Origin: Pseudomonas beijingensis
GTDB taxonomy: Bacteria; Pseudomonadota; Gammaproteobacteria; Pseudomonadales; Pseudomonadaceae
Assembly (NCBI RefSeq): GCF_030687295.1
Contig: NZ_CP117425.1
Coordinates: 248,001-312,000, forward strand
DNA: 64,000 nt
Direction of reading: 5' to 3'
Below the pieces are notes generated by a model that saw only the letters and a list, made by a program, of their open reading frames with translations, was not told the DNA's origin and searched no databases. The position numbers were made by a program, and so were the translations under genes. Below, in pieces: positions 1 through 64,000 of this stretch; the first letter of the stretch is position 1; each line of letters opens with the position of its first letter.

Positions 1-475
1 TCGGGCGCGCTGGGGCCTGACGCCGCCGTGGCTGACCGACCTGTCCCGCACCCCGGCCCATGCCCGGGCCGAAACCGTGGCCGAGCAACCGATGTTCCGC
101 GAGGCCTTGCGCCTGCGCCGCTGCCTGCTGCCGGCCAACGGCTTTTATGAATGGCGCGGAGGCACGCGCAAGCGTCCGTACTGGCTGACGCCGGGGGAGG
201 GCTCGTCGTTGTTTTTCGCCGCGATCTGGGAGGCGTACCCGGTACAGGAACAGGTGTGGCTGAGCACGGCGGTCATCACCCAGCCTGCGGCGGGTCAACG
301 CCGGCCGTTGATCCTGGACGAAGAAGGCCAGCGCCTTTGGCTCGACCCCGAGACACCGTTGCATGCCTTGCAAGGGCTGCTGGCAAGCGAGCCAGCGCCG
401 CTGCGCGAGCGGGTATTGGCCAACATGGTCAATGATCCGAAGCTCAATGGGCCGGAGTGCCTGACGCCGGCTTGA
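1..475 (+). CDS. SOS response-associated peptidase (YedK/HMCES family), 5' end cut off by the window
   Basis: The frame is open from base 2 and ends at TGA 473-475, so the start and the catalytic Cys2 lie outside the window. The family forms a thiazolidine crosslink with abasic sites in single-stranded DNA through Cys2. Visible are RWGLTPPWL, the HARAETV segment and NGFYEW (Asn and Glu of the active site). The segment that normally reads HDRMPVIL reads GQRRPLIL here, so the usual active-site His appears to be missing. That is either a diverged paralogue or an altered enzyme. Family assignment is firm; activity is uncertain. Confidence 0.85.
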   Translation, partial: RARWGLTPPWLTDLSRTPAHARAETVAEQPMFREALRLRRCLLPANGFYEWRGGTRKRPYWLTPGEGSSLFFAAIWEAYPVQEQVWLSTAVITQPAAGQRRPLILDEEGQRLWLDPETPLHALQGLLASEPAPLRERVLANMVNDPKLNGPECLTPA

Positions 476-500
476 GTCTTGCGGCGATTGTGCTGGCCTC

Positions 501-727
501 ATCGCGAGCAAGCTCGCTCCCACAATGGGCGGCAGGTGTATTCAAATCTTCCGTACACCCGCCATCCCCTGTGGGAGCGGGCTTGCTCGCGAAAGGGGCG
601 TGACATCCAACATTCATGCAAGCTGACCCACCGCTTTCGCGAGCAAGCTCGCTCCCACAATAGGCTGCCGGTGTCTACAAAAAATGTGTTCACCGCTATT
701 CCCTGTGGGAGCGAGCTTGCTCGCGAT
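501..727. repeat. REP cluster, family I, four alternating elements
   Basis: Four copies of the core GTGGGAGCGAGCTTGCTCGC lie at about 501-524 (reverse), 570-593 (forward), 637-659 (reverse) and 704-727 (forward). They alternate in orientation as in bacterial interspersed mosaic elements. They fill the space between two convergent genes and could act as mRNA ends. No gene is seen here. Confidence 0.9.
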
Positions 728-770
728 GGCGCCGTGTCAGTCAACCTCGCTCCCACATTAGGTTCTGGGG

Positions 771-1490
771 TTACTCGTGGTGCGGTTCGCCCAGGAAGGT
801 CAGCGAGGTGAATACACCACGGGTGGCCACGTCCTTGTTGTCTTTGAGGGCAATTTCCATCTGCGCCGCGATCACATTCAAGCCCTCGTTGCGCACCAGC
901 ACCTTGGCCCGGCCTTCTGCGTCGGTTTCCGCCGAGACGGTGTCCGGCGCGCTGCGGTAGTCGCCCACCAGTTTCACACCGGCCGCCGGTTTGCCGTCCA
1001 GCAGCACCCGCACCGGCAATGACTGGCCCGGACCTACGGTCAGCGGGTCGACTTCCGGCAGGATCACGAACTTGATCGGTGCAAGCGCCGGCAGTTTCGC
1101 CCCCGGCTCATAGATCGCCAGGCTGTACTTGAACGTTTGGGTCGACTCGATCGCCCCGGGCACTTTGCTGCGGCCTTCGTTGATCCATTTCTTGTCCGCC
1201 GTCTGGGACCACATGCCATTGTCCAGCGCCACCGCCAGCACGGCCGGGAGCTTGAGCGGTTGCAGACGGGCGTGGTCCGGTAGGCGCTCTACGGTGACCG
1301 GAATCATCTTGCCGCCCAAGTCATAGGCCCAGGCACCGCTGATTTTCTGCGCTTTGAAGGCATTGTCTTCGGCGCCGTGGCCGTAGATCACTTCGATGTT
1401 GCCGCGGCGCTGCTCGGTCCACAGGCCATGGGCCGAGGCTTGTGTGGCCAGGAGCAGGCCGAGCAGGACGAAGGTCTTGGGGTGTTTCAT
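771..1490 (-). CDS. Periplasmic DUF4198 family protein
   Basis: 239 residues. The N-terminus is a clear signal peptide ending QASA, so the mature protein should begin His-Gly-Leu-Trp. The rest fits DUF4198, a beta-rich family tied to metal (mostly nickel or cobalt) uptake. The C-terminus ends with a His pair (EPHHE), which could add to metal binding. It starts 13 bases after the stop of the TonB-dependent receptor, so the two are surely co-transcribed and probably share a substrate. A Fur-like site upstream of the receptor suggests iron control. The substrate is not visible in the sequence. Confidence 0.85.
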   Translation of the reverse strand: MKHPKTFVLLGLLLATQASAHGLWTEQRRGNIEVIYGHGAEDNAFKAQKISGAWAYDLGGKMIPVTVERLPDHARLQPLKLPAVLAVALDNGMWSQTADKKWINEGRSKVPGAIESTQTFKYSLAIYEPGAKLPALAPIKFVILPEVDPLTVGPGQSLPVRVLLDGKPAAGVKLVGDYRSAPDTVSAETDAEGRAKVLVRNEGLNVIAAQMEIALKDNKDVATRGVFTSLTFLGEPHHE

Positions 1491-1503
1491 TGCGATTTTC
1501 CTT

Positions 1504-3609
1504 TTACAGAGCGAGGGTAAGACTGATGGTGAAGTTGCGCGGATCGCCGGGGGTGACCCAGTAGTTGCTGTAGGCGCGCTCGTAGTATTTTTCGTCGAAG
1601 ACGTTGTTCAGGTTCAGGCCCACGGTGACGTCATCGCTGGCCTTGTAATGGGCCAGCAGATCCACGGTGTGGTAGGCCGGCAATTCGAAATCCTTGCCGG
1701 CTTCGCCCGAACGATCGCCGACGTACGTGAACGCCGCGCCGACATCCGAACCGCGCAGGTGCCCATCCTGGAATTCGTAGACCCCCAGCAGGCTGCCGCT
1801 GTGTTTGGCAACGCCGAGGATCCGGCTGCCGGTGGGATTGTCCCGGTCACCCTGGGTCACTTCGGCATCGATGTAGGCATAGGCGCCGATCACCCGCACG
1901 GCGTCGGTCACCTGCCCGGTCACCTGGAGGTCGATGCCCTGGCTGCGGGCCTTGCCGATGGCGCGGCTGAAGTCGGTCCCGGCGACCGGGCTCAGGACGT
2001 TTTCCTTCTCTATATGGAATGCCGCCAGGGTGGTGCTCAGGCGGTCGTCGAACCACTCGCTCTTGATCCCCACTTCATAGCCGACCCCTTCCTCGGGATC
2101 GAACGTCTTGCCGCTGGCATCCAGGCCATTGTTGGGCTTGAACGAGGTGGAAGCGTTGGCGAACAGGCCGACTTCGGGGGTCAGTTGATACAGCAGGCCG
2201 GCCCGTTGCGTCAGGGTGTCGTGGCGCTGGCGGCTGGTTTTACTGCGGGTGTGATCGTCGATGCTCTGCTCGAAATGCTCATAACGCACGCCAAGCATGC
2301 CCCGCAGCTTGTCGGTGAAAACGATCTGGTCCTGCAGGTTCAGCGCGCGGCTTTGCACATGTTCGAAGAAGTCGGTGCCGGTCCGAGCACCATTGGGTTT
2401 CGGCTGGCCGTAGATCGGCTGATAGATGTCGATGGGGTAGGTGCTGCCACCGATGGTGGTCACGCGCTCGTTCTTGCGGTAGTCCTCGTATTCGCTGCCG
2501 ATCAGCAGTTCGTGCTGCCACGGGCCGAGGTCGAACAAGCCGCGCAATTCCAGTTGGGTGATGCTGTCATGCCAATTGTTGTCGCGCTCGCGATAGCGGC
2601 GGTTCACCGTGTGGCCGTCGGGGTTCAGCGGACGCGCTTCGGAGGCGAAACCCCAGAGTTCCCCCTGCTTGTAGTGGCTGGCCAGGCGCAACTGCCAAGT
2701 GTCGTTGAGCTGATGTTCGAGGGCGGCCTGGAGCATGTTGTTGTGATTGTCGATGTCGCCGTCGTTGGGTTCGCCCAAAAAGGTCGAGCGGGAAACGCCG
2801 CTCCAGCGATTGTTCGGGGCGACGATGCCACGGTCGAACGTCGAGCTGTGGCGCACGATTTCGCTTTCCACCAGCAACCGCGTGTCGGGGTTCAATTGCC
2901 AGCTGATGGAAGGCGCGACGAAGACGCGCTTGCTGTCGACGTGATCGCGAAAGCTGTGGTTGTCCTCGACCGCCAGGTTGACCCGCGACAGCAACTGGCC
3001 TTCGGCGTCCAGGGGCGTGTTGACGTCCAATGCGGTGCGGTAGCGGTCCCAACTGCCGGCGCTGGTCTGCAGGGTGGTGAAGGCTTCAGGCTGGGGTTTC
3101 TTGGTGACAATGTTCACCGTACCGCCGGGATCGCCCCGGCCATACAGGCTGGCGGCCGGGCCCTTGAGCACCTCGATGCGTTCGATGTTCGCCGCGTCGG
3201 GCGTGCTCGGATAACCGCGATTGGCGCTGAAGCCGTCCTTGTAGAACTCCGACGTCGTAAAGCCGCGCACGCTGTACTCGTAAAGCGTCAGGCCACCGAA
3301 GTTGTTCTGCTTCGACACGCCGCCGGCATATTCCAATGCCCGCTCGACGCTGGTGCTGCCCAGGTCCTTGAGTACGCTGGCGGGAATTACACTGATCGAT
3401 TGCGGGATGTCGCGCAGGGCCGTGTCGGTTTTGGTTGCACTGGCAGAGCGGGTGGCACGATAGCCCGTCACGGGGCCAGTGGGCGATTCGTACTCGGATG
3501 TGACGCTGATGGCGTCCAGTTCCAGGGGCTGGATTTCTTCGGCGTAGGCGGGATCGCCGAGCAGGCCCAGGGCGAGACTGGCAACGGAAATCCGTTTTAG
3601 GGATGACAT
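1504..3609 (-). CDS. TonB-dependent siderophore-type outer membrane receptor
   Basis: About 701 residues from ATG 3609; an upstream TTG at 3624 would add five residues. Signal peptide to about residue 23, then directly a plug domain (SVIPASVLKDLG, VLKGPAASLYGRGDPGGTVN) and a 22-strand barrel with late motifs such as NLNNVFDEKYYE. There is no extra N-terminal signalling domain, so it should not drive an anti-sigma/ECF pair. It ends in Leu rather than the usual aromatic. First gene of a two-gene unit with the DUF4198 protein. Likely imports a ferric siderophore or other metal chelate using TonB energy; the ligand cannot be read from the sequence. Confidence 0.92.
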   Translation of the reverse strand: MSSLKRISVASLALGLLGDPAYAEEIQPLELDAISVTSEYESPTGPVTGYRATRSASATKTDTALRDIPQSISVIPASVLKDLGSTSVERALEYAGGVSKQNNFGGLTLYEYSVRGFTTSEFYKDGFSANRGYPSTPDAANIERIEVLKGPAASLYGRGDPGGTVNIVTKKPQPEAFTTLQTSAGSWDRYRTALDVNTPLDAEGQLLSRVNLAVEDNHSFRDHVDSKRVFVAPSISWQLNPDTRLLVESEIVRHSSTFDRGIVAPNNRWSGVSRSTFLGEPNDGDIDNHNNMLQAALEHQLNDTWQLRLASHYKQGELWGFASEARPLNPDGHTVNRRYRERDNNWHDSITQLELRGLFDLGPWQHELLIGSEYEDYRKNERVTTIGGSTYPIDIYQPIYGQPKPNGARTGTDFFEHVQSRALNLQDQIVFTDKLRGMLGVRYEHFEQSIDDHTRSKTSRQRHDTLTQRAGLLYQLTPEVGLFANASTSFKPNNGLDASGKTFDPEEGVGYEVGIKSEWFDDRLSTTLAAFHIEKENVLSPVAGTDFSRAIGKARSQGIDLQVTGQVTDAVRVIGAYAYIDAEVTQGDRDNPTGSRILGVAKHSGSLLGVYEFQDGHLRGSDVGAAFTYVGDRSGEAGKDFELPAYHTVDLLAHYKASDDVTVGLNLNNVFDEKYYERAYSNYWVTPGDPRNFTISLTLAL

Positions 3610-3650
3610 GTTATGTTGTTCCAATTTTTAGTATTGAAATAATATAACAC

Positions 3651-3669
3651 TACTAATGAGAATTCATGC
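3651..3669 (-). promoter_or_regulatory. Candidate Fur box upstream of the TonB receptor
   Basis: The segment TAATGAGAATTCATG (3654-3668) matches about 12 of 15 bases of the core TAATGATAATCATTA of the Fur consensus. It lies 42-60 bases upstream of the receptor start, in an AT-rich patch (TATAAC, TATTATTTC) that could hold the promoter. Repression by iron-loaded Fur is inferred. Confidence 0.6.
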
Positions 3670-3744
3670 TATCTGTATTTTCGAGGGAAATACGGATGGA
3701 TTGTCAGGGGGATCACTCTGGAGGGGCGGGTAGGATTTTTTTGT

Positions 3745-3768
3745 GGCGAGGGGATTTATCCCCTCGCC
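3745..3768. repeat. Family III REP-like palindrome, single copy
   Basis: A perfect 24-base hairpin, GGCGAGGGGAT facing ATCCCCTCGCC with TT between. It belongs to the same repeat family as the long elements at 13558 and 58916. It sits just beyond the 3' end of algW and could serve as its transcript end. Confidence 0.8.
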
Positions 3769-3808
3769 ATAGGGATTTGTTTGGCCACTTCAGGGAGCGT
3801 TGCGCGGT

Positions 3809-4969
3809 TTACTGCTCTTCTTTGAGCACCACCGGCGCCGGCGGTGGGCGCAGGCCAATTTCAGCGGTGAGCTTGAGCTCCTTGCCGTTGCGCATGACCT
3901 GGATCGTCACTTTGTCGGTGGGCTTGATCCGCGCCACCTGGTTCATCGAGCGGCGGCCATCGCCGGCCGGTTCGCCATCGATGCTCAGGATCACATCGCC
4001 CAGTTGCAGACCGGCCTTCTGCGCCGGACCGTCGCGGAAGATCCCCGCCACCACGATGCCGGGCCGCCCGGACAAACCGAAGGATTCCGCCAGTTCCTGG
4101 GTCAGCGGCTGGACTTCAATCCCCAGCCAGCCACGGATCACCTGGCCGTGTTCGATGATCGACTTCATCACTTCCATCGCCAGCTTCACCGGAATGGCGA
4201 AACCGATGCCCTGGCTGCCGCCGGACTTGGAGAAGATCGCCGTGTTGATCCCGGTGAGGTTGCCGTTGGCATCCACCAGTGCGCCGCCGGAGTTGCCGGG
4301 GTTGATCGCGGCGTCGGTCTGGATGAAATCCTCGTAGTTGTTCAGGCCTAATTGATTGCGCCCGGTGGCGCTGATGATGCCCATGGTCACGGTCTGGCCA
4401 ACGCCGAACGGGTTGCCGATGGCCAGGGCGACGTCGCCGATGCGGATGCTGTCGGAGCGGCCGATGGTGATGGCCGGCAGGTTCTTGAGGTCGATCTTCA
4501 GCACCGCGAGGTCGGTTTCCGGGTCGCTGCCGATCACCCGGGCCAGGGTTTCACGGCCATCCTTGAGGGCCACCACGATCTGGTCGGCACCGCTGGTGAC
4601 GTGGTTGTTGGTCAGGATGTAGCCTTCCGGGCTCATGATCACACCCGATCCCAGGCTTGATTCCATGCGCTTCTGCTTGGGCGAGTTGTCGCCGAAGAAG
4701 CGCCGGAATTGCGGGTCTTCGAACAGCGGATGGCTGGGTTTGTTGATGACCTTGGTGGTGTACAGGTTCACCACCGCCGGCGCGGCGGTGGTCACGGCGT
4801 CGGCATAGGACACCGGCCCCTGTTGCACCGCCTTGGTTTGTGGCGCCTGCTGCAGGTTGACGTCGAGGCTCGGCAGGCCGACCCATTCCGGGTAGCGCTG
4901 GATAATCAGTAGAGCGACAAGCACGCCGGCCAACAGCGGCCAGCCGGAAAAACGCAGCGCCTTGAGCAT
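3809..4969 (-). CDS. algW: Periplasmic serine protease AlgW (DegS type)
   Basis: 386 residues: one N-terminal membrane anchor (about 8-24), trypsin-like domain, one C-terminal PDZ domain (about 275-370). The catalytic triad is visible as His123 (NNHVTSG), Asp153 (ETDLAVLK) and Ser227 (NPGNSGGA). A single PDZ domain and the anchor match DegS/AlgW rather than DegP/MucD. In Pseudomonas AlgW senses misfolded outer membrane proteins and cleaves the anti-sigma factor MucA, releasing AlgU (envelope stress, alginate). Divergent from the Nif3-like gene, as in P. aeruginosa. Nothing odd in the sequence. Confidence 0.96.
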   Translation of the reverse strand: MLKALRFSGWPLLAGVLVALLIIQRYPEWVGLPSLDVNLQQAPQTKAVQQGPVSYADAVTTAAPAVVNLYTTKVINKPSHPLFEDPQFRRFFGDNSPKQKRMESSLGSGVIMSPEGYILTNNHVTSGADQIVVALKDGRETLARVIGSDPETDLAVLKIDLKNLPAITIGRSDSIRIGDVALAIGNPFGVGQTVTMGIISATGRNQLGLNNYEDFIQTDAAINPGNSGGALVDANGNLTGINTAIFSKSGGSQGIGFAIPVKLAMEVMKSIIEHGQVIRGWLGIEVQPLTQELAESFGLSGRPGIVVAGIFRDGPAQKAGLQLGDVILSIDGEPAGDGRRSMNQVARIKPTDKVTIQVMRNGKELKLTAEIGLRPPPAPVVLKEEQ

Positions 4970-5073
4970 TAAGCACGTCCTACAAAGGTTGCAGGCGGTA
5001 TGAGACCGCCCATAATGTCGCGCATTATACGAGGCCGCGCGCGCCTCTGAACGGGATATTTAGGAGTCTTTTC

Positions 5074-5832
5074 ATGGCCGTAGCCCTGAACACCCTGGTT
5101 GAAGAAGCGGACCGTTATCTGGCCAGCAGCCGAATTGCCGATTATTGCCCCAACGGCCTGCAGATCGAAGGCGCGCCCCAGGTGATGCGCATCGTCAGCG
5201 GCGTCACCGCCAGCCAGGCACTGCTCGATGCGGCTGTCGAGGCCGAGGCCGACCTGGTGCTGGTGCATCACGGTTATTTCTGGAAGGGCGAGAACCCTTG
5301 CATCACCGGCATGAAGCAGCGTCGCCTCAAGACATTGCTCAAGCATGACATCAGCCTGCTGGCTTACCACTTGCCCTTGGACCTGCACCCCGAGGTGGGC
5401 AACAACGTGCAACTGGCTCGCCAGTTGGACATCACCGTCGAGGGGCCGCTGGACCCGGATAACCCCAAGGTTGTCGGCCTGGTCGGCTCCCTGTCCGAAC
5501 CGATGACGGCGCGGGACTTCGCGCGCAAGGTCCAGGAAACCCTGGGCCGCGAGCCCTTGCTGATCGAAGGCGAGCAGATGATCCGCCGGGTCGGCTGGTG
5601 CACCGGCGGCGGCCAGGGGTATATCGATCAGGCGGTACTGGCCGGTGTCGACCTGTACCTCAGCGGCGAAGCCTCGGAGCAGACGTTCCACAGCGCGCGG
5701 GAAAACGGCATCAGCTTCATCGCCGCCGGGCATCATGCGACTGAGCGCTACGGCGTGCAGGCGTTGGGTGAGTACCTGGCGCGACGCTTTGCCCTGGAGC
5801 ACATCTTCATCGATTGCCCGAACCCCATCTGA
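5074..5832 (+). CDS. Nif3-like dinuclear metal-centre protein (YbgI/DUF34)
   Basis: 252 residues, the usual length of the short bacterial form. Metal-ligand motifs are visible: LVLVHHGYFWKGE near residue 65 and AAGHHATERYG near residue 220. Family members form hexameric toroids with two metal ions per subunit; the reaction is still debated (GTP cyclohydrolase I-like or metal-chaperone roles have been proposed). A good Shine-Dalgarno (TTTAGGAGT) precedes ATG 5074. It is divergent from algW and followed by cysD after a REP pair. Confidence 0.9.
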   Translation: MAVALNTLVEEADRYLASSRIADYCPNGLQIEGAPQVMRIVSGVTASQALLDAAVEAEADLVLVHHGYFWKGENPCITGMKQRRLKTLLKHDISLLAYHLPLDLHPEVGNNVQLARQLDITVEGPLDPDNPKVVGLVGSLSEPMTARDFARKVQETLGREPLLIEGEQMIRRVGWCTGGGQGYIDQAVLAGVDLYLSGEASEQTFHSARENGISFIAAGHHATERYGVQALGEYLARRFALEHIFIDCPNPI

Positions 5833-5846
5833 CTGCTTGTAACCCC

Positions 5847-5936
5847 TGTGGGAGCGAGCTTGCTCGCGATAGCGGTGGGTCAGTCCACTTCAATGCCGAT
5901 TGATACACTGTTATCGCGAGCAAGCTCGCTCCCACA
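5847..5936. repeat. REP pair, family I, inverted
   Basis: A forward core at 5847-5870 and a reverse core at 5913-5936 form a roughly 90-base inverted pair. The following 5937-6084 should contain the cysD promoter; I see no clear operator there. Confidence 0.9.
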
Positions 5937-6084
5937 AAAGGCCCGTGCAATGCCCGAACCACCAGGCATATCCATATGCTGTTTCGATCTAGTTGGCGCC
6001 CTGATTAGAAGAGGTCGCTGTGCTAGGATTCCCCGCTCGAACACGGCCCGCTGGCCGTTCATAAGAAAGTTTTCGTGAGTAGCC

Positions 6085-7002
6085 ATGGTCGACAAACTGA
6101 CGCATCTGAAACAGCTGGAGGCGGAAAGCATCCACATCATCCGCGAGGTGGCCGCCGAGTTCGATAACCCGGTGATGCTGTACTCCATCGGTAAAGACTC
6201 CGCCGTGATGCTGCACCTGGCACGCAAGGCGTTCTTCCCCGGCAAGCTGCCGTTTCCGGTGATGCACGTCGACACCCGCTGGAAATTCCAGGAAATGTAC
6301 AAGTTCCGCGACCGCATGGTCGAGGAACTCGGCCTGGACCTGATCACTCACGTGAACCCGGATGGCGTGGCGCAGGGCATCAACCCGTTCACCCACGGCA
6401 GTGCCAAGCACACCGACATCATGAAGACCGAAGGCCTCAAGCAGGCCTTGGACAAGTATGGTTTCGATGCCGCGTTCGGCGGTGCCCGTCGCGATGAAGA
6501 GAAATCCCGCGCCAAGGAGCGTGTGTACTCGTTCCGTGACAGCAAGCACCGCTGGGACCCGAAGAACCAGCGTCCGGAGTTGTGGAACGTCTACAACGGC
6601 AAGGTCAACAAGGGCGAGTCGATCCGGGTATTCCCGTTGTCGAACTGGACCGAGCTGGACATCTGGCAGTACATCTACCTCGAAGGCATCCCGATCGTGC
6701 CGCTGTACTTCGCTGCCGAGCGTGAAGTGATCGAGAAGAACGGCACGCTGATCATGATCGACGACGAGCGCATCCTCGAGCACCTGTCCGACGAAGACAA
6801 AGCCCGTATCGTCAAGAAGAAAGTGCGTTTCCGTACCCTTGGCTGCTACCCGTTGACGGGCGCGGTGGAGTCCGAGGCCGAAAGCCTGACGGACATCATC
6901 CAGGAAATGCTCCTGACGCGAACTTCCGAGCGCCAGGGCCGGGTCATCGACCACGATGGCGCAGGCTCGATGGAAGATAAAAAACGTCAAGGTTATTTCT
7001 AA
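6085..7002 (+). CDS. cysD: Sulfate adenylyltransferase subunit 2
   Basis: 305 residues. CysD is the ATP-pyrophosphatase subunit that makes adenosine 5'-phosphosulfate (APS) from sulfate and ATP, coupled to GTP hydrolysis by CysN. The PP-loop reads [10 protein letters not shown] (about residues 34-43), followed by HVDTRWKF and [16 protein letters not shown], all typical. The usual length and C-terminus (KKRQGYF) are intact. cysNC starts 9 bases after its stop, so they form an operon. The ATG at 6085 is preceded by only a weak ribosome site, but the N-terminus [22 protein letters not shown] matches the family. Confidence 0.97.
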
Positions 7003-7011
7003 GGGGCTGTC

Positions 7012-8910
7012 ATGTCGCATCAATCTGATTTGATCAGCGAGGACATCCTCGCCTACCTGGGCCAGCACGAGCGTAAAGAGCTGCTGCGCTTTTTGACCTG
7101 CGGTAACGTCGACGACGGCAAGAGCACCCTGATCGGGCGCCTGCTGCACGACTCCAAGATGATCTACGAAGATCACCTGGAAGCCATCACCCGCGATTCG
7201 AAGAAAGTCGGCACCACCGGTGACGATATCGACTTGGCGTTGCTGGTCGACGGCCTGCAGGCCGAGCGCGAGCAAGGCATCACCATCGATGTTGCGTACC
7301 GCTATTTCTCCACCGCCAAGCGCAAATTCATCATCGCCGATACCCCGGGCCATGAGCAGTACACCCGCAACATGGCCACCGGTGCGTCCACCTGTGACCT
7401 GGCGATCATCCTGGTGGACGCCCGCTACGGCGTGCAGACCCAGACCCGTCGCCACAGCTTCATCGCCTCGTTGCTGGGCATCAAACACATCGTCGTGGCC
7501 ATCAACAAGATGGACCTCAAGGACTTCGACCAGGGCGTGTTCGAGTCGATCAAGGCCGACTACCTGAAGTTCGCCGAAGGCTTGAAGATGAAGCCCACCA
7601 GCATGCACTTCGTGCCGATGTCCGCCCTCAAGGGCGACAACGTGGTGAACAAGTCCGAGCGTTCGCCGTGGTACACCGGCCAGTCGCTGATGGAAATCCT
7701 CGAGACCGTGGAGGTGGCGGGCGACCGCAACTTCACCGACCTGCGTTTCCCGGTGCAGTACGTCAACCGTCCGAACCTGAACTTCCGCGGTTTTGCCGGC
7801 ACCCTCGCCAGCGGCATCGTGCACAAGGGCGACGAAGTGGTGGTGCTGCCGTCGGGCAAGAGCAGCCGCGTGAAATCCATCGTCACCTTCGAAGGCGAGC
7901 TGGAACACGCAGGCCCTGGTCAAGCGGTCACGCTGACTATGGAAGACGAGATCGACATCTCCCGTGGCGACCTGTTGGTGCATGCCGACAACGTCCCGCC
8001 GGTCACCGACAGCTTCGAAGCGATGCTGGTGTGGATGGCCGAAGAGCCGATGCTGCCGGGCAAGAAATACGACATCAAGCGCGCCACCAGCTATGTGCCG
8101 GGCTCGATTGCCAGCATCGTCAACAAGGTCGATGTGAACACCCTTGAAGAAGGCCCGGCCAGCGCGTTGCAGCTCAACGAAATCGGCAAGGTGAAGATCG
8201 CCCTGGATGCGCCGATCGCCCTGGACGGTTACGAGAGCAACCGCACCACCGGCGCGTTCATCGTCATCGATCGCCTGACCAACGGTACGGTCGGCGCCGG
8301 CATGATCGTCGCCCAGCCGCTGACCCACGGCAGCAGCACGCACCACGGCAAACTCGCCCATGTGTCGGTGGAAGAACGCGCCCAGCGCTTCGGCCAGCAA
8401 CCGGCCACGGTCTTGTTCAGTGGCCTTTCGGGCGCGGGCAAAAGCACGCTGGCCTACGCGGTCGAGCGCAAGTTGTTCGATTCGGGTCGTGCGGTCTTTG
8501 TCCTCGATGGCCAGAACCTGCGCCATGACCTGAACAAGGGCCTGCCCCAGGATCGCGCTGGGCGGACCGAGAACTGGCGCCGTGCGGCCCATGTCGCTCG
8601 TCAGTTCAACGAAGCCGGCCTGCTGACCCTCGCCGCATTCGTCGCACCGAGTGCCGAAGGGCGTGAGCAGGCCAAGGACTTGATCGGACGTGAGCGTCTG
8701 CTGACGGTCTACGTCCAGGCTTCGCCAACGGTGTGTGCCCAGCGTGACCCGCAAGGGCTATATGCCGCCGCTGGCGACAACATCCCGGGCGAATCCTTCC
8801 CGTATGACGTGCCGCTGGATGCCGACCTGGTGATCGACACCCAGGCGCTGACACTGGAAGAGAGCGTCAAGCAGGTGCTGGATCTGCTGCGCAAGCGTGG
8901 GGCGATCTAA
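7012..8910 (+). CDS. cysNC: Bifunctional sulfate adenylyltransferase subunit 1 / APS kinase
   Basis: 632 residues, a fusion. Residues 1 to about 440 are the CysN GTPase with G1 GNVDDGKST (31-39), [11 protein letters not shown] (G3) and NKMD (G4), plus two beta-barrel domains. From about 455 follows an APS kinase with P-loop GLSGAGKST (about 470-478) and the late QRDPQGLY motif. It drives APS synthesis and phosphorylates APS to PAPS. The fused form is normal in Pseudomonas. Followed by a strong terminator. Confidence 0.97.
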
Positions 8911-8928
8911 GGACCGCCGCTGTAAATA

Positions 8929-8966
8929 AAAAAGCCCGCGGATGAGTGATCATCCGCGGGCTTTTT
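8929..8966 (+). terminator. Rho-independent terminator after cysNC
   Basis: Stem AAAGCCCGCGGATGA facing TCATCCGCGGGCTTT with a GTGA-type loop and a T run; perfectly paired and symmetrical, so it could also work for the opposite strand. Confidence 0.95.
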
Positions 8967-8985
8967 CGTTGTCTGGAGGGACGCC

Positions 8986-9060
8986 ATCGCGAGCAAGCTC
9001 GCTCCCACAGGGTATGTGTGAACACCACAAATCGACTGTGGGAGCGAGCTTGCTCGCGAT
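8986..9060. repeat. REP pair, family I, inverted
   Basis: Reverse core 8986-9009 and forward core 9037-9060, between the convergent cysNC and acyltransferase genes. Confidence 0.9.
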
Positions 9061-9078
9061 GAGGCCAGTACAGGCGCC

Positions 9079-9987
9079 TCAAGACTTGCAGGGATACTCC
9101 CGATGCATCTGTTCCAACAACGCATCCTTGTCCTGCCACAACTGGTTGATCCAGCCCTGGAACTCCAGGCGATACACACCGTCCTGGTCATAGTTCTTGC
9201 CGATGAACTGCGGTGGGATCTTCAGCTCCTGGAAATGCACCACCACTTCCCCAACGTTGCCGCAGAGCAAATCCCAATACCCCGGTCGGCCGCCCGGGTA
9301 ATGGATGGTCACGTTGATGATCGATTCCAGTTGTTCGCCCATGGCATCGAGCACGAAGGCGATGCCGCCGGCCTTGGGCTTGAGCAGGTAGCGAAACGGT
9401 GATTGCTGCTGGGCATGCTTGCCTTCAGTGAAGCGCGTACCTTCGACGAAGTTGAAAATGCCCACGGGGTTGTCGCGAAACTTCGCGCAGGTCTTGCGGG
9501 TGGTTTCCAGGTCCTTGCCTTTCTTTTCCGGGTGTTTTTCCAGATAAGCCTTGGAGTAGCGTTTCATGAACGGGAAGCCCAGGGCCCACCAGGCCAGGCC
9601 GATCACCGGCACCCAGATCAGTTCCTGCTTGAGAAAGAACTTCAACGGCCGGATACGTCGGTTCAGCACGTACTGCAGCACCATGATGTCGACCCAGCTC
9701 TGGTGGTTGCTGGTGATCAGGTATGAATGCTGGTAGTCCAGGCTCTCCAGGCCGCTGAGGTGCCAGCGGGTACGACGCAGCAGGTTCATCCAGGCCTTGT
9801 TGTTGCTGATCCAGGCTTCATGGATGTGGCTCATCAACCAGTTGGTGAAGCGCTGGGCGGCGGGGAAGGGCAGCAACAGCTTGAAAATTGCCACGATGAA
9901 CAGCGGTGTGCAGCAGGCGATGGTGTTCAGCGCCAACAGCAGCGAGGCAATGACGCCGCGCAAGGGGGCAGGCAGGAAGTCCAGCAT
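9079..9987 (-). CDS. Membrane 1-acylglycerol-3-phosphate-type acyltransferase (PlsC family, YihG-like)
   Basis: 302 residues with an N-terminal membrane segment (IASLLLALNTIACCTPLFIV). The acyltransferase signature NHQSWVDI (HX4D, about residue 93) and the later FVEGTRFTEGKH motif are present, so the catalytic site looks intact. It resembles the E. coli YihG branch, which transfers acyl groups to lysophospholipids at the inner membrane. The start codon abuts the pta stop exactly (TAAATG), so expression is coupled to pta. The acyl donor and role are inferred from family. Confidence 0.9.
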   Translation of the reverse strand: MLDFLPAPLRGVIASLLLALNTIACCTPLFIVAIFKLLLPFPAAQRFTNWLMSHIHEAWISNNKAWMNLLRRTRWHLSGLESLDYQHSYLITSNHQSWVDIMVLQYVLNRRIRPLKFFLKQELIWVPVIGLAWWALGFPFMKRYSKAYLEKHPEKKGKDLETTRKTCAKFRDNPVGIFNFVEGTRFTEGKHAQQQSPFRYLLKPKAGGIAFVLDAMGEQLESIINVTIHYPGGRPGYWDLLCGNVGEVVVHFQELKIPPQFIGKNYDQDGVYRLEFQGWINQLWQDKDALLEQMHREYPCKS

Positions 9988-12087
9988 TTAAATATCCAAT
10001 GGTCGGTTGGCGGCTTGGATCGCGGTCAGGGCGATGGTGTACACGATGTCGTCGACCTGGGCGCCGCGGGGCAAGTCATTCACCGGCTTGCGCAAGCCTT
10101 GCAGCATCGGCCCGAGACTGACGCAGTCGGCGCTGCGCTGCACGGCCTTGTGGGTGGTGTTGCCGGTGTTGAGGTCCGGGAAGATGAACACCGTCGCCCG
10201 GCCGGCCACCTGACTGTTGGGCGCCAATTGTCGCGCCACGGTTTCGTTGGCGGCGGCGTCGTATTGCAGCGGACCGTCGATCAGCAGGCCATGCTGGGCC
10301 TCGTGGGCCAGCAGCGTGGCTTCGCGGACTTTTTCCACCTCTTCGCCACTGGCCGACTCGCCACTGGAATAGCTGAGCATCGCCACCCGCGGCGTGATGC
10401 CGAACGCCGCGGCCGAGTCGGCGCTTTGCAAGGCGATTTCCGCCAGTTCCGCGGCGCTGGGGTGCGGGTTCATCACGCAGTCGCCGTAGACCAGCACTTC
10501 TTCGGGAAACAGCATGAAAAACACCGAGGACACCAGGGAGCATCCCGGCGCGGTCTTGATCAGTTGCAGCGCCGGACGGATGGTGTTGGCGGTGGAGTGA
10601 ATGACCCCGGAGACCAGTCCGTCGACTTCATCCAGGGCCAGCATCATGGTGCCGATGACCACGGTGTCTTCCAATTGCTGCTCGGCCATCGGCGCGTTCA
10701 GGCTTTTGCTCTTGCGCAACCTCACCATCGGCTCGACATAACGCTCGCGAATCGAATCCGGGTCGAGAATCTCCAGCCCCGGCGGCAACTCGATGCCTTG
10801 GGCGCGGGCCACCGCTTCGACGTCGGCCGGTTTTGCCAACAACACGCAGCGGGCGATGCCCCGGGCCTGACAAATGGCGGCGGCCTGGACGGTCAGCGGT
10901 TCGCTGCCTTCGGGCAGCACAATGCGTTTGTTGGCGGCCTGGGCGCGCTGGATCAACTGATAGCGGAACACCGCCGGCGACAGGCGCATTTCCCGTGGTG
11001 TGCCGCAGCGTTGGTGCAGCCAGTTGGCGTCCAGGTGGCTGGCGACAAAATCGGTGATGATCTCCGCACGTTCGCGGTCATCGATGGGAATTTCCTTGTT
11101 CAGGCCGTTGAGCAGGTTGGCGGTGTCATAGGAGCCGGTGCTTACCGACAGCACCGGCAATCCTGCCTGCAAGGCGCCGCGGCACAGGTCCATGATGCGT
11201 GGGTCGGGTAGGGTGTCACTGGTCAGCAGCAGGCCGGCCAGTGGCACGCCGTTGATCGCCGCCAGGCTCACGGCGAGGATGATGTCGTCACGATCGCCGG
11301 GGGTCACCACCAACACGCCAGGCTTGAGCAATTCCACGGTGTTGCGCATGGTGCGGGCGCAAATGATGATGTTGCTCATGCGCCGGGTTTCGTAGTCGCC
11401 GGCATTGAGCACCTGGGCGCCCATCAGGTCGGCCACGTCGCGGGTGCGCGGGGCGTTGAGTTCGGGGCGAAACGGGATGCAACCCAGCAGGCGGAAATCG
11501 CCACTGCGCAACAGGGGCGAGTGCTCCTTGAGTCGTGCGGAAAACGCTTCCATGCTTTCCTCGGTGCGTACCTTGTTCAGGATCACCCCGAGGACTTTCG
11601 GATCTTTAGGCCCGCCGAACAATTGAGCCTGCAACTCCACCCGCCCGGAAAGCTCGGTCAGCACTTCGTTCTCCGGTGCCGACACCAGGATGACCTCGGC
11701 GTCGAGGCTCTTGGCCAGGTGCAGGTTGACCCTGGCGGCGTAGCTGGCGTTGCGGGTCGGGACCATGCCTTCGACGACCAGCACGTCCTTGCCGATGGCC
11801 GCTTGCTGGTACAGGGTGATGATTTCTTCCAGCAACTCATCGAGCTGGCCGTCGCCAAGCATCCGCTCGACATGAGCCAAACCCAGGGGCTGTGGAGGCT
11901 TGAGGCCATGGGTGCGGGCCACCAGCTCGGTGGAGCGCTCCGGCCCGGTGTCGCCGGGATGCGGCTGGGCAATCGGTTTGAAAAAGCCGACTTTCAGCCC
12001 GGCCCGTTCGAGGGTACGCACCAGCCCGAGGCTGATGGAGGTCAGACCCACACCAAAATCGGTGGGTGCGATAAAAAAAGTTTGCAT
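9988..12087 (-). CDS. pta: Phosphate acetyltransferase, long form
   Basis: 699 residues, the long proteobacterial form: N-terminal BioD-like P-loop domain (MQTFFIAPTDFGVGLTS), a central DRTGG domain, and a C-terminal catalytic PTA_PTB domain from about residue 380. It interconverts acetyl-CoA and acetyl phosphate. No ackA is adjacent in this window; upstream is DUF3565. The motif SGEEVEKVREA and the late region GPLQYDAAANE are typical. The start ATG 12087 fits the family N-terminus. Co-transcribed with the acyltransferase. Confidence 0.96.
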   Translation of the reverse strand: MQTFFIAPTDFGVGLTSISLGLVRTLERAGLKVGFFKPIAQPHPGDTGPERSTELVARTHGLKPPQPLGLAHVERMLGDGQLDELLEEIITLYQQAAIGKDVLVVEGMVPTRNASYAARVNLHLAKSLDAEVILVSAPENEVLTELSGRVELQAQLFGGPKDPKVLGVILNKVRTEESMEAFSARLKEHSPLLRSGDFRLLGCIPFRPELNAPRTRDVADLMGAQVLNAGDYETRRMSNIIICARTMRNTVELLKPGVLVVTPGDRDDIILAVSLAAINGVPLAGLLLTSDTLPDPRIMDLCRGALQAGLPVLSVSTGSYDTANLLNGLNKEIPIDDRERAEIITDFVASHLDANWLHQRCGTPREMRLSPAVFRYQLIQRAQAANKRIVLPEGSEPLTVQAAAICQARGIARCVLLAKPADVEAVARAQGIELPPGLEILDPDSIRERYVEPMVRLRKSKSLNAPMAEQQLEDTVVIGTMMLALDEVDGLVSGVIHSTANTIRPALQLIKTAPGCSLVSSVFFMLFPEEVLVYGDCVMNPHPSAAELAEIALQSADSAAAFGITPRVAMLSYSSGESASGEEVEKVREATLLAHEAQHGLLIDGPLQYDAAANETVARQLAPNSQVAGRATVFIFPDLNTGNTTHKAVQRSADCVSLGPMLQGLRKPVNDLPRGAQVDDIVYTIALTAIQAANRPLDI

Positions 12088-12141
12088 GCGAATTCTCTAA
12101 GGGGGAATGGCGCGACCTATGACTGGTCGTCTACCCACAAT

Positions 12142-12396
12142 TCAGTCGCCAAGGTTATCGCTAACCGGGCCTTGAGCGCACCAGCCGCAATCAAAGGGCT
12201 GGCCTATTTTTTCAATACGTTGCGCCGAGTCCAGTACCCAGGCCCGGGATTGCCACGGGGGTTGGTGGCGCAGGTGCTGGGTATGGCCACAGGACAGCTC
12301 GGCCACCCAGTGCCCGTCCTCGTCCTGATGGAAACCGATGACCGTCGGTCTGTTCGAGCAGGCCCGTTTGTCCGGGTTCCGTTCGCTTTCGGGCAA
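12142..12396 (-). CDS. DUF3565 small cysteine-containing protein
   Basis: The conserved body runs TVIGFHQDEDGHWVAELSCGHTQHLRH...PFDCGWC, which is DUF3565. Two Cys-His/Cys-Cys pairs suggest a small zinc site; no function is known. The start is uncertain: a TTG at 12396 gives 84 residues, and an ATG at 12450 would overlap the start of the divergent isomerase gene by 2 bases. I prefer the TTG because both genes need promoter space. Confidence 0.72.
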   Translation of the reverse strand: MPESERNPDKRACSNRPTVIGFHQDEDGHWVAELSCGHTQHLRHQPPWQSRAWVLDSAQRIEKIGQPFDCGWCAQGPVSDNLGD

Positions 12397-12448
12397 ATCC
12401 TTGTTTAGACTTGTCCGTTCTTCATTCTTATGCAAAAGGTCTCGCCCC

Positions 12449-12934
12449 ATGCTGATCGCCGCCAATAAGGCTGTCTCCATTGACTATACCCTGACCAACG
12501 ACGCTGGTGAGGTCATCGACAGTTCTGCCGGCGGCGCTCCGCTGGTCTACCTGCAAGGCGCAGGTAATATCATTCCAGGCCTGGAAAAGGCTCTGGAGGG
12601 CAAAGCCGTCGGTGACGAGCTGAAAGTGGCCGTTGAGCCGGAAGACGCCTATGGCGAATATTCCGCTGAACTGGTCAGCACCTTGAGCCGCAGCATGTTC
12701 GAAGGTGTGGATGAGCTGGAAGTGGGCATGCAGTTCCACGCCTCGGCGCCCGACGGCCAGATGCAGATCGTCACCATCCGCGACCTGGAAGGCGACGACG
12801 TCACTGTCGACGGCAACCACCCGTTGGCCGGCCAGCGCTTGAACTTCCAAGTCAAGATCGTCGATATCCGTGACGCCAGCCAGGAAGAAATCGCCCATGG
12901 TCACGTCCATGGCGAAGGCGGCCATCACCACTGA
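12449..12934 (+). CDS. SlyD-like FKBP peptidyl-prolyl isomerase
   Basis: 161 residues from ATG 12449, with the FKBP halves IDYTLTNDAGEVIDSS and VYLQGAGNIIPGLEKALEGK split by an insert-in-flap domain (about 70-125), as in SlyD. The tail (HGHVHGEGGHHH) is His-rich and should bind metal ions such as nickel. Catalyses proline isomerisation and acts as a folding helper in the cytoplasm. An upstream in-frame start at 12338 exists but would run into DUF3565; the chosen start matches the family N-terminus. Followed by a terminator. Confidence 0.93.
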   Translation: MLIAANKAVSIDYTLTNDAGEVIDSSAGGAPLVYLQGAGNIIPGLEKALEGKAVGDELKVAVEPEDAYGEYSAELVSTLSRSMFEGVDELEVGMQFHASAPDGQMQIVTIRDLEGDDVTVDGNHPLAGQRLNFQVKIVDIRDASQEEIAHGHVHGEGGHHH

Positions 12935-12967
12935 TTTCTGCGCTACGCTCAGGTAACCAGTGAATTG

Positions 12968-12993
12968 GAAAGGCGCCCTATGGCGCCTTTTTA
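12968..12993 (+). terminator. Terminator after the SlyD-like gene
   Basis: Stem GGCGCC facing GGCGCC with loop CTAT, flanked by AA and TTTTT. Confidence 0.88.
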
Positions 12994-13055
12994 GTCGCTT
13001 GCTGTTAGCATCGCCCATGTCTGTTTCAAAAGATCCGCAAACCCTGGAGTTCGTC

Positions 13056-13538
13056 ATGAGTGCTTTCCACGACCTTAAACTGAAAGCCCTGGATGGTCAG
13101 GAGCTTGATCTGGCACCGTTCAAGGGGCAAGTCGTGCTGGTGGTCAACGTCGCCTCCAAATGTGGCCTGACGCCTCAGTACGCGGCGTTGGAAAGTCTCT
13201 ATCAGCAATACAAGGACAAGGGGTTCAGCGTGCTGGGCCTGCCCTGCAATCAGTTCGCCGGGCAGGAGCCTGGGACCGAGCAGGAAATCCAGGAGTTCTG
13301 CAGCCTCAACTATGGCGTGACGTTCCCGCTGTCCAGCAAGCTGGAAGTGAATGGTCATGATCGTCATCAGTTGTACCGCCTGCTAGCGGGCGAGGGGGCC
13401 GAGTTTCCCGGGGACATTACCTGGAACTTCGAGAAATTCCTGGTCGGCAAGGACGGTCGGGTGCTGGCGCGTTTCTCGCCGCGCACGGCGCCGGATGATC
13501 CTTCCGTGATCCAGGCGATCGAAAAAGCGCTGAGCTGA
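13056..13538 (+). CDS. Glutathione peroxidase (thiol type)
   Basis: 160 residues from ATG 13056 behind CTGGAG. The peroxidatic residue is Cys36 (SKCGLTP) rather than selenocysteine; LPCNQF and TWNFEKFLV supply the second Cys, Gln and Trp of the family. Such bacterial enzymes mostly use thioredoxin rather than glutathione to reduce peroxides. A longer reading from 12960 would run through the preceding terminator, so the shorter start is correct. Likely protects against lipid and organic peroxides in the cytoplasm. Confidence 0.94.
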   Translation: MSAFHDLKLKALDGQELDLAPFKGQVVLVVNVASKCGLTPQYAALESLYQQYKDKGFSVLGLPCNQFAGQEPGTEQEIQEFCSLNYGVTFPLSSKLEVNGHDRHQLYRLLAGEGAEFPGDITWNFEKFLVGKDGRVLARFSPRTAPDDPSVIQAIEKALS

Positions 13539-13557
13539 AGTCAGGCACTGGACCCTT

Positions 13558-13692
13558 GTGGCGAGGGGATTTATCCCCGCTGGGTTGCGCAGCAACCCCA
13601 TCAACTGCGACCGGGCCTTTCTGACACGCCGAGTTAGCAGGTTTTGGGGGGCTGCTTCGCAACCCAGCGGGGATAAATCCCCTCGCCACAGG
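13558..13692. repeat. Family III long inverted repeat
   Basis: The ends are GTGGCGAGGGGATTTATCCC and its complement, extended inward by GCTGGGTTGCG/GCAACCCAGCG arms, spanning about 135 bases. The middle is not conserved with the other large copy at 58935-59067 except at the arms. No gene inside; the short open frames there are the repeat itself. Confidence 0.88.
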
Positions 13693-13841
13693 TTTTGCAC
13701 CCGGCTGGGCATTCGGCTCAATCCCGACAGTCGCGATCTTCTAATCCTTAATCACCCAAATCAATAGTGCTACCCAGCACCCAGCACGGCACATATTATC
13801 CTCGTCATATCGACCTGTGACGTTGTCCCGTGGAGTGCCCC

Positions 13842-14945
13842 ATGCCTGCAAAAGCCCTGTTCAAACCCTTCCACCTCGGCGCGTTCGAATTGCCGACCCG
13901 GGTGGTGATGGCGCCGATGACCCGTTCCTTTTCGCCGGGCGGCGTGCCGAACGCCAAGGTGGTCGAGTACTACCGTCGCCGTGCGGCGGCCGGGGTCGGC
14001 TTGATCATCACTGAGGGCACGACGGTCGGGCACAAGGCCTCCAACGGTTATCCGAACGTGCCGCATTTCTATGGCGATGCCGCGCTGGCCGGTTGGAAAC
14101 AGGTGGTCGATGCGGTGCATGCCGAAGGCGGCAAGATCGTTCCACAGTTGTGGCACGTGGGCAGTGTGCGACGCATCGGCACCGAGCCGGACGCCAGCGT
14201 GCCGGGTTATGGTCCGAGCGAAAAGCTCAAGGACGGCCAGGTGGTCGTCCACGGCATGACCCAGGCGGATATTGATGACGTCATTGCCGCGTTCGCCCAA
14301 GCGGCAAAAGATGCCCAGAGCATCGGCATGGACGGGGTGGAGATCCACGGCGCCCACGGTTACCTGGTGGACCAGTTTTTCTGGGAAGGCAGCAATCAGC
14401 GCACGGACGGTTATGGCGGCAGTCTGGCCAACCGCTCGCGCTTTGCGATCGAATTGATCCGTGCCGTGCGTGCCGCCGTAGGCGAGGGCTTCCCAATCAT
14501 TTTCCGTTTCTCCCAATGGAAGCAGCAGGATTACACCGCGCGGCTGGTGCAGACCCCCGCAGCCTTGGGCGAATTCCTCAAGCCGTTGTCCGAGGCGGGC
14601 GTGGATATTTTCCACTGTTCGACACGGCGTTTCTGGGAGCCGGAATTCGAAGGCTCCGAGCTGAACCTGGCCGGTTGGACCCGCAAGCTCACCGGCAAGC
14701 CGACCATCACCGTCGGCAGCGTTGGCCTGGATGGCGAGTTCCTGCAGTTCATGGTCAACACCGACAAAGTCGCGCAGCCGGCCAGCCTGGAAAAACTGCT
14801 GGAGCGCTTGAACAACGATGAGTTCGACCTGGTGGCGGTGGGGCGTGCGCTGCTGGTGGATCCGGACTGGGCGCAAAAAGTCCGTGAAGGGCGCGAGCAG
14901 GAGATCTTGCCGTTCAGTCGCGAGGCTTTGATGACCCTGGTTTGA
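13842..14945 (+). CDS. NADH:flavin oxidoreductase, Old Yellow Enzyme family
   Basis: 367 residues, a single FMN-binding TIM barrel. Visible are the N-terminal FKPFHLGAFELPTRVVMAPMTR, the substrate-binding EIHGAHGYLVDQFFW (His pair), and the phosphate-site region DLVAVGRALLVDPDW. Enzymes of this family reduce activated C=C bonds or nitro groups using NADH or NADPH; the natural substrate is unknown. ATG 13842 is preferred over the GTG at 13830, which lies on the Shine-Dalgarno. It stands alone, with REPs downstream. Confidence 0.92.
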   Translation: MPAKALFKPFHLGAFELPTRVVMAPMTRSFSPGGVPNAKVVEYYRRRAAAGVGLIITEGTTVGHKASNGYPNVPHFYGDAALAGWKQVVDAVHAEGGKIVPQLWHVGSVRRIGTEPDASVPGYGPSEKLKDGQVVVHGMTQADIDDVIAAFAQAAKDAQSIGMDGVEIHGAHGYLVDQFFWEGSNQRTDGYGGSLANRSRFAIELIRAVRAAVGEGFPIIFRFSQWKQQDYTARLVQTPAALGEFLKPLSEAGVDIFHCSTRRFWEPEFEGSELNLAGWTRKLTGKPTITVGSVGLDGEFLQFMVNTDKVAQPASLEKLLERLNNDEFDLVAVGRALLVDPDWAQKVREGREQEILPFSREALMTLV

Positions 14946-14965
14946 GTATCGCCTGAACTGACGCC

Positions 14966-15058
14966 ATCGCGAGCAAGCTCGCTCCCACAGGGGCGGGCGG
15001 CCGGACACAGATATCGCGTTCGCTGAAGATCCAATGTGGGAGCGAGCTTGCTCGCGAT
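14966..15058. repeat. REP pair, family I, inverted
   Basis: Reverse core at 14966 and forward core ending at 15058, between convergent genes. Confidence 0.9.
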
Positions 15059-15082
15059 GGCGATATCAGTATCACCGAATAA

Positions 15083-16258
15083 TTAACGCACAGTTGGTGT
15101 AACAGGCATCAACTGCTCACCCACGCAAACTCCGCGCAACTGCGCTTCAAACTGCTCAATCACCGCCGTCCAACCCTGGCGACTGGCATGCTGGCGCGCA
15201 TTGAGCCGCACGCAACGCAAGGTCTCGCGCTCTTCCAGCAGCCAACGGGCGGCATCGCAGAATGCCTCTTCATCTCCCGGCATCGCCAGCACGCCGTTAT
15301 AGCCGTGGCGAATATGTTGCGCCGCCGCGGCCTGATCGTAGGCCACCACGCCCAGCCCGGACGCCAGCGCCTCCAACACCACATTGCCGAAGGTTTCGGT
15401 CAGGCTCGGAAAGACAAACACATCCCCGGACGCATAGTGGCTGGCCAACGCCTCGCCCCGTTGCGAGCCGCAAAAGATCGCCTCGGGCAATGCCTGCTCC
15501 AGCTCGGACCGCTGCGGGCCGTCGCCGACCACCACCAGCTTTATCCGTCGCCCCGGAAAAGCGCTGCACAGCGTGTCGAAACTGCGCTTGAGCAGCCCCA
15601 GGTTTTTCTCCGGTGCCAGGCGCCCGACATGGAGCACGGCGATGTCGTCGTCGCCCAGACCCCACGCTTCGCGCAGGCTCGACGAGCGCTTGACCGGATG
15701 GAACAGTTGGCTGTCCACGCCCCGGGACAACAATGCCACGCGCTCGAAGTGTCGTCGCTCCAGTTCCAGGCGCTGGCTGAGACTGGGCACCAGGGTCAGG
15801 CTGGAGCGGTTGTGAAACCAGCGCAGGTAATGGGTGAGCATGCGACTCAACAGCCCGAGGCCGTACTGCTGGGTGTATTGCTGGAAATTGGTGTGGAAGC
15901 CACTGACTACCGAGATGCCCAGGCGCCGTGCCGCCCGCAGTGCCGACAAGCCCAGCGGCCCTTCCGTGGCGATGTAGAGCACGTCCGGACGATGACGTTT
16001 CCAGCGCCGGAGCAGCTTGTGCATCGACGCCTGGCCCCACTGCAGCCCCGGATAACCCGGTAACGGCCAGCCCCGGCACAGCAGCAACTGCTCGTCACCG
16101 GCCTGGCGTGGGTCGTCGACCTGGCGCGGCCGTATCAGCTCGACCTGGTGCCCGCGGGCGCGCAAGCCGTCGTACAGGCGGCCCAAGGTATTGGCCACGC
16201 CATTGATTTCCGGCGGGAAGGTTTCGGTGATCAGGGTAATGTGCAGGGGTGTGGTCAT
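15083..16258 (-). CDS. Glycosyltransferase, GT4 type (mannosyltransferase-like)
   Basis: 391 residues. The N-terminal Rossmann half starts HITLITETFPPEINGVANTLGRL, a typical beginning for GT4 alpha-mannosyl/glucosyltransferases. The C-terminal half has HVGRLAPEKNL and the SLTETFGNVVLEALASG donor-binding (EX7E-like) motif. Probably a cytoplasmic, membrane-associated enzyme that uses a nucleotide-sugar; the acceptor cannot be seen. ATG 16258 with an upstream GGGGTC is preferred to 16282. Upstream, 16259-16321 separates it from cysZ. Confidence 0.88.
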   Translation of the reverse strand: MTTPLHITLITETFPPEINGVANTLGRLYDGLRARGHQVELIRPRQVDDPRQAGDEQLLLCRGWPLPGYPGLQWGQASMHKLLRRWKRHRPDVLYIATEGPLGLSALRAARRLGISVVSGFHTNFQQYTQQYGLGLLSRMLTHYLRWFHNRSSLTLVPSLSQRLELERRHFERVALLSRGVDSQLFHPVKRSSSLREAWGLGDDDIAVLHVGRLAPEKNLGLLKRSFDTLCSAFPGRRIKLVVVGDGPQRSELEQALPEAIFCGSQRGEALASHYASGDVFVFPSLTETFGNVVLEALASGLGVVAYDQAAAAQHIRHGYNGVLAMPGDEEAFCDAARWLLEERETLRCVRLNARQHASRQGWTAVIEQFEAQLRGVCVGEQLMPVTPTVR

Positions 16259-16321
16259 GACCCCAGTGTCGACCGGGGCCATTTCGTCATTGTGACGACA
16301 GGATGATGGATTTGTGACGGC

Positions 16322-17077
16322 TCAGCCCTGGCGGGCCAACGCGGTCTCGGCGCCTTGCTCGCGCACCCAGAACAAGGTCGCCCCGGCCACCGCCGCCGGC
16401 ATCATCAGGATGTTCACCACCGGGATCAGCAGCACCAAATACACGCTGCCGCCAAAACCCAGGCTCTGCCAGCGTTTTTCCCGCAGCCAGGCGAGCATTT
16501 CGTTCCAGCCCAGCTTGTGGTTGTCCGCCGGGTAGTCGATGTACTGGATCGCCATCATCCACACGCCGAATAGCAGCCACAGCGGTGCCGCCACCAGATT
16601 GACCACGGGGATGAACGACAGCACGAACAGCCCCAGGGCGCGGGGCAGAAAATAGCCGAGCTTGCGCGCTTCCCGACCGAGGGTCCGCGGCACCATGGCG
16701 ATCAACTCGGTCCAACTGAAGGCCGGGAAGTCGTCGGTGCCACGGATGACCACTTCGACTTTTTCCGCGAGAAAACCGTTGAACGGTGCGGCGATGATGT
16801 TGGCGAGCATGGTGAAGGTGAAAAACACCATCAGCACGACGAGCACCACGAACAGCGGCCAGAGCACATAGCTGAGGAAACTCAGCCACTCTGGCAGCGA
16901 CGGCATCAGCGTATCGACCCAGAGGCTGAACTGATGGCCGGCCAGGTAAATCAATCCGAAGAACAGCACCAGGTTGATCGCCAGGGGCAAAAGTACAAAC
17001 AGGCGCAGGCCCGGGCTCAGGACCAGCTTGAGGCCTTCTTGCAAATATTGCGGGCCGGACAGGACGGGGGCGGGCAT
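16322..17077 (-). CDS. cysZ: Sulfate transporter CysZ
   Basis: 251 residues with several hydrophobic segments in pairs and the conserved [10 protein letters not shown] and [16 protein letters not shown] regions of CysZ. It is a sulfate-specific inner membrane permease feeding the APS pathway (cysD/cysNC are 8 kb away in this window). Divergent from trxB, the reductant source for later sulfate-reduction steps, which makes functional sense. Length is normal for the family. The 310 bases up to trxB (17078-17387) hold both promoters; I see no clear operator. Confidence 0.93.
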
Positions 17078-17204
17078 AGGTGGCTCCGAGCGAGGATGAA
17101 CGCGCCGACCTTACCGGCTTTGCCCCGCCTGGGAAAGCGGCGACATGGCGTGTAACAACGTTTCTTGAGGCGAAGGCGCCTATTGAAAGGCTTGCTGCAG
17201 ATAG

Positions 17205-18350
<1,146 letters not shown>

Positions 18351-18363
18351 TTTATCGGGCATT

Positions 18364-18391
18364 AAAAAACCGGCTTCGGCCGGTTTTTTTA
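18364..18391 (+). terminator. Terminator after trxB
   Basis: AAAACCGGC stem, TTCG tetraloop, GCCGGTTTT, followed by more Ts. Confidence 0.95.
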
Positions 18392-18417
18392 TGCCTGGAT
18401 ATCTGCCAGCGAACCCC

Positions 18418-18507
18418 TGTGGGAGCGAGCTTGCTCGCGATGGCTTCAGGTCAGTCGACATGGATGGTGACTGATACACCGTCATCGCGAGCAAGCTCGC
18501 TCCCACA
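18418..18507. repeat. REP pair, family I, inverted
   Basis: Forward core 18418-18441 and reverse core 18484-18507 between the convergent trxB and aminotransferase genes. Confidence 0.9.
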
Positions 18508-18537
18508 GGGTTTGTGTGCAGTCAAAAACACTGCATT

Positions 18538-19788
18538 TCAGGCCAGCTTCGCCAGGCACGCTTCCAGAATATCCAACCCCTCTTCCAGCACGGCCGGCTC
18601 GGTCGTCAACGGCGCCAGCAGTCGAATGATGTGCCGCGATTTACCACTGGGCATCAGCAGCAGGCCCGATTCCCGTGCGAGGGCCAGCAGTTGGGTCAAT
18701 TGTGCCGAAGCCGGGGTACCGTCGGCGTGGCTCAGTTCGATGCCGCGCATGGCGCCGACGCCGGTCAGGCGGCCCAGGTAAGGACTCAGCCCGCGGTTGC
18801 GCCAGGATTGGTAGCGGCTGACGATCGCCTCTTCCTGTTGTGCACCCCAGGCGCGCAGGTTGGCGTCGGTCATTTCGTCCAAGGTCGCCAGTGCGGCGGC
18901 GCAGGCGATGGGGTTGCCCGAATAGGTGCCGCCCAGGCCACCCTTGGGCAGGTTGTCCAACAGCGCCTTGCGTCCCACCACGGCCCCCAGGGGCACGCCG
19001 CCGGCAATGCTTTTGCCCAACAGGATCAGGTCTGGTTCGATGCCCAGCCGGGAGAAGGCAAAACGCTCGCCGGTGCGGCCGAAGCCCGACTGGATCTCAT
19101 CGATGATCAGCACAATGCCCTTGTCGTCGCAGAACTGCCGCAGGGCCTGGGCGAAGGGCACATCCATTGCCAGGAAGCCAGCTTCGCCCTGTACCGGCTC
19201 GACGATGAAACAGGCGACGTCGTTTACGTCGATCTCGACGCTGAACAGCCGCTCCATGGCCTTCAAGGCCTCTGCGCAGGTGACACCGTTGTCCTGGCTG
19301 GGGTAGGGCAGGTGATAGACCGGCCCGGGCAGGACGCCGACTTTCTGTTTGTAAGGCGCGACCTTGCCGTTGAGGTTGAGGGTCGCCAGGGTGCGGCCGT
19401 GAAAGGCGCCGTCAAACGCGATCACCGCGGTACGGCCCGTGGCGCCCCGCACGATCTTCAAGGCGTTCTCCGCCGCCTCGGCACCGCTGTTGGTGAGCAT
19501 GCCGCTGACCGGGTAATCCAGCGGGATAAACGCCGCCAGGCGTTCCATCAACTCAATGTAGGGCGCGTGAGGGGCAGCGTTGAAGGCGTAGTGAGTCAGC
19601 CGGGTAGCCTGTTCGCGGATCGCCTCGACGATGCGCGGATGGCAATGCCCAAGGTTCAACACACCAATGCCCCCGACAAAATCGATGTAGCGTTTGCCGT
19701 CGGTGTCCCAGACCTCGGCATTCTTGCCGTGGCTGAGACTGACGGGGTGCACGATGGAGATCGATTGACTGATGGTGTCGCTGCTCAT
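18538..19788 (-). CDS. Class-III pyridoxal-phosphate aminotransferase (GabT/2-aminoadipate transaminase-like)
   Basis: 416 residues, normal for the class. Visible are TNSGAEAAENALKIVR (PLP phosphate contact), the FDGAFHGRT turn, IIDEIQSGFGRTG (Asp to PLP nitrogen) and LLGKSIAGGVPLGAV with the Schiff-base lysine near residue 268. It moves an omega- or alpha-amino group to 2-oxoglutarate. Similar Pseudomonas proteins have been called 4-aminobutyrate or 2-aminoadipate aminotransferase; no neighbouring gene decides the substrate. Transcribed alone. Confidence 0.88.
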   Translation of the reverse strand: MSSDTISQSISIVHPVSLSHGKNAEVWDTDGKRYIDFVGGIGVLNLGHCHPRIVEAIREQATRLTHYAFNAAPHAPYIELMERLAAFIPLDYPVSGMLTNSGAEAAENALKIVRGATGRTAVIAFDGAFHGRTLATLNLNGKVAPYKQKVGVLPGPVYHLPYPSQDNGVTCAEALKAMERLFSVEIDVNDVACFIVEPVQGEAGFLAMDVPFAQALRQFCDDKGIVLIIDEIQSGFGRTGERFAFSRLGIEPDLILLGKSIAGGVPLGAVVGRKALLDNLPKGGLGGTYSGNPIACAAALATLDEMTDANLRAWGAQQEEAIVSRYQSWRNRGLSPYLGRLTGVGAMRGIELSHADGTPASAQLTQLLALARESGLLLMPSGKSRHIIRLLAPLTTEPAVLEEGLDILEACLAKLA

Positions 19789-19926
19789 GGATGACGGCTC
19801 GGACGAAGGAGAAATTTCCGTTATCTAAGCCGCGAGCAGAGGGGCCCGGCAAACGAAATAAAGTTGCTGGGTCAATCTTAAAAGTCGGGATGTGGAGCGG
19901 AAGGATTTATTTGGGGGAGGAAGACC

Positions 19927-20017
19927 TGTGGGAGCATGGCTTGCCCGCGACGAACGATAACGCGGTTCGGCTGTTAAACCTCGGCGCGCCCATCGCGGGC
20001 AAGCCATGCTCCCACAG
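19927..20017. repeat. REP pair, family II
   Basis: Ends read TGTGGGAGCATGGCTTGCCC and the inverse. The core AGCA(A/T)GGCTTGCCCGCGA differs from family I and recurs at 33209 and 43374. This is the only feature between the aminotransferase start and the HopJ-like gene. Confidence 0.88.
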
Positions 20018-20060
20018 ATGAATTCCCTCGCCACAAAAGAGGGTTGCAAGAGTCTGTGGA

Positions 20061-20399
20061 TCAGCGCCGTTGCAGTGGCGGTGCCTCGAACTTCACACCT
20101 GCCAGCCCATGGATCATCAGCGCACGGATATTGCCGTGATCACTGCCTTCGGGCGTGGCCAGCACCGAACGGTAATGTTCGCCAAATGCCAGCAGCGCTT
20201 CTTCATCGCTCAAGCCTTCGAGCAGCGCCAGGCCCAGGGTCTTGCACGAACCTTCGTTCTGCCCGGCGGCGTTTTCCACGCCGCCGTTGTTGAAGGCCTG
20301 GGGCTGGTAGTCGTAGCCGGCGGCGATAAAGGCCAGGGTGTCGGCGAAGGCATGTTCACCGCTCTTGAGGCGGGTACGCAGGGTAGCAAGATCAAGCAT
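20061..20399 (-). CDS. HopJ type III effector-like small protein
   Basis: 112 residues (MLDLATLRTRLKSGEHAFADTLAFI...). It matches the HopJ family name used in databases, but such proteins are chromosomal and widespread outside pathogens, so secretion is doubtful. It overlaps the upstream DUF1244 gene by 8 bases and is the last gene of the monapterin operon. No signal peptide or membrane span. Function unknown. GC and codon use look like neighbours. Confidence 0.82.
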   Translation of the reverse strand: MLDLATLRTRLKSGEHAFADTLAFIAAGYDYQPQAFNNGGVENAAGQNEGSCKTLGLALLEGLSDEEALLAFGEHYRSVLATPEGSDHGNIRALMIHGLAGVKFEAPPLQRR

Positions 20400-20688
20400 C
20401 GGGTTTTCCTTTGGCGAACGCCGCCTGTTGTTCGGCGCTGGCTTCTTTCTGGTATTGGGCTTTCCACTCGGCGTACGGCATGCCGTAGACCACTTCGCGG
20501 GCGTCGTCGAGGCTGACGTCCACCTGGCGTTCATCGGCGGCGGCCTTGTACCACTTGGACAGGCAGTTGCGGCAGAAGCCGGCGAGGTTCATCAGGTCGA
20601 TGTTCTGCACATCCTTGCGGCTGTCCAGGTGGGCAACCAGCCGACGGAAAGCGGCGGCTTCGAGTTCGAGGCGTTGTTGGTCGTTCAT
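20392..20688 (-). CDS. DUF1244 domain protein
   Basis: 98 residues with FCRNCLSKWYKAAADE, the Cys-x-x-Cys core of DUF1244, a small helical family of unknown function. Located between folX and the HopJ-like gene, in an order I recall from other pseudomonads. A 97-base gap to folX contains a short direct/inverted AAGCTTGAAG-like repeat. Confidence 0.88.
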   Translation of the reverse strand: MNDQQRLELEAAAFRRLVAHLDSRKDVQNIDLMNLAGFCRNCLSKWYKAAADERQVDVSLDDAREVVYGMPYAEWKAQYQKEASAEQQAAFAKGKPDA

Positions 20689-20785
20689 GGTGATCTCTGC
20701 GAGACAGCTTCAAGTTGTAAGTTTCAAGCTGCAAGTGGGTATGCGGTCTTCAGGCTTGAAGCTTACAGCTTGAAGCTTTTAGCGG

Positions 20786-21167
20786 CTACGCAGTAGCCCG
20801 GCTTGCCGCGAGGGTAATCGACACCGACTCGGCAAATCGCAAGGCGTGGGGCTTGTCGACTTCGACTTCGGCGTACAGCACCGACTCGTTGGCCATGACC
20901 AGGTCGAGCAATTCCTGGGTCAGGCGTTCGAGCAGGGCGAAGCGGTTGCTTTCCACGTGGGCGATGATCGCCTTGGTAATGGTGCGGTAGTTAAGCGCAT
21001 GGTCGATGTCGTTGTCGCGCACCGCCTCCTGGGCGGCATAGAGGATGGTCAGGTTGATCAACACATCCTGCTTGTTGAGGATTTCATCCTCGTTGATGCC
21101 AATGAAGGTGCGCAGGCGCAGGTCCTTTGACCTTGATGCGTGCCATGGCTGGCTGAAGTTGTGGCAT
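20786..21167 (-). pseudogene. folX: Dihydroneopterin triphosphate 2'-epimerase, frameshifted
   Basis: ATG 21167 abuts the folE stop (TAAATG). The N-terminus reads [14 protein letters not shown] and then the frame breaks: the next bases AAAGGACCTG should be AAAGACCTG ([12 protein letters not shown]). Removing one base at about 21124-21125 restores an intact FolX (about 126 residues) through [16 protein letters not shown] and the conserved KPHALRFAESVSI end. FolX converts 7,8-dihydroneopterin triphosphate to dihydromonapterin triphosphate. A sequencing error is as likely as a real mutation. Confidence 0.88.
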
Positions 21168-21729
21168 TTACTTGCTCCGTCGAATCAATTGCAGGAACTC
21201 CTGGCGCGTGGTGCTGGAGTCGCGAAAGGCGCCGAGCATCACCGAGGTGTTCATGGTCGAGTTCTGTTTTTCGACACCGCGCATCATCATGCACATGTGC
21301 TGGGCCTCGATCACCACCGCTACGCCAGCGGCCTGGGTGACCTGCTGCACCGCGTCGGCGATTTGCCGGGTCAGGTTCTCCTGGATTTGCAGGCGGCGGG
21401 CGAACATGTCCACCAGCCGGGCGATCTTCGACAGCCCCCAGGACCTTGCCGGTAGGAATATAAGCCACATGGGCCTTGCCGATGAAGGGCAACAGGTGAT
21501 GTTCGCAGAGCGAATAGAGCTCGATGTCGGCGACGATCACCATTTCATCGCTGTCAGAGGCGAACAGCGCGCCATTGACGATCTGCTCGACGCTTTGTTC
21601 ATAGCCATGGCAAAGGTACTGCATGGCCTTGGCGGCACGTACCGGGGTATCGAGCAGACCCTCGCGCTCGGGATTTTCCCCCAGGCCGATGAGGATCTCG
21701 CGGTAGTTCTGGGGCAGGGATAGCGTCAT
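21168..21729 (-). pseudogene. folE: GTP cyclohydrolase I, frameshifted
   Basis: Start [36 protein letters not shown] is textbook FolE. The zinc-site [26 protein letters not shown] is intact, then five Gs at about 21437-21441 replace four and the frame shifts. With one G removed it continues [20 protein letters not shown] to the usual end [12 protein letters not shown], about 186 residues. FolE makes 7,8-dihydroneopterin triphosphate from GTP, the first step for folX and folM. A homopolymer extension is a typical sequencing fault. Confidence 0.9.
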
Positions 21730-21749
21730 GGTGCATCCTCGAAACAAGG

Positions 21750-22460
21750 CTATTTGACGTGCCGCCCGCCGTTGACGGTCAGGGTCGTGCCGGTGACATA
21801 AGGGTTGTCCAGCAGATAACGCAGGCTCTGGTAGATCACTTCGCTGCCGGGTTCGATACCCAATGCGGACTTGGCCAGGGCCTTGGCGCGGTAAGCCGCG
21901 TCGTCTTCGGGATTGAACAGTAGCAGGGCCGGCGCGATGCCGTTGACCTTGATCGCCGGGGCGAACTTGGCCGCGAACGACAGGGTCAGGCTTTCCAGGC
22001 CGGCCTTGGTGGCGCAATAGGCGATATGCCGGGCGCTGCCTTTGCGAGTCACGTCATCGCTGATGTGCACGATATCGGCCGGCGTTGAACGCCGCAGCAA
22101 CTCGGCGCCATGCAGGTTGATCAGGTAAGGCGCCAGCATGTGCACGCCGAACATGGCGTTGAAGGCTGCCGCTTCGTTGCCAGGCGCCTCGGTCATCCAG
22201 GCCGAGGCATTGTGCACGATGGCTCGCAGCCGGTCGGTGTGCTGCTTGAGTTGTTCGATAAAGGCCAGGATCCCCGTTTCGCTGGAGAAGTCGGCGAATA
22301 GCACCACCGCTCCCAGGTCCCGCAACGTTTGCACGCCGGGGCGTTCGGTGCGATAGGTCGCGATCACCGGGTGCCCGTCCTCCAGCAAGCGCCGGGCGCA
22401 ATGCAGGCCGACGCGCTGGGCTGCACCAGTGATCAGGATCGGAGCGGTGGCGCTGGACAT
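21750..22460 (-). CDS. folM: Dihydromonapterin reductase
   Basis: 236 residues, short-chain dehydrogenase fold. NADPH-binding TGAAQRVG (about 12-19), Asn of HNASAW, and the catalytic YCATKAG (Tyr-x-x-x-Lys) are present. The TGxxxRxG form is characteristic of FolM/pteridine reductases. It reduces dihydromonapterin to tetrahydromonapterin, the cofactor of phenylalanine hydroxylase in Pseudomonas. First gene of folM-folE-folX-DUF1244-HopJ, with folE starting 20 bases after its stop. Confidence 0.92.
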
Positions 22461-22556
22461 AGGACGGCTCGGTTCGCGGCAAGAGCAAAACTATAACAGC
22501 GACACGGGGCGCGTCCTATGTACAAAGGTCAATCCAGCAACGACTCAACTGCCCCC

Positions 22557-22646
22557 AGTGGGAGCGAGCTTGCTCGCGATGACGGTATGTCAGTCAGCAT
22601 CAATGTCGGCTGAACTGACGCTATCGCGAGCAAGCTCGCTCCCACC
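22557..22646. repeat. REP pair, family I, inverted
   Basis: Forward core at 22557 and reverse core ending 22646, upstream of folM and downstream of the ABM gene. Confidence 0.88.
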
Positions 22647-22706
22647 GGTTTTTTGTCGTCCATGGATCCGGGGCTCCCACAGGAATCACTGTGTAGGCGG
22701 GTGGCA

Positions 22707-23267
22707 TCAATGATTCTGCGTAGCCGGCAATGCCCGCTGCGGCGCGCCGTTGAGCCAGTTCGCCAGCAGATGGGTCGACATCGGGATAAACAGGTAGACC
22801 ATCAGCGGCGTCAGGATGACGGTGCTGATAAGCACACGGCTCAACAGGCCCAGTTCGCCCAGCAGCGGGCCTAGCAGGAAATTGAACAACAGCGACACGG
22901 GAAAGAACGCCAGCCAGATGGCCACGGCCTGTTTCCAGCGTGGTGGGCGCTGGCCGACCGCGCCGAACCAGCCATCGATGCCACGCACCCGATGTTCGGA
23001 GGGATGGGCGAACAGGTCGCTGCCCCGTCCCAGCCAGGCCGTGCGTGAAGCGGAGTGTTCCCAGGCGTGCAGCGTCTGCTCGTCGGCAAAACGGAAGATG
23101 ATCTGGAATTCATCGTCCTGGGGCGGTGGTGCGAGCACGCCGGAACCCAGGTAGCCGGGGAAGTCAGTTGCCAGTCGTTCGCCTTCGCGCAACCAGGCGA
23201 TCAGATCCTGATAGCGTCCATTGGCGACGCGGCGGGCAACCATCAGGGTGACGGGTGAGGTAGACAT
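22707..23267 (-). CDS. Antibiotic-biosynthesis-monooxygenase-domain membrane protein
   Basis: 186 residues from ATG 23267 (GGAGATACATA upstream). Residues about 5-95 form an ABM (ferredoxin-like) domain with FADEQTLHAWEHSASR; about 115-170 hold two or three membrane spans (AVAIWLAFFPVSLLFNFLLGPLL, VLISTVILTPLMVYLFIPM). The role of such tethered ABM proteins is not known. Divergent from the MerR-like regulator, which may control it; the 219-base gap contains the palindrome GTCATGAC near 23425. Confidence 0.85.
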   Translation of the reverse strand: MSTSPVTLMVARRVANGRYQDLIAWLREGERLATDFPGYLGSGVLAPPPQDDEFQIIFRFADEQTLHAWEHSASRTAWLGRGSDLFAHPSEHRVRGIDGWFGAVGQRPPRWKQAVAIWLAFFPVSLLFNFLLGPLLGELGLLSRVLISTVILTPLMVYLFIPMSTHLLANWLNGAPQRALPATQNH

Positions 23268-23486
23268 TATGTATCTCCGTAAGACAAGCGCAGCACTCCG
23301 GGTAGGAGATTCGCGGGGGACGCCCCGGGATGGTGGGTAGCGTCTGGTCGCCAAAAAACAGGCAAGGATTATTCCCGATTGCGCAAAAAACAACAAAACC
23401 GCGCATCGACTACGTTTGTTCTTGTCATGACGTGTCTTGGAGGAGGACACTGGGATCCAATTTGCCAGCCGGAATTGTCTGCCAAA

Positions 23487-24446
23487 ATGAGTGTAATCAC
23501 AGAGGATGGCTTTGTTTTCCAGGCATCAGGTGCCTTGAAGCGGGAAGACTTGTTTCCCATCCGCGAAGTCGCGCGCATGACCGGCGTGAATCCCGTGACC
23601 CTGCGTGCATGGGAGCGACGCTACGGTCTGATCCAGCCCACCCGCACCGAAAGCGGGCATCGCCTGTACTCGTTGAGCGATATCGAAAAGGTTCGCAGCA
23701 TCTTGGCCTGGATAGAGCGCGGGGTAGCCGTGAGCAAAGTGGGAAAGATCCTGGCGAAGACCGAGTCGGTGCAACCGGTCTCCACGCTGATTTCATCGGA
23801 TCTGGTCATGGCCGATCACGCCCGGTGGCAGCAACAAGTGGCGGACGCGGTTGGCAACTTTGACGATGTGGAACTGGATCGCGTCTACGGGCAGGTTTTT
23901 TCCACCTACAGCGTGCCGATCGTGTTCCAGGACATCCTGATGCCGCTTTGGCGACGAATGCTGCATCGCCAGCCAGAGTTCGGGCAGATCAGTGAATGGG
24001 TGTTTTTGGATGGGTTCCTGCGTTCGCGCATCATCCAGCGGCTGTTGCTCAAGCGCGAAGGCCAGTCGCCGCGAGTCTTGGTCTGCGCCCTTGCCGGCCA
24101 ATGCCGTGAACTGGAGTTGCTGGTCACGGCGCTGTTTCTATCCAAGGCGGACGTGGGCGTCAGGGCGCTGTCGATCGGCCTGCCGTTCAACGAGCTGGCC
24201 CTGGTGTGCCAGAAGATCCAGCCGCTGGCATTGGTGCTGGTTTCCAATCATGCGCCGCTCCCGGACTTGCCCAAGCGCCTGGGCAAATTGGCGATGAGCC
24301 TGGATTGTCCGTTGATGCTGGCCGGTGATGCATCCGATCTGGCGCAGGAAAGCCTGGCTGGCTCGTCAATCGGTTGCCTGGGTAATGAAGGAACGGTGAT
24401 GCGCCAGCGCCTGCGTCAATTTCTGGAAGGCAACCTCGATACCTGA
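23487..24446 (+). CDS. MerR-family regulator, MlrA/LitR-like
   Basis: 319 residues. Residues about 20-90 are a MerR winged helix (FPIREVARMTGVNPVTLRAWERRYGLIQPTRTESGHRLY), closest in style to MlrA/CarH/LitR. The rest resembles the cobalamin-binding-like C-terminal half, but I do not see the ExHxxG B12-ligand motif, so B12 binding is unlikely. In P. putida, class II LitR regulators of this kind mediate light responses without a B12 domain. The presence of a LOV gene 0.7 kb downstream fits that. An upstream in-frame start at 23379 is rejected because the family begins near MSVITEDG. Confidence 0.85.
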   Translation: MSVITEDGFVFQASGALKREDLFPIREVARMTGVNPVTLRAWERRYGLIQPTRTESGHRLYSLSDIEKVRSILAWIERGVAVSKVGKILAKTESVQPVSTLISSDLVMADHARWQQQVADAVGNFDDVELDRVYGQVFSTYSVPIVFQDILMPLWRRMLHRQPEFGQISEWVFLDGFLRSRIIQRLLLKREGQSPRVLVCALAGQCRELELLVTALFLSKADVGVRALSIGLPFNELALVCQKIQPLALVLVSNHAPLPDLPKRLGKLAMSLDCPLMLAGDASDLAQESLAGSSIGCLGNEGTVMRQRLRQFLEGNLDT

Positions 24447-24470
24447 GGGAGCATCCTGCGAAACAGGATA

Positions 24471-25076
24471 TTAGAGATGCATGGTGGGATGGGTCAGGCG
24501 ATGTTGCTGCAGGATGTACTGGCGCAGGCGCTCGGTCTCGTCCTGGTCATTCTGGTTCAGGTGATAGGCAAGCCATCCTCGATCGGTTTCCCGTTCGAAG
24601 GTGCCTCGCAACGAAATTCTCTCGTAGCCTGACGGGCTGAACCACAAGGCAAACTGCTTCGGTGGCTTGGTGCGGCTGCGGTTTTCCAGCAATACGCCCT
24701 TGCAGGACACTTCGTGGACCCACAGCGGTCCCGGCTGGCCCTTGATATTTTCCAGCGCCACCGGCTCGTCGAGCGTCAGGCGCCACGGGCGGATCTTCGG
24801 TCCGTCCTCGTAGATGCTTGGCACACCCAGGCGCAGGTGCATCGCATGGAATTCGTCTTCCACCAGATGCAGCGGAAAGGTCATTTGCTGGTTTTCGAAA
24901 TTGGCTTGGAGCGTGACCTGCTCATTCGCCGCCAGGCGCGTCAGCAAGTCACGGATCTGCGACCCACCGTTGACCAGCAAGCTCGACGTGACATCCCGCT
25001 CGTTCAACTGCGGGTTGTGTTGCATGGTCCGGATGAAATCCAGTTCATCCTGCGTCAGGAGGGCATCGCGCTGCAT
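24471..25076 (-). CDS. PilZ-domain-like protein (YcgR-type architecture)
   Basis: 201 residues. The N-terminal half (about 1-95) resembles the YcgR N-domain; the C-terminal half has VHEVSCKGVLLENRSR, which fits the (D/N)xSxxG part of a PilZ domain with Glu in the first place. The upstream arginine motif is degenerate (KIRPWR). If it binds cyclic di-GMP it would do so weakly, and a structural role is possible. It is co-oriented with the LOV gene, 54 bases downstream of its stop, so they may share a transcript. Confidence 0.72.
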   Translation of the reverse strand: MQRDALLTQDELDFIRTMQHNPQLNERDVTSSLLVNGGSQIRDLLTRLAANEQVTLQANFENQQMTFPLHLVEDEFHAMHLRLGVPSIYEDGPKIRPWRLTLDEPVALENIKGQPGPLWVHEVSCKGVLLENRSRTKPPKQFALWFSPSGYERISLRGTFERETDRGWLAYHLNQNDQDETERLRQYILQQHRLTHPTMHL

Positions 25077-25130
25077 GGTCGGCTCGAAATGATAATTTAC
25101 ATTTTCACTGGTGATTGTAGTGACTGACCA

Positions 25131-25604
25131 TTAATTCGTGGTTTTGTTTGTGCCGTTCGTCGCTTCAAGCCGGGCAATCGTTTCTCGGGCTTCGGCCAAC
25201 TCCTTTTCCAACTGGGCGACACGTTGTTGAGCCTTGACCTGAGTCGTGACGTCTTTTTGCACGCCCACGAAATAGGTGTGCCCGTCAGCCTGGTTTTTTA
25301 CCGTGGATAAGGACAGCTCATTCCAGAACGGCGTGCCGTCCTTGCGATAGTTGCGCAGCACCTCACGACAGACACCGCCTTCTCTCAAGGCCTTGCGAAT
25401 GGGCTCCAGGGAAGGTTGGTCCCGATCACCCGACTGCAGGAAACGGCAATCCTGATAAAGGATTTCGTCGCGGTGATAACCGGTCAAGCGTTCGAAGGCC
25501 GGGTTCACGTAGATCAGGATGTTGTCTTCGCCTTCTTTTTCAGCGATGACAATCCCATCGTTGGAAGCATTGATGACCAGTTGCATCAGTTGAGCGTTGA
25601 TCAT
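25131..25604 (-). CDS. Short LOV (PAS-type) blue-light photoreceptor
   Basis: 157 residues from MINAQLMQLVINASNDGIVIAE. The photoactive cysteine is in YQDCRFLQSGDRDQ (normally xNCRFLQ), and downstream NPAFERLTGY, LRNYRKDGTPFWNELS and TYFVGVQKDVT are flavin-pocket motifs. The C-terminal tail (about 130-157) is a coiled coil (RVAQLEKELAEARETIARLEA). It closely resembles the P. putida short-LOV proteins PpSB1 and PpSB2, which have no effector domain. It probably signals by protein contact, possibly with the nearby MerR-like regulator. Confidence 0.92.
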   Translation of the reverse strand: MINAQLMQLVINASNDGIVIAEKEGEDNILIYVNPAFERLTGYHRDEILYQDCRFLQSGDRDQPSLEPIRKALREGGVCREVLRNYRKDGTPFWNELSLSTVKNQADGHTYFVGVQKDVTTQVKAQQRVAQLEKELAEARETIARLEATNGTNKTTN

Positions 25605-25757
25605 GGGAAGAGCCCTTTTGAACATCCCTGTTGAAGCCGCATTCTAGAAGAAATCGAAGGGATGTCTACTGGCCACTACTGCCGTTGAGAGCCATTCGCA
25701 GCCTGGCAGGTGCAACTGTTACTATCCCGGCTCTTTTTCAGGTTCAGGATCAGATTG

Positions 25758-26213
25758 ATGAAAGTCGCCATTCTTTCCGGCTCAGTGTATGGCACCGCCG
25801 AAGAAGTCGCCCGGCATGCTGCCAAACTGCTTCGCGACGCGGGCTTCGATGCCTGGCACAACCCTCGTGCGACCCTGGCGGATGTCCAGGCATTTGCGCC
25901 AGAAGCCTTGTTGGCGGTGACTTCCACCACCGGCATGGGAGAGTTGCCAGACAGTTTGATGCCGTTGTATTCGACCATTCGCGACCAATTGCCAGGGTTC
26001 TTTCGCGGCTTGCCCGGCGCGGTGATCGGCCTGGGCGACGCCAGCTACGGGGATACTTTCTGCGCCGGCGGCGAGCAGATGGGCGAGCTGTTCGCCGAAC
26101 TGGGCGTGCGCGAGGTGCTGCCGATGCTGCGCCTGGATGCCAGCGAAAGCGTCACCCCGGAAACCGACGCCGAGCCGTGGCTGGCTGAATTGATCGACAC
26201 GTTGCGCCCCTGA
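25758..26213 (+). CDS. Flavodoxin (MioC-like)
   Basis: 151 residues. FMN phosphate loop SGSVYGTAEEVA (about 7-18), TSTTGMGELPDS and GLGDASYGDTFCAGGE are all flavodoxin signatures. It carries electrons as FMN semiquinone/hydroquinone. It sits close to the pterin operon in the same order as in P. aeruginosa, as I recall. Upstream TATCCCGGCTC region offers no special operator. Single gene, ending 140 bases before the aldolase. Confidence 0.93.
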   Translation: MKVAILSGSVYGTAEEVARHAAKLLRDAGFDAWHNPRATLADVQAFAPEALLAVTSTTGMGELPDSLMPLYSTIRDQLPGFFRGLPGAVIGLGDASYGDTFCAGGEQMGELFAELGVREVLPMLRLDASESVTPETDAEPWLAELIDTLRP

Positions 26214-26353
26214 AGCGATTGTGGTGACTCGTTTGGCCAGTAAGCTGGCTGCCAATGCAACTACCGCCTCTGGAAGACCTGACTAGACTGATTTTCTTGC
26301 GTAAGACGTTTTGATGACAAGACTCCTATAAGAAGAAACCAGAGGTCAGAGCC

Positions 26354-27136
26354 GTGAGCGTAGCGCCCGTCCAAACGACACTCAGTATCCAGGAACAGGT
26401 CAGTGCGGCCGAATGGCAAACCCGGGTGGACCTTGCCGCCTGTTATCGGCTTGTCGCGCTGCACGGCTGGGATGACCTGATCTTCACCCATATCTCCGCG
26501 AAGGTCCCCGGCACCGAGGATTTCTTGATCAACCCGTTCGGGTTGATGTTCCATGAAGTCACCGCCTCGAGCCTGGTCAAGGTCGACCAGGCCGGCAACA
26601 AGTTGATGGACAGCCCCTACGAGATCAACCCGGCCGGCTACACCATCCACAGTGCGGTGCATGAGGTGCGCCATGATGTGGCGTGTGTGCTGCACACCCA
26701 CACCGCCGCCGGCGTCGCGGTATCGGCGCAGAAGCAAGGTGTGTTGCCGATCAGCCAGCAAGCGCTGTTCGTGCTGTCGAGCCTGGGCTATCACGCTTAC
26801 GAAGGGGTGGCCTTGAATCACGAAGAGAAAGCGCGCCTGCAGGCCGACCTGGGGGAAAGCAATTTCCTGATGCTGCACAACCATGGCTTGCTGACCTGCG
26901 GCGGCACCATCGCCGATACCTTCCTGATGATGTTCACCTTTCAACGAGCTTGTGACATCCAGGTCCTGGCCCAGAATGGTGGAGCCGAATTGATAGCCAT
27001 CGAGCCGCAGATTCTGGCCGGCGCCCGGGCGATGATCGCCGGGGTGACCAAAAGCGCCCAAGGCATGGGCGGCGCGTTGGCCTGGCCGGCGTTGCTGCGC
27101 AAGCTCGATCAACACGACACCGGGTATAGAAGTTGA
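26354..27136 (+). CDS. Class II aldolase/adducin family protein
   Basis: 260 residues starting at GTG 26354 behind AGAGGTCAGAG. The zinc ligands HTHTAAG (about 113-119) and LMLHNHGLL (His near 175) are visible, as in fuculose-phosphate aldolase. The catalytic Glu of the sugar aldolases is not obvious to me. The reaction could be retro-aldol cleavage or decarboxylation. Overlaps the next gene by one base (TGATG), so co-expressed with the epoxide-hydrolase-like enzyme. Substrate unknown. Confidence 0.88.
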   Translation: MSVAPVQTTLSIQEQVSAAEWQTRVDLAACYRLVALHGWDDLIFTHISAKVPGTEDFLINPFGLMFHEVTASSLVKVDQAGNKLMDSPYEINPAGYTIHSAVHEVRHDVACVLHTHTAAGVAVSAQKQGVLPISQQALFVLSSLGYHAYEGVALNHEEKARLQADLGESNFLMLHNHGLLTCGGTIADTFLMMFTFQRACDIQVLAQNGGAELIAIEPQILAGARAMIAGVTKSAQGMGGALAWPALLRKLDQHDTGYRS

Positions 27137-28038
27137 TGCCCCTGGCCCAGATTCCCCTGCGTATCTGGCGCCAGCGCAGCCAGACCTTCCTGTTCCGTGG
27201 CCATGCCATCCATTATTGGACGGCGGGCCAGGGCGAGCCGCTGCTGCTGATCCATGGTTTTCCCACTGCCAGTTGGGATTGGCATCACCTGTGGCAACCC
27301 TTGGCGCAACGCTATCGGGTGATCGCGTGCGACATGCTCGGTTTCGGCGATTCCGCCAAACCGGCGGATCACGTCTACAGCCTGCTGGAGCAGGCCGATC
27401 TGCAACAGGCCTTGCTGGCGCACCTGAATGTGAAGAGCGCGGTGCATGTGCTGGCCCATGATTATGGCGACAGCGTGGCCCAGGAGCTGCTTGCGCGGCA
27501 TTACGAAGCACGCATCCATCTCGACAGCTGTGTCTTTCTCAATGGTGGACTGTTCCCCGAAACCCACCGTCCGGTATGGGCCCAGAAACTCTTGTTAAGC
27601 CCCCTGGGCTGGCTGCTGGGGCGGATGTTCTGCCGGGAAAGCCTGGCCTGCAGCTTTCGGAAGATTTTCGGCCCCAGGACCGGTCCTACCGAAAGTGAGC
27701 TGGATGACTTCTGGAGCCTGGTGGAGACCCATCACGGTCCGCGGATCATGCACAAACTCATCGGCTATATTCCCGAACGCCGTGTGCAGCGTGATCGCTG
27801 GGTGCAGGCGATGCAGCGCGGCGACGTGCCGTTGCGGGTGATCGACGGCGCGGTCGATCCGATTTCCGGTGAGCACATGGTGGCGCGCTACGAGGCGCTG
27901 ATCCCGAACCCGGACACGGTATTGCTGCCCGACATCGGTCATTACCCGCACACCGAGGCACCGGTGCAGGTGCTCAAGCATTACCAGGCGTTTCGCGAAG
28001 CCATCGCCGCGCCGCACAGACAAATGGCCTGCTCCTGA
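27136..28038 (+). CDS. Alpha/beta hydrolase, epoxide hydrolase / haloalkane dehalogenase type
   Basis: 300 residues from ATG 27136. Oxyanion-hole LIHGFPTASWDWH, nucleophile elbow HDYGDSVAQ (Asp nucleophile, not Ser), cap domain about 140-210, acid in VIDGAVDPISGEH, and catalytic His in DIGHYPHTEAP. An Asp nucleophile points to epoxide hydrolase or dehalogenase chemistry. Translationally coupled to the aldolase gene; together they suggest breakdown of a compound that yields an aldehyde or diol. Confidence 0.88.
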   Translation: MPLAQIPLRIWRQRSQTFLFRGHAIHYWTAGQGEPLLLIHGFPTASWDWHHLWQPLAQRYRVIACDMLGFGDSAKPADHVYSLLEQADLQQALLAHLNVKSAVHVLAHDYGDSVAQELLARHYEARIHLDSCVFLNGGLFPETHRPVWAQKLLLSPLGWLLGRMFCRESLACSFRKIFGPRTGPTESELDDFWSLVETHHGPRIMHKLIGYIPERRVQRDRWVQAMQRGDVPLRVIDGAVDPISGEHMVARYEALIPNPDTVLLPDIGHYPHTEAPVQVLKHYQAFREAIAAPHRQMACS

Positions 28039-28067
28039 CGACTCGGCACTGCAGAAGCAGATCTGTG

Positions 28068-28227
28068 TGTGGGAGCGAGCTTGCTCGCGATAGCGTCAGC
28101 ACAGCCACCCTGTGTATTGACTGAAAGACCGCTATCGCGAGCAAGCTCGCTCCCACAGTGGATTGATGGTGAATACAGCATTTGTGGACAACAAAAATCA
28201 CCCTGTGGGAGCGAGCTTGCTCGCGAT
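28068..28227. repeat. REP triplet, family I
   Basis: Forward 28068-28091, reverse 28134-28157, forward 28204-28227: three alternating cores. The rest of 28039-28394 includes the promoter region of the SDR gene with no clear operator. Confidence 0.9.
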
Positions 28228-28394
28228 GGCGGTGCATTTGCCAGCAGGAAAATCGAATGCGCCGCCGAGGCTTGAGCGTGCATCATCCCCCCACCTTATC
28301 GCCCACCATTCACTGGCAACCGTGTTGATTGTGACCGGCCGACAGGTGCCGGACACTCGTACCCATTGTCCTATCCGCCTGCTGGAGTTCTGCC

Positions 28395-29306
28395 ATGAGT
28401 GAGTCTGTGCGCTTCGAAGATAAAGTCGTGATCGTCACAGGAGCAGGCGGAGGCCTGGGACGCGCCCATGCGTTGCTGTTCGCCAAACAAGGCGCGAAAG
28501 TGCTGGTCAACGACCTGGGCGGCTCGGCGCAAGGGGAAGGGGCCAATGCCTCGGCTGCGGACCGGGTGGTCGCCGAAATCCGCGAGGCGGGCGGCGTCGC
28601 CGAGGCCAACCACGACTCGGTGACCGATGGCGACAAGCTGGTACAAAACGCGCTCGACGCGTTCGGTCGCGTCGATGTGGTGGTCAACAACGCCGGGATC
28701 CTGCGGGACAAGACGTTCCACAAAATGGACGACGCCGATTGGGACTTGGTCTACCGCGTCCACGTCGAGGGCGCCTACAAGGTGACCCGCGCCGCTTGGC
28801 CGCACCTGCGTGAGCAAAACTACGGACGGGTGATCTTCACCGCCTCCACCTCGGGCATCTACGGCAACTTCGGCCAATCCAACTACGGCATGGCCAAGCT
28901 CGGCCTCTATGGCCTGACGCGGACCCTGGCCATCGAAGGCCGCAAGAACAACATCCTGGTCAACGCCATCGCCCCCACCGGCGGCACCCGCATGACCGAA
29001 GGCCTGATTCCGCCGCAGGTCTTCGAACAACTCAAGCCCGAACTCGTCAGCCCGCTGGTGGTGTACCTGGCCAGCGAAACCTGCCAGGAAACCTCCGGCT
29101 TGTTCGAAGTGGGCGGCGGCTGGATGGGCAAGGTGCGCTGGGAGCGCAGCCTGGGGGCGGGCTTCGACCCGCGCAAAGGCTTTTCACCTGAAGACGTCGC
29201 CGCCCATTGGCAGCAGATCTGCGATTTCGAAAATGCCGTGCACCCGAACGACAATCTGGAAGCCTTGAAGGAAATGATGGCGAATCTGCAACATCACGCC
29301 ATTTAA
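28395..29306 (+). CDS. Short-chain dehydrogenase, 3-hydroxyacyl-CoA dehydrogenase-like (17-beta-HSD4 type)
   Basis: 303 residues, longer than a standard SDR because of a C-terminal extension (about 230-303). NAD-binding TGAGGGLGRAHAL (about 15-27), NNAGILRDKTF, and the active-site SxSGIYGNFGQSNYGMAKLG (Ser, Tyr, Lys). It is the fold and length of the SDR domain of multifunctional beta-oxidation enzyme type 2. The RDKTFHKMDDADWD segment is typical of that branch. Probably oxidises (3R)-3-hydroxyacyl-CoA. Preceded by GGAG about 5 bases before the ATG. Confidence 0.88.
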   Translation: MSESVRFEDKVVIVTGAGGGLGRAHALLFAKQGAKVLVNDLGGSAQGEGANASAADRVVAEIREAGGVAEANHDSVTDGDKLVQNALDAFGRVDVVVNNAGILRDKTFHKMDDADWDLVYRVHVEGAYKVTRAAWPHLREQNYGRVIFTASTSGIYGNFGQSNYGMAKLGLYGLTRTLAIEGRKNNILVNAIAPTGGTRMTEGLIPPQVFEQLKPELVSPLVVYLASETCQETSGLFEVGGGWMGKVRWERSLGAGFDPRKGFSPEDVAAHWQQICDFENAVHPNDNLEALKEMMANLQHHAI

Positions 29307-29991
29307 GACTCACTGCCCGGGCCGGTTGCTGCCAGCTGTGGCAACCGTGCTCATGGACAATGTTTTCGCTAGGGCCGCCGGGTTCTCGGCGGTCTCGATA
29401 TCCATCACACCGTCATATTTCGCCGGGCGAAAGTGCCCTTGGTGATCAGTGACGAGGTCGACGATTTCAACGCCACTCGAAGTCTCGTTCAGATTGCGTC
29501 GACTCCCCAACGGCTCATCCCCGTATGCCGGGCGCGCTGTCTTTCGTTCACATAAAAAAGGCCACTGCAAAAGCAGCGGCCTAAGCGTGACGTTGCAAAG
29601 GAGCTACAAACCAACGTCGGTGAACACGGGATGATGGACCGATGCGCCAATCCATCCGAATGACGGTGCGCCAGGCAGGAGGAATGCCATGGCCGACTTG
29701 CGCTTGCAGGCCCGTTGCCCTGCAAGCCCGGCCAGCATAGGGATCGAGCCCGACGGGAAACAGCCCGGATCCGGACATGCACCGTTGCAGGGCGCGTAAC
29801 AGTCGCAGGCGGGACAGGAGTATGCGTGGCGCTGATGACCCATCATCCAGTCCGTCCATGCGCCGCGCAAAGGCCCGCTGCGCAGGGGCTGTAATCCTTT
29901 TGAGGTACAGCGCGAATACCTCCTTGGTGCGCTTATCGCCCATGGCGTGCGGCAGTAGGGTGAAGCCTCTGTCACTCACCGGGGAAGACGC
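29307..29991. other. Long gap between SDR and DUF1302 genes, with unproven minus-strand frames
   Basis: The 685 bases hold no gene I recognise. On the minus strand, overlapping frames exist at 29310-29570 (86 codons, ending near the SDR stop) and 29604-29975 (123 codons, Cys-rich centre YSCPACDCYAPCNGACPDPGC), the latter overlapping another frame at 29581-29979. Both have moderately high third-base GC, so neither is clearly a shadow. A minus-oriented hairpin with a T run follows at 29554-29581, which would fit a gene ending at 29604 or 29581. The DUF1302 promoter must lie at the right end. Confidence 0.5.
29554..29581 (-). terminator. Terminator-like hairpin reading on the minus strand
   Basis: GGCCGCTGC, loop TTTT, GCAGTGGCC (one mismatch), then TTTTTT on the minus strand. 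It implies transcription from the right on this strand. Confidence 0.65.
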
Positions 29992-31785
29992 ATGACAACA
30001 ATAACAATGCGCGCCATCTTCAAGCCGCAGGCGCTGGCCGTCGCGGTGGCCTTGGGTTGCTGTGCCCAGGCGCAGGCCGTTTCATTCAACATTGGCGAGA
30101 TCGAGGGTCAGTTCGATTCGTCGCTGTCCGTGGGCGCGAGCTGGGGCATGCGCGATGCCGACAAGGACCTGGTCGGCACGGTCAACGGCGGGCGGGGCCA
30201 ATCCTCCACCGGTGATGACGGACGGCTGAACTTCAAGAAAGGCGAAACCTTTTCCAAAATCTTCAAGGGCCTGCACGACCTCGAGCTCAAGTACGGCGAT
30301 ACTGGTGTGTTCGTGCGTGGCAAGTACTGGTATGACTTCGAGCTCAAGGATGAGGGGCGCGAGTTCAAGGACATCAGCGACAGCAATCGCAAGGAAGGCG
30401 CCAAGTCCTCGGGGGCGCAGATTCTCGATGCCTTCGTCTATCACAACTATTCCATCGCCGATCTGCCGGGCACCGTGCGCGCCGGCAAGCAGGTGGTCAG
30501 CTGGGGTGAGAGTACCTTCATCGGCAACTCCATCAACAGCATCAACCCGGTGGACGTGTCCGCCTTCCGTCGTCCCGGTGCGGAGATCAAGGAAGGCCTG
30601 ATCCCGGTGAACATGCTGTTCGCCTCCCAGGGCTTGACTGACAAGCTGACCATCGAAGGGTTCTACCAGCTGGAGTGGGACCAGACGGTTGTTGATAACT
30701 GCGGCACGTTCTTCGGCAATGACGTGGTGGCGGACGGTTGCACCAGTGGCTACACCGTGGGCAGCCCGGCGATTGCGCCGTTCGTGCCCTTGACCCAGGC
30801 ATTCGGGCAGGGGATCCAGGTGTCCAGCGAAGGGGTGATCATTCCCCGTGGCGGCGACCGCGACGCCCGCGACTCTGGCCAGTGGGGCACGGCGTTGCGC
30901 TGGCTCGGTGATGACACCGAGTACGGCCTGTACTTCATGAATTACCACAGCCGTACGCCTACCGTCGGGACCACCACGGCGGGGCTCTCGACGCTGGCGG
31001 CGTTGCCGGGAATGGTCGCGATTGCCAACGGCCTGGCCCCTGGCAGCGGTGCGGGTCTGGCGCAAAGCGTGATGCTGGGCCGTGGTGGGTACTACCTTGA
31101 ATACCCGGAAGACATCCGCCTGTACGGCGCCAGTTTCTCCACCACGTTGCCCACCGGCACGGCGTGGACCGGGGAAGTCAGCTACCGTCCAAACGCGCCA
31201 GTGCAGGTCAATACCAACGACCTGACCCTGGCCCTGGTCAACCCGATTGCCGGTGGCGCGGCGTCGCCCATCGCGACCACGCCGGGCGCCGACAACACCG
31301 GCTACCGCCGCAAGGAAGTCACCCAGGTCCAGAGCACCCTGACGCACTTCTTCGATCAGGTGCTGGGGGCTGATCGCCTGACCCTGGTCGGCGAGGCGGC
31401 GGTGGTGCATGTCGGCGGTCTGGAGTCCAAGGACAAGCTGCGTTATGGGCGTGATTCGGTCTACGGCCAGTACGGCTTCAACGGTGACACCGATGGCTTC
31501 GTCACCTCGACGTCCTGGGGCTATCGCGCCCGGGCGATTCTCGACTACTCCAACGTGATCGGCGGGGTGAACTTCAAGCCCAACGTGTCCTGGTCCCACG
31601 ACGTGGCCGGCTATGGCCCCAACGGTCTGTTCAACGAAGGCGCCAAGGCCGTCAGCGTTGGTGTCGATGCCGATTACCGCAACACCTACACCGCCAGCTT
31701 GAGCTACACCGACTTTTTTGGCGGCGATTACAACGTTCTCGAAGACCGCGATTTCCTCGCGTTGAGCTTCGGCGTGAACTTCTGA
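29992..31785 (+). CDS. DUF1302 outer membrane beta-barrel-like protein
   Basis: 597 residues. Signal peptide to about residue 29 (LAVAVALGCCAQAQA), then a DUF1302 body with many aromatic-ended beta strands (YGDTGVFVRGKYWYDFEL, YGLYFMNYHSRTP) and a C-terminal strand ending LSFGVNF with terminal Phe, as outer membrane barrels have. Function unknown. It is paired with a DUF1329 gene 22 bases downstream, a pairing known across pseudomonads and linked by some studies to hydrophobic-compound handling. GGGGAAGACG precedes ATG 29992. Confidence 0.9.
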   Translation: MTTITMRAIFKPQALAVAVALGCCAQAQAVSFNIGEIEGQFDSSLSVGASWGMRDADKDLVGTVNGGRGQSSTGDDGRLNFKKGETFSKIFKGLHDLELKYGDTGVFVRGKYWYDFELKDEGREFKDISDSNRKEGAKSSGAQILDAFVYHNYSIADLPGTVRAGKQVVSWGESTFIGNSINSINPVDVSAFRRPGAEIKEGLIPVNMLFASQGLTDKLTIEGFYQLEWDQTVVDNCGTFFGNDVVADGCTSGYTVGSPAIAPFVPLTQAFGQGIQVSSEGVIIPRGGDRDARDSGQWGTALRWLGDDTEYGLYFMNYHSRTPTVGTTTAGLSTLAALPGMVAIANGLAPGSGAGLAQSVMLGRGGYYLEYPEDIRLYGASFSTTLPTGTAWTGEVSYRPNAPVQVNTNDLTLALVNPIAGGAASPIATTPGADNTGYRRKEVTQVQSTLTHFFDQVLGADRLTLVGEAAVVHVGGLESKDKLRYGRDSVYGQYGFNGDTDGFVTSTSWGYRARAILDYSNVIGGVNFKPNVSWSHDVAGYGPNGLFNEGAKAVSVGVDADYRNTYTASLSYTDFFGGDYNVLEDRDFLALSFGVNF

Positions 31786-31807
31786 TCTGGCTGACAAGGA
31801 AAACCCA

Positions 31808-33175
31808 ATGCGCAAGATGATCCTGCAATGCGGTGCCCTGGCCTTGAGCCTGCTGGCCGCGAATGTGATGGCGGCGGTTTCGCCGGAGGAAGCGAACAAA
31901 CTGGGCACCAGCCTCACGCCAATCGGTGCGGAGAAGGCCGGCAATGCCGATGGCTCGATCCCGGCCTGGACCGGCGGCATCCCGAAAAATGCCGGGGCCG
32001 TGGACAGCAAGGGCTTTCTGGCCGACCCGTTCGCCAATGAAAAACCGCTGTTCACCATCACCGCCGCGACCGTGGACAAGTACAAGGACAAACTCTCCGA
32101 AGGCCAGGTCGCGATGTTCAAGCGCTACCCGCAGACCTACAAGATTCCGGTCTACCCGACCCATCGCAGCGTCGGCCTGCCGCCGGAAATCTACGAGTCG
32201 GCCAAGCGCAGCGCCCTCAACGTGACATCCATCAACGACGGTAACGGCCTGTCGAATTTTACCGGCAACCGCTACTACGCTTTCCCGATTCCCAAGAATG
32301 GCGTGGAAGTGCTGTGGAACCACGTCACCCGTTATCACGGTGGCAACCTGCGTCGGGTCATCACCCAGGTCACGCCGCAGACCAATGGCAGCTTCACACC
32401 GATCCGCTTCGAAGAAGAAATCGCCGTGCCGTTCCTGATCAAGGACGCCGACCCGGAAAAGGCCAGCAACGTGCTGACTTATTTCAAACAATCGGTCACC
32501 GCCCCGGCGCGCCTGGCCGGTAACGTGCTGCTGGTGCATGAGACCCTCGACCAAGTGAAGGAGCCACGCCTGGCCTGGATCTACAATGCCGGCCAGCGTC
32601 GTGTGCGTCGCGCCCCGCAAGTGGCCTACGACGGCCCGGGCACCGCCGCCGACGGCTTGCGTACCTCCGACAACTTCGACCTGTTTTCCGGCGCGCCGGA
32701 CCGTTACGACTGGAAGCTGATCGGCAAGAAGGAAATGTACATCCCGTACAACAGCTACAAGCTCGATTCGCCAAGCCTCAAGTACGACGATGTGATCAAG
32801 GCCGGCCACATCAACCAGGACTTGACCCGCTACGAGCTGCACCGGGTCTGGGAAGTGGTGGGGACGGTCAAGCCCAGCGAACGGCACATCTATGCCAAGC
32901 GCCACATGTACATCGACGAGGACAGCTGGCAGGCGGCGCTGGTGGATCACTATGACGGTCGCGGCCAACTGTGGCGGGTGGCCGAAGGTCATGCCCAGTT
33001 CTACTACGACCATCAGAACCCGGGCTACACCCTGGAGGCGCTCTACGACATCATCGCCGGCCGCTACATCGCGCTGGGGATGAAGAACGAAGAGAAACAC
33101 AGCTACGAGTACGGCTTCGAAGCCCGGGCAGCCGACTACACGCCGGCGGCGCTGCGCTCGACCGGGGTTCGCTAA
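31808..33175 (+). CDS. DUF1329 periplasmic/outer membrane-associated protein
   Basis: 455 residues with a signal peptide ending near residue 22 (LLAANVMA). DUF1329 has a lipoprotein-carrier-like (LolA/LolB-like) fold by prediction, so a role in moving a lipid or hydrophobic compound is plausible. Motifs seen: LSNFTGNRYYAFPIPKNGVEVLWNHVTRYHG near residue 145 and RAPQVAYDGPGTAADGLRTSDNFDLFSGAPDRYDW near 270. Second gene of a two-gene operon with the DUF1302 barrel; the LuxR regulator downstream is a likely controller. Confidence 0.9.
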   Translation: MRKMILQCGALALSLLAANVMAAVSPEEANKLGTSLTPIGAEKAGNADGSIPAWTGGIPKNAGAVDSKGFLADPFANEKPLFTITAATVDKYKDKLSEGQVAMFKRYPQTYKIPVYPTHRSVGLPPEIYESAKRSALNVTSINDGNGLSNFTGNRYYAFPIPKNGVEVLWNHVTRYHGGNLRRVITQVTPQTNGSFTPIRFEEEIAVPFLIKDADPEKASNVLTYFKQSVTAPARLAGNVLLVHETLDQVKEPRLAWIYNAGQRRVRRAPQVAYDGPGTAADGLRTSDNFDLFSGAPDRYDWKLIGKKEMYIPYNSYKLDSPSLKYDDVIKAGHINQDLTRYELHRVWEVVGTVKPSERHIYAKRHMYIDEDSWQAALVDHYDGRGQLWRVAEGHAQFYYDHQNPGYTLEALYDIIAGRYIALGMKNEEKHSYEYGFEARAADYTPAALRSTGVR

Positions 33176-33189
33176 GGTCTGCAGTCAAC

Positions 33190-33299
33190 TGTGGCGAGGG
33201 GATTTATCTGTGGGAGCAAGGCTTGCCCGCGATGAACGATAACGCGGTTCAGCTTTTGGACCGCAGTGAGTCTATCGCGGGCAAGCCTTGCTCCCACAG
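33190..33299. repeat. Composite repeat: family III fragment next to family II REP pair
   Basis: GTGGCGAGGGGATTTATC at 33191-33208 is a family III end, broken exactly where a complete family II pair (33209-33299) begins. The same family III fragment with the same break point appears at 58916, which suggests a preferred insertion point. Confidence 0.85.
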
Positions 33300-33345
33300 T
33301 AAATCCAACCCTCGCAAGGTTGTGCCTGACTTGATAATCGTGATC

Positions 33346-33377
33346 GACCGGCAGTGCCCCTGCCGGTCGTTTTTTTA
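33346..33377 (+). terminator. Terminator downstream of the DUF1302-DUF1329 pair
   Basis: CGACCGGCAG stem, loop TGCCC, CTGCCGGTCG, then seven Ts. Confidence 0.92.
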
Positions 33378-33465
33378 TGGGCGCCAATCAGCGCGCTGAA
33401 TACTTCTCCAAAGGTCGGCGACACAGGACTAGGGTGTTGAGATAACAATAAACAGGATCGCCCAC

Positions 33466-36015
33466 ATGACCGCCATGACCCCGTGTCCGGACCGTCCAGG
33501 ATTGCTGCCTCGCCTGTCCTCGACGCATCTGCCGCGGCGGTCCCTGAGCGAGTCGCTGCTGACTTCCGAGGCGCGGGTAAAACTGCTCTGCGCGCCGGCG
33601 GGCAGTGGCAAGAGTGCGTTGTTCGCCGAGTGTTTCCTGCAGGCCCCCGGCGACTGTCGGCTGCATTGGCTGCCCCTGGGGGGCGCGGCATTGAGCGTGG
33701 TGCAAATGTGCGAGCTCCTGGCACAGACCCTCGGGCTGGCGATGCTGGATGAAGGGGGGCTGTTGGCCCACCTGGCGCGTTTGCAGACGCCTACCTGGTT
33801 ATTCCTGGACGACTATTGCCGGGTGCCGAATCCCGAGCTGGACCAACTGCTCGACCGTTTGTTGAACACCAGCAGCCCGGCGTTGCACCTGTGGCTCAAT
33901 GGTCGCCGCCGCCCCCACTGCAACTGGCCGCGGTTGTTGCTCGATGACGAGTTGTACGAGTTTGACCCGCAGGCGTTGTTCTTCACCCCTGACGATGTCC
34001 AGCCACTGCTTCGTCATCTGCCCGCTCCCCAGGCCGCCCGCACGGCCCGCGAGGTGATTCAGCGCAACGGTGGCTGTGTGCCGGGGTGCGCATCACCCTG
34101 CTTGAGCGCTGCGAATGGGCGCGCAGTCATGCATCGCCAGGCCGGCCAGGGACCTTGCTCGACTACCTGGAGTACGAACTGTTCAGCACGCTGACCCCGG
34201 ACCTCGCACAGGCCTGGCGGGTACTGGCGCATCTGCCGCGTTTCAATGCCCGGCTGTGCGAGCACCTGTTCGGCGACACGGTGGGTGCGCAATGTCTGCC
34301 GTTGTTGCTGGAGCTGGGATGTTTCATCGAACCGTGGGAGCAGACCCTCGGACTGGTTGCAAATCTTCCCAGCCCTGGCCCTGCTGGTGCGTGAAGAGCC
34401 CTGGTCGCAAGGCCGCTCCTGGCATCGACGGGCCTGCCAGTGGTTTGCGGCCGAGCAGGACTGGCAAATGGCGTTCGAGCAAGCCATGTTGGCCGAGGAA
34501 TTCGAGACCGCCGTCAGTTTTTTGCAGCATTTGAGCTTCGAGCACGTCTTGCAGCGCCGCAACGCGGTGCTGTTGCTGAGCTTGCATGATCAACAAGGCG
34601 ACGCGCTGACCCTCGGCACGCCGCAATCGGTGGGGCTGGTCACCGCTGCGCTGTTGTTCGCCGGACGCTTCGACCAGGCGTCGACCTGTATCGAGCAACT
34701 GGCCAGGTTCCTGCCGCAGCCTTCGGCCTGTCGACAGCGACAGGTGCTGGCAAGGTGGCTGGTCTTGCGCGGCTGGTTGCTGCACCTTTCGGGCGATGGT
34801 GAACCGGCGCGTGAACATTTCCTCCAGGCCCAGGCCAGCCTGGACCCCGAGGCCTGGGCCCAACGGGTGCTGTGCCTGGGTGGACTGACGCAGCAGGCGC
34901 TGCTTGCTGGAGAACTGGCCTCGGCGCACGGGCTCAACCGTCAGGCGTTATGCCTGGCGCGTGCGCAAGGCTCGCTGGTCTTCGAAGGATTGCTGGAACT
35001 GGATCACGCCCAGGTCCTGGAACAACGCGGCGCGCCGCATCGGGCCGATCATTTGCTGGCCGCCGTCCAGGCGCTGCTGGATAAACCGGGCCAGGATTTT
35101 TCTCCATTGTTGGGGCGTATTGTCCTGCGGCGCGGTCGCCTGGCGCTGCGCATGGGGTTTGAGGAACGGGCTGCCGAGCACTTTCAAACGGGCCTGGAAA
35201 CGGGCCTGCACAGCCAAGACAAACAGGTGCTCTATGGTTTTCTCGGCAAGGCCTGCCTGGCGGCCAACCAGGGTGACTATGGCGAGGCCTTCATGCACCT
35301 GCGCGACGCCGAGCGGACCATGCAGCAACGGCACATCCCCGACACCGTCTACCGTGGCGTGTTGTTGCAAACCAGCTGCCAGTTCTGGTTGCAACAGGGG
35401 CGGGCGGAACTGGCCCATGAAGCCTTGACCCGCGTCTTGCGGCATTTCCGCGGGCCGCAGGCCAAGCACGCGCCTCCCGCGACCCTGGAGTTGATTGCGA
35501 AACTTGAATATCTGCTGGTGCTGGCCGAGGTCTACTTGCAGCGGGCACAGGATCCGCAGGCGCGCCTGCAGGTCCTGATCGCCCAGGCGCAGCACGGCGA
35601 AATGCACAGCCTGGAAACCGAACTGCACCTGGTGCTGACGGAGGTCGTCTGGTTGTCCGGCGATCGCGCCCAGGCCCGGGAACGCCTGCAAGAGGGACTC
35701 AAGCGTGTCACGTGCTGGCGGGCCCACCAGGCATTGTGGGAGCTGCGCATGCGCCAGCCCGAGCTGTTGCGCTGGGGCCAATCGGCAGAACAGGTCGAGT
35801 CTCCCGTCACCGTCGAGGACACCTTGCTCAGCCATCGCGAGCTGGAGGTCCTGGAGCTGATTGCCCAGGGTCATTCAAACCAACAGATTGCCGAACAGTT
35901 GTTCATCTCGTTGCATACGGTGAAAACCCATGCGCGGCGTATCCACAGCAAGTTGGGTGTACAACGGCGTACACAGGCGGTGGCAAAAGCCAAGGTCATG
36001 GGCGTGATGGGTTAG
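33466..36015 (+). pseudogene. MalT-like LuxR-family ATP-dependent activator, two compensating frameshifts
   Basis: Total length 2550 bases, in frame overall (849 residues). N-terminal Walker A CAPAGSGKSALF (about residue 42), Walker B-like TWLFLDDYC, a long helical TPR-like middle, and a C-terminal LuxR helix-turn-helix ([45 protein letters not shown]). Frame changes twice: near 34075 a base is missing (GGCTGTGTGCC for GGCTGGTGTGCC) and near 34345 one is added (CTCGGACTGG for CTCGACTGG). Between them the third frame reads RITLLERCEWARSHASPG. Probably regulates the DUF1302/DUF1329 pair. A sequencing fault is likely. Confidence 0.88.
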
Positions 36016-36216
36016 ATGCAATGATTTCGAAACTTCACGCACGCTTACACTTGCCTTTTTTACAGTCGGGCACTGGCCTGTGTATAACTGCGTGACTGAA
36101 GTTCAAGCCTAAGTTGTCGCTTCAGTTGAACCGAGATGCCGTACTGTTGCATCAGCCGCACAACTAAAAACGGCTCGAACAGGAAGTTCGAGTCCATGAA
36201 ATGACAAGGATGTCTT

Positions 36217-36918
36217 ATGAATACCCCGTTGTTTTCTTCCCACTCCGAAAGATTGATCGCGCTGAAGAGCACCCGCGTGGATTTTGCCGTGCAGGTGCTA
36301 TTGGGGCATTACCTGGAGCCGTTGGGCGTTAACCCATTCACGGCCTATGTGAATACATTGAAACCCTTTCCAAGTCCTGAAGTGGAAAGTTCTCGAACAC
36401 TGTTCGACGAAACCCTGGCCTGGGTTGAAAAGCAAAACCTGCCCACTTATACGCAAGGCTCCAGCAATCTATTCAGCAAGCGTTATTCCTTCGCCGCCGA
36501 AGACCGGTTAAAGGCGCTGGACTTGATAGCCTTTGAAAAAATCGTCACCGCCGTTGTTGTAAGTTTGACTGAAGAACCTGCGATCGATTTAGCCCCGCGT
36601 ACCCTCAGGCCCTTGACCGTCGAGGATATTCACGGTGCATTGAAAGTCCATGTGCCCAGCGTCGATCCGGACGGCGTGTACCTGACCAGCTTTGTTGAGG
36701 ATGGCCACGGCAAGCGCCTGGTGTCGTCTTCCGAGGGACTGATCGAGTACCTACTGGGCCACTTCGAGAATGATGTGATTCCCTATCATTCCAAGGGCAG
36801 CCACCAAGGGGTCTTTACTGTCCCCTTCAGCGGCGAAGATCGCTATCTCCATCCGCAACTGATCACCTCGCATCTCAACGATCTAGTGATCAGGATTGTC
36901 CCGGATTTCCTGGGCTGA
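36217..36918 (+). CDS. Protein of unknown function
   Basis: 233 residues, no signal peptide and no membrane span. Starts MNTPLFSSHSERLIALKSTRVDFAVQVLLGHYLEPLGVNPFTAYVNTL. I do not recognise the family. GC content and codon choice are less extreme than in neighbours (several AT-ending codons such as TTA, AAA, GAA), a mild sign of recent acquisition. Its last 36 bases overlap the end of hmgR, which runs in the other direction. The 201-base gap before it (36016-36216) has no obvious promoter. It might be the N-terminal piece of a larger Pseudomonas secreted-toxin type protein, but I cannot show it. Confidence 0.8.
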   Translation: MNTPLFSSHSERLIALKSTRVDFAVQVLLGHYLEPLGVNPFTAYVNTLKPFPSPEVESSRTLFDETLAWVEKQNLPTYTQGSSNLFSKRYSFAAEDRLKALDLIAFEKIVTAVVVSLTEEPAIDLAPRTLRPLTVEDIHGALKVHVPSVDPDGVYLTSFVEDGHGKRLVSSSEGLIEYLLGHFENDVIPYHSKGSHQGVFTVPFSGEDRYLHPQLITSHLNDLVIRIVPDFLG

Positions 36919-37704
36919 TCCTGGACCCGCCTCATACCCCATCCGCCAACTCACGGCCCGGGTCGCCGCCAACAGGCGTTGCGCCGCCGGGCCGTTTTCG
37001 TCGGCGTGGAACAGTGAGGTCGGGCCGACGATGGTCATCACCGCCTTCACCTCGCCGACCGCATTGAAGACCGGGGCGGACAAGGCGTCCACGCCCGGCA
37101 TCAGCAAGCCATGCACATGGTGCAGGCCACGGCTGCGAATTTGCTCGCACAGCGCGGCATAGGCGCGGTCGTCGGCCAGGGCGTGGTGTTCGGTGCCTTG
37201 CACTTCCTGCTCGCGCAGGCCGATCGTCTCGCGTGCCGGCAGATAAGCGCTGAACACCAGCCCCGTGGACGAACTGAGCAGCGGCAGTACCGAGCCCAGT
37301 TGCGTCACCACGGTCACGGCCCGAACGGCGGGCTCGATGCGCACCACGGTCGCGCCATGGTTGCCCCACACCGCCAGGAAGCAGGTTTCGTTCAAGTCGT
37401 CGCGCAGTTCGGCCAGGGGCAGGGCGGCCACTTGCAGCACGTCCATGCCGTTCAGCGCTGCCAGGCCCACGCGCAGGGCTTCGCGGCCCAGGCCATAGTG
37501 GTTGGTGGCGGCGTTCTGCTCGGCAAACCCGCTGGCGATCAAGGCCTGCAAGTAGCGATGAACCTTGCTGGCCGGCATCTGCACGTGTTCGGCCAGGCGC
37601 GACAGCGACGTGGAGGGGGAGAGTTCGGCCAGGGCCTTGAGAATGTCGGTGCCGACTTCGGCCGAGCGGACTTTCTGTTTACCGTTGCTGAGCGGGGTTT
37701 CCAT
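36883..37704 (-). CDS. hmgR: IclR-family regulator of the homogentisate operon
   Basis: 273 residues: winged helix (about 20-75, LSRLAEHVQMPASKVHRYLQALIASGFAEQ) and IclR effector domain (about 90-255) with GVDALSAPVFNAVGEVKAVMTIVG. In P. putida HmgR represses hmgABC and is released by homogentisate. Divergent from hmgA with a 152-base gap that contains an ATTACG palindrome (37766). Its end overlaps the unknown gene at 36217-36918. Confidence 0.92.
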   Translation of the reverse strand: METPLSNGKQKVRSAEVGTDILKALAELSPSTSLSRLAEHVQMPASKVHRYLQALIASGFAEQNAATNHYGLGREALRVGLAALNGMDVLQVAALPLAELRDDLNETCFLAVWGNHGATVVRIEPAVRAVTVVTQLGSVLPLLSSSTGLVFSAYLPARETIGLREQEVQGTEHHALADDRAYAALCEQIRSRGLHHVHGLLMPGVDALSAPVFNAVGEVKAVMTIVGPTSLFHADENGPAAQRLLAATRAVSWRMGYEAGPGSAQEIRDNPDH

Positions 37705-37765
37705 GGAGGCGCAGGGTCCAGAGGCGAATGGGCGTCTTTATAGCTTGACGGTCGCTGTCGAGCAA

Positions 37766-37791
37766 ATTACGTTATGCGTAATTGGATTACG
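37766..37791. promoter_or_regulatory. Candidate HmgR operator
   Basis: ATTACG-N5-CGTAAT is a perfect 17-base palindrome at 37766-37782, followed by a third ATTACG half-site at 37786-37791 on one face of the helix (20 bases between first and third half-site starts). It is centred between the divergent hmgR and hmgA starts, and I recall a 17-base palindromic HmgR site in P. putida. Confidence 0.72.
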
Positions 37792-37856
37792 ATAAAAATA
37801 ACCCGGTGCGCCTCAATCACTCCGATGAGTGACGGGCCGCATCCCCAGGAGGCTCC

Positions 37857-39161
37857 ATGAACCTCGATTCCACCGCGTCGGACCTGGCTTACCAATCAGG
37901 CTTGGGCAACGAATTTGCCAGCGAAGCCTTGCCCGGCGCCTTGCCCGTCGGCCAGAACTCCCCACAGAAAGCCCCGTACGGTCTCTATGCCGAGTTGTTC
38001 TCTGGCACGGCGTTCACCATGGCCCGCAGCGAAGCGCGGCGTACCTGGCTGTATCGCATCCGGCCGTCGGCCAATCACCCGGCCTTCACCAAGCTCGAAC
38101 GGCAATTGGCGGGCGGTCCATTGGGCGAAGTCACGCCCAATCGCCTGCGCTGGAACCCGCTGGACATTCCCGCCGAGCCCACCGATTTCATCGACGGGCT
38201 GGTGTGCATGGCGGCCAATGCCGGCGCGGACAAACCGGCCGGCGTCAGCCTTTATCACTACCGGGCCAACCGCGCCATGGAGCGAGTGTTTTTCAATGCC
38301 GACGGTGAATGGCTGATCGTGCCGCAACTGGGACGGCTGCGGATCGCCACCGAGCTGGGCGTGCTGGAACTGGCGCCGCTGGAAATCGCCGTGTTGCCCC
38401 GGGGCCTGAAGTTTCGCGTTGAACTGCTCGACCCGCAGGCCCGTGGTTACCTCGCCGAAAACCATGGCGCGCCGCTGCGCTTGCCGGACCTAGGGCCCAT
38501 CGGCAGCAACGGCCTGGCGAACCCACGGGACTTCCTGACGCCGGTCGCCCATTACGAGAACCTCGCGCAACCGACCACCCTGGTGCAGAAATTCCTCGGT
38601 GAGTTGTGGGGGTGCGAGCTGGATCATTCGCCCCTCGACGTGGTGGCCTGGCACGGCAACAACGTGCCGTACAAATATGACCTGCGCCGCTTCAACACGA
38701 TTGGCACGGTCAGCTTCGATCACCCGGACCCGTCGATTTTCACCGTGCTGACCTCGCCCACCAGCGTCCACGGCCTGGCCAACCTCGATTTCGTGATCTT
38801 TCCGCCACGCTGGATGGTGGCGGAAAACACCTTCCGTCCGCCGTGGTTCCATCGCAACCTGATGAACGAATTCATGGGCCTGATCCAAGGCGCCTACGAT
38901 GCCAAGGCCGAAGGTTTCCTGCCGGGCGGTGCGTCGCTGCACAGTTGCATGAGCGCCCATGGCCCGGACGGCGAGACCTGTACCAAGGCGATCAACGCTG
39001 ACCTTCAGCCGGCGAAAATCGACAACACCATGGCGTTCATGTTCGAGACCAGCCAGGTCTTGCGCCCAAGCCGTTTCGCCCTGGACTGCCCGCAACTGCA
39101 AACCGACTACGATGCTTGTTGGGCCTCGCTGCCTGTCACGTTCGACCCGACCCGGAGATAA
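37857..39161 (+). CDS. hmgA: Homogentisate 1,2-dioxygenase
   Basis: 434 residues. Opens [19 protein letters not shown], typical of the family. The iron-site region [29 protein letters not shown] carries the His and Glu ligands; [12 protein letters not shown] supplies the further His. Ring-opens homogentisate to maleylacetoacetate with oxygen and Fe(II), central to tyrosine and phenylalanine breakdown. First gene of hmgA-fahA-maiA; fahA starts 2 bases after its stop. Good Shine-Dalgarno CCAGGAGG at 37846-37853. Confidence 0.97.
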
Positions 39162-39163
39162 CC

Positions 39164-40468
39164 ATGACTCAACTTTCCCCTGCCCGTAGCTGGGTCGCCA
39201 GCGCCAACGGCCATGCCGACTTCCCGTTGCAGAACCTGCCATTGGGTGTCTTCAGCGTCGATGGCGGTGCCTTGCGCAGCGGCGTGGCGATTGGCGAGCG
39301 GATTTTCGATCTGCAGGCGGCATTGCACGCGGGCTTGTTCGATGGCGCGGCGCAACAAGCCGTCGAAGCCATGGCCGGCGGCCAGTTGAATGGTTTTTTC
39401 GACCTGGGCCGCAACGCCCGGGTGGCCCTGCGTGAACGGCTGCTGGAACTGTTGCGCGAAGACAGTCCGCTGCGCGGCAAGGTCGAAGCGCTGGAGGCGA
39501 AGCTGCTGCTCGTCGCCGCTGACTGCCAAATGCACCTGCCGGCCAGGATCAACGACTACACCGACTTCTACGTCGGTATCGAGCACGCGCAGAATGTCGG
39601 CAAGCTGTTTCGCCCCGACAATCCATTGCTGCCCAACTACAAATACGTGCCCATCGGTTACCACGGTCGCGCCTCGACCATTCGCCCGTCCGGCACCGAC
39701 GTGCGCCGGCCCAAGGGCCAGACCTTGCCGGCCGGCCAGACCGAACCGACCTTCGGCCCGTGTGCGCGGCTGGACTATGAGCTGGAGCTGGGCATCTGGA
39801 TCGGCAAAGGCAACGCACTGGGCGAACCGATTCCCATCGGCGATGCCGCCGAGCACATTGGCGGGTTCTGCCTGCTCAACGACTGGTCGGCCCGGGATAT
39901 CCAGGCCTGGGAATACCAGCCCCTGGGGCCGTTTCTGTCGAAGAGTTTCCTCACCAGCATTTCGCCGTGGGTGGTGACGGCTGAAGCCCTGGAACCGTTC
40001 CGCCGCCCGCAACCGGCGCGCCCGGAAGGCGATCCGCAACCGCTGCCGTATCTGCTGGACACCCGTGACCAGGCCGGCGGTGCTTTCGACATCGAGCTGG
40101 AAGTCCTGCTGCTGACCGAGGCCATGGTCGAGCAGAACCTGCCGGCCCAGCGCCTGACGTTGAGCAACACCCAGTACATGTACTGGACCGTGGCGCAAAT
40201 GGTCGCGCACCACAGCGTCAATGGCTGCCAGTTGCAGGCCGGCGACCTGTTTGGTTCGGGCACCTTGTCGGGGCCTGAAAACCATCAGTTCGGCAGCCTG
40301 TTGGAAATCACCGAAGGCGGTAAAAAACCGATCGAACTGGCGTCTGGCGAAGTGCGCCGATTCCTCGAGGACGGTGACGAAATCATCTTGCGGGCCCGCT
40401 GCCGCCGCGAGGGTTTCGCCTCCATCGGCTTCGGCGAGTGTCGGGGCAAGATCCTGCCGGCGCGTTGA
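39164..40468 (+). CDS. fahA: Fumarylacetoacetase
   Basis: 434 residues from ATG 39164. The N-terminal SH3-like domain (to about 120) and C-terminal catalytic domain with YTDFYVGIEHAQNVGKLFRPDNPLLPNYKYVPIGYHGRASTI and the metal-binding DYELELGIWIGKGN (Asp, Glu). Splits fumarylacetoacetate into fumarate and acetoacetate. Length and motifs are standard. It is the second gene; maiA starts 10 bases after its stop. Confidence 0.97.
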   Translation: MTQLSPARSWVASANGHADFPLQNLPLGVFSVDGGALRSGVAIGERIFDLQAALHAGLFDGAAQQAVEAMAGGQLNGFFDLGRNARVALRERLLELLREDSPLRGKVEALEAKLLLVAADCQMHLPARINDYTDFYVGIEHAQNVGKLFRPDNPLLPNYKYVPIGYHGRASTIRPSGTDVRRPKGQTLPAGQTEPTFGPCARLDYELELGIWIGKGNALGEPIPIGDAAEHIGGFCLLNDWSARDIQAWEYQPLGPFLSKSFLTSISPWVVTAEALEPFRRPQPARPEGDPQPLPYLLDTRDQAGGAFDIELEVLLLTEAMVEQNLPAQRLTLSNTQYMYWTVAQMVAHHSVNGCQLQAGDLFGSGTLSGPENHQFGSLLEITEGGKKPIELASGEVRRFLEDGDEIILRARCRREGFASIGFGECRGKILPAR

Positions 40469-40478
40469 GGGGCAGTGC

Positions 40479-41114
40479 ATGGAACTCTATACGTACTACC
40501 GCTCCACCTCGTCCTATCGGGTGCGTATTGCGCTGGCGCTCAAGGGCCTGGATTACCAGGCCTTGCCTGTCAACCTGATCGCTGCGCCTGCGGGCGAACA
40601 TCGCCAGCCGGCCTACCTGGCGATCAACCCCCAGGGCCGGGTGCCGGCGCTGCGTACCGATGAAGGGGCGTTGCTGGTGCAATCGCCGGCCATCATCGAA
40701 TACCTGGAGGAGCGTTATCCCCAGGTACCGCTGCTCAGCGCCGACCTGGCAGTGCGCGCCCACGAGCGTGGTGTCGCTGCGCTGATCGGTTGCGACATTC
40801 ATCCCCTGCACAACGTCAGCGTGCTCAACAAGCTGCGGCAGTGGGGCCACGATGAAGCGCAGGTGACGGAGTGGATCGGGCATTGGATCAGCCAGGGCTT
40901 GGCGGCGGTGGAGCAGTTGATTGGCGACGACGGCTATTGCTTCGGCGCGCTACCGGGGCTGGCGGATGTGTACCTGATCCCGCAGTTGTACGCGGCCGAG
41001 CGGTTCAATGTTTCCTTGCAGGAATACCCACGGATCCGGCGCGTGGCGGCATTGGTGGCAGGGCATCCGGCGTTCCAACAGGCGCATCCGGCGAAGCAGC
41101 CGGATACCCCTTGA
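40479..41114 (+). CDS. maiA: Maleylacetoacetate isomerase (zeta-class GST)
   Basis: 211 residues. Thioredoxin-like N-domain with the zeta signature YYRSTSSYRVRIALALKG and GSH-site VQSPAIIEYLEERYP; helical C-domain ending RIRRVAALVAGHPAFQQAHP. Isomerises maleylacetoacetate to fumarylacetoacetate using glutathione as catalyst. The pathway order here (dioxygenase, hydrolase, isomerase) is as in P. putida hmgABC. ATG 40479 with GAGGGGCAG upstream. Confidence 0.95.
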   Translation: MELYTYYRSTSSYRVRIALALKGLDYQALPVNLIAAPAGEHRQPAYLAINPQGRVPALRTDEGALLVQSPAIIEYLEERYPQVPLLSADLAVRAHERGVAALIGCDIHPLHNVSVLNKLRQWGHDEAQVTEWIGHWISQGLAAVEQLIGDDGYCFGALPGLADVYLIPQLYAAERFNVSLQEYPRIRRVAALVAGHPAFQQAHPAKQPDTP

Positions 41115-41121
41115 TCCCTCC

Positions 41122-41278
41122 TGTGGGAGCGAGCCTGCTCGCGATAGCAATAGGGAAGACACAATGATGGTGAGGCTGCTTGCCTCATCGCGAGCAAGCT
41201 CGCTCCCACAGTTGATCGCATTGAACTCACTGTTGATGTTCGCCGCAGATCCAATGTGGGAGCGAGCTTGCTCGCGAT
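41122..41278. repeat. REP triplet, family I
   Basis: Forward 41122-41145 (with GAGCCTGCTC variant), reverse 41187-41210, forward 41255-41278. Confidence 0.9.
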
Positions 41279-41320
41279 AGCGATTCAACAAGCAACCTGA
41301 ATCTGCACGCTTGCAACCGC

Positions 41321-42125
41321 TCAATGCACAACCGAATTCGGCGGCAAATGCCCCAGCCGCTCCGTCAGCCGGATTCGCTGGATCGGATCTTCACTGAGCA
41401 TCAGCGCATGTTCCAGGTCGAAGCGTTCGGCGTTGGGGCAATCGAGTCGCTGATACAGGCTGGCGCGCGCCAGGTAATCGGCGGCGCTGGCGTTGCCCAG
41501 TTCCAGCACCCGTTCGGCGTCTATCAGTGCCGCGATGTAATCGTCATTCGCCAGATGCAGTTGGCGCAGGTTGCGCGACAGGCGCTGCAGGATCTGCGTC
41601 GGCTCGGCGTTGACCAGGTGCTCCGCCTTGAGCGACATGTTCGCGCCGTATTGGCGTTGCAGCAGTTCCCGGCAGTCATTGGGGTACAGCCGGCGCCCAC
41701 CGCACGGATCGAGCAGGTGATCGGCGCCGGGCACCTTCAACAGGAAATGCCCGGGAAAATTGACACCGACCATCGGAATTTCCAGGCCCCGGGCCAATTC
41801 CAGGGCAATCAGTCCAAGGGCCAGGGGCTGCCCGCGTTTTGCGGGCCAGGACTTTATCCAGTAGCGCCGCTCGCGGTCGCAGGGGCGTGAAGTCGTCCTG
41901 GGCGAAGCCCAGGTCATTGAGCCGTCGCAACAGGGGCTGGCCCAGTTCGCTGACAGGCAGCATCGGCAGGTCATGGCTGACCTGCTGTTGCAGCTCCTTG
42001 AAATCCTTCAGCAAGGCCGGGACGTCGACGTCGCGATCATGTTCGGCAGCGATCCACAACGCCGCTTCGAACAGCGCCGGCGGTGAGCGGTGCAGACAGT
42101 CAAAAAAGGCTTGGCGCGGTTTCAT
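41321..42125 (-). pseudogene. SirB1-family transglutaminase-like/TPR protein, frameshifted
   Basis: ATG 42125 (MKPRQAFFDCLHRSPPALFEAALWIAAEHDRDVDVP). Near 41836-41839 four As (minus strand) stand where three would keep frame: CGCAAAACGCGGG for CGCAAACGCGGG. After the shift the known family motifs continue: RGQPLALGLIALELARGLEIPMVGVNFPGHFLLKV, then tetratricopeptide-like helices to the C-terminus. With one base removed it is 267 residues, a normal length. Function unknown; the transglutaminase core lacks an obvious catalytic Cys. Sequencing error is probable. Confidence 0.85.
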
Positions 42126-42312
42126 CAAACTCTCCGGGCTATGCTCCCGTTTTAGCCCTGCCATGGATTTTCGTCCAGTCTCGGACATGGGCTGTGACAG
42201 GTTATGCCGAAAAAGACTGACCACCCTGGCGACTTATTCCGGCGTGCTCCAGCAATTTTCGACTGCACGCCTATACTGGCGAAACAAACAAAAGTGATTC
42301 GGGAGCCTTACG

Positions 42313-43332
42313 ATGTTTGCTCTCATGCAAAGCTCCCGCCTTGAATCGCTGCACCTAAGCGTAGACCCGACGACCGGGTTGAAGGCGGTGATTGCCATTC
42401 ATTGCAGCCGTCCCGGGCCCGCCCTGGGAGGCTGTCGTTATCTTGCCTACCCCGACGACGAAAGTGCCGTGGCTGACGCCGTGCGCCTGGCCCAAGGCAT
42501 GAGCTACAAGGCGGCGCTGGCCGGTTTGCCTGTGGGCGGTGGGGTGGCGGTGATCATGCGACCGGCCCATGTCGAGAGTCGGGCGGCGCTGTTCGAAGCC
42601 TTTGGCCGTTGCATTGAGCAATTGGACGGGCGCTACATCACCGCCATCGACAGCGGCACGTCGGTGGCCGACATGGATTGCATCGCTCAGCAGACCCGCC
42701 ACGTCACCAGCACCACGGCCTCGGGAGATCCCGCGCCCCACGCGGCAATGGGCGTCTTCGCCGGCATCCGTGCCACCGCCATGGCCCGCCTGGGGAGCGA
42801 TAACCTCGAAAGCCTGCGGGTGGCGATCCAGGGCTTGGGCAATGTCGGTTATGCCCTGGCCGAACAACTGCACGCGGCGGGTGCCGAATTGCTGGTCAGC
42901 GATATCGATCCGGGTAAGGTGCAACTGGCCATGGAGCAATTGGGCGCCCATCCGATCGCCAACGACGCGCTACTCAGTACCCCCTGCGACATCCTTGCCC
43001 CCTGCGGCCTGGGCGGGGTACTCAACAGCCACAGCGTGGCGCAACTGCGCTGCTCGGCCGTTGCCGGCTCGGCCCACAATCAGTTGAGCAACCTGCAAGT
43101 GGCCGACCAGTTGGAGAGGCGCGGGATTCTCTATGCGCCGGACTATGTGATCAACTCCGGCGGGCTGATCTACGTCGCCCTCAAGCATCGCGGCGAAGAA
43201 CTGTCGACGATCACCGCGCATTTGTCGAAGATCGGTGCGCGGCTTACGGAAGTCTTCGCCCACGCCCAGGCGGAAAAACGCTCACCGGCCCGGGTGGCCG
43301 ATGAGCTGGCGGAGCGCCTGCTGTACCGCTGA
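42313..43332 (+). CDS. Leu/Glu/Phe/Val dehydrogenase with altered catalytic site
   Basis: 339 residues. N-terminal substrate domain with GPALGGCR and GMSYKAALAGLPVGGGVAVI, then a Rossmann domain with VAIQGLGNVGYALAEQL (about 170-186). Family members use two lysines; the first is Lys66 (MSYK), but the catalytic GGGK position is Val78 (GTG). Asp113 (TAIDSGT) is kept. The family oxidatively deaminates a branched-chain amino acid with NAD. With Val in place of Lys the enzyme may be slow, inactive or changed in reaction. P. aeruginosa ldh (PA3418) is the nearest I can name. Divergent from the sirB1-like gene. Confidence 0.85.
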   Translation: MFALMQSSRLESLHLSVDPTTGLKAVIAIHCSRPGPALGGCRYLAYPDDESAVADAVRLAQGMSYKAALAGLPVGGGVAVIMRPAHVESRAALFEAFGRCIEQLDGRYITAIDSGTSVADMDCIAQQTRHVTSTTASGDPAPHAAMGVFAGIRATAMARLGSDNLESLRVAIQGLGNVGYALAEQLHAAGAELLVSDIDPGKVQLAMEQLGAHPIANDALLSTPCDILAPCGLGGVLNSHSVAQLRCSAVAGSAHNQLSNLQVADQLERRGILYAPDYVINSGGLIYVALKHRGEELSTITAHLSKIGARLTEVFAHAQAEKRSPARVADELAERLLYR

Positions 43333-43373
43333 AAATCAAAAGGAAGTAATGGGTAGCAGTGAAGCTGCCTATC

Positions 43374-43463
43374 TGTGGGAGCAAGGCTTGCCCGCGATGC
43401 AGGTGCCGCGGCTGTTCAGGCTGACCGAGTCATCGTTCATCGCGAGCAAGCTTTGCTCCCACA
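43374..43463. repeat. REP pair, family II with one family I-like arm
   Basis: Left arm GTGGGAGCAAGGCTTGCCCG and right arm CGAGCAAGCTTTGCTCCCAC, so the two arms have drifted towards different families. Confidence 0.85.
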
Positions 43464-43470
43464 GCTGCCA

Positions 43471-44711
43471 TTACCTCAACAGGTACACCGGAAAGCACTC
43501 GCACAAATGCATCACCCGGCGCCGGGTGTTATCCAGGCGTGCGGCGTTGTCCGGCTGTTCCAGCAGGTCGGCGATCAGGTTCGCCACTTCGGCACATTCC
43601 GCTTCGCCAAAGCCACGTGTGGTCAGCGCTGGTGTGCCGATGCGAATGCCGCTGGTGATCGCCGGTTTCTGCGGGTCATTGGGGATCGCGTTTTTGTTCA
43701 ACGTGATATGGGCACTTTCCAGCAGCGCTTCGGCGTCTTTGCCGGTGATATTTCATCGAACGCAGGTCGAGCAGGAACATGTGGCAGTCGGTACCGCCGG
43801 ACACCACCCGCAAGCCGCGCCGGGTCAGGATGTCGGCCATGACCCGGGCGTTGTCGATCACCCGCTGCTGGTAATGCTTGAACCCGTCGCCCAAGGCTTC
43901 GTTGAAGGCCACGGCCTTGGCGGCGATGACATGCATCAGCGGGCCGCCCTGGTACACCGGGAAAATCGTCTTGTCGAGCAGGGCGGCGTATTGCGCCTTG
44001 GCCAGGATCAAGCCGCCGCGGGGGCCGCGCAGGGGTCTTGTGGGTGGTGGAGGTGATGAAGTCGGCGATGCCCACCGGCGAGGGGTATACGCCGGCAGCG
44101 ATCAACCCGGCGTAGTGCGCCATGTCCACCATCAGGTAGGCGCCGATTTCATCGCAGACCTTGCGAAAGCGTTGGAAGTCGATGGTCCGCGAATAGGCCG
44201 AGGCCCCGGCGATGATCATCTTCGGCCGGTGTTCCCGGGCCAGGGCTTCCATTTCTTCGTAGTCGAGGGTTTCGGTTTCTGCGTCCAGGCCATAGGAAAA
44301 GGCCCGGTAGATTTTACCGGAAAAATTTACCGAGGCGCCGTGGGTCAAGTGGCCGCCGTGGGCCAGGGACATGCCCAGAATCGTGTCACCGGGTTCCAGT
44401 ACCGCCAGGAAAACCGCCTGATTGGCCTGGGAGCCGGAGTGCGGCTGCACGTTGACGTATTCGCAGTTGAACAGTTTGCGTGCGCGTTCGATGGCCAGGT
44501 TCTCGATTTCATCGACGACCTTGCAGCCGCCGTAGTAACGCTTGCCCGGATAGCCTTCGGCGTACTTGTTGGTGAGCACGGAGCCCTGGGCCTGGAGCAC
44601 CTCTTCGCTGACGTAGTTTTCCGACGCGATCAACTCCAGGTGAGTTTCCTGGCGGTTGCGCTCGCGGTCGATCAGGCGGGCAATGGTGGGGTCGAAATTT
44701 TGCAGGCTCAT
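43471..44711 (-). pseudogene. glyA: Serine hydroxymethyltransferase, two frameshifts
   Basis: ATG 44711 with AAGGAATC upstream. The N-terminal two-thirds is normal ([37 protein letters not shown]-lysine region STTHKT). Near 44032-44035 a G is added, shifting the frame right after the Schiff-base lysine; the other frame continues [12 protein letters not shown]. Near 43750 an A is added and the third frame continues [27 protein letters not shown] to the end. Two bases removed give 412 residues. Last gene of the MocR-controlled operon, 11 bases after the threonine-synthase-like stop. Either a broken copy or sequencing faults. Confidence 0.88.
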
Positions 44712-44722
44712 GGTGTGATTCC

Positions 44723-45976
44723 TTAGATAAGCGCTTCGGCCGGTGACGCAGTCACGTGGTGCGGCAACACCCGTGGCTGGCTTTTGGACGAATCGGATAG
44801 AAAAATGGAGGTGTCTTTCAAACCGCTGCCGGTGATCAGGATCACGGCGGTTTGCGGGGTGTCGGGGTGTGTTTGCGCGTACTGGAGCAGGCCGGCGAAG
44901 GCGCTGGCGGCGCCGGCTTCCGGAAACACGCCGGTGCTGGCGGCCAATCGGGAGGCGGCGGCGACAATGCTCGGGTCGCTGACGCAAATGAACTCGCCGT
45001 CGCTGGCGGTCACCGCACGCATGGCTTTGAGGCGATCACGCGGCAACGCCACGTTGATGCTGCTGGCCAGGCTGGTAGGTGGCACGCGTTCGGTTTGCTG
45101 CATCGAGCGATCGTAGCGCCAGGCGCGGTACATGAAGTTGCTGTGTTCGGCCTGCACGCCGATCAGGCGTGGGATGCGTTCGATCCAGCCCAATTGCAGC
45201 AAGTCGAAAAAGCCTTTGTAGACCGAACCCAGGATGCAGCCGTTGCCGACGGGCACGAACACCAGGTCCGGCACTTGCCAGTTGAGCTGCTCGCACATTT
45301 CGAAGGCGACGGTCTTCTTGCCTTCGCTCATGTACGAGTTGATTCCGGTGGTGCGGTTGTACCAGCCGTGTTTTTCGCAGGCGTTGAGGCATTGTTCGAA
45401 GGCTTCGTCGTATTGTCCGTCGACCAGCACGATCTCGGCGCCGTAGCCCTGCATCTGCGCGAGCTTTTCGCGGGGCGCGCTCCTGGGCAGATAGATGACG
45501 TTGTGCAAGCCCAGGCTGGCGCTCATCCCGGCCAGTGCCGAAGCGGCATTGCCGGTGCTGGCCACCGCCACGGTGCGGGCACCGGATTGCATGGCGTGGG
45601 CCACGGCCAGGGCGCTGGCGCGATCCTTCAATGACCCGGTCGGTTGCCGCGACTCGTCTTTTACGAAGACTTTGATCCGGGCACCTTTGCCGAGCAGTTC
45701 CGGGCGCGAGTACAGCGGCGTGTTGCCCACCAGTAATGGTGGAATGAATTGCGTCGAGCTCAACGGCATCAAGCGGTCATAGCGCCACATGCCACGGGCA
45801 TGGTTATGGGCCAGGCTGTCCCGGGACCATTCGCGCTTGAGCGTCGGGTAATCGTAAAGCGCGTCCAGTGCACCATCGACTTTACAATGAGGGCAGTAGT
45901 AGCTGACCTCATGGGGCTGGTAGCTTCGATCGCAAACCAGGCACTGCAATACATACTCTCTGTACGAATTTTTCAT
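44723..45976 (-). CDS. Threonine-synthase-like PLP enzyme with N-terminal zinc ribbon
   Basis: 417 residues. Cys12-x-x-Cys15 and Cys28-x-x-Cys31 form a rubredoxin-type knuckle ([16 protein letters not shown]). The type II PLP fold follows: Schiff-base lysine in [13 protein letters not shown] (about 117), phosphate loop ASTGNAAS, and late [11 protein letters not shown] true threonine synthase (with hom, in central metabolism) is not expected here; the operon suggests a catabolic lyase or dehydratase on a hydroxy amino acid. ATG 45976 has AGAGGGTG upstream. Confidence 0.85.
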
Positions 45977-46070
45977 GGTCACCCTCTGAAAGTACGCTGT
46001 GCTGGTGCTTTCCTTGCCAACGTCGGTCCGGCTCACCGGACCGACGGGCACTCCGCTGACAGAAGGTGTT

Positions 46071-46502
46071 TCAGATCACCATGATGGCGTCGATGGCGAC
46101 CAGGGTATGGCGTGCCAGCGCGCTGGCGCCGGCGGTGGTGCGGGCCGGGTAGGGCTTGGTGAAGTACTCCTCCATGACGCGATTGAGGGTCGGGAACTCA
46201 CTCAGGTCGGTAATGAACGCCGTGACCTTGACCACGTTCGCCAGGGTGCCGCCTGCCGCTTCGGCCATTTGCACCAGGTTGTCGAGGGTCTGGCGCAGTT
46301 GGCCTTCAAAATCCTTGGCCAGCACTTCGTTGTTCAGCGCCGAGACCGGGGTCTGTGCCGACAGGTAGATGGTTTGCCCGTGGCTGACCTTGATGCCCTG
46401 GGAATAGGTGCCCAGCGGCAGTGGCGCCTTGTCGGTGAAAATGACGTTCTCTTCGCCCAGGAAAGGTTTGGCGGCCGGCTGGATTTGAGCGGTGGTTTGC
46501 AT
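46071..46502 (-). CDS. RidA family imine/enamine deaminase
   Basis: 143 residues, with the RidA trimer motifs GTYSQGIKVSHGQTIYLSAQTP and the substrate-binding Arg near 121 in PARTTAGAS. RidA hydrolyses reactive 2-imino or enamino acids to oxo acids. Its operon partners are a PLP lyase/dehydratase-like enzyme and an amino-acid oxidase, both makers of such imines, so its job here is clear in outline. The 94-base gap to the threonine-synthase-like gene has no terminator. Confidence 0.9.
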   Translation of the reverse strand: MQTTAQIQPAAKPFLGEENVIFTDKAPLPLGTYSQGIKVSHGQTIYLSAQTPVSALNNEVLAKDFEGQLRQTLDNLVQMAEAAGGTLANVVKVTAFITDLSEFPTLNRVMEEYFTKPYPARTTAGASALARHTLVAIDAIMVI

Positions 46503-46530
46503 GGTGACGTTCCTTGTTAAGTGGATGGGG

Positions 46531-47703
46531 TTAGTGCAAATCGGCAACCTGCTTGACAGCCAGGCTGGAAAATTCCTCGTCGCGGCAACGGGCCGGGGAA
46601 AAGTGCTGGTAGTTGAGTTGCAGCGCCGCCAGGTCGGCCGGCATGGCGATGCCCAGCGCCGCATGACTGCACAGGCGTGCAATGGCGGGTGCGGCCTGGA
46701 TGCCGTAGCCACCCAGGGCCGCAAGCCAGATAAAGCTCTCTTGCTGCGGGTCCTGGCCGAGCACCGGCGAGCGGTCGGCGACGAAGGTGCGCAGACCGGC
46801 CCATTTATTGATGATCGAGCGGGGGCGCAGGCGCGTAGTGTTTTGCAGGCGATCCATGGTGATGGCCAGGTCAAGCTCTTCCGGCAGCGCGTCGCAGGGC
46901 AACGACGGGCTTTCATCGCAGGGGGAGACGATCAGTCGCCCAGCTTCAGGCTTGATGAAAATGTCCTCGTCCACCGTGCCCAGGTAGGGCGTGTGGTGCA
47001 CGTCGCACTGTGGATCGACCGCCAGCACGGTGCGCCGCAACGGTCGGACACCGACTTTGGGCACGCCACAGCGCTCGGCAAACTCATCGGTCCAGGCACC
47101 GGCGGCGTTGACCACAATGGCGCTTTGCAGTTGCTGGCCGTCCCGGGTGTGCAAGCGCCAGTACCCGTCGCGACGCTCGCCACGCAGTACTTCGGTCTCG
47201 CGCTTGACCACGCCACCACGGGCACGCAGGCCACTCAGGTAAGCGCTATGAATGCCATGCACATCCAGGTCGAAGGCGCTGGGCTCGTAGATCCCGGCGC
47301 TCCAGGCGCCTTCGGCGAGGTAGGGGACCAGTTCCTGTACTTGCTTGTCATCAAGCAACTCGGCCGTGGGCACTTGCTCCAGCACGGCGTTGAAACGTGC
47401 TTTGAGTTTGTCCACCCGTGCCGCCTGGGCCACGATCAGTGCGCCCCGCGGCGCCCATAGCGGATGCTCGGCCAAGCCCTCGGGCGGGTTCTCGAAAAAG
47501 CGTCGGGACGCACAGGTCAGCGAGCGGATCTGCTGGTTGCCGTAGCTTTCCATCGAGATCGCGGCCGAACGCCCCGTGGTGTGGTAGGCCAGTTGCTGTT
47601 CCTGTTCGAGCAGGCAGACGCTGCCATGGGTCGCCAGCTCATAAGCGGCTGAGACGCCGGCGATGCCGCCACCGACCACGATGAAGTCGTAACGAGCGAT
47701 CAT
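46531..47703 (-). CDS. FAD-dependent amino-acid oxidoreductase (DadA/glycine oxidase type)
   Basis: 390 residues. ADP-binding VVGGGIAGVSAAYELA (about 9-24), GRSAAI after the first strand, the second FAD contact near VVNAAGAWTDEFAERCGV, and the C-terminal WAGLRTFVADRSPVLGQ / GYGIQAAPAIARLC motifs. It probably oxidises a secondary or D-amino acid to an imino acid. Start overlaps the benE stop by 4 bases (ATGA). No signal peptide; peripheral membrane location possible as for DadA. Confidence 0.88.
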   Translation of the reverse strand: MIARYDFIVVGGGIAGVSAAYELATHGSVCLLEQEQQLAYHTTGRSAAISMESYGNQQIRSLTCASRRFFENPPEGLAEHPLWAPRGALIVAQAARVDKLKARFNAVLEQVPTAELLDDKQVQELVPYLAEGAWSAGIYEPSAFDLDVHGIHSAYLSGLRARGGVVKRETEVLRGERRDGYWRLHTRDGQQLQSAIVVNAAGAWTDEFAERCGVPKVGVRPLRRTVLAVDPQCDVHHTPYLGTVDEDIFIKPEAGRLIVSPCDESPSLPCDALPEELDLAITMDRLQNTTRLRPRSIINKWAGLRTFVADRSPVLGQDPQQESFIWLAALGGYGIQAAPAIARLCSHAALGIAMPADLAALQLNYQHFSPARCRDEEFSSLAVKQVADLH

Positions 47704-48905
47704 GGTCGGCTGCCCTCGGCGATAGCGGCGGCTTTGCTTTCCCGGGTGTAGGTCAGCACGAAGTGCGCCACGAGACCAAAAATCAGCCCCCAGAACGCGG
47801 CGGCCAGGCCGAGGAAACTCATGCCCGAGGCCGTCACCAGGAAGGTGATCAGTGCTGCTTCCCGCTGCTTCTCATCCGCCATGGCGCCGGTCAGCCCGGC
47901 ACTGATCGCGCCAAACAAGGCGAGGCCGGCGAGGGAAGCGATCAATTCTTTTGGCAGGGCGGAAAACACCGAGGCCAGGGTCGCGCCAAAGGTGCCCATC
48001 AGAATGTAGAACACCCCGCAGGCTATCCCGGCCATGTAGCGTTTGTCGCGGTCCTCGTGGGCTTCGCGACCAGTGCAGATCGCTGCGGTAATGGCCGCCA
48101 GGTTAAAACCGTGGGAACCGAACGGGGCCATCAGGACCGAGCCAATTGCGGTGACTGAAATGATCGAGCGCGCTGGCGTGTTGTAGCCCGAGGTGCGCAA
48201 CACGGCCATGCCTGGCACGTACTGGCCGGTCAGTGTCACCAGCGCCAGTGGCAGGCCGATGTTGATGATTGCGTGCCAGTTCCATTCAGGGGCGACGAAG
48301 ACCGGGTGGGCCACGGCGATGGTGATCGAGCTGCTGTTGAGCTCACCGAACGAGGCGGCCACCGCGCAACCGACGATCAGCACCGACAGGATCGCGTAGC
48401 GTGGCGAAAAGCGCTTGAAGGCCAGGTACGCCGCGATCATCGCCAGCACCAATGCCGGCTGCAGCTTGATCGACGTGAACAGCTCGGCACCAAAGCGGAA
48501 CAGGATGCCGGCGAGCATGGCGGCGGCAATGGCCTTGGGCAGGCGGCTCATCAGCTTGTCGAACGCCCCGGACAAACCGACCAGGGCGATGATCACCGAT
48601 GCCACTACATAGGCACCAATGGCTTGGGGCAGGGTCACGGTAGGCAGCATCGACACCAGCAACGCCGCCCCCGGTGTCGACCACGCGGTGATGACGGGGG
48701 CACGCAGGCGCCAGCTCAGGAGCAGGCCGGTAATCCCACTGCCGATGGAAATGGCCCAGATCCACGAAGACACCACGTCATCGGGCAGGTGCGCTTCCTT
48801 GGCTGCCTGGAACACGATGATGAGCGGGCCGGCGTAGGAAATGATCACGGCGATGAAGCCCGCGATGATCGCTGACAGGGATAGATCCTTTCTGAGTGTG
48901 TCCAT
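47700..48905 (-). CDS. Benzoate/H+ symporter-family transporter (BenE)
   Basis: 401 residues with about 12 hydrophobic segments. BenE family by sequence (ILISYAGPLIIVFQAAKEAHLPDDVVSSWIWAISIGSGITGLLLS opening). The family name comes from benzoate uptake, but no benzoate genes are near; as first gene of an amino-acid operon it more likely imports the operon's substrate. Start ATG 48905. Two copies of a 13-base repeat (ATTGAGTCGATTG type) lie 40-95 bases upstream. Confidence 0.85.
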   Translation of the reverse strand: MDTLRKDLSLSAIIAGFIAVIISYAGPLIIVFQAAKEAHLPDDVVSSWIWAISIGSGITGLLLSWRLRAPVITAWSTPGAALLVSMLPTVTLPQAIGAYVVASVIIALVGLSGAFDKLMSRLPKAIAAAMLAGILFRFGAELFTSIKLQPALVLAMIAAYLAFKRFSPRYAILSVLIVGCAVAASFGELNSSSITIAVAHPVFVAPEWNWHAIINIGLPLALVTLTGQYVPGMAVLRTSGYNTPARSIISVTAIGSVLMAPFGSHGFNLAAITAAICTGREAHEDRDKRYMAGIACGVFYILMGTFGATLASVFSALPKELIASLAGLALFGAISAGLTGAMADEKQREAALITFLVTASGMSFLGLAAAFWGLIFGLVAHFVLTYTRESKAAAIAEGSRP

Positions 48906-49246
48906 GATGTCTCGACTTGGCGCGGCAGGAGCGCGCAGTGGATGATTGAGTCGATTGCTTCGATTCGGAATCAGTGTATTTGAATGGATTGAGTTGATTC
49001 AATAGGTGGCGGGATTGTTACGAGATATTTTTCTGCTATTACGGAGCATTTTTAGGATATTTGATGGTTAATATATTGATTTTTATAATTATTATTTGTT
49101 GTAAGATTTCTTGAATCCACATTGATAAACAATTCAAAAATCGTATCAATCGACTCAATGAATCGTATGTGTCGAATTATTAGTTGCCTAACCTCCATGT
49201 GATATGCTCGGATATTCATCATTTCTACGATGGGCAGTGATCATTC
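48906..49246. promoter_or_regulatory. Divergent AT-rich regulatory region with three candidate MocR operators
   Basis: Between benE and the MocR gene. ATTGAGTCGATTG at 48945-48957, ATTGAGTTGATTC at 48988-49000 (43 bases apart, about four turns) and the inverse CAATCGACTCAAT at 49147-49159. The stretch 49020-49140 is strikingly AT-rich for this genome (runs such as TTTTTATAATTATTATTTG). The arrangement of two direct and one inverted copies fits a looping MocR dimer. Confidence 0.75.
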
Positions 49247-50638
49247 ATGTGGGTTCCCCAGCTAAGCGAGTTCAGCCAGCCGATGTATTTGTCGATTGCC
49301 GATGCGTTGGCGCGCGATATCAACAACGGCGTGCTGAACGAGGGCGATCGCTTGCCGACCTTGCGGGAGCTGGCCACCACCTTGAATGTCACGCCAGGCA
49401 CCATCAGCCGTGCCTATAGCGAAGCCCATCGGCGTCGGTTGGTGCAGGGAGAAGTGGGGCGTGGCACTTATGTGCTCAACCAGAAGCAGCTGGAACTGCC
49501 GGCCAGCAACAGCGCCGCCGCGCCGCTGAACCTGGGGCAATCCGAACTGCTCGACCTTTCGATCATCAAGCCCTACAGCGAGACCCTGGAGTACTGGTTG
49601 CGCGGCGCGCTGGTGGGCATGGCGAAAAGCACCGACTTCGCGCGCGCGCTGGATTACGCGCCGGACGGCGGTCACCCGGCCCATCGTGAGGCGGGGGCGC
49701 AATGGTTGCGTCATTCATTGCCCGACGCGCAATGGCAGCAAGTGGTGATTACCGCCGGGGCCCAGCACGGCTTGATGGTTGCGATGAGCGCCCTGACCAA
49801 CGCCGGTGACCTGGTGCTTTGCGAGGCGCTCTGCTACCCCGGTATCATTTCCCTGGCTCACGGCCTTGAGCGTCGCCTGCGCGGCGTGCCGATGGATGAC
49901 GAAGGCATCATCCCTGAAGCCTTGCGCGAACTGTGCCTGCGAGAGAAGCCGGCGATGCTGGTGTGCGTGGCGACCTGCCAGAACCCGACGGCGGCGATCA
50001 TGTCGCAGAAACGTCGGGCCCAGATTGCCGCGCTGGCCGAGGAATTCGACTTCATCATCCTGGACGATGACATCTATGGCTTCCTGGCTACCGATCCGTC
50101 GATCAAGCCGTTGTCGGCCTTTGCGCCGGATCGTTCGGTGTACCTGACCAGCCTGTCGAAGTCAGTCATGCCGGCGCTTCGCATCGGTTATATCTACAGT
50201 CCACCGAAATTGCTGTCACGCCTGACTTCGATGGTCCGCAGCAGTGTCTGGATGCCGTCGCCGTTGACTGCGCAACTGGCCAGCAATGTGATTACCGAAG
50301 GCCTGGACAAGAAACTGATCCGCATCCAGCGCAACGAGGCGGCGGGGCGACAAGCGATCGCCCGGGAAATTTTCGCCAATTTCGAGCTCAAGACCCAGCC
50401 GTATTCCTATCACGTCTGGTTGACGCTGCCCGAGCCATGGACCAGCGACGAATTCACCATGCTCGCCCGGGCCAACGGCGTATTGGTGCTCAGCGGCACC
50501 CAGTTCCAGGCCGAGCGTTCAGGGACCACCCGGTGCGTGCGGTTGGTATTGATGTCGCCCACCAGCCAGGACGAACTGCGCTTCGCCCTGACCAAGCTGG
50601 CGAGCCTGATCGATTCGGACCCACGTCGTTATTATTGA
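49247..50638 (+). CDS. MocR-type GntR/aminotransferase regulator
   Basis: 463 residues. N-terminal GntR winged helix (about 12-78, LRELATTLNVTPGTISRAYSEAHRRRLVQGEVGRGTYV), then a fold-type I aminotransferase domain with TAGAQHGLMVAMS, ILDDDIYGF (Asp to PLP) and SLSKSVMPALRIGY (Schiff-base lysine about 307). MocR proteins bind PLP and an amino acid, and use it to switch genes. Divergent from the benE operon, which it most likely controls. ATG 49247; preceding sequence includes a weak Shine-Dalgarno. Confidence 0.92.
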   Translation: MWVPQLSEFSQPMYLSIADALARDINNGVLNEGDRLPTLRELATTLNVTPGTISRAYSEAHRRRLVQGEVGRGTYVLNQKQLELPASNSAAAPLNLGQSELLDLSIIKPYSETLEYWLRGALVGMAKSTDFARALDYAPDGGHPAHREAGAQWLRHSLPDAQWQQVVITAGAQHGLMVAMSALTNAGDLVLCEALCYPGIISLAHGLERRLRGVPMDDEGIIPEALRELCLREKPAMLVCVATCQNPTAAIMSQKRRAQIAALAEEFDFIILDDDIYGFLATDPSIKPLSAFAPDRSVYLTSLSKSVMPALRIGYIYSPPKLLSRLTSMVRSSVWMPSPLTAQLASNVITEGLDKKLIRIQRNEAAGRQAIAREIFANFELKTQPYSYHVWLTLPEPWTSDEFTMLARANGVLVLSGTQFQAERSGTTRCVRLVLMSPTSQDELRFALTKLASLIDSDPRRYY

Positions 50639-50640
50639 AA

Positions 50641-50704
50641 AAAAAGATCGCAGCCTTCGGCAGCTCCTACGCGGTGTAGGCGCTGCCGAAGGCTGCGATC
50701 TTTT
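50641..50704. repeat. Family IV inverted repeat acting as bidirectional terminator
   Basis: AAAGATCGCAGCCTTCGGCAG and its exact inverse flank a 17-base loop, with A and T runs on both ends. It lies between the convergent MocR and yebG genes and would terminate either. A single arm of the same family is at 52229-52258. Confidence 0.9.
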
Positions 50705-50707
50705 TGG

Positions 50708-50968
50708 TTACTCGTCCGACGGGTTGAGCAGTTCGGACAAGGCGTCCGGCTGGCTCTTGAATGCCTTGGCGAACACATCCCGATTCTTCGCCATGTAGAT
50801 CCCGGCTTCCTCGACCTGTTGCTCGCTCAGCGATGGAACGGCTTTTTGCAACACTTCAGCCAGCAATTCGGCGAGTTCCAGCATTTTGTCATGACGGTCA
50901 GCTTCGGCTTTATCCATGAACAAGCGCTCCAGATCTCGGCTGCTGCGGTATACCACTTCGACGGCCAT
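50708..50968 (-). CDS. yebG: YebG-family SOS-inducible protein
   Basis: 86 residues, MAVEVVYRSSRDLERLFMDKAEADRHDKMLELAELLAEVL, similar to E. coli YebG (MAVEVKYV... and EADAYDKMLDTADLL). A small helical protein induced by DNA damage; its task is unknown. A near-perfect LexA box stands 44 bases upstream (51012-51027), supporting the call. Confidence 0.9.
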   Translation of the reverse strand: MAVEVVYRSSRDLERLFMDKAEADRHDKMLELAELLAEVLQKAVPSLSEQQVEEAGIYMAKNRDVFAKAFKSQPDALSELLNPSDE

Positions 50969-51011
50969 TCACCACCTCACATGCCTTCACATTGGTTTGT
51001 CTTTGCGGCTA

Positions 51012-51027
51012 CTGTATTTATATACAG
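51012..51027 (-). promoter_or_regulatory. LexA (SOS) box
   Basis: CTGTATTTATATACAG fits CTG-N10-CAG with the AT-rich centre of strong LexA sites. Palindromic arms CTGTAT and ATACAG are perfect. Located just upstream of yebG. Confidence 0.93.
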
Positions 51028-51123
51028 GCAAAAGAATAAGCGAATCCTGTTGCTTTGGATAGTGGCTTTTTAATGTAGACCGATTTCGGCATGTGAGCGC
51101 GAAGCTAATGTGGGCAAAGCTTG

Positions 51124-51148
51124 TGTGGGAGCAAAGCTTGCTCGCGAT
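51124..51148. repeat. Single family I REP element
   Basis: One core with AAAGCTTG in the loop, not paired. The stretch 51028-51289 otherwise shows no gene; it should carry the psiE promoter. Confidence 0.75.
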
Positions 51149-51289
51149 CCGGCCGCATGAAGCCCCAAAAGTGCCGCATACCAGCCTATCGCCATCTCAC
51201 CCTCAGTCGCTGGCCTTTTTTCTGCATGCAGAACAACCGTCACGTCCAACCCGCATCATCCGGTCGAGTCGACCTAAGGAAACTACATC

Positions 51290-51790
51290 GTGAAAATCAA
51301 CTGGGCCGAGAATCTGCGGCAGAACGTCCATCAACTGGCCGAGTCCCTGGGAAACCTGTTCGTCGAGACCTTCCACTACCTGGCGCTGTTCGCCATCGGT
51401 GCGGTGACCGCGTGGGCCGCGGTGATGGAGTTCTTGCAGATGCTCGAGGCGGGGCACATCAAGATCGATGACATCCTGCTGCTGTTCATCTACCTGGAAT
51501 TGGGGGCGATGGTCGGGATCTACTTCAAAACCAACCACATGCCGGTGCGGTTTCTGATCTACGTGGCGATCACTGCGCTGACGCGGCTGTTGATTTCCAA
51601 CGTTTCCCACCACAGCCCGCCCGACCTGGGGATCATCTACCTGTGCGGTGGCATCCTGCTGCTGGCGTTTTCGATCCTGGTGGTGCGCTATGCGTCGTCG
51701 CAGTTCCCCTCGGTGAAGATCGAGCACCCGCACCGCAAGGTCGGCGCGGGTTCAAGCGAACATGCCGAAGTGGAGAAAGGCGAGATTTAA
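51290..51790 (+). CDS. psiE: Phosphate-starvation-inducible protein PsiE
   Basis: 166 residues starting at GTG 51290 (TAAGGA upstream). Four membrane segments (FHYLALFAIGAVTAWAAVMEFL, ILLLFIYLELGAMVGIYF, FLIYVAITALTRLLI, IIYLCGGILLLAFSILVV). Function unknown; E. coli psiE is controlled by PhoB and CRP. I see no clear Pho box here. Overlaps the end of the DUF3509 gene by 4 bases (convergent). Confidence 0.9.
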   Translation: MKINWAENLRQNVHQLAESLGNLFVETFHYLALFAIGAVTAWAAVMEFLQMLEAGHIKIDDILLLFIYLELGAMVGIYFKTNHMPVRFLIYVAITALTRLLISNVSHHSPPDLGIIYLCGGILLLAFSILVVRYASSQFPSVKIEHPHRKVGAGSSEHAEVEKGEI

Positions 51791-52104
51791 AGGCCAGCGG
51801 CAGAAGGTGCCACACCCTGTGCATGCGGTGGCGGCAACTTGATGTTGTCGCCGCCGGTCATGGCTTCGAGGATGGCCACAGCGCTGTGGCCCTGCTCGAT
51901 GGCGATGCCGAACTGAATGCTTTGCACCAGGCGCTTGAGCCGCTCCGGGTCGTTGCGTTGCTGGGCGCTGATCATGCGTTTGGCGACGATGCGCCCGCTC
52001 TTGGACAGGGTCAGCATGATGCTGCCATCCAGGCCCTGGATACTCAGGTTGATCTGATAGTGCGGCGCAAAAGCGTCGGTAATGATCTGAAAAGGGTTGT
52101 CCAT
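51787..52104 (-). CDS. DUF3509 family protein
   Basis: 105 residues (MDNPFQIITDAFAPHYQINLSIQGLDGSIMLTLS...). A small family known mainly from Pseudomonas, function unknown. No signal or membrane span. Convergent with psiE with a 4-base overlap. Confidence 0.88.
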   Translation of the reverse strand: MDNPFQIITDAFAPHYQINLSIQGLDGSIMLTLSKSGRIVAKRMISAQQRNDPERLKRLVQSIQFGIAIEQGHSAVAILEAMTGGDNIKLPPPHAQGVAPSAAGL

Positions 52105-52602
52105 GATGCGTCACCGCCTGATTGAACGTGCAGTTGTTGACCGGCCGTGATCGGGATTAGTTCGCAACACCGGACCATCGGCCATTCCATGATCGTGTTC
52201 ATCTCGAGATTCCTGGGACCAGGCAGACTTCAAAAATCAAAGATCGCAGCCTGCGGCAGCTCCTACAGGGAGTTAGCAAGTGGCATGCCGGAAAAACCGT
52301 CGGACAATGATCCCGGTGCCCAAGCGCCGAACGCTCTGGAATGCGGCTGCCCGTTTCGGGGCAATAACGTGCGGATGTTCGTTGACGGTGCAGGAGGGGA
52401 GGCAATTTGCGGAGGGTGGGCAGGGCGGGGCAACTCCCGACATTAACAGTGCTTTTGCCCGTTGTCCGGCTTTATTTGCATATGAATATTTATCTTTTCC
52501 CAGGGGTTGAATTGTTCCTCCGCCAGCCCGACTCTGTATTCAAGGGGTCGTTGCATCAACGTCGACGGCCCCCGGCGAGCTAGCTGAAATAAGGGATGAA
52601 CT
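52105..52602. other. Intergenic stretch before the HPF-like gene
   Basis: 498 bases. Contains one arm of the family IV repeat (about 52229-52268), and a more AT-rich part at 52470-52510 (GCATATGAATATTTATCTTTT) where the promoter of the ribosome factor could lie. No convincing gene. Confidence 0.6.
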
Positions 52603-53013
52603 ATGCAAATCCAAGTCAACAGCGATAACCATATTCAAAGCAGCATCCGACTGGAGGAGTGGGTACGTACTACCATCGAAAGCACGCTCGAACGTTACGA
52701 AGAGGACCTGACACGGGTCGAGGTTCATCTGCGGGACGAGAACGGCGACAAGCCGGGTCCTCATGACCTGCGTTGCCAGCTTGAAGCACGGCCAAAGGGC
52801 CATCAGCCGATTTCCGTGACCCACAAGGCCGATTCGCTGGAACTGGCGATCGAAGGCGCGGCCACCAAACTTGAAAATGCCCTGGAGCATTTGTTCGGCA
52901 AACTGCGCGGCAAGCGTGCCGTGACCAACGGTCCGACCGACTCGATGGCCGTGGCTGATGCCATGCTGGAAGAAGAATTCCTGGAGAACGAACGGGCCTC
53001 GCTTCACGGCTGA
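52603..53013 (+). CDS. HPF/RaiA-like ribosome-associated protein
   Basis: 136 residues. N-terminal beta-alpha-beta fold of the HPF/RaiA family (MQIQVNSDNHIQSSIRLEEWVRTTIESTLERYEEDLTRVEVHLRDENG) followed by a family-specific helix and acidic tail. These factors bind the 30S decoding site and lead to resting ribosomes. It is a different gene from the main hpf near rpoN. AAGGGATGAACT precedes the ATG. Followed by a terminator. Confidence 0.88.
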   Translation: MQIQVNSDNHIQSSIRLEEWVRTTIESTLERYEEDLTRVEVHLRDENGDKPGPHDLRCQLEARPKGHQPISVTHKADSLELAIEGAATKLENALEHLFGKLRGKRAVTNGPTDSMAVADAMLEEEFLENERASLHG

Positions 53014-53044
53014 AGCCTTGTTCATTTCAATTCCTACCGAAAAA

Positions 53045-53075
53045 AAACGGGCCTGCAATTGCAGGCCCGTTTTGC
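53045..53075 (+). terminator. Terminator after the HPF-like gene
   Basis: AAACGGGCCTGCAA facing TTGCAGGCCCGTTT, uninterrupted palindrome with A and T runs. Confidence 0.92.
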
Positions 53076-53114
53076 TTTTGTATGTGACCCGTTTATCTGG
53101 TGAAGAGCAATCAA

Positions 53115-53405
53115 TGTGGGAGCGAGCCTGCTCGCGATAGCGGTGGGTCGGCTTGCATGGATGTTGAGTGTGCTGGCGTCATCGCGAGCAAGCTCGCTCC
53201 CACACTGGATCTTCAGTGGATTGAATTTTATGTTCAGCACAGAACCCCTGTGGGAGCGAGCTTGCTCGCGATAGCGGTGGGTCGGCTTGCATGGATGTTG
53301 AATGTGCCGGCGTCATCGCGAGCAAGCTCGCTCCCACACTGGATCTTCAGTGGATGAATTTTATGTTCAGCACAGAACCCCTGTGGGAGCGAGCTTGCTC
53401 GCGAT
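53115..53405. repeat. Tandemly duplicated REP unit (about 134 bases, 2.2 copies)
   Basis: A whole unit, REP pair plus spacer (GCTTGCATGGATGTTGA... and ...TTTTATGTTCAGCACAGA), is repeated head to tail: units begin at 53115, 53249 and 53382 (the last cut short). The two full copies differ by only a few bases, including one deletion (GGATTGAATT/GGATGAATT) and a CTTG/CCTG change. Five REP cores in all. Confidence 0.93.
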
Positions 53406-53419
53406 GGCGATAGCCGGGG

Positions 53420-54295
53420 CTAGCGCAAAAACGCCTGCCGATACTCTCCGGGCGTCGCGCCCAGGGCCTGGCGAAAACGATGGGTGAAGTGACTGGCGCT
53501 GGCAAATCCGCAGGCCAGTGCCACGTCGCCCAACGGTTGCGAAGTGCTACGCAACAGATGCCGCGCCAGGGCAAGCCGTCGTGCCAGCACATATTGATGC
53601 GGCGGCAGCCCGAAGCTTTCGCGAAACATCCGCGCGAAGTGGTATTCGGACAATGCACACAGTGCCGCCAGTTGCCCGAGGCTAATGGCCTCGGCCAAGT
53701 GGCTGTCGACGTAATCCACCAGCAACCGCCGCTGGTGAGCCGCCAGGCCGCCCTTGAGGCGAAGCCCCTGGCGCTGGCCGACCTGGCTGAGCAGCAGGTG
53801 GTTGAGCAGGTCATGGGCCAGGCTGGTGGTCAGCAGGCGTTCAGCGGGTTCGTCCCAGTTCAGCGCGATCAACTGGCGAAAGCGTTGTGCCTGTTGCGGG
53901 TCGTCGAGAAAGGTCTCCTCGTGCAGTTGCACCTGCCGGGGCTCGCGGTCCAGCAACGTGATGCAACCCAGGGCGAATTGTTCAGGGCTGAAATACAGGT
54001 GGGCAAGGCGAATGTCGCCGTTGATGACCCAGGCCGATTCATGCCCGGCGGGCAGTACGCAGAGTTTGCCCGGCGCCCCCGTGGTATCGGGTCGCTCGCG
54101 GCGAAACGTACCGGTGCCGCCGGCGATGTAGCAGGACAACGTATGGTGAGTCGGCCCCTCATAGTCCTGGGCGTCGTGATGATTGCTCCACAAAGCGGCC
54201 GCCAAGCCGTCTCCGAGCTCGGCGCTGTGCTCCAGGCGAGCGTTGGGCGAGCTGTTGAGGGCTTGAAAGACTTGCAGGCTTTGCAGTGTGGACAT
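53420..54295 (-). CDS. AraC-family transcriptional regulator
   Basis: 291 residues. N-terminal cupin-like half (to about 170) and C-terminal double helix-turn-helix with ISLGQLAALCALSEYHFARMFRESFGLPPHQYVLARRL and PLGDVALACGFASASHFTHRFRQALGATPGEYRQ. Divergent from the EamA transporter, which it may control; the gap 54296-54431 has no obvious operator. Effector unknown. Confidence 0.9.
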   Translation of the reverse strand: MSTLQSLQVFQALNSSPNARLEHSAELGDGLAAALWSNHHDAQDYEGPTHHTLSCYIAGGTGTFRRERPDTTGAPGKLCVLPAGHESAWVINGDIRLAHLYFSPEQFALGCITLLDREPRQVQLHEETFLDDPQQAQRFRQLIALNWDEPAERLLTTSLAHDLLNHLLLSQVGQRQGLRLKGGLAAHQRRLLVDYVDSHLAEAISLGQLAALCALSEYHFARMFRESFGLPPHQYVLARRLALARHLLRSTSQPLGDVALACGFASASHFTHRFRQALGATPGEYRQAFLR

Positions 54296-54431
54296 GATTG
54301 GTTCTCCAACGCTTGCATCCTACTCCGTAGACCGCTCCCTGCCAGCCCATCGCTCATAAAAACCGCAAGTTTACGCAAGCGACGGACAAGCATCGGCATG
54401 ACACTGGGAGCCATTGCCAGGAGTCGCCGTC

Positions 54432-55334
54432 ATGAACCTCTCGTTGTACCTGCTTACCGTGCTCATCTGGGGCACCACTTGGATTGCCCTGAAATTGCAA
54501 CTGGGTGTGGTCGCCATCCCGGTTTCGATCGTTTATCGCTTTGGCCTTGCGGCGTTGATCCTGTTTGCGATGCTCTTGCTCCGCCGGCGCTTGCAGGTGA
54601 TGAACCGGCGCGGCCATTTGATTTGCGTTGCCCAGGGCCTGTGTCTGTTCTGCATCAACTTCATGTGCTTCCTGACCGCCAGCCAATGGATTCCCAGTGG
54701 CTTGGTCGCCGTGGTGTTTTCCACCGCCACGCTCTGGAACGCCTTCAATGCTCGCGTGTTCTTCGGTCAGCGGATTGCACGTAACGTACTGTTGGGTGGC
54801 GCCCTGGGGCTTTCGGGGTTGGCGCTGCTGTTCTGGCCGGAACTGGCCGGCCACAGCGCGAGTCCGCAAACTTTGCTTGGCTTGGCGCTGGCGCTGTTGG
54901 GGACGTTGTGTTTCTCGGCAGGCAACATGCTGTCGAGCCTGCAACAGAAAGCCGGCCTCAAGCCGCTGACCACCAATGCCTGGGGCATGGCTTATGGCGC
55001 AGCGATGTTGGCGGTGTGGTGTGCGGTCAAAGGCATCCCGTTCGACATGGAATGGAACACGCGCTACATCGGCTCGTTGTTGTACCTGGTGATCCCGGGT
55101 TCGGTGATCGGCTTCACCGCCTACCTGACACTGGTGGGGCGCATGGGGCCGGAGCGGGCGGCGTATTGCACCGTATTGTTCCCGGTGGTGGCGTTGAATG
55201 TCTCGGCGTTTGTCGAGGGCTACCAGTGGACGGCGCCGGCATTGGTGGGGTTGGTGCTGGTGATGCTGGGGAACGTACTGGTGTTTCGCAAGCCCCGGCC
55301 AGTGGCAGCGAAAGTCGCGCTGGGTGCTCGCTGA
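54432..55334 (+). CDS. EamA-family (DMT) exporter
   Basis: 300 residues with ten membrane segments in two five-helix repeats (LYLLTVLIWGTTWIALKLQLG first; LYLVIPGSVIGFTAYLTLVGRMGPERAAYCTVLFPVVA near the eighth). EamA/DMT proteins export amino acids or metabolites. ATG 54432 with CAGGAGTCG upstream is preferred to the 54414 ATG. Probably regulated by the divergent AraC gene. Confidence 0.9.
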   Translation: MNLSLYLLTVLIWGTTWIALKLQLGVVAIPVSIVYRFGLAALILFAMLLLRRRLQVMNRRGHLICVAQGLCLFCINFMCFLTASQWIPSGLVAVVFSTATLWNAFNARVFFGQRIARNVLLGGALGLSGLALLFWPELAGHSASPQTLLGLALALLGTLCFSAGNMLSSLQQKAGLKPLTTNAWGMAYGAAMLAVWCAVKGIPFDMEWNTRYIGSLLYLVIPGSVIGFTAYLTLVGRMGPERAAYCTVLFPVVALNVSAFVEGYQWTAPALVGLVLVMLGNVLVFRKPRPVAAKVALGAR

Positions 55335-55356
55335 GACACAACGTCTAGCGAACCCC

Positions 55357-55387
55357 CGTGGCGAGGGAGCAAGCTCCCTCCCCACGG
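55357..55387. repeat. Family III variant palindrome
   Basis: CGTGGCGAGGGAG-CAAG-CTCCCTCCCCACG: shorter relative of family III between the convergent EamA and dehydrogenase genes; may act as their terminator. Confidence 0.75.
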
Positions 55388-55411
55388 CGTATTTCTCGTG
55401 GTATCTGCGGG

Positions 55412-56383
55412 TTATTTCCAGGCTTGCGGGTTGACCAGGTTCTGCGGTCGCTCGCCCAACAAGGCACTGCGCAAGTTATCCACAGCAAGATTGGCCATGG
55501 CCTCACGGGTTTCGTGGGTGGCGGAACCGATATGGGGCAGTGTGACGGCGTTTTTCAGCTGGAACAGCGGCGATTCGGCCAGTGGCTCTTTCTCGTAGAC
55601 ATCCAGCCCGGCACCGCGGATGCGGTTGTTTTGCAGGGCTTCGATCAGCGCTGGTTCGTCTACCACAGGGCCACGGGAAATGTTGACCAGGATGGCGCTT
55701 GACTTCATCAGGCCCAGTTCACGTTGACCGATCAGGTGGCGGGTTTTCTCGCTCAACGGCACAACGAGGCAGACGAAGTCGGCTTCGGCCAGCAACTGGT
55801 CCAATTCTCGGAATTGTGCGCCCAACTGGTTTTCCAGCTCGGTCTTGCGGCTGTTGCCGCTGTAGAGGATCGGCATGTTGAACCCCAGCCGGCCACGTCG
55901 GGCAATGGCTGCGCCGATGTTGCCCATGCCGACGATGCCCAGGGTCTTGCCATGCACGTCGCTGCCGAACAACTGCGGGCCAACCGTCGCTTGCCATTGC
56001 CCGGCCTTGGTCCAGGCGTCCAGCTCGGCCACGCGCCGGGCGCTGCTCATCAGCAGGGCGAAGGCCAGGTCGGCGGTGCTTTCGGTGAGTACGTCCGGGG
56101 TGTTGGTGAGCATGATCCCGCGTTCATTGAAGTAGGCTAGGTCATAGTTGTCGTAGCCCACCGACACGCTGGAGACCACTTGCAGGTTCGTGGCGTTCTG
56201 CAGTTGTTCGCGGCCGAGCTTGCGACCGACACCGATCAGCCCGTGGACGTGGGGCAAGGCTTCGTTGAACTGCGCGTTGATGTCGCCGTTCGACGGGTTG
56301 GGCACGATCACGTCGAAGTCCTGGCGCAAGCGTTCGATCATGGGCGGCGTGATACGGCTGAAGGCAAGTACGGTTTTTTTCAT
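55412..56383 (-). CDS. D-isomer specific 2-hydroxyacid dehydrogenase (GhrB/2-ketogluconate reductase-like)
   Basis: 323 residues. NAD(P)-binding GIVGMGNIGAAIARR (about 149-163), catalytic Arg in ILVNISRGPVVDE, Glu in LDVYEKEPL and His in LPHIGSATHETR. The set is complete. Enzymes of this branch reduce glyoxylate, hydroxypyruvate or 2-ketogluconate; I cannot tell which. ATG 56383 is used rather than 56425. No operon partner. Confidence 0.9.
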   Translation of the reverse strand: MKKTVLAFSRITPPMIERLRQDFDVIVPNPSNGDINAQFNEALPHVHGLIGVGRKLGREQLQNATNLQVVSSVSVGYDNYDLAYFNERGIMLTNTPDVLTESTADLAFALLMSSARRVAELDAWTKAGQWQATVGPQLFGSDVHGKTLGIVGMGNIGAAIARRGRLGFNMPILYSGNSRKTELENQLGAQFRELDQLLAEADFVCLVVPLSEKTRHLIGQRELGLMKSSAILVNISRGPVVDEPALIEALQNNRIRGAGLDVYEKEPLAESPLFQLKNAVTLPHIGSATHETREAMANLAVDNLRSALLGERPQNLVNPQAWK

Positions 56384-56480
56384 CGTGCAAGGCTCATCTG
56401 CAGGGAATACCAAGCACGCTAACATTCCTGGCGCGGGTTAGGCGAGAGGGGAGAGTGTAATCGCAGCGCCGCCAGTCTCC

Positions 56481-56568
56481 TGTGGGAGCGAGCTTGCTCG
56501 CGATAGCGGTATGCCAATCAATTGAGAGTGACAGGGCTGGCGCCATCGCGAGCAAGCTCGCTCCCACA
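56481..56568. repeat. REP pair, family I, inverted
   Basis: Forward core at 56481 and reverse core ending 56568. Confidence 0.9.
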
Positions 56569-56585
56569 GGGGGATCTTTACAAGC

Positions 56586-57335
56586 TCAGGCGGCCCGCAA
56601 GGAAATGAAAGCGTAGTTGACCGGCGCTTCGCTGACAACGCTTGCTCCACTGGCCGTTACTTGGCTGGCAATGTCATCACCGGACAGATGGAACTGCCAT
56701 TCACCCGCCTCTTGGTCCACCGGCTGCGAGCGAGCCTGATCGATAGCGGCGGCAAACGCAGCCATGTTCGGCAGGTAGGCCGTGAATCCGTCGCCCTTCA
56801 ACGCTGTCGTGTGGATGCCCAGGGACACGCAAATGCGTTCCTTGATGGCGATTTCCTCACGATCGGCCTGGCGTGAACGCTCGATCAGCCGGGCCAGGTC
56901 CTGGTCCACCAGTTCACCGCCGACGATCAACTGCGGCCCCGTTTCCCATGACTCCGGGGGACAATCCTTGGCGGCGGTATTGAGCGGGATGTGGGGGTTG
57001 ATTTCCATGGGGTAGATGCGGCAGACCAAGGGCCTGCGCTCGTAGATGCGGCACAGGTTGTCAGCGTCCAGATTATGGCAAGGGCCGGGGTTATAAGCGG
57101 CGAAGGTGATCGCCACGAGGGCCTCGCAATTGCCGCTACGGACCACCGCCGAACGGCGTTCGGCGTGTTCGCGTTGCGCCACCGGCAGACCGAGACCATT
57201 GGCCAGGAAGGCCTCGACCAGGACAATCACCTGGCCGTCGTCATTCGCCCACATCCTGGCTTCGTCGAGCGTCAGGGGAACGTGATGACCCGTGCAGCAT
57301 TTACCGCACCCTACGCAGGAAAACGTTGTGTTCAT
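56586..57335 (-). CDS. YkgJ-family cysteine-cluster protein
   Basis: 249 residues. Eight or more cysteines in family positions: CVGCGKCCTGHH at the N-terminus, GNCEAL, PGPCHNLDADNLCRIYERRPLVCRIYPMEINP, and DCPPESW. The CxxCGxCC group is thought to hold zinc or an iron-sulfur cluster. Role unknown. The C-terminal third (about 190-249) is specific to this relative. Starts 57335. Confidence 0.88.
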   Translation of the reverse strand: MNTTFSCVGCGKCCTGHHVPLTLDEARMWANDDGQVIVLVEAFLANGLGLPVAQREHAERRSAVVRSGNCEALVAITFAAYNPGPCHNLDADNLCRIYERRPLVCRIYPMEINPHIPLNTAAKDCPPESWETGPQLIVGGELVDQDLARLIERSRQADREEIAIKERICVSLGIHTTALKGDGFTAYLPNMAAFAAAIDQARSQPVDQEAGEWQFHLSGDDIASQVTASGASVVSEAPVNYAFISLRAA

Positions 57336-57414
57336 TGATCGACCGAAGGCAATAGGCTGAAAGCGGCGACAGAAAAACGCCGCGATAAGCCGTGCGAAGC
57401 AAGTTATGCGCCAT

Positions 57415-57744
57415 TCATCGAGGGGCGTCGGTCGGACGGATCGAGTCCCATTCGGTCACGAAGGCGGTCCTGGTTTTCTTGCGGTAGAGGCATAGCTCGG
57501 TGCCCGTCGCTCCCTTCATGTGTTTCTGCGGGTACTGGCCTTGCAGCAACAAAGCGGTGTAGCCCACCCGGTCGTCGAATTGCGCGGCGGTGCCGACGGG
57601 TTTGGGATCTTTCAGGCCGCTGGCCTTGAGGCAACTGGCGAGCACTTTTTTGTCGTAGGCGGCCCAGGCGTCGGGGCTGGAAGCCTGGGCCTGAAAGGCC
57701 ATGGCGGCAGTGAGGCCGAGGAGGATCAGCGTAGGGGTTTTCAT
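57415..57744 (-). CDS. Small exported protein of unknown function
   Basis: 109 residues from ATG 57744, with a signal peptide ending QAQA (about residue 21). Two cysteines (ASCLKASG and TELCLYRKK) could form a disulfide in the periplasm. I do not recognise the family. The 70-base gap to the ykgJ-like gene and 118 bases to cheV show nothing special. Confidence 0.78.
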   Translation of the reverse strand: MKTPTLILLGLTAAMAFQAQASSPDAWAAYDKKVLASCLKASGLKDPKPVGTAAQFDDRVGYTALLLQGQYPQKHMKGATGTELCLYRKKTRTAFVTEWDSIRPTDAPR

Positions 57745-57862
57745 CAACAATGTCCTTGTTCAGGGGAATCAGGGCAGGAGTATGCCTGAGGTCAGGACAG
57801 TGTTCAGAGGCCGCGAAGATCGCAGCCTCGTTGAGCTTGGCCCGCATCGACGCGGATAGAGT

Positions 57863-58765
57863 TCAGCGACCTTGTTCAGCGACGGCCTTGGCCGCTGTGA
57901 TCAGGCACTTGGTCAATTCGGGCGACGAGAACTTGGTGAGCACCCCGTTGGCGCCCGCCAGTCGCGCTTTCTCACTGTTCATGGCGCTGTCGAGGGAAGT
58001 GTGCAGCAACACGTAGAGGTGAGCGAAGTCCGGCGTTTCGCGCAGGGTCCGGGTGAGGGCGTAGCCGTCCATTTCCGACATTTCGATATCGGAAACGATC
58101 AGGTTGATCTCCTGCGCAGTACCTTGCAGCTCCAGCAGGCAATCGATGGCTTCCTTGGCGCTGCGGGCGGTGTGGCATTGCAGGCCCAGGTTACGCAGGG
58201 TGTGCACCGATTGCTGCAATGCCACCTGGCTGTCATCGACCACCAGGATCCGGGCGTTGCCCAGGACTTCGGCATCTTCCATGCTCAGTTCGGTCGGTGC
58301 GGTTTCGATCTGCGCCGGTGCGATGCCATGGATGACCTTTTCGATATCCAATACCTGCACCAGCGTGCCGTCCACCGAGGTCACGCCGGTGATGAACGCG
58401 CGCACACCGCCGGAACCGTAGGGCGGCGGTTTGATGTCGGTGGTCAGGCAATGCACGATCTTGCTCACCGCCTGTACATGCAGACCCTGTTTGGAGCGGC
58501 TCACGTCGGTGACGATCAGGCAGCCGCCGTCCGGGTCTTCCAGCGGCCGCTCGCCAATGGCGCGGCTCAGGTCGATCACCGACAACGATGTTCCGCGCAG
58601 GGTGGCGATGCCTTTGACGTGTGGATGGGACTCCGGCAGCTTGGTCAGCGGTGGGCAGGGAATGATTTCACTGACCTTGAGCAGGTTGATCGCCATCAGC
58701 TTGCCGCTGCGCAAGGTAAACAGCAGAAGCGAAAGTGAATCTGCGCGGGCTTTGTTGGAAGACAT
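57863..58765 (-). CDS. cheV: Chemotaxis coupling protein CheV
   Basis: 300 residues: CheW-like domain (about 10-150, LLLFTLRSGKLMAINLLKVSEII, HPHVKGIATLRG) and response-regulator domain (about 172-298, RILVVDDSQVAL, phospho-accepting Asp in LIVSDIEMSEMDG, LTKFSSPEL). CheV couples receptors to CheA and tunes adaptation. A start at 58870 would add 35 unconserved residues, so 58765 is used. Pseudomonads have several cheV genes; this one stands alone. Confidence 0.92.
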   Translation of the reverse strand: MSSNKARADSLSLLLFTLRSGKLMAINLLKVSEIIPCPPLTKLPESHPHVKGIATLRGTSLSVIDLSRAIGERPLEDPDGGCLIVTDVSRSKQGLHVQAVSKIVHCLTTDIKPPPYGSGGVRAFITGVTSVDGTLVQVLDIEKVIHGIAPAQIETAPTELSMEDAEVLGNARILVVDDSQVALQQSVHTLRNLGLQCHTARSAKEAIDCLLELQGTAQEINLIVSDIEMSEMDGYALTRTLRETPDFAHLYVLLHTSLDSAMNSEKARLAGANGVLTKFSSPELTKCLITAAKAVAEQGR

Positions 58766-58915
58766 AAAAACCTTCTGTGGAAAAAGGTGGGGCGAGCAAA
58801 GAGATCGCCAGAACAGCTTGTGATATCGGGTTATCGACTTGTCGGGGGCAGGCTTTAGGGCGAAAGCCATCGGCGACCCAAATCACTCGATCAACCTCCT
58901 TTGAATGTGCGAACC

Positions 58916-59067
58916 GTGGCGAGGGGATTTATCTGTGGCGAGGGGATTTATCCCCGTTGGGTTGCGTAGCAACCCCAGAGCGGTCGAGCGCGTTCGGTCT
59001 GATACTCGCAGGCGAAAGGTTTCAGGACTGCTGCGCAGCCCAGCGGGGATAAATCCCCTCGCCACAG
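58916..59067. repeat. Family III long element with a duplicated left end
   Basis: A truncated left end (58916-58933) precedes a full element (58935-59067) whose arms match the one at 13558 (GTTGGGTTGCGTAGCAACCC, GCTGCGCAGCCCAGCGGGGA). Confidence 0.88.
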
Positions 59068-59071
59068 GTTT

Positions 59072-60628
<1,557 letters not shown>

Positions 60629-60629
60629 A

Positions 60630-60684
60630 ATGACTCCATGTAGTCATAGCGACTATAAAACGGGTCGTGTCGATATGACTACAT
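60630..60684. promoter_or_regulatory. Candidate NorR enhancer sites
   Basis: ATGACT-N6-AGTCAT (60630-60647) begins one base beyond the norR start codon; TAGTC-N5-GACTA overlaps it (60641-60655); a further ATGACTACAT is at 60675-60684. All lie 36-106 bases upstream of the sigma-54 promoter of fhp. Confidence 0.7.
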
Positions 60685-60720
60685 TGTTTTTAACTTGCTG
60701 ATATTAAAGATAAAAATTTA

Positions 60721-60736
60721 TGGCACGGAAACTGAT
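60721..60736 (+). promoter_or_regulatory. Sigma-54 promoter of fhp
   Basis: TGGCACGGAAACTGAT has a perfect -24 (TGGCACG) and a weaker -12 (CTGAT for TTGCA) at the right spacing. About 45 bases before the fhp start. Confidence 0.78.
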
Positions 60737-60780
60737 ATGAATTACACAACTGTTATCGGTCATACGTCAGGAGTCACCTT

Positions 60781-61962
60781 ATGCTCAGTCGAGAAGAACG
60801 CGCCATCATTCGCTCCACCGTGCCCCTGCTTGAAAGCGGCGGTGAAGCGCTGATCACTCACTTCTACCGCATGATGCTGTCCGAATACCCGCAAGTGCGC
60901 CCGCTGTTCAACCAGGCCCACCAGGCCAGTGGCGATCAACCCCGTGCGCTGGCCAACGGTGTGTTGATGTATGCGCGACACATTGACCAACTCGACCAAT
61001 TGGGCGACCTGGTGGCGAAAATCGTCAACAAGCACGTTGCCTTGCAGATCCTGCCGGAACATTACCCGATTGTCGGTGCGTGCCTGCTGCGGGCGATCGC
61101 CGAGGTGTTGGGTGCCGAGATCGCCACGCCCGAAGTGATCGCGGCGTGGGGCGCTGCCTACAACCAATTGGCCGATATCCTGATCGGTGCCGAAGCCGGC
61201 ATGTACGACAAGAAAGCCGAGGCGCCGGGCGGCTGGCGTGGCGAGCGTGAGTTCATCCTGGCGGCCAAGGTCCAGGAAAGCTCGGAGATCACCTCGTTCT
61301 ATTTCGAACCGGCGGACAAGGGCTCGATCCTGGTGGCCGAGCCGGGCCAGTACATCGGCATGAAGCTCATCCTCGATGGCGAGGAAGTGCGCCGTAACTA
61401 TTCGCTGTCGGCCCTGGCGGACAATGGCCAGTACCGGATCAGCGTCAAGCGTGAGCCGGGCGGGCGGGTGTCGAATCACCTGCATCATCATTTCGAGGTT
61501 GGCAGCCGCATCCAGTTGTTCCCGCCGTCCGGGGACTTCTACCTGACCGCCAGCGACAAGCCCCTGGTGCTGATCAGCGGCGGCGTCGGCATCACCCCGA
61601 CCCTGGCCATGTTGCAGGCGGCGCTGCAAACCGAGCGTCCGGTGCATTTCATTCACTGCGCACGCAACGGCCGCGCCCATGCCTTCCGCGACTGGATCGA
61701 CGATCTGGCCAAGCGGCATCCGCAACTCAAGCGCTTCTACTGCTACGACGAAGACGACGGCTTGAGCCCGGCGGCGGACAAGGTGGGGCTGTTGAGCCAG
61801 GAGCAGTTGGCGCAATGGCTGCCGGAGCAGCGTGACCTGGATGCCTATTTCCTTGGGCCGAAGGGTTTCATGGGCGCCGTCAAGCGCCACCTCAAGGCCC
61901 TGGGCGTGCCGGACCGGCAGAGCCGCTACGAATTCTTCGGCCCGGCGGCGGCGCTGGAGTAA
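60781..61962 (+). CDS. fhp: Flavohemoprotein nitric oxide dioxygenase
   Basis: 393 residues. Globin domain (about 1-140) with Tyr29, Phe43, Gln53 distal and His85 proximal; FAD domain with RNYSLS (about 206) and the NAD domain with GGVGITPTLAML and the final EFFGPA. Oxidises NO to nitrate using oxygen and NADH. Length is standard. CAGGAGTCACC precedes ATG 60781. Controlled by the divergent NorR through a sigma-54 promoter. Also called hmp. Confidence 0.97.
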   Translation: MLSREERAIIRSTVPLLESGGEALITHFYRMMLSEYPQVRPLFNQAHQASGDQPRALANGVLMYARHIDQLDQLGDLVAKIVNKHVALQILPEHYPIVGACLLRAIAEVLGAEIATPEVIAAWGAAYNQLADILIGAEAGMYDKKAEAPGGWRGEREFILAAKVQESSEITSFYFEPADKGSILVAEPGQYIGMKLILDGEEVRRNYSLSALADNGQYRISVKREPGGRVSNHLHHHFEVGSRIQLFPPSGDFYLTASDKPLVLISGGVGITPTLAMLQAALQTERPVHFIHCARNGRAHAFRDWIDDLAKRHPQLKRFYCYDEDDGLSPAADKVGLLSQEQLAQWLPEQRDLDAYFLGPKGFMGAVKRHLKALGVPDRQSRYEFFGPAAALE

Positions 61963-61995
61963 GGTCGCGGCAAACCGGAAGACCCGGTTGCCTTC

Positions 61996-62088
61996 ATCGC
62001 GAGCAGGCTTGCTCCCACAAGGGATTGGCGGTGGACACAACTCCTGTGAACACCACAAAAAAACTGTGGGAGCGAGCTTGCTCGCGAT
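61996..62088. repeat. REP pair, family I, inverted
   Basis: Reverse core at 61996 (GAGCAGGCTTGC variant) and forward core ending 62088. Confidence 0.88.
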
Positions 62089-62282
62089 AGCGGCGGCAGG
62101 TCCGCCCCTGTCCAACGGACCCGCATTAATCCGCAGTTAACCTTCTTGCGGTCTATTCCCCTCCAATGTCGACGTCCTCTGCTCGTTCACTGTCATGGTC
62201 AGCGTGTAGACTTCGGTACATCCGATCGCGCGCCGGGTGTCGCGAGGCTGCGCGTCGATCCATGCAGACAAAGGGAAACGCA

Positions 62283-62792
62283 ATGAGTGAGGAAATGATG
62301 CGATTGGGCCGTGAGCGGCGCTATCTGGTGCTGCTGGGGCTGATCTGCCTAGCGCTGATCGGCGGTGCGCTGTACATGCAGGTAGCCCTCGGCGAGGCAC
62401 CGTGCCCGCTGTGTATCTTGCAACGCTATGCGCTGTTGCTGATCGCGATCTTCGCCTTCATCGGCGCCGCCATGCGCACCCGTCGCAGCCTGACGATCTT
62501 CGAAGGCCTGGTGGTGCTCTGTGCCCTGGCGGGTGCCGGTGTGGCTGGGCATCACGTGTACACCCAGTTCTTCCCCGCAGTCAGTTGCGGCATCGACGTG
62601 TTGCAACCGATTGTCGATGACTTGCCGTTGGCGAAGATCTTCCCGCTGGGTTTCCAGGTCGATGGCTTTTGCTCCACCCCCTACCCACCGATCCTGGGCC
62701 TGTCTCTGGCGCAATGGGCACTGGTGGCCTTCGTGTTGACGGCGATTCTGGTGCCGTTGCTGGTGTCACGTAACCGCAAACCGCTTCGCTGA
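62283..62792 (+). CDS. dsbB: Disulfide bond formation protein DsbB (DsbB2 copy)
   Basis: 169 residues, four membrane segments. Redox pairs Cys41-Pro-Leu-Cys44 (APCPLC) in the first periplasmic loop, and Cys102 and Cys130 in the second (VSCGID, DGFC). Re-oxidises DsbA and passes electrons to quinone. Placed just upstream of the quinol oxidase cyo genes, an order I recall in P. putida, which fits a quinone partner. ATG 62283 with AAAGGGAAACG upstream; the earlier in-frame start is rejected. Confidence 0.92.
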   Translation: MSEEMMRLGRERRYLVLLGLICLALIGGALYMQVALGEAPCPLCILQRYALLLIAIFAFIGAAMRTRRSLTIFEGLVVLCALAGAGVAGHHVYTQFFPAVSCGIDVLQPIVDDLPLAKIFPLGFQVDGFCSTPYPPILGLSLAQWALVAFVLTAILVPLLVSRNRKPLR

Positions 62793-62804
62793 AACGCCTC
62801 AACG

Positions 62805-62844
62805 AAACGCCCTGGTTTCTCTCTTGGAGAACCGGGGCGTTTTG
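62805..62844 (+). terminator. Terminator after dsbB2
   Basis: AAACGCCCTGGTTTCTC pairs with GGAGAACCGGGGCGTTT (loop TCTT, one mismatch), then T run. Confidence 0.88.
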
Positions 62845-63568
62845 CGTTTCACGCTAGAACCGGAGCGTCCTTGATCCGAGGCAAGAATGACCTGCGGCAA
62901 TGTGCGACACGTTGTCACATATCTTGCGGCGTTTAGCCTCTGCGAAGGTGATCAAGCGCTGTTTCCTGTAACAAAAAAACGTCTGCTTTCGCAACCCGCG
63001 CATGACCTGCAGCAGGCATTTTTAACAGCGTAGCGTCAGGCGCCGAAGGCCCCGAAAACTGGGCCCTTGCCAGACGAAAAAGCCCTTCTTAATCCTCTCG
63101 AGCTGTCTAAATCGGGCGTAGTAGACCTACGTTTTTTGGGGTTCTTGTTGAGAATTAATTTCGATAAGATGCTGGCCCGTTGCAATATCGGCAAGAGATT
63201 GTTGCCGGATCGGATAAAAATTATTTCGGGATGAGACATGGTCTACAGCGCCTCACCTCACTACAATCGCCCGCACCGATTTTCCGACCCGGCTCAGGCT
63301 TGAGCATGAGAGTGGTCGAAGGGCGCCAGCGCCCCATGCGACCCCAGGTGTCGGTGCCTCCAACTACCCGCACCAAATGGAATTGGGCTTGAACTAGGCC
63401 TTTTGACCAACGAATAAGAACTCACCGCTGGCCCAGGATGTGTCGAACAGCCGCTGACGTTCGATGGGCAGCCCTTATTCAATCCAAGAAAATGCCAACC
63501 CTTGGCAGGGTGAAGTGTTGGCGATCAAAACCCAACTGCATTGCGCAAGCTGCTTTAGAGGTCGTGAG
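62845..63568 (+). other. Long leader region before cyoA with possible small ORFs
   Basis: 724 bases. An AT-rich promoter-like patch at 63140-63175 (TTGTTGAGAATTAATTTCGATAAG). Downstream lies a 21-codon frame from ATG 63237 (MVYSASPHYNRPHRFSDPAQA, preceded by GGGATGAGAC) and, overlapping its end, a 28-codon frame from ATG 63306 ending at 63392 (MRVVEGRQRPMRPQV...). P. putida has a small gene (cyoups1) in this position. Neither frame is proven. Confidence 0.5.
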
Positions 63569-64000
63569 ATGAGTAAAAACAGGTACCCCCGATTACTAGG
63601 CTTGTTGCCGCTGCTCGGCACGTTGCTGCTGGGAGGCTGCAACATGACCTTGCTCGATCCCAAGGGCCAGGTCGGCCTGGATGAACGAAACCTGATCATC
63701 ACCGCCACGCTGCTGATGTTGCTGGTCGTCGTGCCGGTCATCGTCATGACCTTCCTGTTCGCCTGGAAGTACCGCGCAACCAACACCAAGGCCACCTACA
63801 CGCCAAAATGGTCGCATTCGACCAAGATCGAAGTGGCGGTGTGGACCATTCCGGTGCTGATCATCATTGCCTTGGGTTACATCACCTACAAGTCGACCCA
63901 TGCCCTGGACCCGTATCGTCCGCTGGATTCCGACGTCAAGCCGATCACCATTGAAGTGGTCTCGATGGACTGGAAGTGGCTGTTCATCTATCCGGAACAG
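63569..64000 (+). CDS. cyoA: Cytochrome bo3 ubiquinol oxidase subunit II, 3' end beyond the window
   Basis: 144 codons visible from ATG 63569 (TAGAGGTCGTGAG upstream). Lipoprotein signal with lipobox LGGC (about residues 22-25), then two membrane helices (about 44-66 and 87-107: [40 protein letters not shown]), and the start of the cupredoxin-like domain ([13 protein letters not shown]). CyoA is the periplasmic-facing subunit of the proton-pumping quinol oxidase. The rest of the cyo operon lies past 64000. Confidence 0.95.

Follow-up and report, generated by a model that had tools for sequence, protein, structure and literature searches.

In the window, that is, the whole stretch of 64,000 nucleotides of Pseudomonas beijingensis DNA analyzed here, a gene for a MocR regulator lies divergent from five genes encoding a BenE-family importer and four enzymes of amino acid metabolism (Table 1), and we asked which compound this set serves and whether its genes form a single pathway. 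We propose, with a probability of roughly 0.4, that it is a substrate-induced catabolic cassette for a small, uncharged beta-hydroxy amino acid. A preliminary description of this DNA had correctly assigned the order, strands, and families of the genes, with mocR on the plus strand and the BenE, FAD, RidA, PLP, and serine hydroxymethyltransferase (SHMT) genes on the minus strand. Its FAD amino acid oxidase could be narrowed by PDB matches to a DauA-like enzyme, and its SHMT was right as to family but is not a single open frame in this assembly. From benE through the FAD gene, ridA, and the PLP gene to glyA, the intergenic spacings are -4, 28, 94, and 11 bases, the FAD gene start and the benE stop sharing a 4-base overlap. 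Inspection of the sequence led us to set the starts of ridA and of the PLP gene at the ATG codons at 46502 and 45976, respectively, each after a Shine-Dalgarno-like run. The data support a locally controlled, tightly packed cassette.

Table 1. Features of the cassette (positions in the window)
Feature	Position	Strand	Basis or remark
MocR regulator, EhuR-like, divergent	49247..50638	+	GntR + aminotransferase-like; Pfam GntR + Aminotran_1_2
Shared divergent promoter region, further ATTGA-TCGATT boxes	48906..49246		alignment of 33 intergenic regions
Operator-like palindrome ATTGANTYGATTCAAT between mocR and benE	48988..49003		unique in genome at up to 1 mismatch
BenE-family importer, 401 aa	47700..48905	-	PF03594, 516.9 bits; TIGR00843, 474.1 bits
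DauA-like FAD D-amino acid dehydrogenase or oxidase, 390 aa	46531..47703	-	PDB DauA matches, active-site residues
RidA-family imine/enamine deaminase, 143 aa	46071..46502	-	TIGR00004, 112.1 bits
Strong intercistronic hairpin, ridA to PLP gene	46021..46046	-	predicted fold
PLP enzyme (fold type II, zinc ribbon), annotated as threonine synthase	44723..45976	-	PF00291
glyA-like SHMT, two single-base frame shifts here	43471..44711	-	intact in relatives

MocR proteins bind PLP and detect their amino acid ligand through formation of an external aldimine. The best NCBIfam model for the cassette MocR was that of EhuR, the ectoine MocR, which it matched with 449.6 bits, below the curated cut-off of 480. 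The palindrome ATTGANTYGATTCAAT is the sole site with at most one mismatch in the 6.45-Mb genome (control, 0), and sites of this type, at the same tolerance, were found in 55/57 fetched 10-kb MocR-BenE loci and nowhere in 380 kb of control DNA. The intergenic alignment comprised the window and 32 of these 57 loci, and promoter-like hexamers lie in the mocR-benE gap at 49061-49095 (plus strand) and 49203-49176 (minus strand). MocR would act at one operator region, controlling benE and the genes behind it.

We then looked into the conservation of the cassette. The MocR-BenE pair was present in 57/57 fetched MocR loci (at least 65% identity) and is the conserved unit, whereas its enzyme content varies: 15 loci carry the full set, 7 carry GlyA only, and 35 have no complete enzyme. 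The preliminary description had tied the idea of one pathway to the set recurring in some relative, and recur it does, also in 12/12 loci from named relatives, where the gene order is repeated even though two loci are damaged (L051 and L059); given this repetition and the 15/57 full cassettes, the order is not due to chance. A view of the five genes as a single inseparable pathway is nevertheless not supported, as most MocR-BenE pairs do without the enzymes and BenE-GlyA occurs without the middle three genes in 7/57 loci. The FAD, RidA, and PLP genes were complete together (15/57) or none of them was complete (42/57), and remnants of the missing genes in 6/7 GlyA-only loci show that the block was deleted there. 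It is not strictly all-or-none, since L051, which lies outside the 57 loci, has lost most of its FAD and RidA genes to a deletion and retains, of the three, only an intact PLP enzyme. In L059 and in L129, one of the 15 full cassettes, benE is split into two frames. Distances between the cassette enzymes correlated with those of MocR-BenE at 0.86 to 0.93 (L161/L162 left aside), a level reached in 0/2000 permutations, and by this measure the enzymes and the MocR-BenE pair have a common history. In several cases the full, GlyA-only, and enzyme-free states occupy the same chromosomal site, and this natural deletion series offers ready strains for asking which enzyme import serves. A DauA-like locus of Azospirillum (L083) contained no other cassette gene.

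The genes downstream of BenE in the enzyme-free loci vary between clades, and, together with the number of such loci, this suggests that the signal may relate only to the importer. Named from reading the sequences, these genes include a porin with a PQQ-dependent dehydrogenase, a ribosome hibernation factor, Etf, PhnN, and fumarase. An enzyme-free regulator-importer pair would suit the uptake of a vitamin, and BenE might import pyridoxine under the control of a MocR that senses PLP, with the enzymes as PLP users or guards against damage to PLP enzymes. In the text of Suvorova and Rodionov (2016; PMC5320631), a BenE-family protein of PdxR regulons is indeed called a putative pyridoxine transporter, and RidA and GlyA are placed in MocR regulons. 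However, the cassette MocR reached only 199 bits on the model of PdxR, the B6 MocR (cut-off, 320), far from its EhuR score; no B6 gene was recognized among the neighboring ORFs read, those downstream in enzyme-free loci being judged by reading alone; and the D-amino acid dehydrogenase is left unexplained. We consider a role in vitamin B6 uptake unlikely.

BenE scored well above the TIGR00843 cut-off (203.4 bits), and its gene neighbors suggest that it would transport an amino acid. Members of the family carry a name derived from benzoate, and in the relevant passages of PMC6449761 and PMC9484086 BenE is mentioned in aromatic metabolism only. The same genome encodes a second BenE, just 50% identical to that of the cassette.

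The closest PDB match of the FAD enzyme was the D-arginine dehydrogenase DauA (E = 3.4e-80 and 1.4e-79), with which it shares the family of FAD D-amino acid dehydrogenases. We mapped the DauA residues, whose roles are given in the active-site passages of PMC11193025, onto the cassette proteins from the PDB alignment. The carboxylate-binding pair R222 and R305 and the gate formed by Y53 and E246 (R224, R305, Y54, and E246 in cassette numbering) are kept in 15/15 full cassettes, and the L121 copy, shortened by truncation, departs at position 246, near its end. In contrast, H48, E87, and Y249 of the P. aeruginosa enzyme are replaced by I, A, and F in the 15 full cassettes; the losses at the proton-relay H48 (I49) and at E87, which binds the guanidinium cation of D-arginine (A88), extend to 16/16 alignment rows once L121 is included. 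The pocket is thus, as read from the alignment, apolar at three positions, and because the Arg pair and the gate are kept, we propose that the substrate is a small or apolar D-amino acid and not D-arginine. The gene neighbors of P. aeruginosa DauA presumably differ from those of the cassette gene. According to the passages on Rid proteins in PMC5619798, some of these proteins accelerate the reaction of DauA by removing the imine that it forms, a likeness to the arrangement proposed here; as a point against this arrangement, DauA-derived iminoarginine is acted on by Rid2 and Rid3 but not by RidA or Rid1 proteins.

The apolar pocket and the name of the BenE family would also agree with an aromatic beta-hydroxy amino acid such as phenylserine, imported by BenE and cleaved by GlyA or the PLP enzyme. 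In family scans, however, no cassette gene resembled an enzyme acting on an aromatic ring, and at 50% identity to the second BenE any transfer of substrate from other BenE proteins is weak, so that an aromatic substrate appears improbable.

The annotation of the PLP enzyme as threonine synthase is doubtful. Five of five solved threonine synthases that we aligned share a Thr after SxGN/SxGD and the Arg of N-x-x-R-x-EG, which we take to be phosphate-binding sites, whereas the cassette enzyme has Ala169 and Met241 there (numbering of the 442-aa open frame) in 15/15 cassettes. Among the best 120 of 3558 homologues, the Thr site was Ala in 120/120, and the Arg site was occupied by Met in 117 homologues and by Leu or Thr in the other 3. 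The Schiff-base lysine, named from the family motif, is presumably kept. The enzyme resembles ThrC (PRK08197-like) in its fold type II and overall similarity (PDB E = 1.8e-48), barely passes TIGR00260 (169.2 bits; cut-off, 167.1), and stays below PRK08197 (259.9 bits; cut-off, 303); two better thrC matches lie elsewhere in the genome. The absence of the two residues makes it probably a beta-eliminating lyase. Searches with the PLP enzyme in 398 genomes of the phylum (E ≤ 1e-90) and with its Piscinibacter/Albitalea homologue in 369 genomes of the class each returned the own genome as the sole match, and the idea of a wider spread of this enzyme was dropped.

For RidA, the 137-aa piece scanned slightly exceeded the TIGR00004 cut-off (106.25 bits). 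Its R115, in the numbering of that piece, is kept in 15/15 full cassettes and aligns with what we take to be Arg105. By contrast, and as a point against the proposed role, A130 occupies in 15/15 the position of a conserved Glu of archetypal RidA, presumably Glu120. Arg-105 is described as the determinant of RidA deaminase activity in the relevant passages of PMC5619798.

The two single-base frame shifts in glyA lie near 44030 and 43750, and in a search of its own genome the cassette SHMT was recovered as three pieces with PF00464 above cut-off. The gene is intact, with 412 aa, in 12/12 loci of named relatives and is one clean frame in 22/22 fetched loci that carry it; since other genes in the window are likewise split compared with relatives, an assembly error is likely and decay of the cassette is not favored. 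The intact SHMT of L049 matched a solved SHMT with E = 4.2e-179. Retention of GlyA where the block is lost would also fit a protective module, in which GlyA is a spare SHMT against 2-aminoacrylate, RidA quenches the product, and the other two enzymes clear D-amino acids and serine; in Salmonella, loss of RidA reportedly inactivates SHMT. But an importer would be superfluous in such a module, whereas no component is as constant as BenE, and GlyA is retained precisely where the proposed source of damage is gone; protection is therefore a poor candidate.

The SHMT also bears on alpha,alpha-disubstituted amino acids such as alpha-methylserine, which an SHMT homologue would convert into D-alanine or D-serine and the dehydrogenase with RidA and the PLP lyase into pyruvate, following the logic of gene cluster II for TRIS degradation on Shinella p2_Teo12, described in the cluster II passages of PMC10848231. 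This plasmid cluster combines the same kinds of activity, with an SHMT-type enzyme beside a D-amino acid dehydrogenase and a PLP lyase, and an unusual loop, FPVYQGG or FPMYQGG, is present in the SHMT of the cassette. However, cluster II has an SHMT of the mSHMT type, folD and purU, which the cassette lacks, a D-serine ammonia-lyase in place of the threonine-synthase-like enzyme, no annotated RidA, and a LysR-type regulator gene upstream, and only remote relatedness links the dehydrogenase and the PLP enzyme of the cassette to the Teo12 proteins. The cassette SHMT is 50 to 52% identical to the Teo12 enzyme, compared with 65 to 67% for two Paraburkholderia SHMTs and 58 to 62% for the host's own two GlyA proteins. 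In L049, L055, and L060 it is ordinary at the sites where the single mSHMT sequence compared (Teo12) departs (GNRFHGG, LAAGGH, TTTKT, and GTSAATTRG); the exception is an Asp in L161/L162. With an SHMT so close to ordinary ones, an alpha-methylserine pathway is very improbable, and we rejected it despite the Shinella parallel. A Paraburkholderia origin was likewise rejected, two of the closest plasmid-borne SHMT loci (L081 and L082) being devoid of any other cassette gene.

For the catabolic cassette that we favor, we infer the substrate, stereochemistry, direction, and the enzyme supplying RidA as follows. The fuel imported by BenE would most likely belong to the small, uncharged alpha-amino acids with a beta-hydroxyl group, as one of the stereoisomers of serine, threonine, or allo-threonine. 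An imine would arise from the D-form through oxidation by the DauA-like flavoenzyme. The threonine-synthase-like enzyme would strip the beta-hydroxyl from the other form to give an enamine/imine, and RidA would hydrolyze the products of both to a 2-keto acid and ammonia. Cleavage of the L-(allo) form by GlyA would yield glycine and an aldehyde; alternatively, GlyA would transfer a one-carbon unit from this form to folate. BenE with GlyA could work without the middle three. The generation of imines and their clean-up by RidA, proposed in the preliminary description, fit the joint retention and loss of the FAD, RidA, and PLP genes beside GlyA. That it knew of no described pathway with the exact set agrees with our survey of the literature on BenE, MocR, SHMT, RidA, and threonine synthase, which yielded no such five-gene set, but the BenE-GlyA link in MocR regulons, as well as MocR regulons with RidA or threonine synthase, had already been predicted in the text of Suvorova and Rodionov (2016; PMC5320631). 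Those regulons share with the cassette MocR control, BenE with GlyA, and the threonine synthase and RidA families; they are co-occurrence predictions without function, and the text, supplementary tables apart, has neither the five-gene set nor a DauA-like enzyme. A tentative possibility is an undescribed route in which MocR senses one imported amino acid, and a DauA-like oxidase with an apolar pocket, possibly oxygen-reactive in view of Phe249, and a phosphate-blind threonine synthase look-alike handle two stereoisomers with one dedicated RidA. If so, it would bear on what MocR-controlled BenE transporters carry, on whether RidA has dedicated partners or is a general guard, and on the role of many "threonine synthase" proteins without threonine synthase residues; the look-alike would represent a large misannotated family, as the lack of Thr and Arg in its best homologues indicates.

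Finally, the hairpin that separates ridA from the PLP gene matched no Rfam family at the gathering threshold. It appeared in the predicted fold of 16/16 sequences (the window and the 15 full cassettes), with a different sequence in L161/L162; in L119 and L133, inspection by eye pointed to compensatory changes.

The order claimed in the preliminary description, with a divergent mocR followed on the other strand by benE, an FAD gene, ridA, a PLP-enzyme gene and the serine hydroxymethyltransferase (SHMT) gene glyA, was borne out by ORF, Pfam and NCBIfam scans (see table). A single 6.45 Mb contig holds the window as its bases 248001-312000. The benE stop and the ATG of the FAD gene overlap by four bases, the remaining gaps in the cassette are, in order, 28, 94 and 11 bases, and Shine-Dalgarno-like runs precede the starts of ridA and the PLP gene, a spacing that would suit one transcript. 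A hairpin between ridA and the PLP gene (46021-46046) was found in all 16 folded sequences. It shows compensatory changes, is not followed by a T-run and matched no Rfam family; it may set unequal dosage of the flanking genes.

Features of the cassette locus and the gene convergent to it
Feature	Coordinates	Strand	Evidence
MocR, divergent	49247-50638	+	ORF, Pfam and NCBIfam scans
BenE	47700-48905	-	ORF, Pfam and NCBIfam scans
FAD oxidoreductase	46531-47703	-	ORF, Pfam and NCBIfam scans
RidA	46071-46502	-	ORF, Pfam and NCBIfam scans
PLP enzyme with zinc ribbon	44723-45976	-	ORF, Pfam and NCBIfam scans
SHMT (glyA)	43471-44711	-	ORF, Pfam and NCBIfam scans; two frame shifts
Glu/Leu/Phe/Val-dehydrogenase-like gene, convergent	42313-43332		NCBIfam best match ScyB, 286.7 bits vs cut-off 600

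The dehydrogenase-like gene is retained at its site in several loci that lack the cassette. Immediately beyond glyA lies an inverted pair of the TGTGGGAGCAA-type repeat (43373-43462), which we take to resemble the REP elements frequent in Pseudomonas. The same genome carries a second BenE-family gene (G000:C1:3026764-3027888, 50% identical), around which no further cassette gene was present within the 18 kb fetched.

We looked for the same gene set in other genomes, as had been proposed. Searching the genome collection for close relatives of the PLP enzyme matched 12 loci, all from Pseudomonas, P. thivervalensis and P. brassicacearum among them. The order was shared by all 12, two of them damaged: in P. 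zanjanensis (L051) the FAD gene keeps its first half, which a deletion has fused to the end of ridA, with the PLP gene and glyA undamaged, and in P. cyclaminis (L059) benE is split over two frames. The PLP enzyme occurred in 5 of 119 genus genomes, our own included, and the full-length FAD enzyme, at an identity of at least 85%, in the same five; in a sixth genome, G114, the FAD gene is truncated and the PLP gene reduced to a remnant.

When 398 genus genomes were searched for MocR, 79 of them had a match, with 82 matches overall. From the 81 matches outside our own genome we fetched 60. Of these, 57 belong to the 60 at ≥65% identity (G084, G662 and G707 were left out), and the other three to the 21 at ≤62%. 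benE was divergent from mocR in 57/57 of the former and 0/3 of the latter; MocR-BenE is the core of the locus. The 57 loci comprised 15 full cassettes, 7 with benE and glyA but no FAD-RidA-PLP block (BenE-GlyA) and 35 in which benE is accompanied by no complete cassette enzyme (BenE-only). One full locus (L129) has benE in two frames, and G084 also carries a full cassette, outside these counts. The sets of 12 and 57 loci overlap and some strains are identical (e.g., L117 and L049, whose contigs are equally long), so their counts are not additive. ATTGA-TCGATT boxes and a palindrome were common to 33 aligned intergenic regions. With at most one mismatch, the palindrome occurs once in the whole genome (48988-49003), in 55/57 MocR-BenE loci irrespective of enzyme content (all except L169 and L170) and nowhere in 380 kb of control DNA.

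In 6/7 BenE-GlyA loci the gap still contains pieces of the lost block; that of L123 is clean. Five retain the 5' end of the FAD gene and the 3' end of the PLP gene, reduced to ∼37 and ∼24 bases in L125 and L132, and L130 keeps pieces of the PLP gene only. Since the deletion end points differ (L121, L124, L125/L132, L130, L134, with L051 an additional case), the block was lost several times. Among five BenE-only loci checked for remnants, L128 still has the start of the FAD gene, L131 has a glyA start right after benE (∼3231-3263 with benE on the plus strand), which is a trace of a lost glyA gene, and L135, L142 and L144 gave only chance-level matches to the missing genes. On the MocR-BenE tree, the architectures require 10 changes, against a mean of 20.7 on shuffling and as few in 0/200 shuffles. 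Among full cassettes, with the two deepest rows excluded, FAD, RidA, PLP and GlyA distances track MocR-BenE distances (r = 0.86-0.93; as high in 0/2000 permutations). The tree and the distances are better explained if an older full cassette was lost piecemeal than if it was assembled repeatedly. In the deepest BenE-only clades, outside the five loci checked, the enzymes may equally well have been absent from the start.

The PLP enzyme is annotated as threonine synthase, and two stronger thrC-family matches lie elsewhere in the genome. A Thr and an Arg found in 5/5 aligned solved threonine synthases, presumably substrate-phosphate-binding sites, are Ala and Met in the PLP enzyme of 15/15 cassettes. 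Among the best 120 of 3558 homologues, every one has the Ala; at the second position 117 have Met and 3 have Leu or Thr, and none has the Arg. These replacements suggest a beta-elimination role.

The closest solved structures to the FAD enzyme are those of P. aeruginosa DauA (E = 3.4e-80 and 1.4e-79; next, 5.8e-19). We placed the DauA residues discussed in PMC11193025 on the enzyme through this alignment: R222, R305, Y53 and E246 are retained, H48, E87 and Y249 become Ile, Ala and Phe, and all seven are identical across 15/15 full cassettes. In DauA, E87 and E246 contact the guanidinium group, and Y249F makes the enzyme oxygen-reactive (PMC11193025). The missing E87 makes a cationic substrate less likely, and, by analogy with Y249F, the cassette enzyme may be a true oxidase.

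In the alignment, the RidA-family protein of the cassette retains the arginine essential for deamination and lacks one glutamate that we take to be conserved in archetypal RidA. The DauA reaction was accelerated in vitro by Rid2 and Rid3 proteins, not by RidA or Rid1 proteins (PMC5619798). We propose, tentatively (probability about 0.4), that the cassette would import and then degrade a small uncharged beta-hydroxy amino acid, the putative substrate; the flavoenzyme and the PLP lyase would share one RidA, and GlyA could work with BenE without the other enzymes. Counting against this reading is the regulated importer standing alone in 35/57 loci. The available portion of Suvorova and Rodionov 2016 (PMC5320631) predicts a functional link between BenE and GlyA in MocR regulons, names threonine synthase and RidA among the regulated families and suggests pyridoxine as a possible BenE cargo in PdxR regulons. 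That portion mentions neither the DauA identity and pocket of the FAD enzyme nor the absent threonine-synthase residues, and the same holds for the three architectures, with the remnants of deleted genes, and for the one operator at the cassette locus (PMC5320631).

glyA carries two frame shifts, near 44030 and near 43750, and appears as three matches in an SHMT search of its own genome, where two other SHMT genes are open. Its 412-aa frame is intact in 12/12 loci from the PLP-enzyme search, and in the wider MocR set 22/22 glyA-bearing loci have the gene as a single unbroken frame. We compared the window with three relatives (G669, G519 and G656; 92-94% identity, 56-59 ORFs with a match each, some antisense). 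A SirB1/transglutaminase-like gene (41324-42224), intact in all three, is frame-shifted near 41837. The gene at 37965-40480, a long ORF in relatives (840 aa in G519), is split near 39160 against G669 and G519; against G656, a differently called ORF is split near 40470. The stretch 20338-21720 falls in two or three frames against the relatives' ORFs, with overlapping ORF calls that leave the true gene unsure. Given these frame splits elsewhere in the window, the broken glyA is most simply explained by assembly error, real decay being the alternative.

By sequence alignment, the cassette SHMT is not of the alpha-methylserine type of TRIS degradation. Its loop reads FPVYQGG or FPMYQGG, vs FPGxQGG or FPGxQGS in the other SHMT aligned. 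The PDB entry nearest to the intact SHMT of L049 is 4mso, which we take to be a Burkholderia enzyme. In the two most distant full cassettes (L161 and L162), the His of SLAHGG is replaced by Asp, an unusual active-site change.
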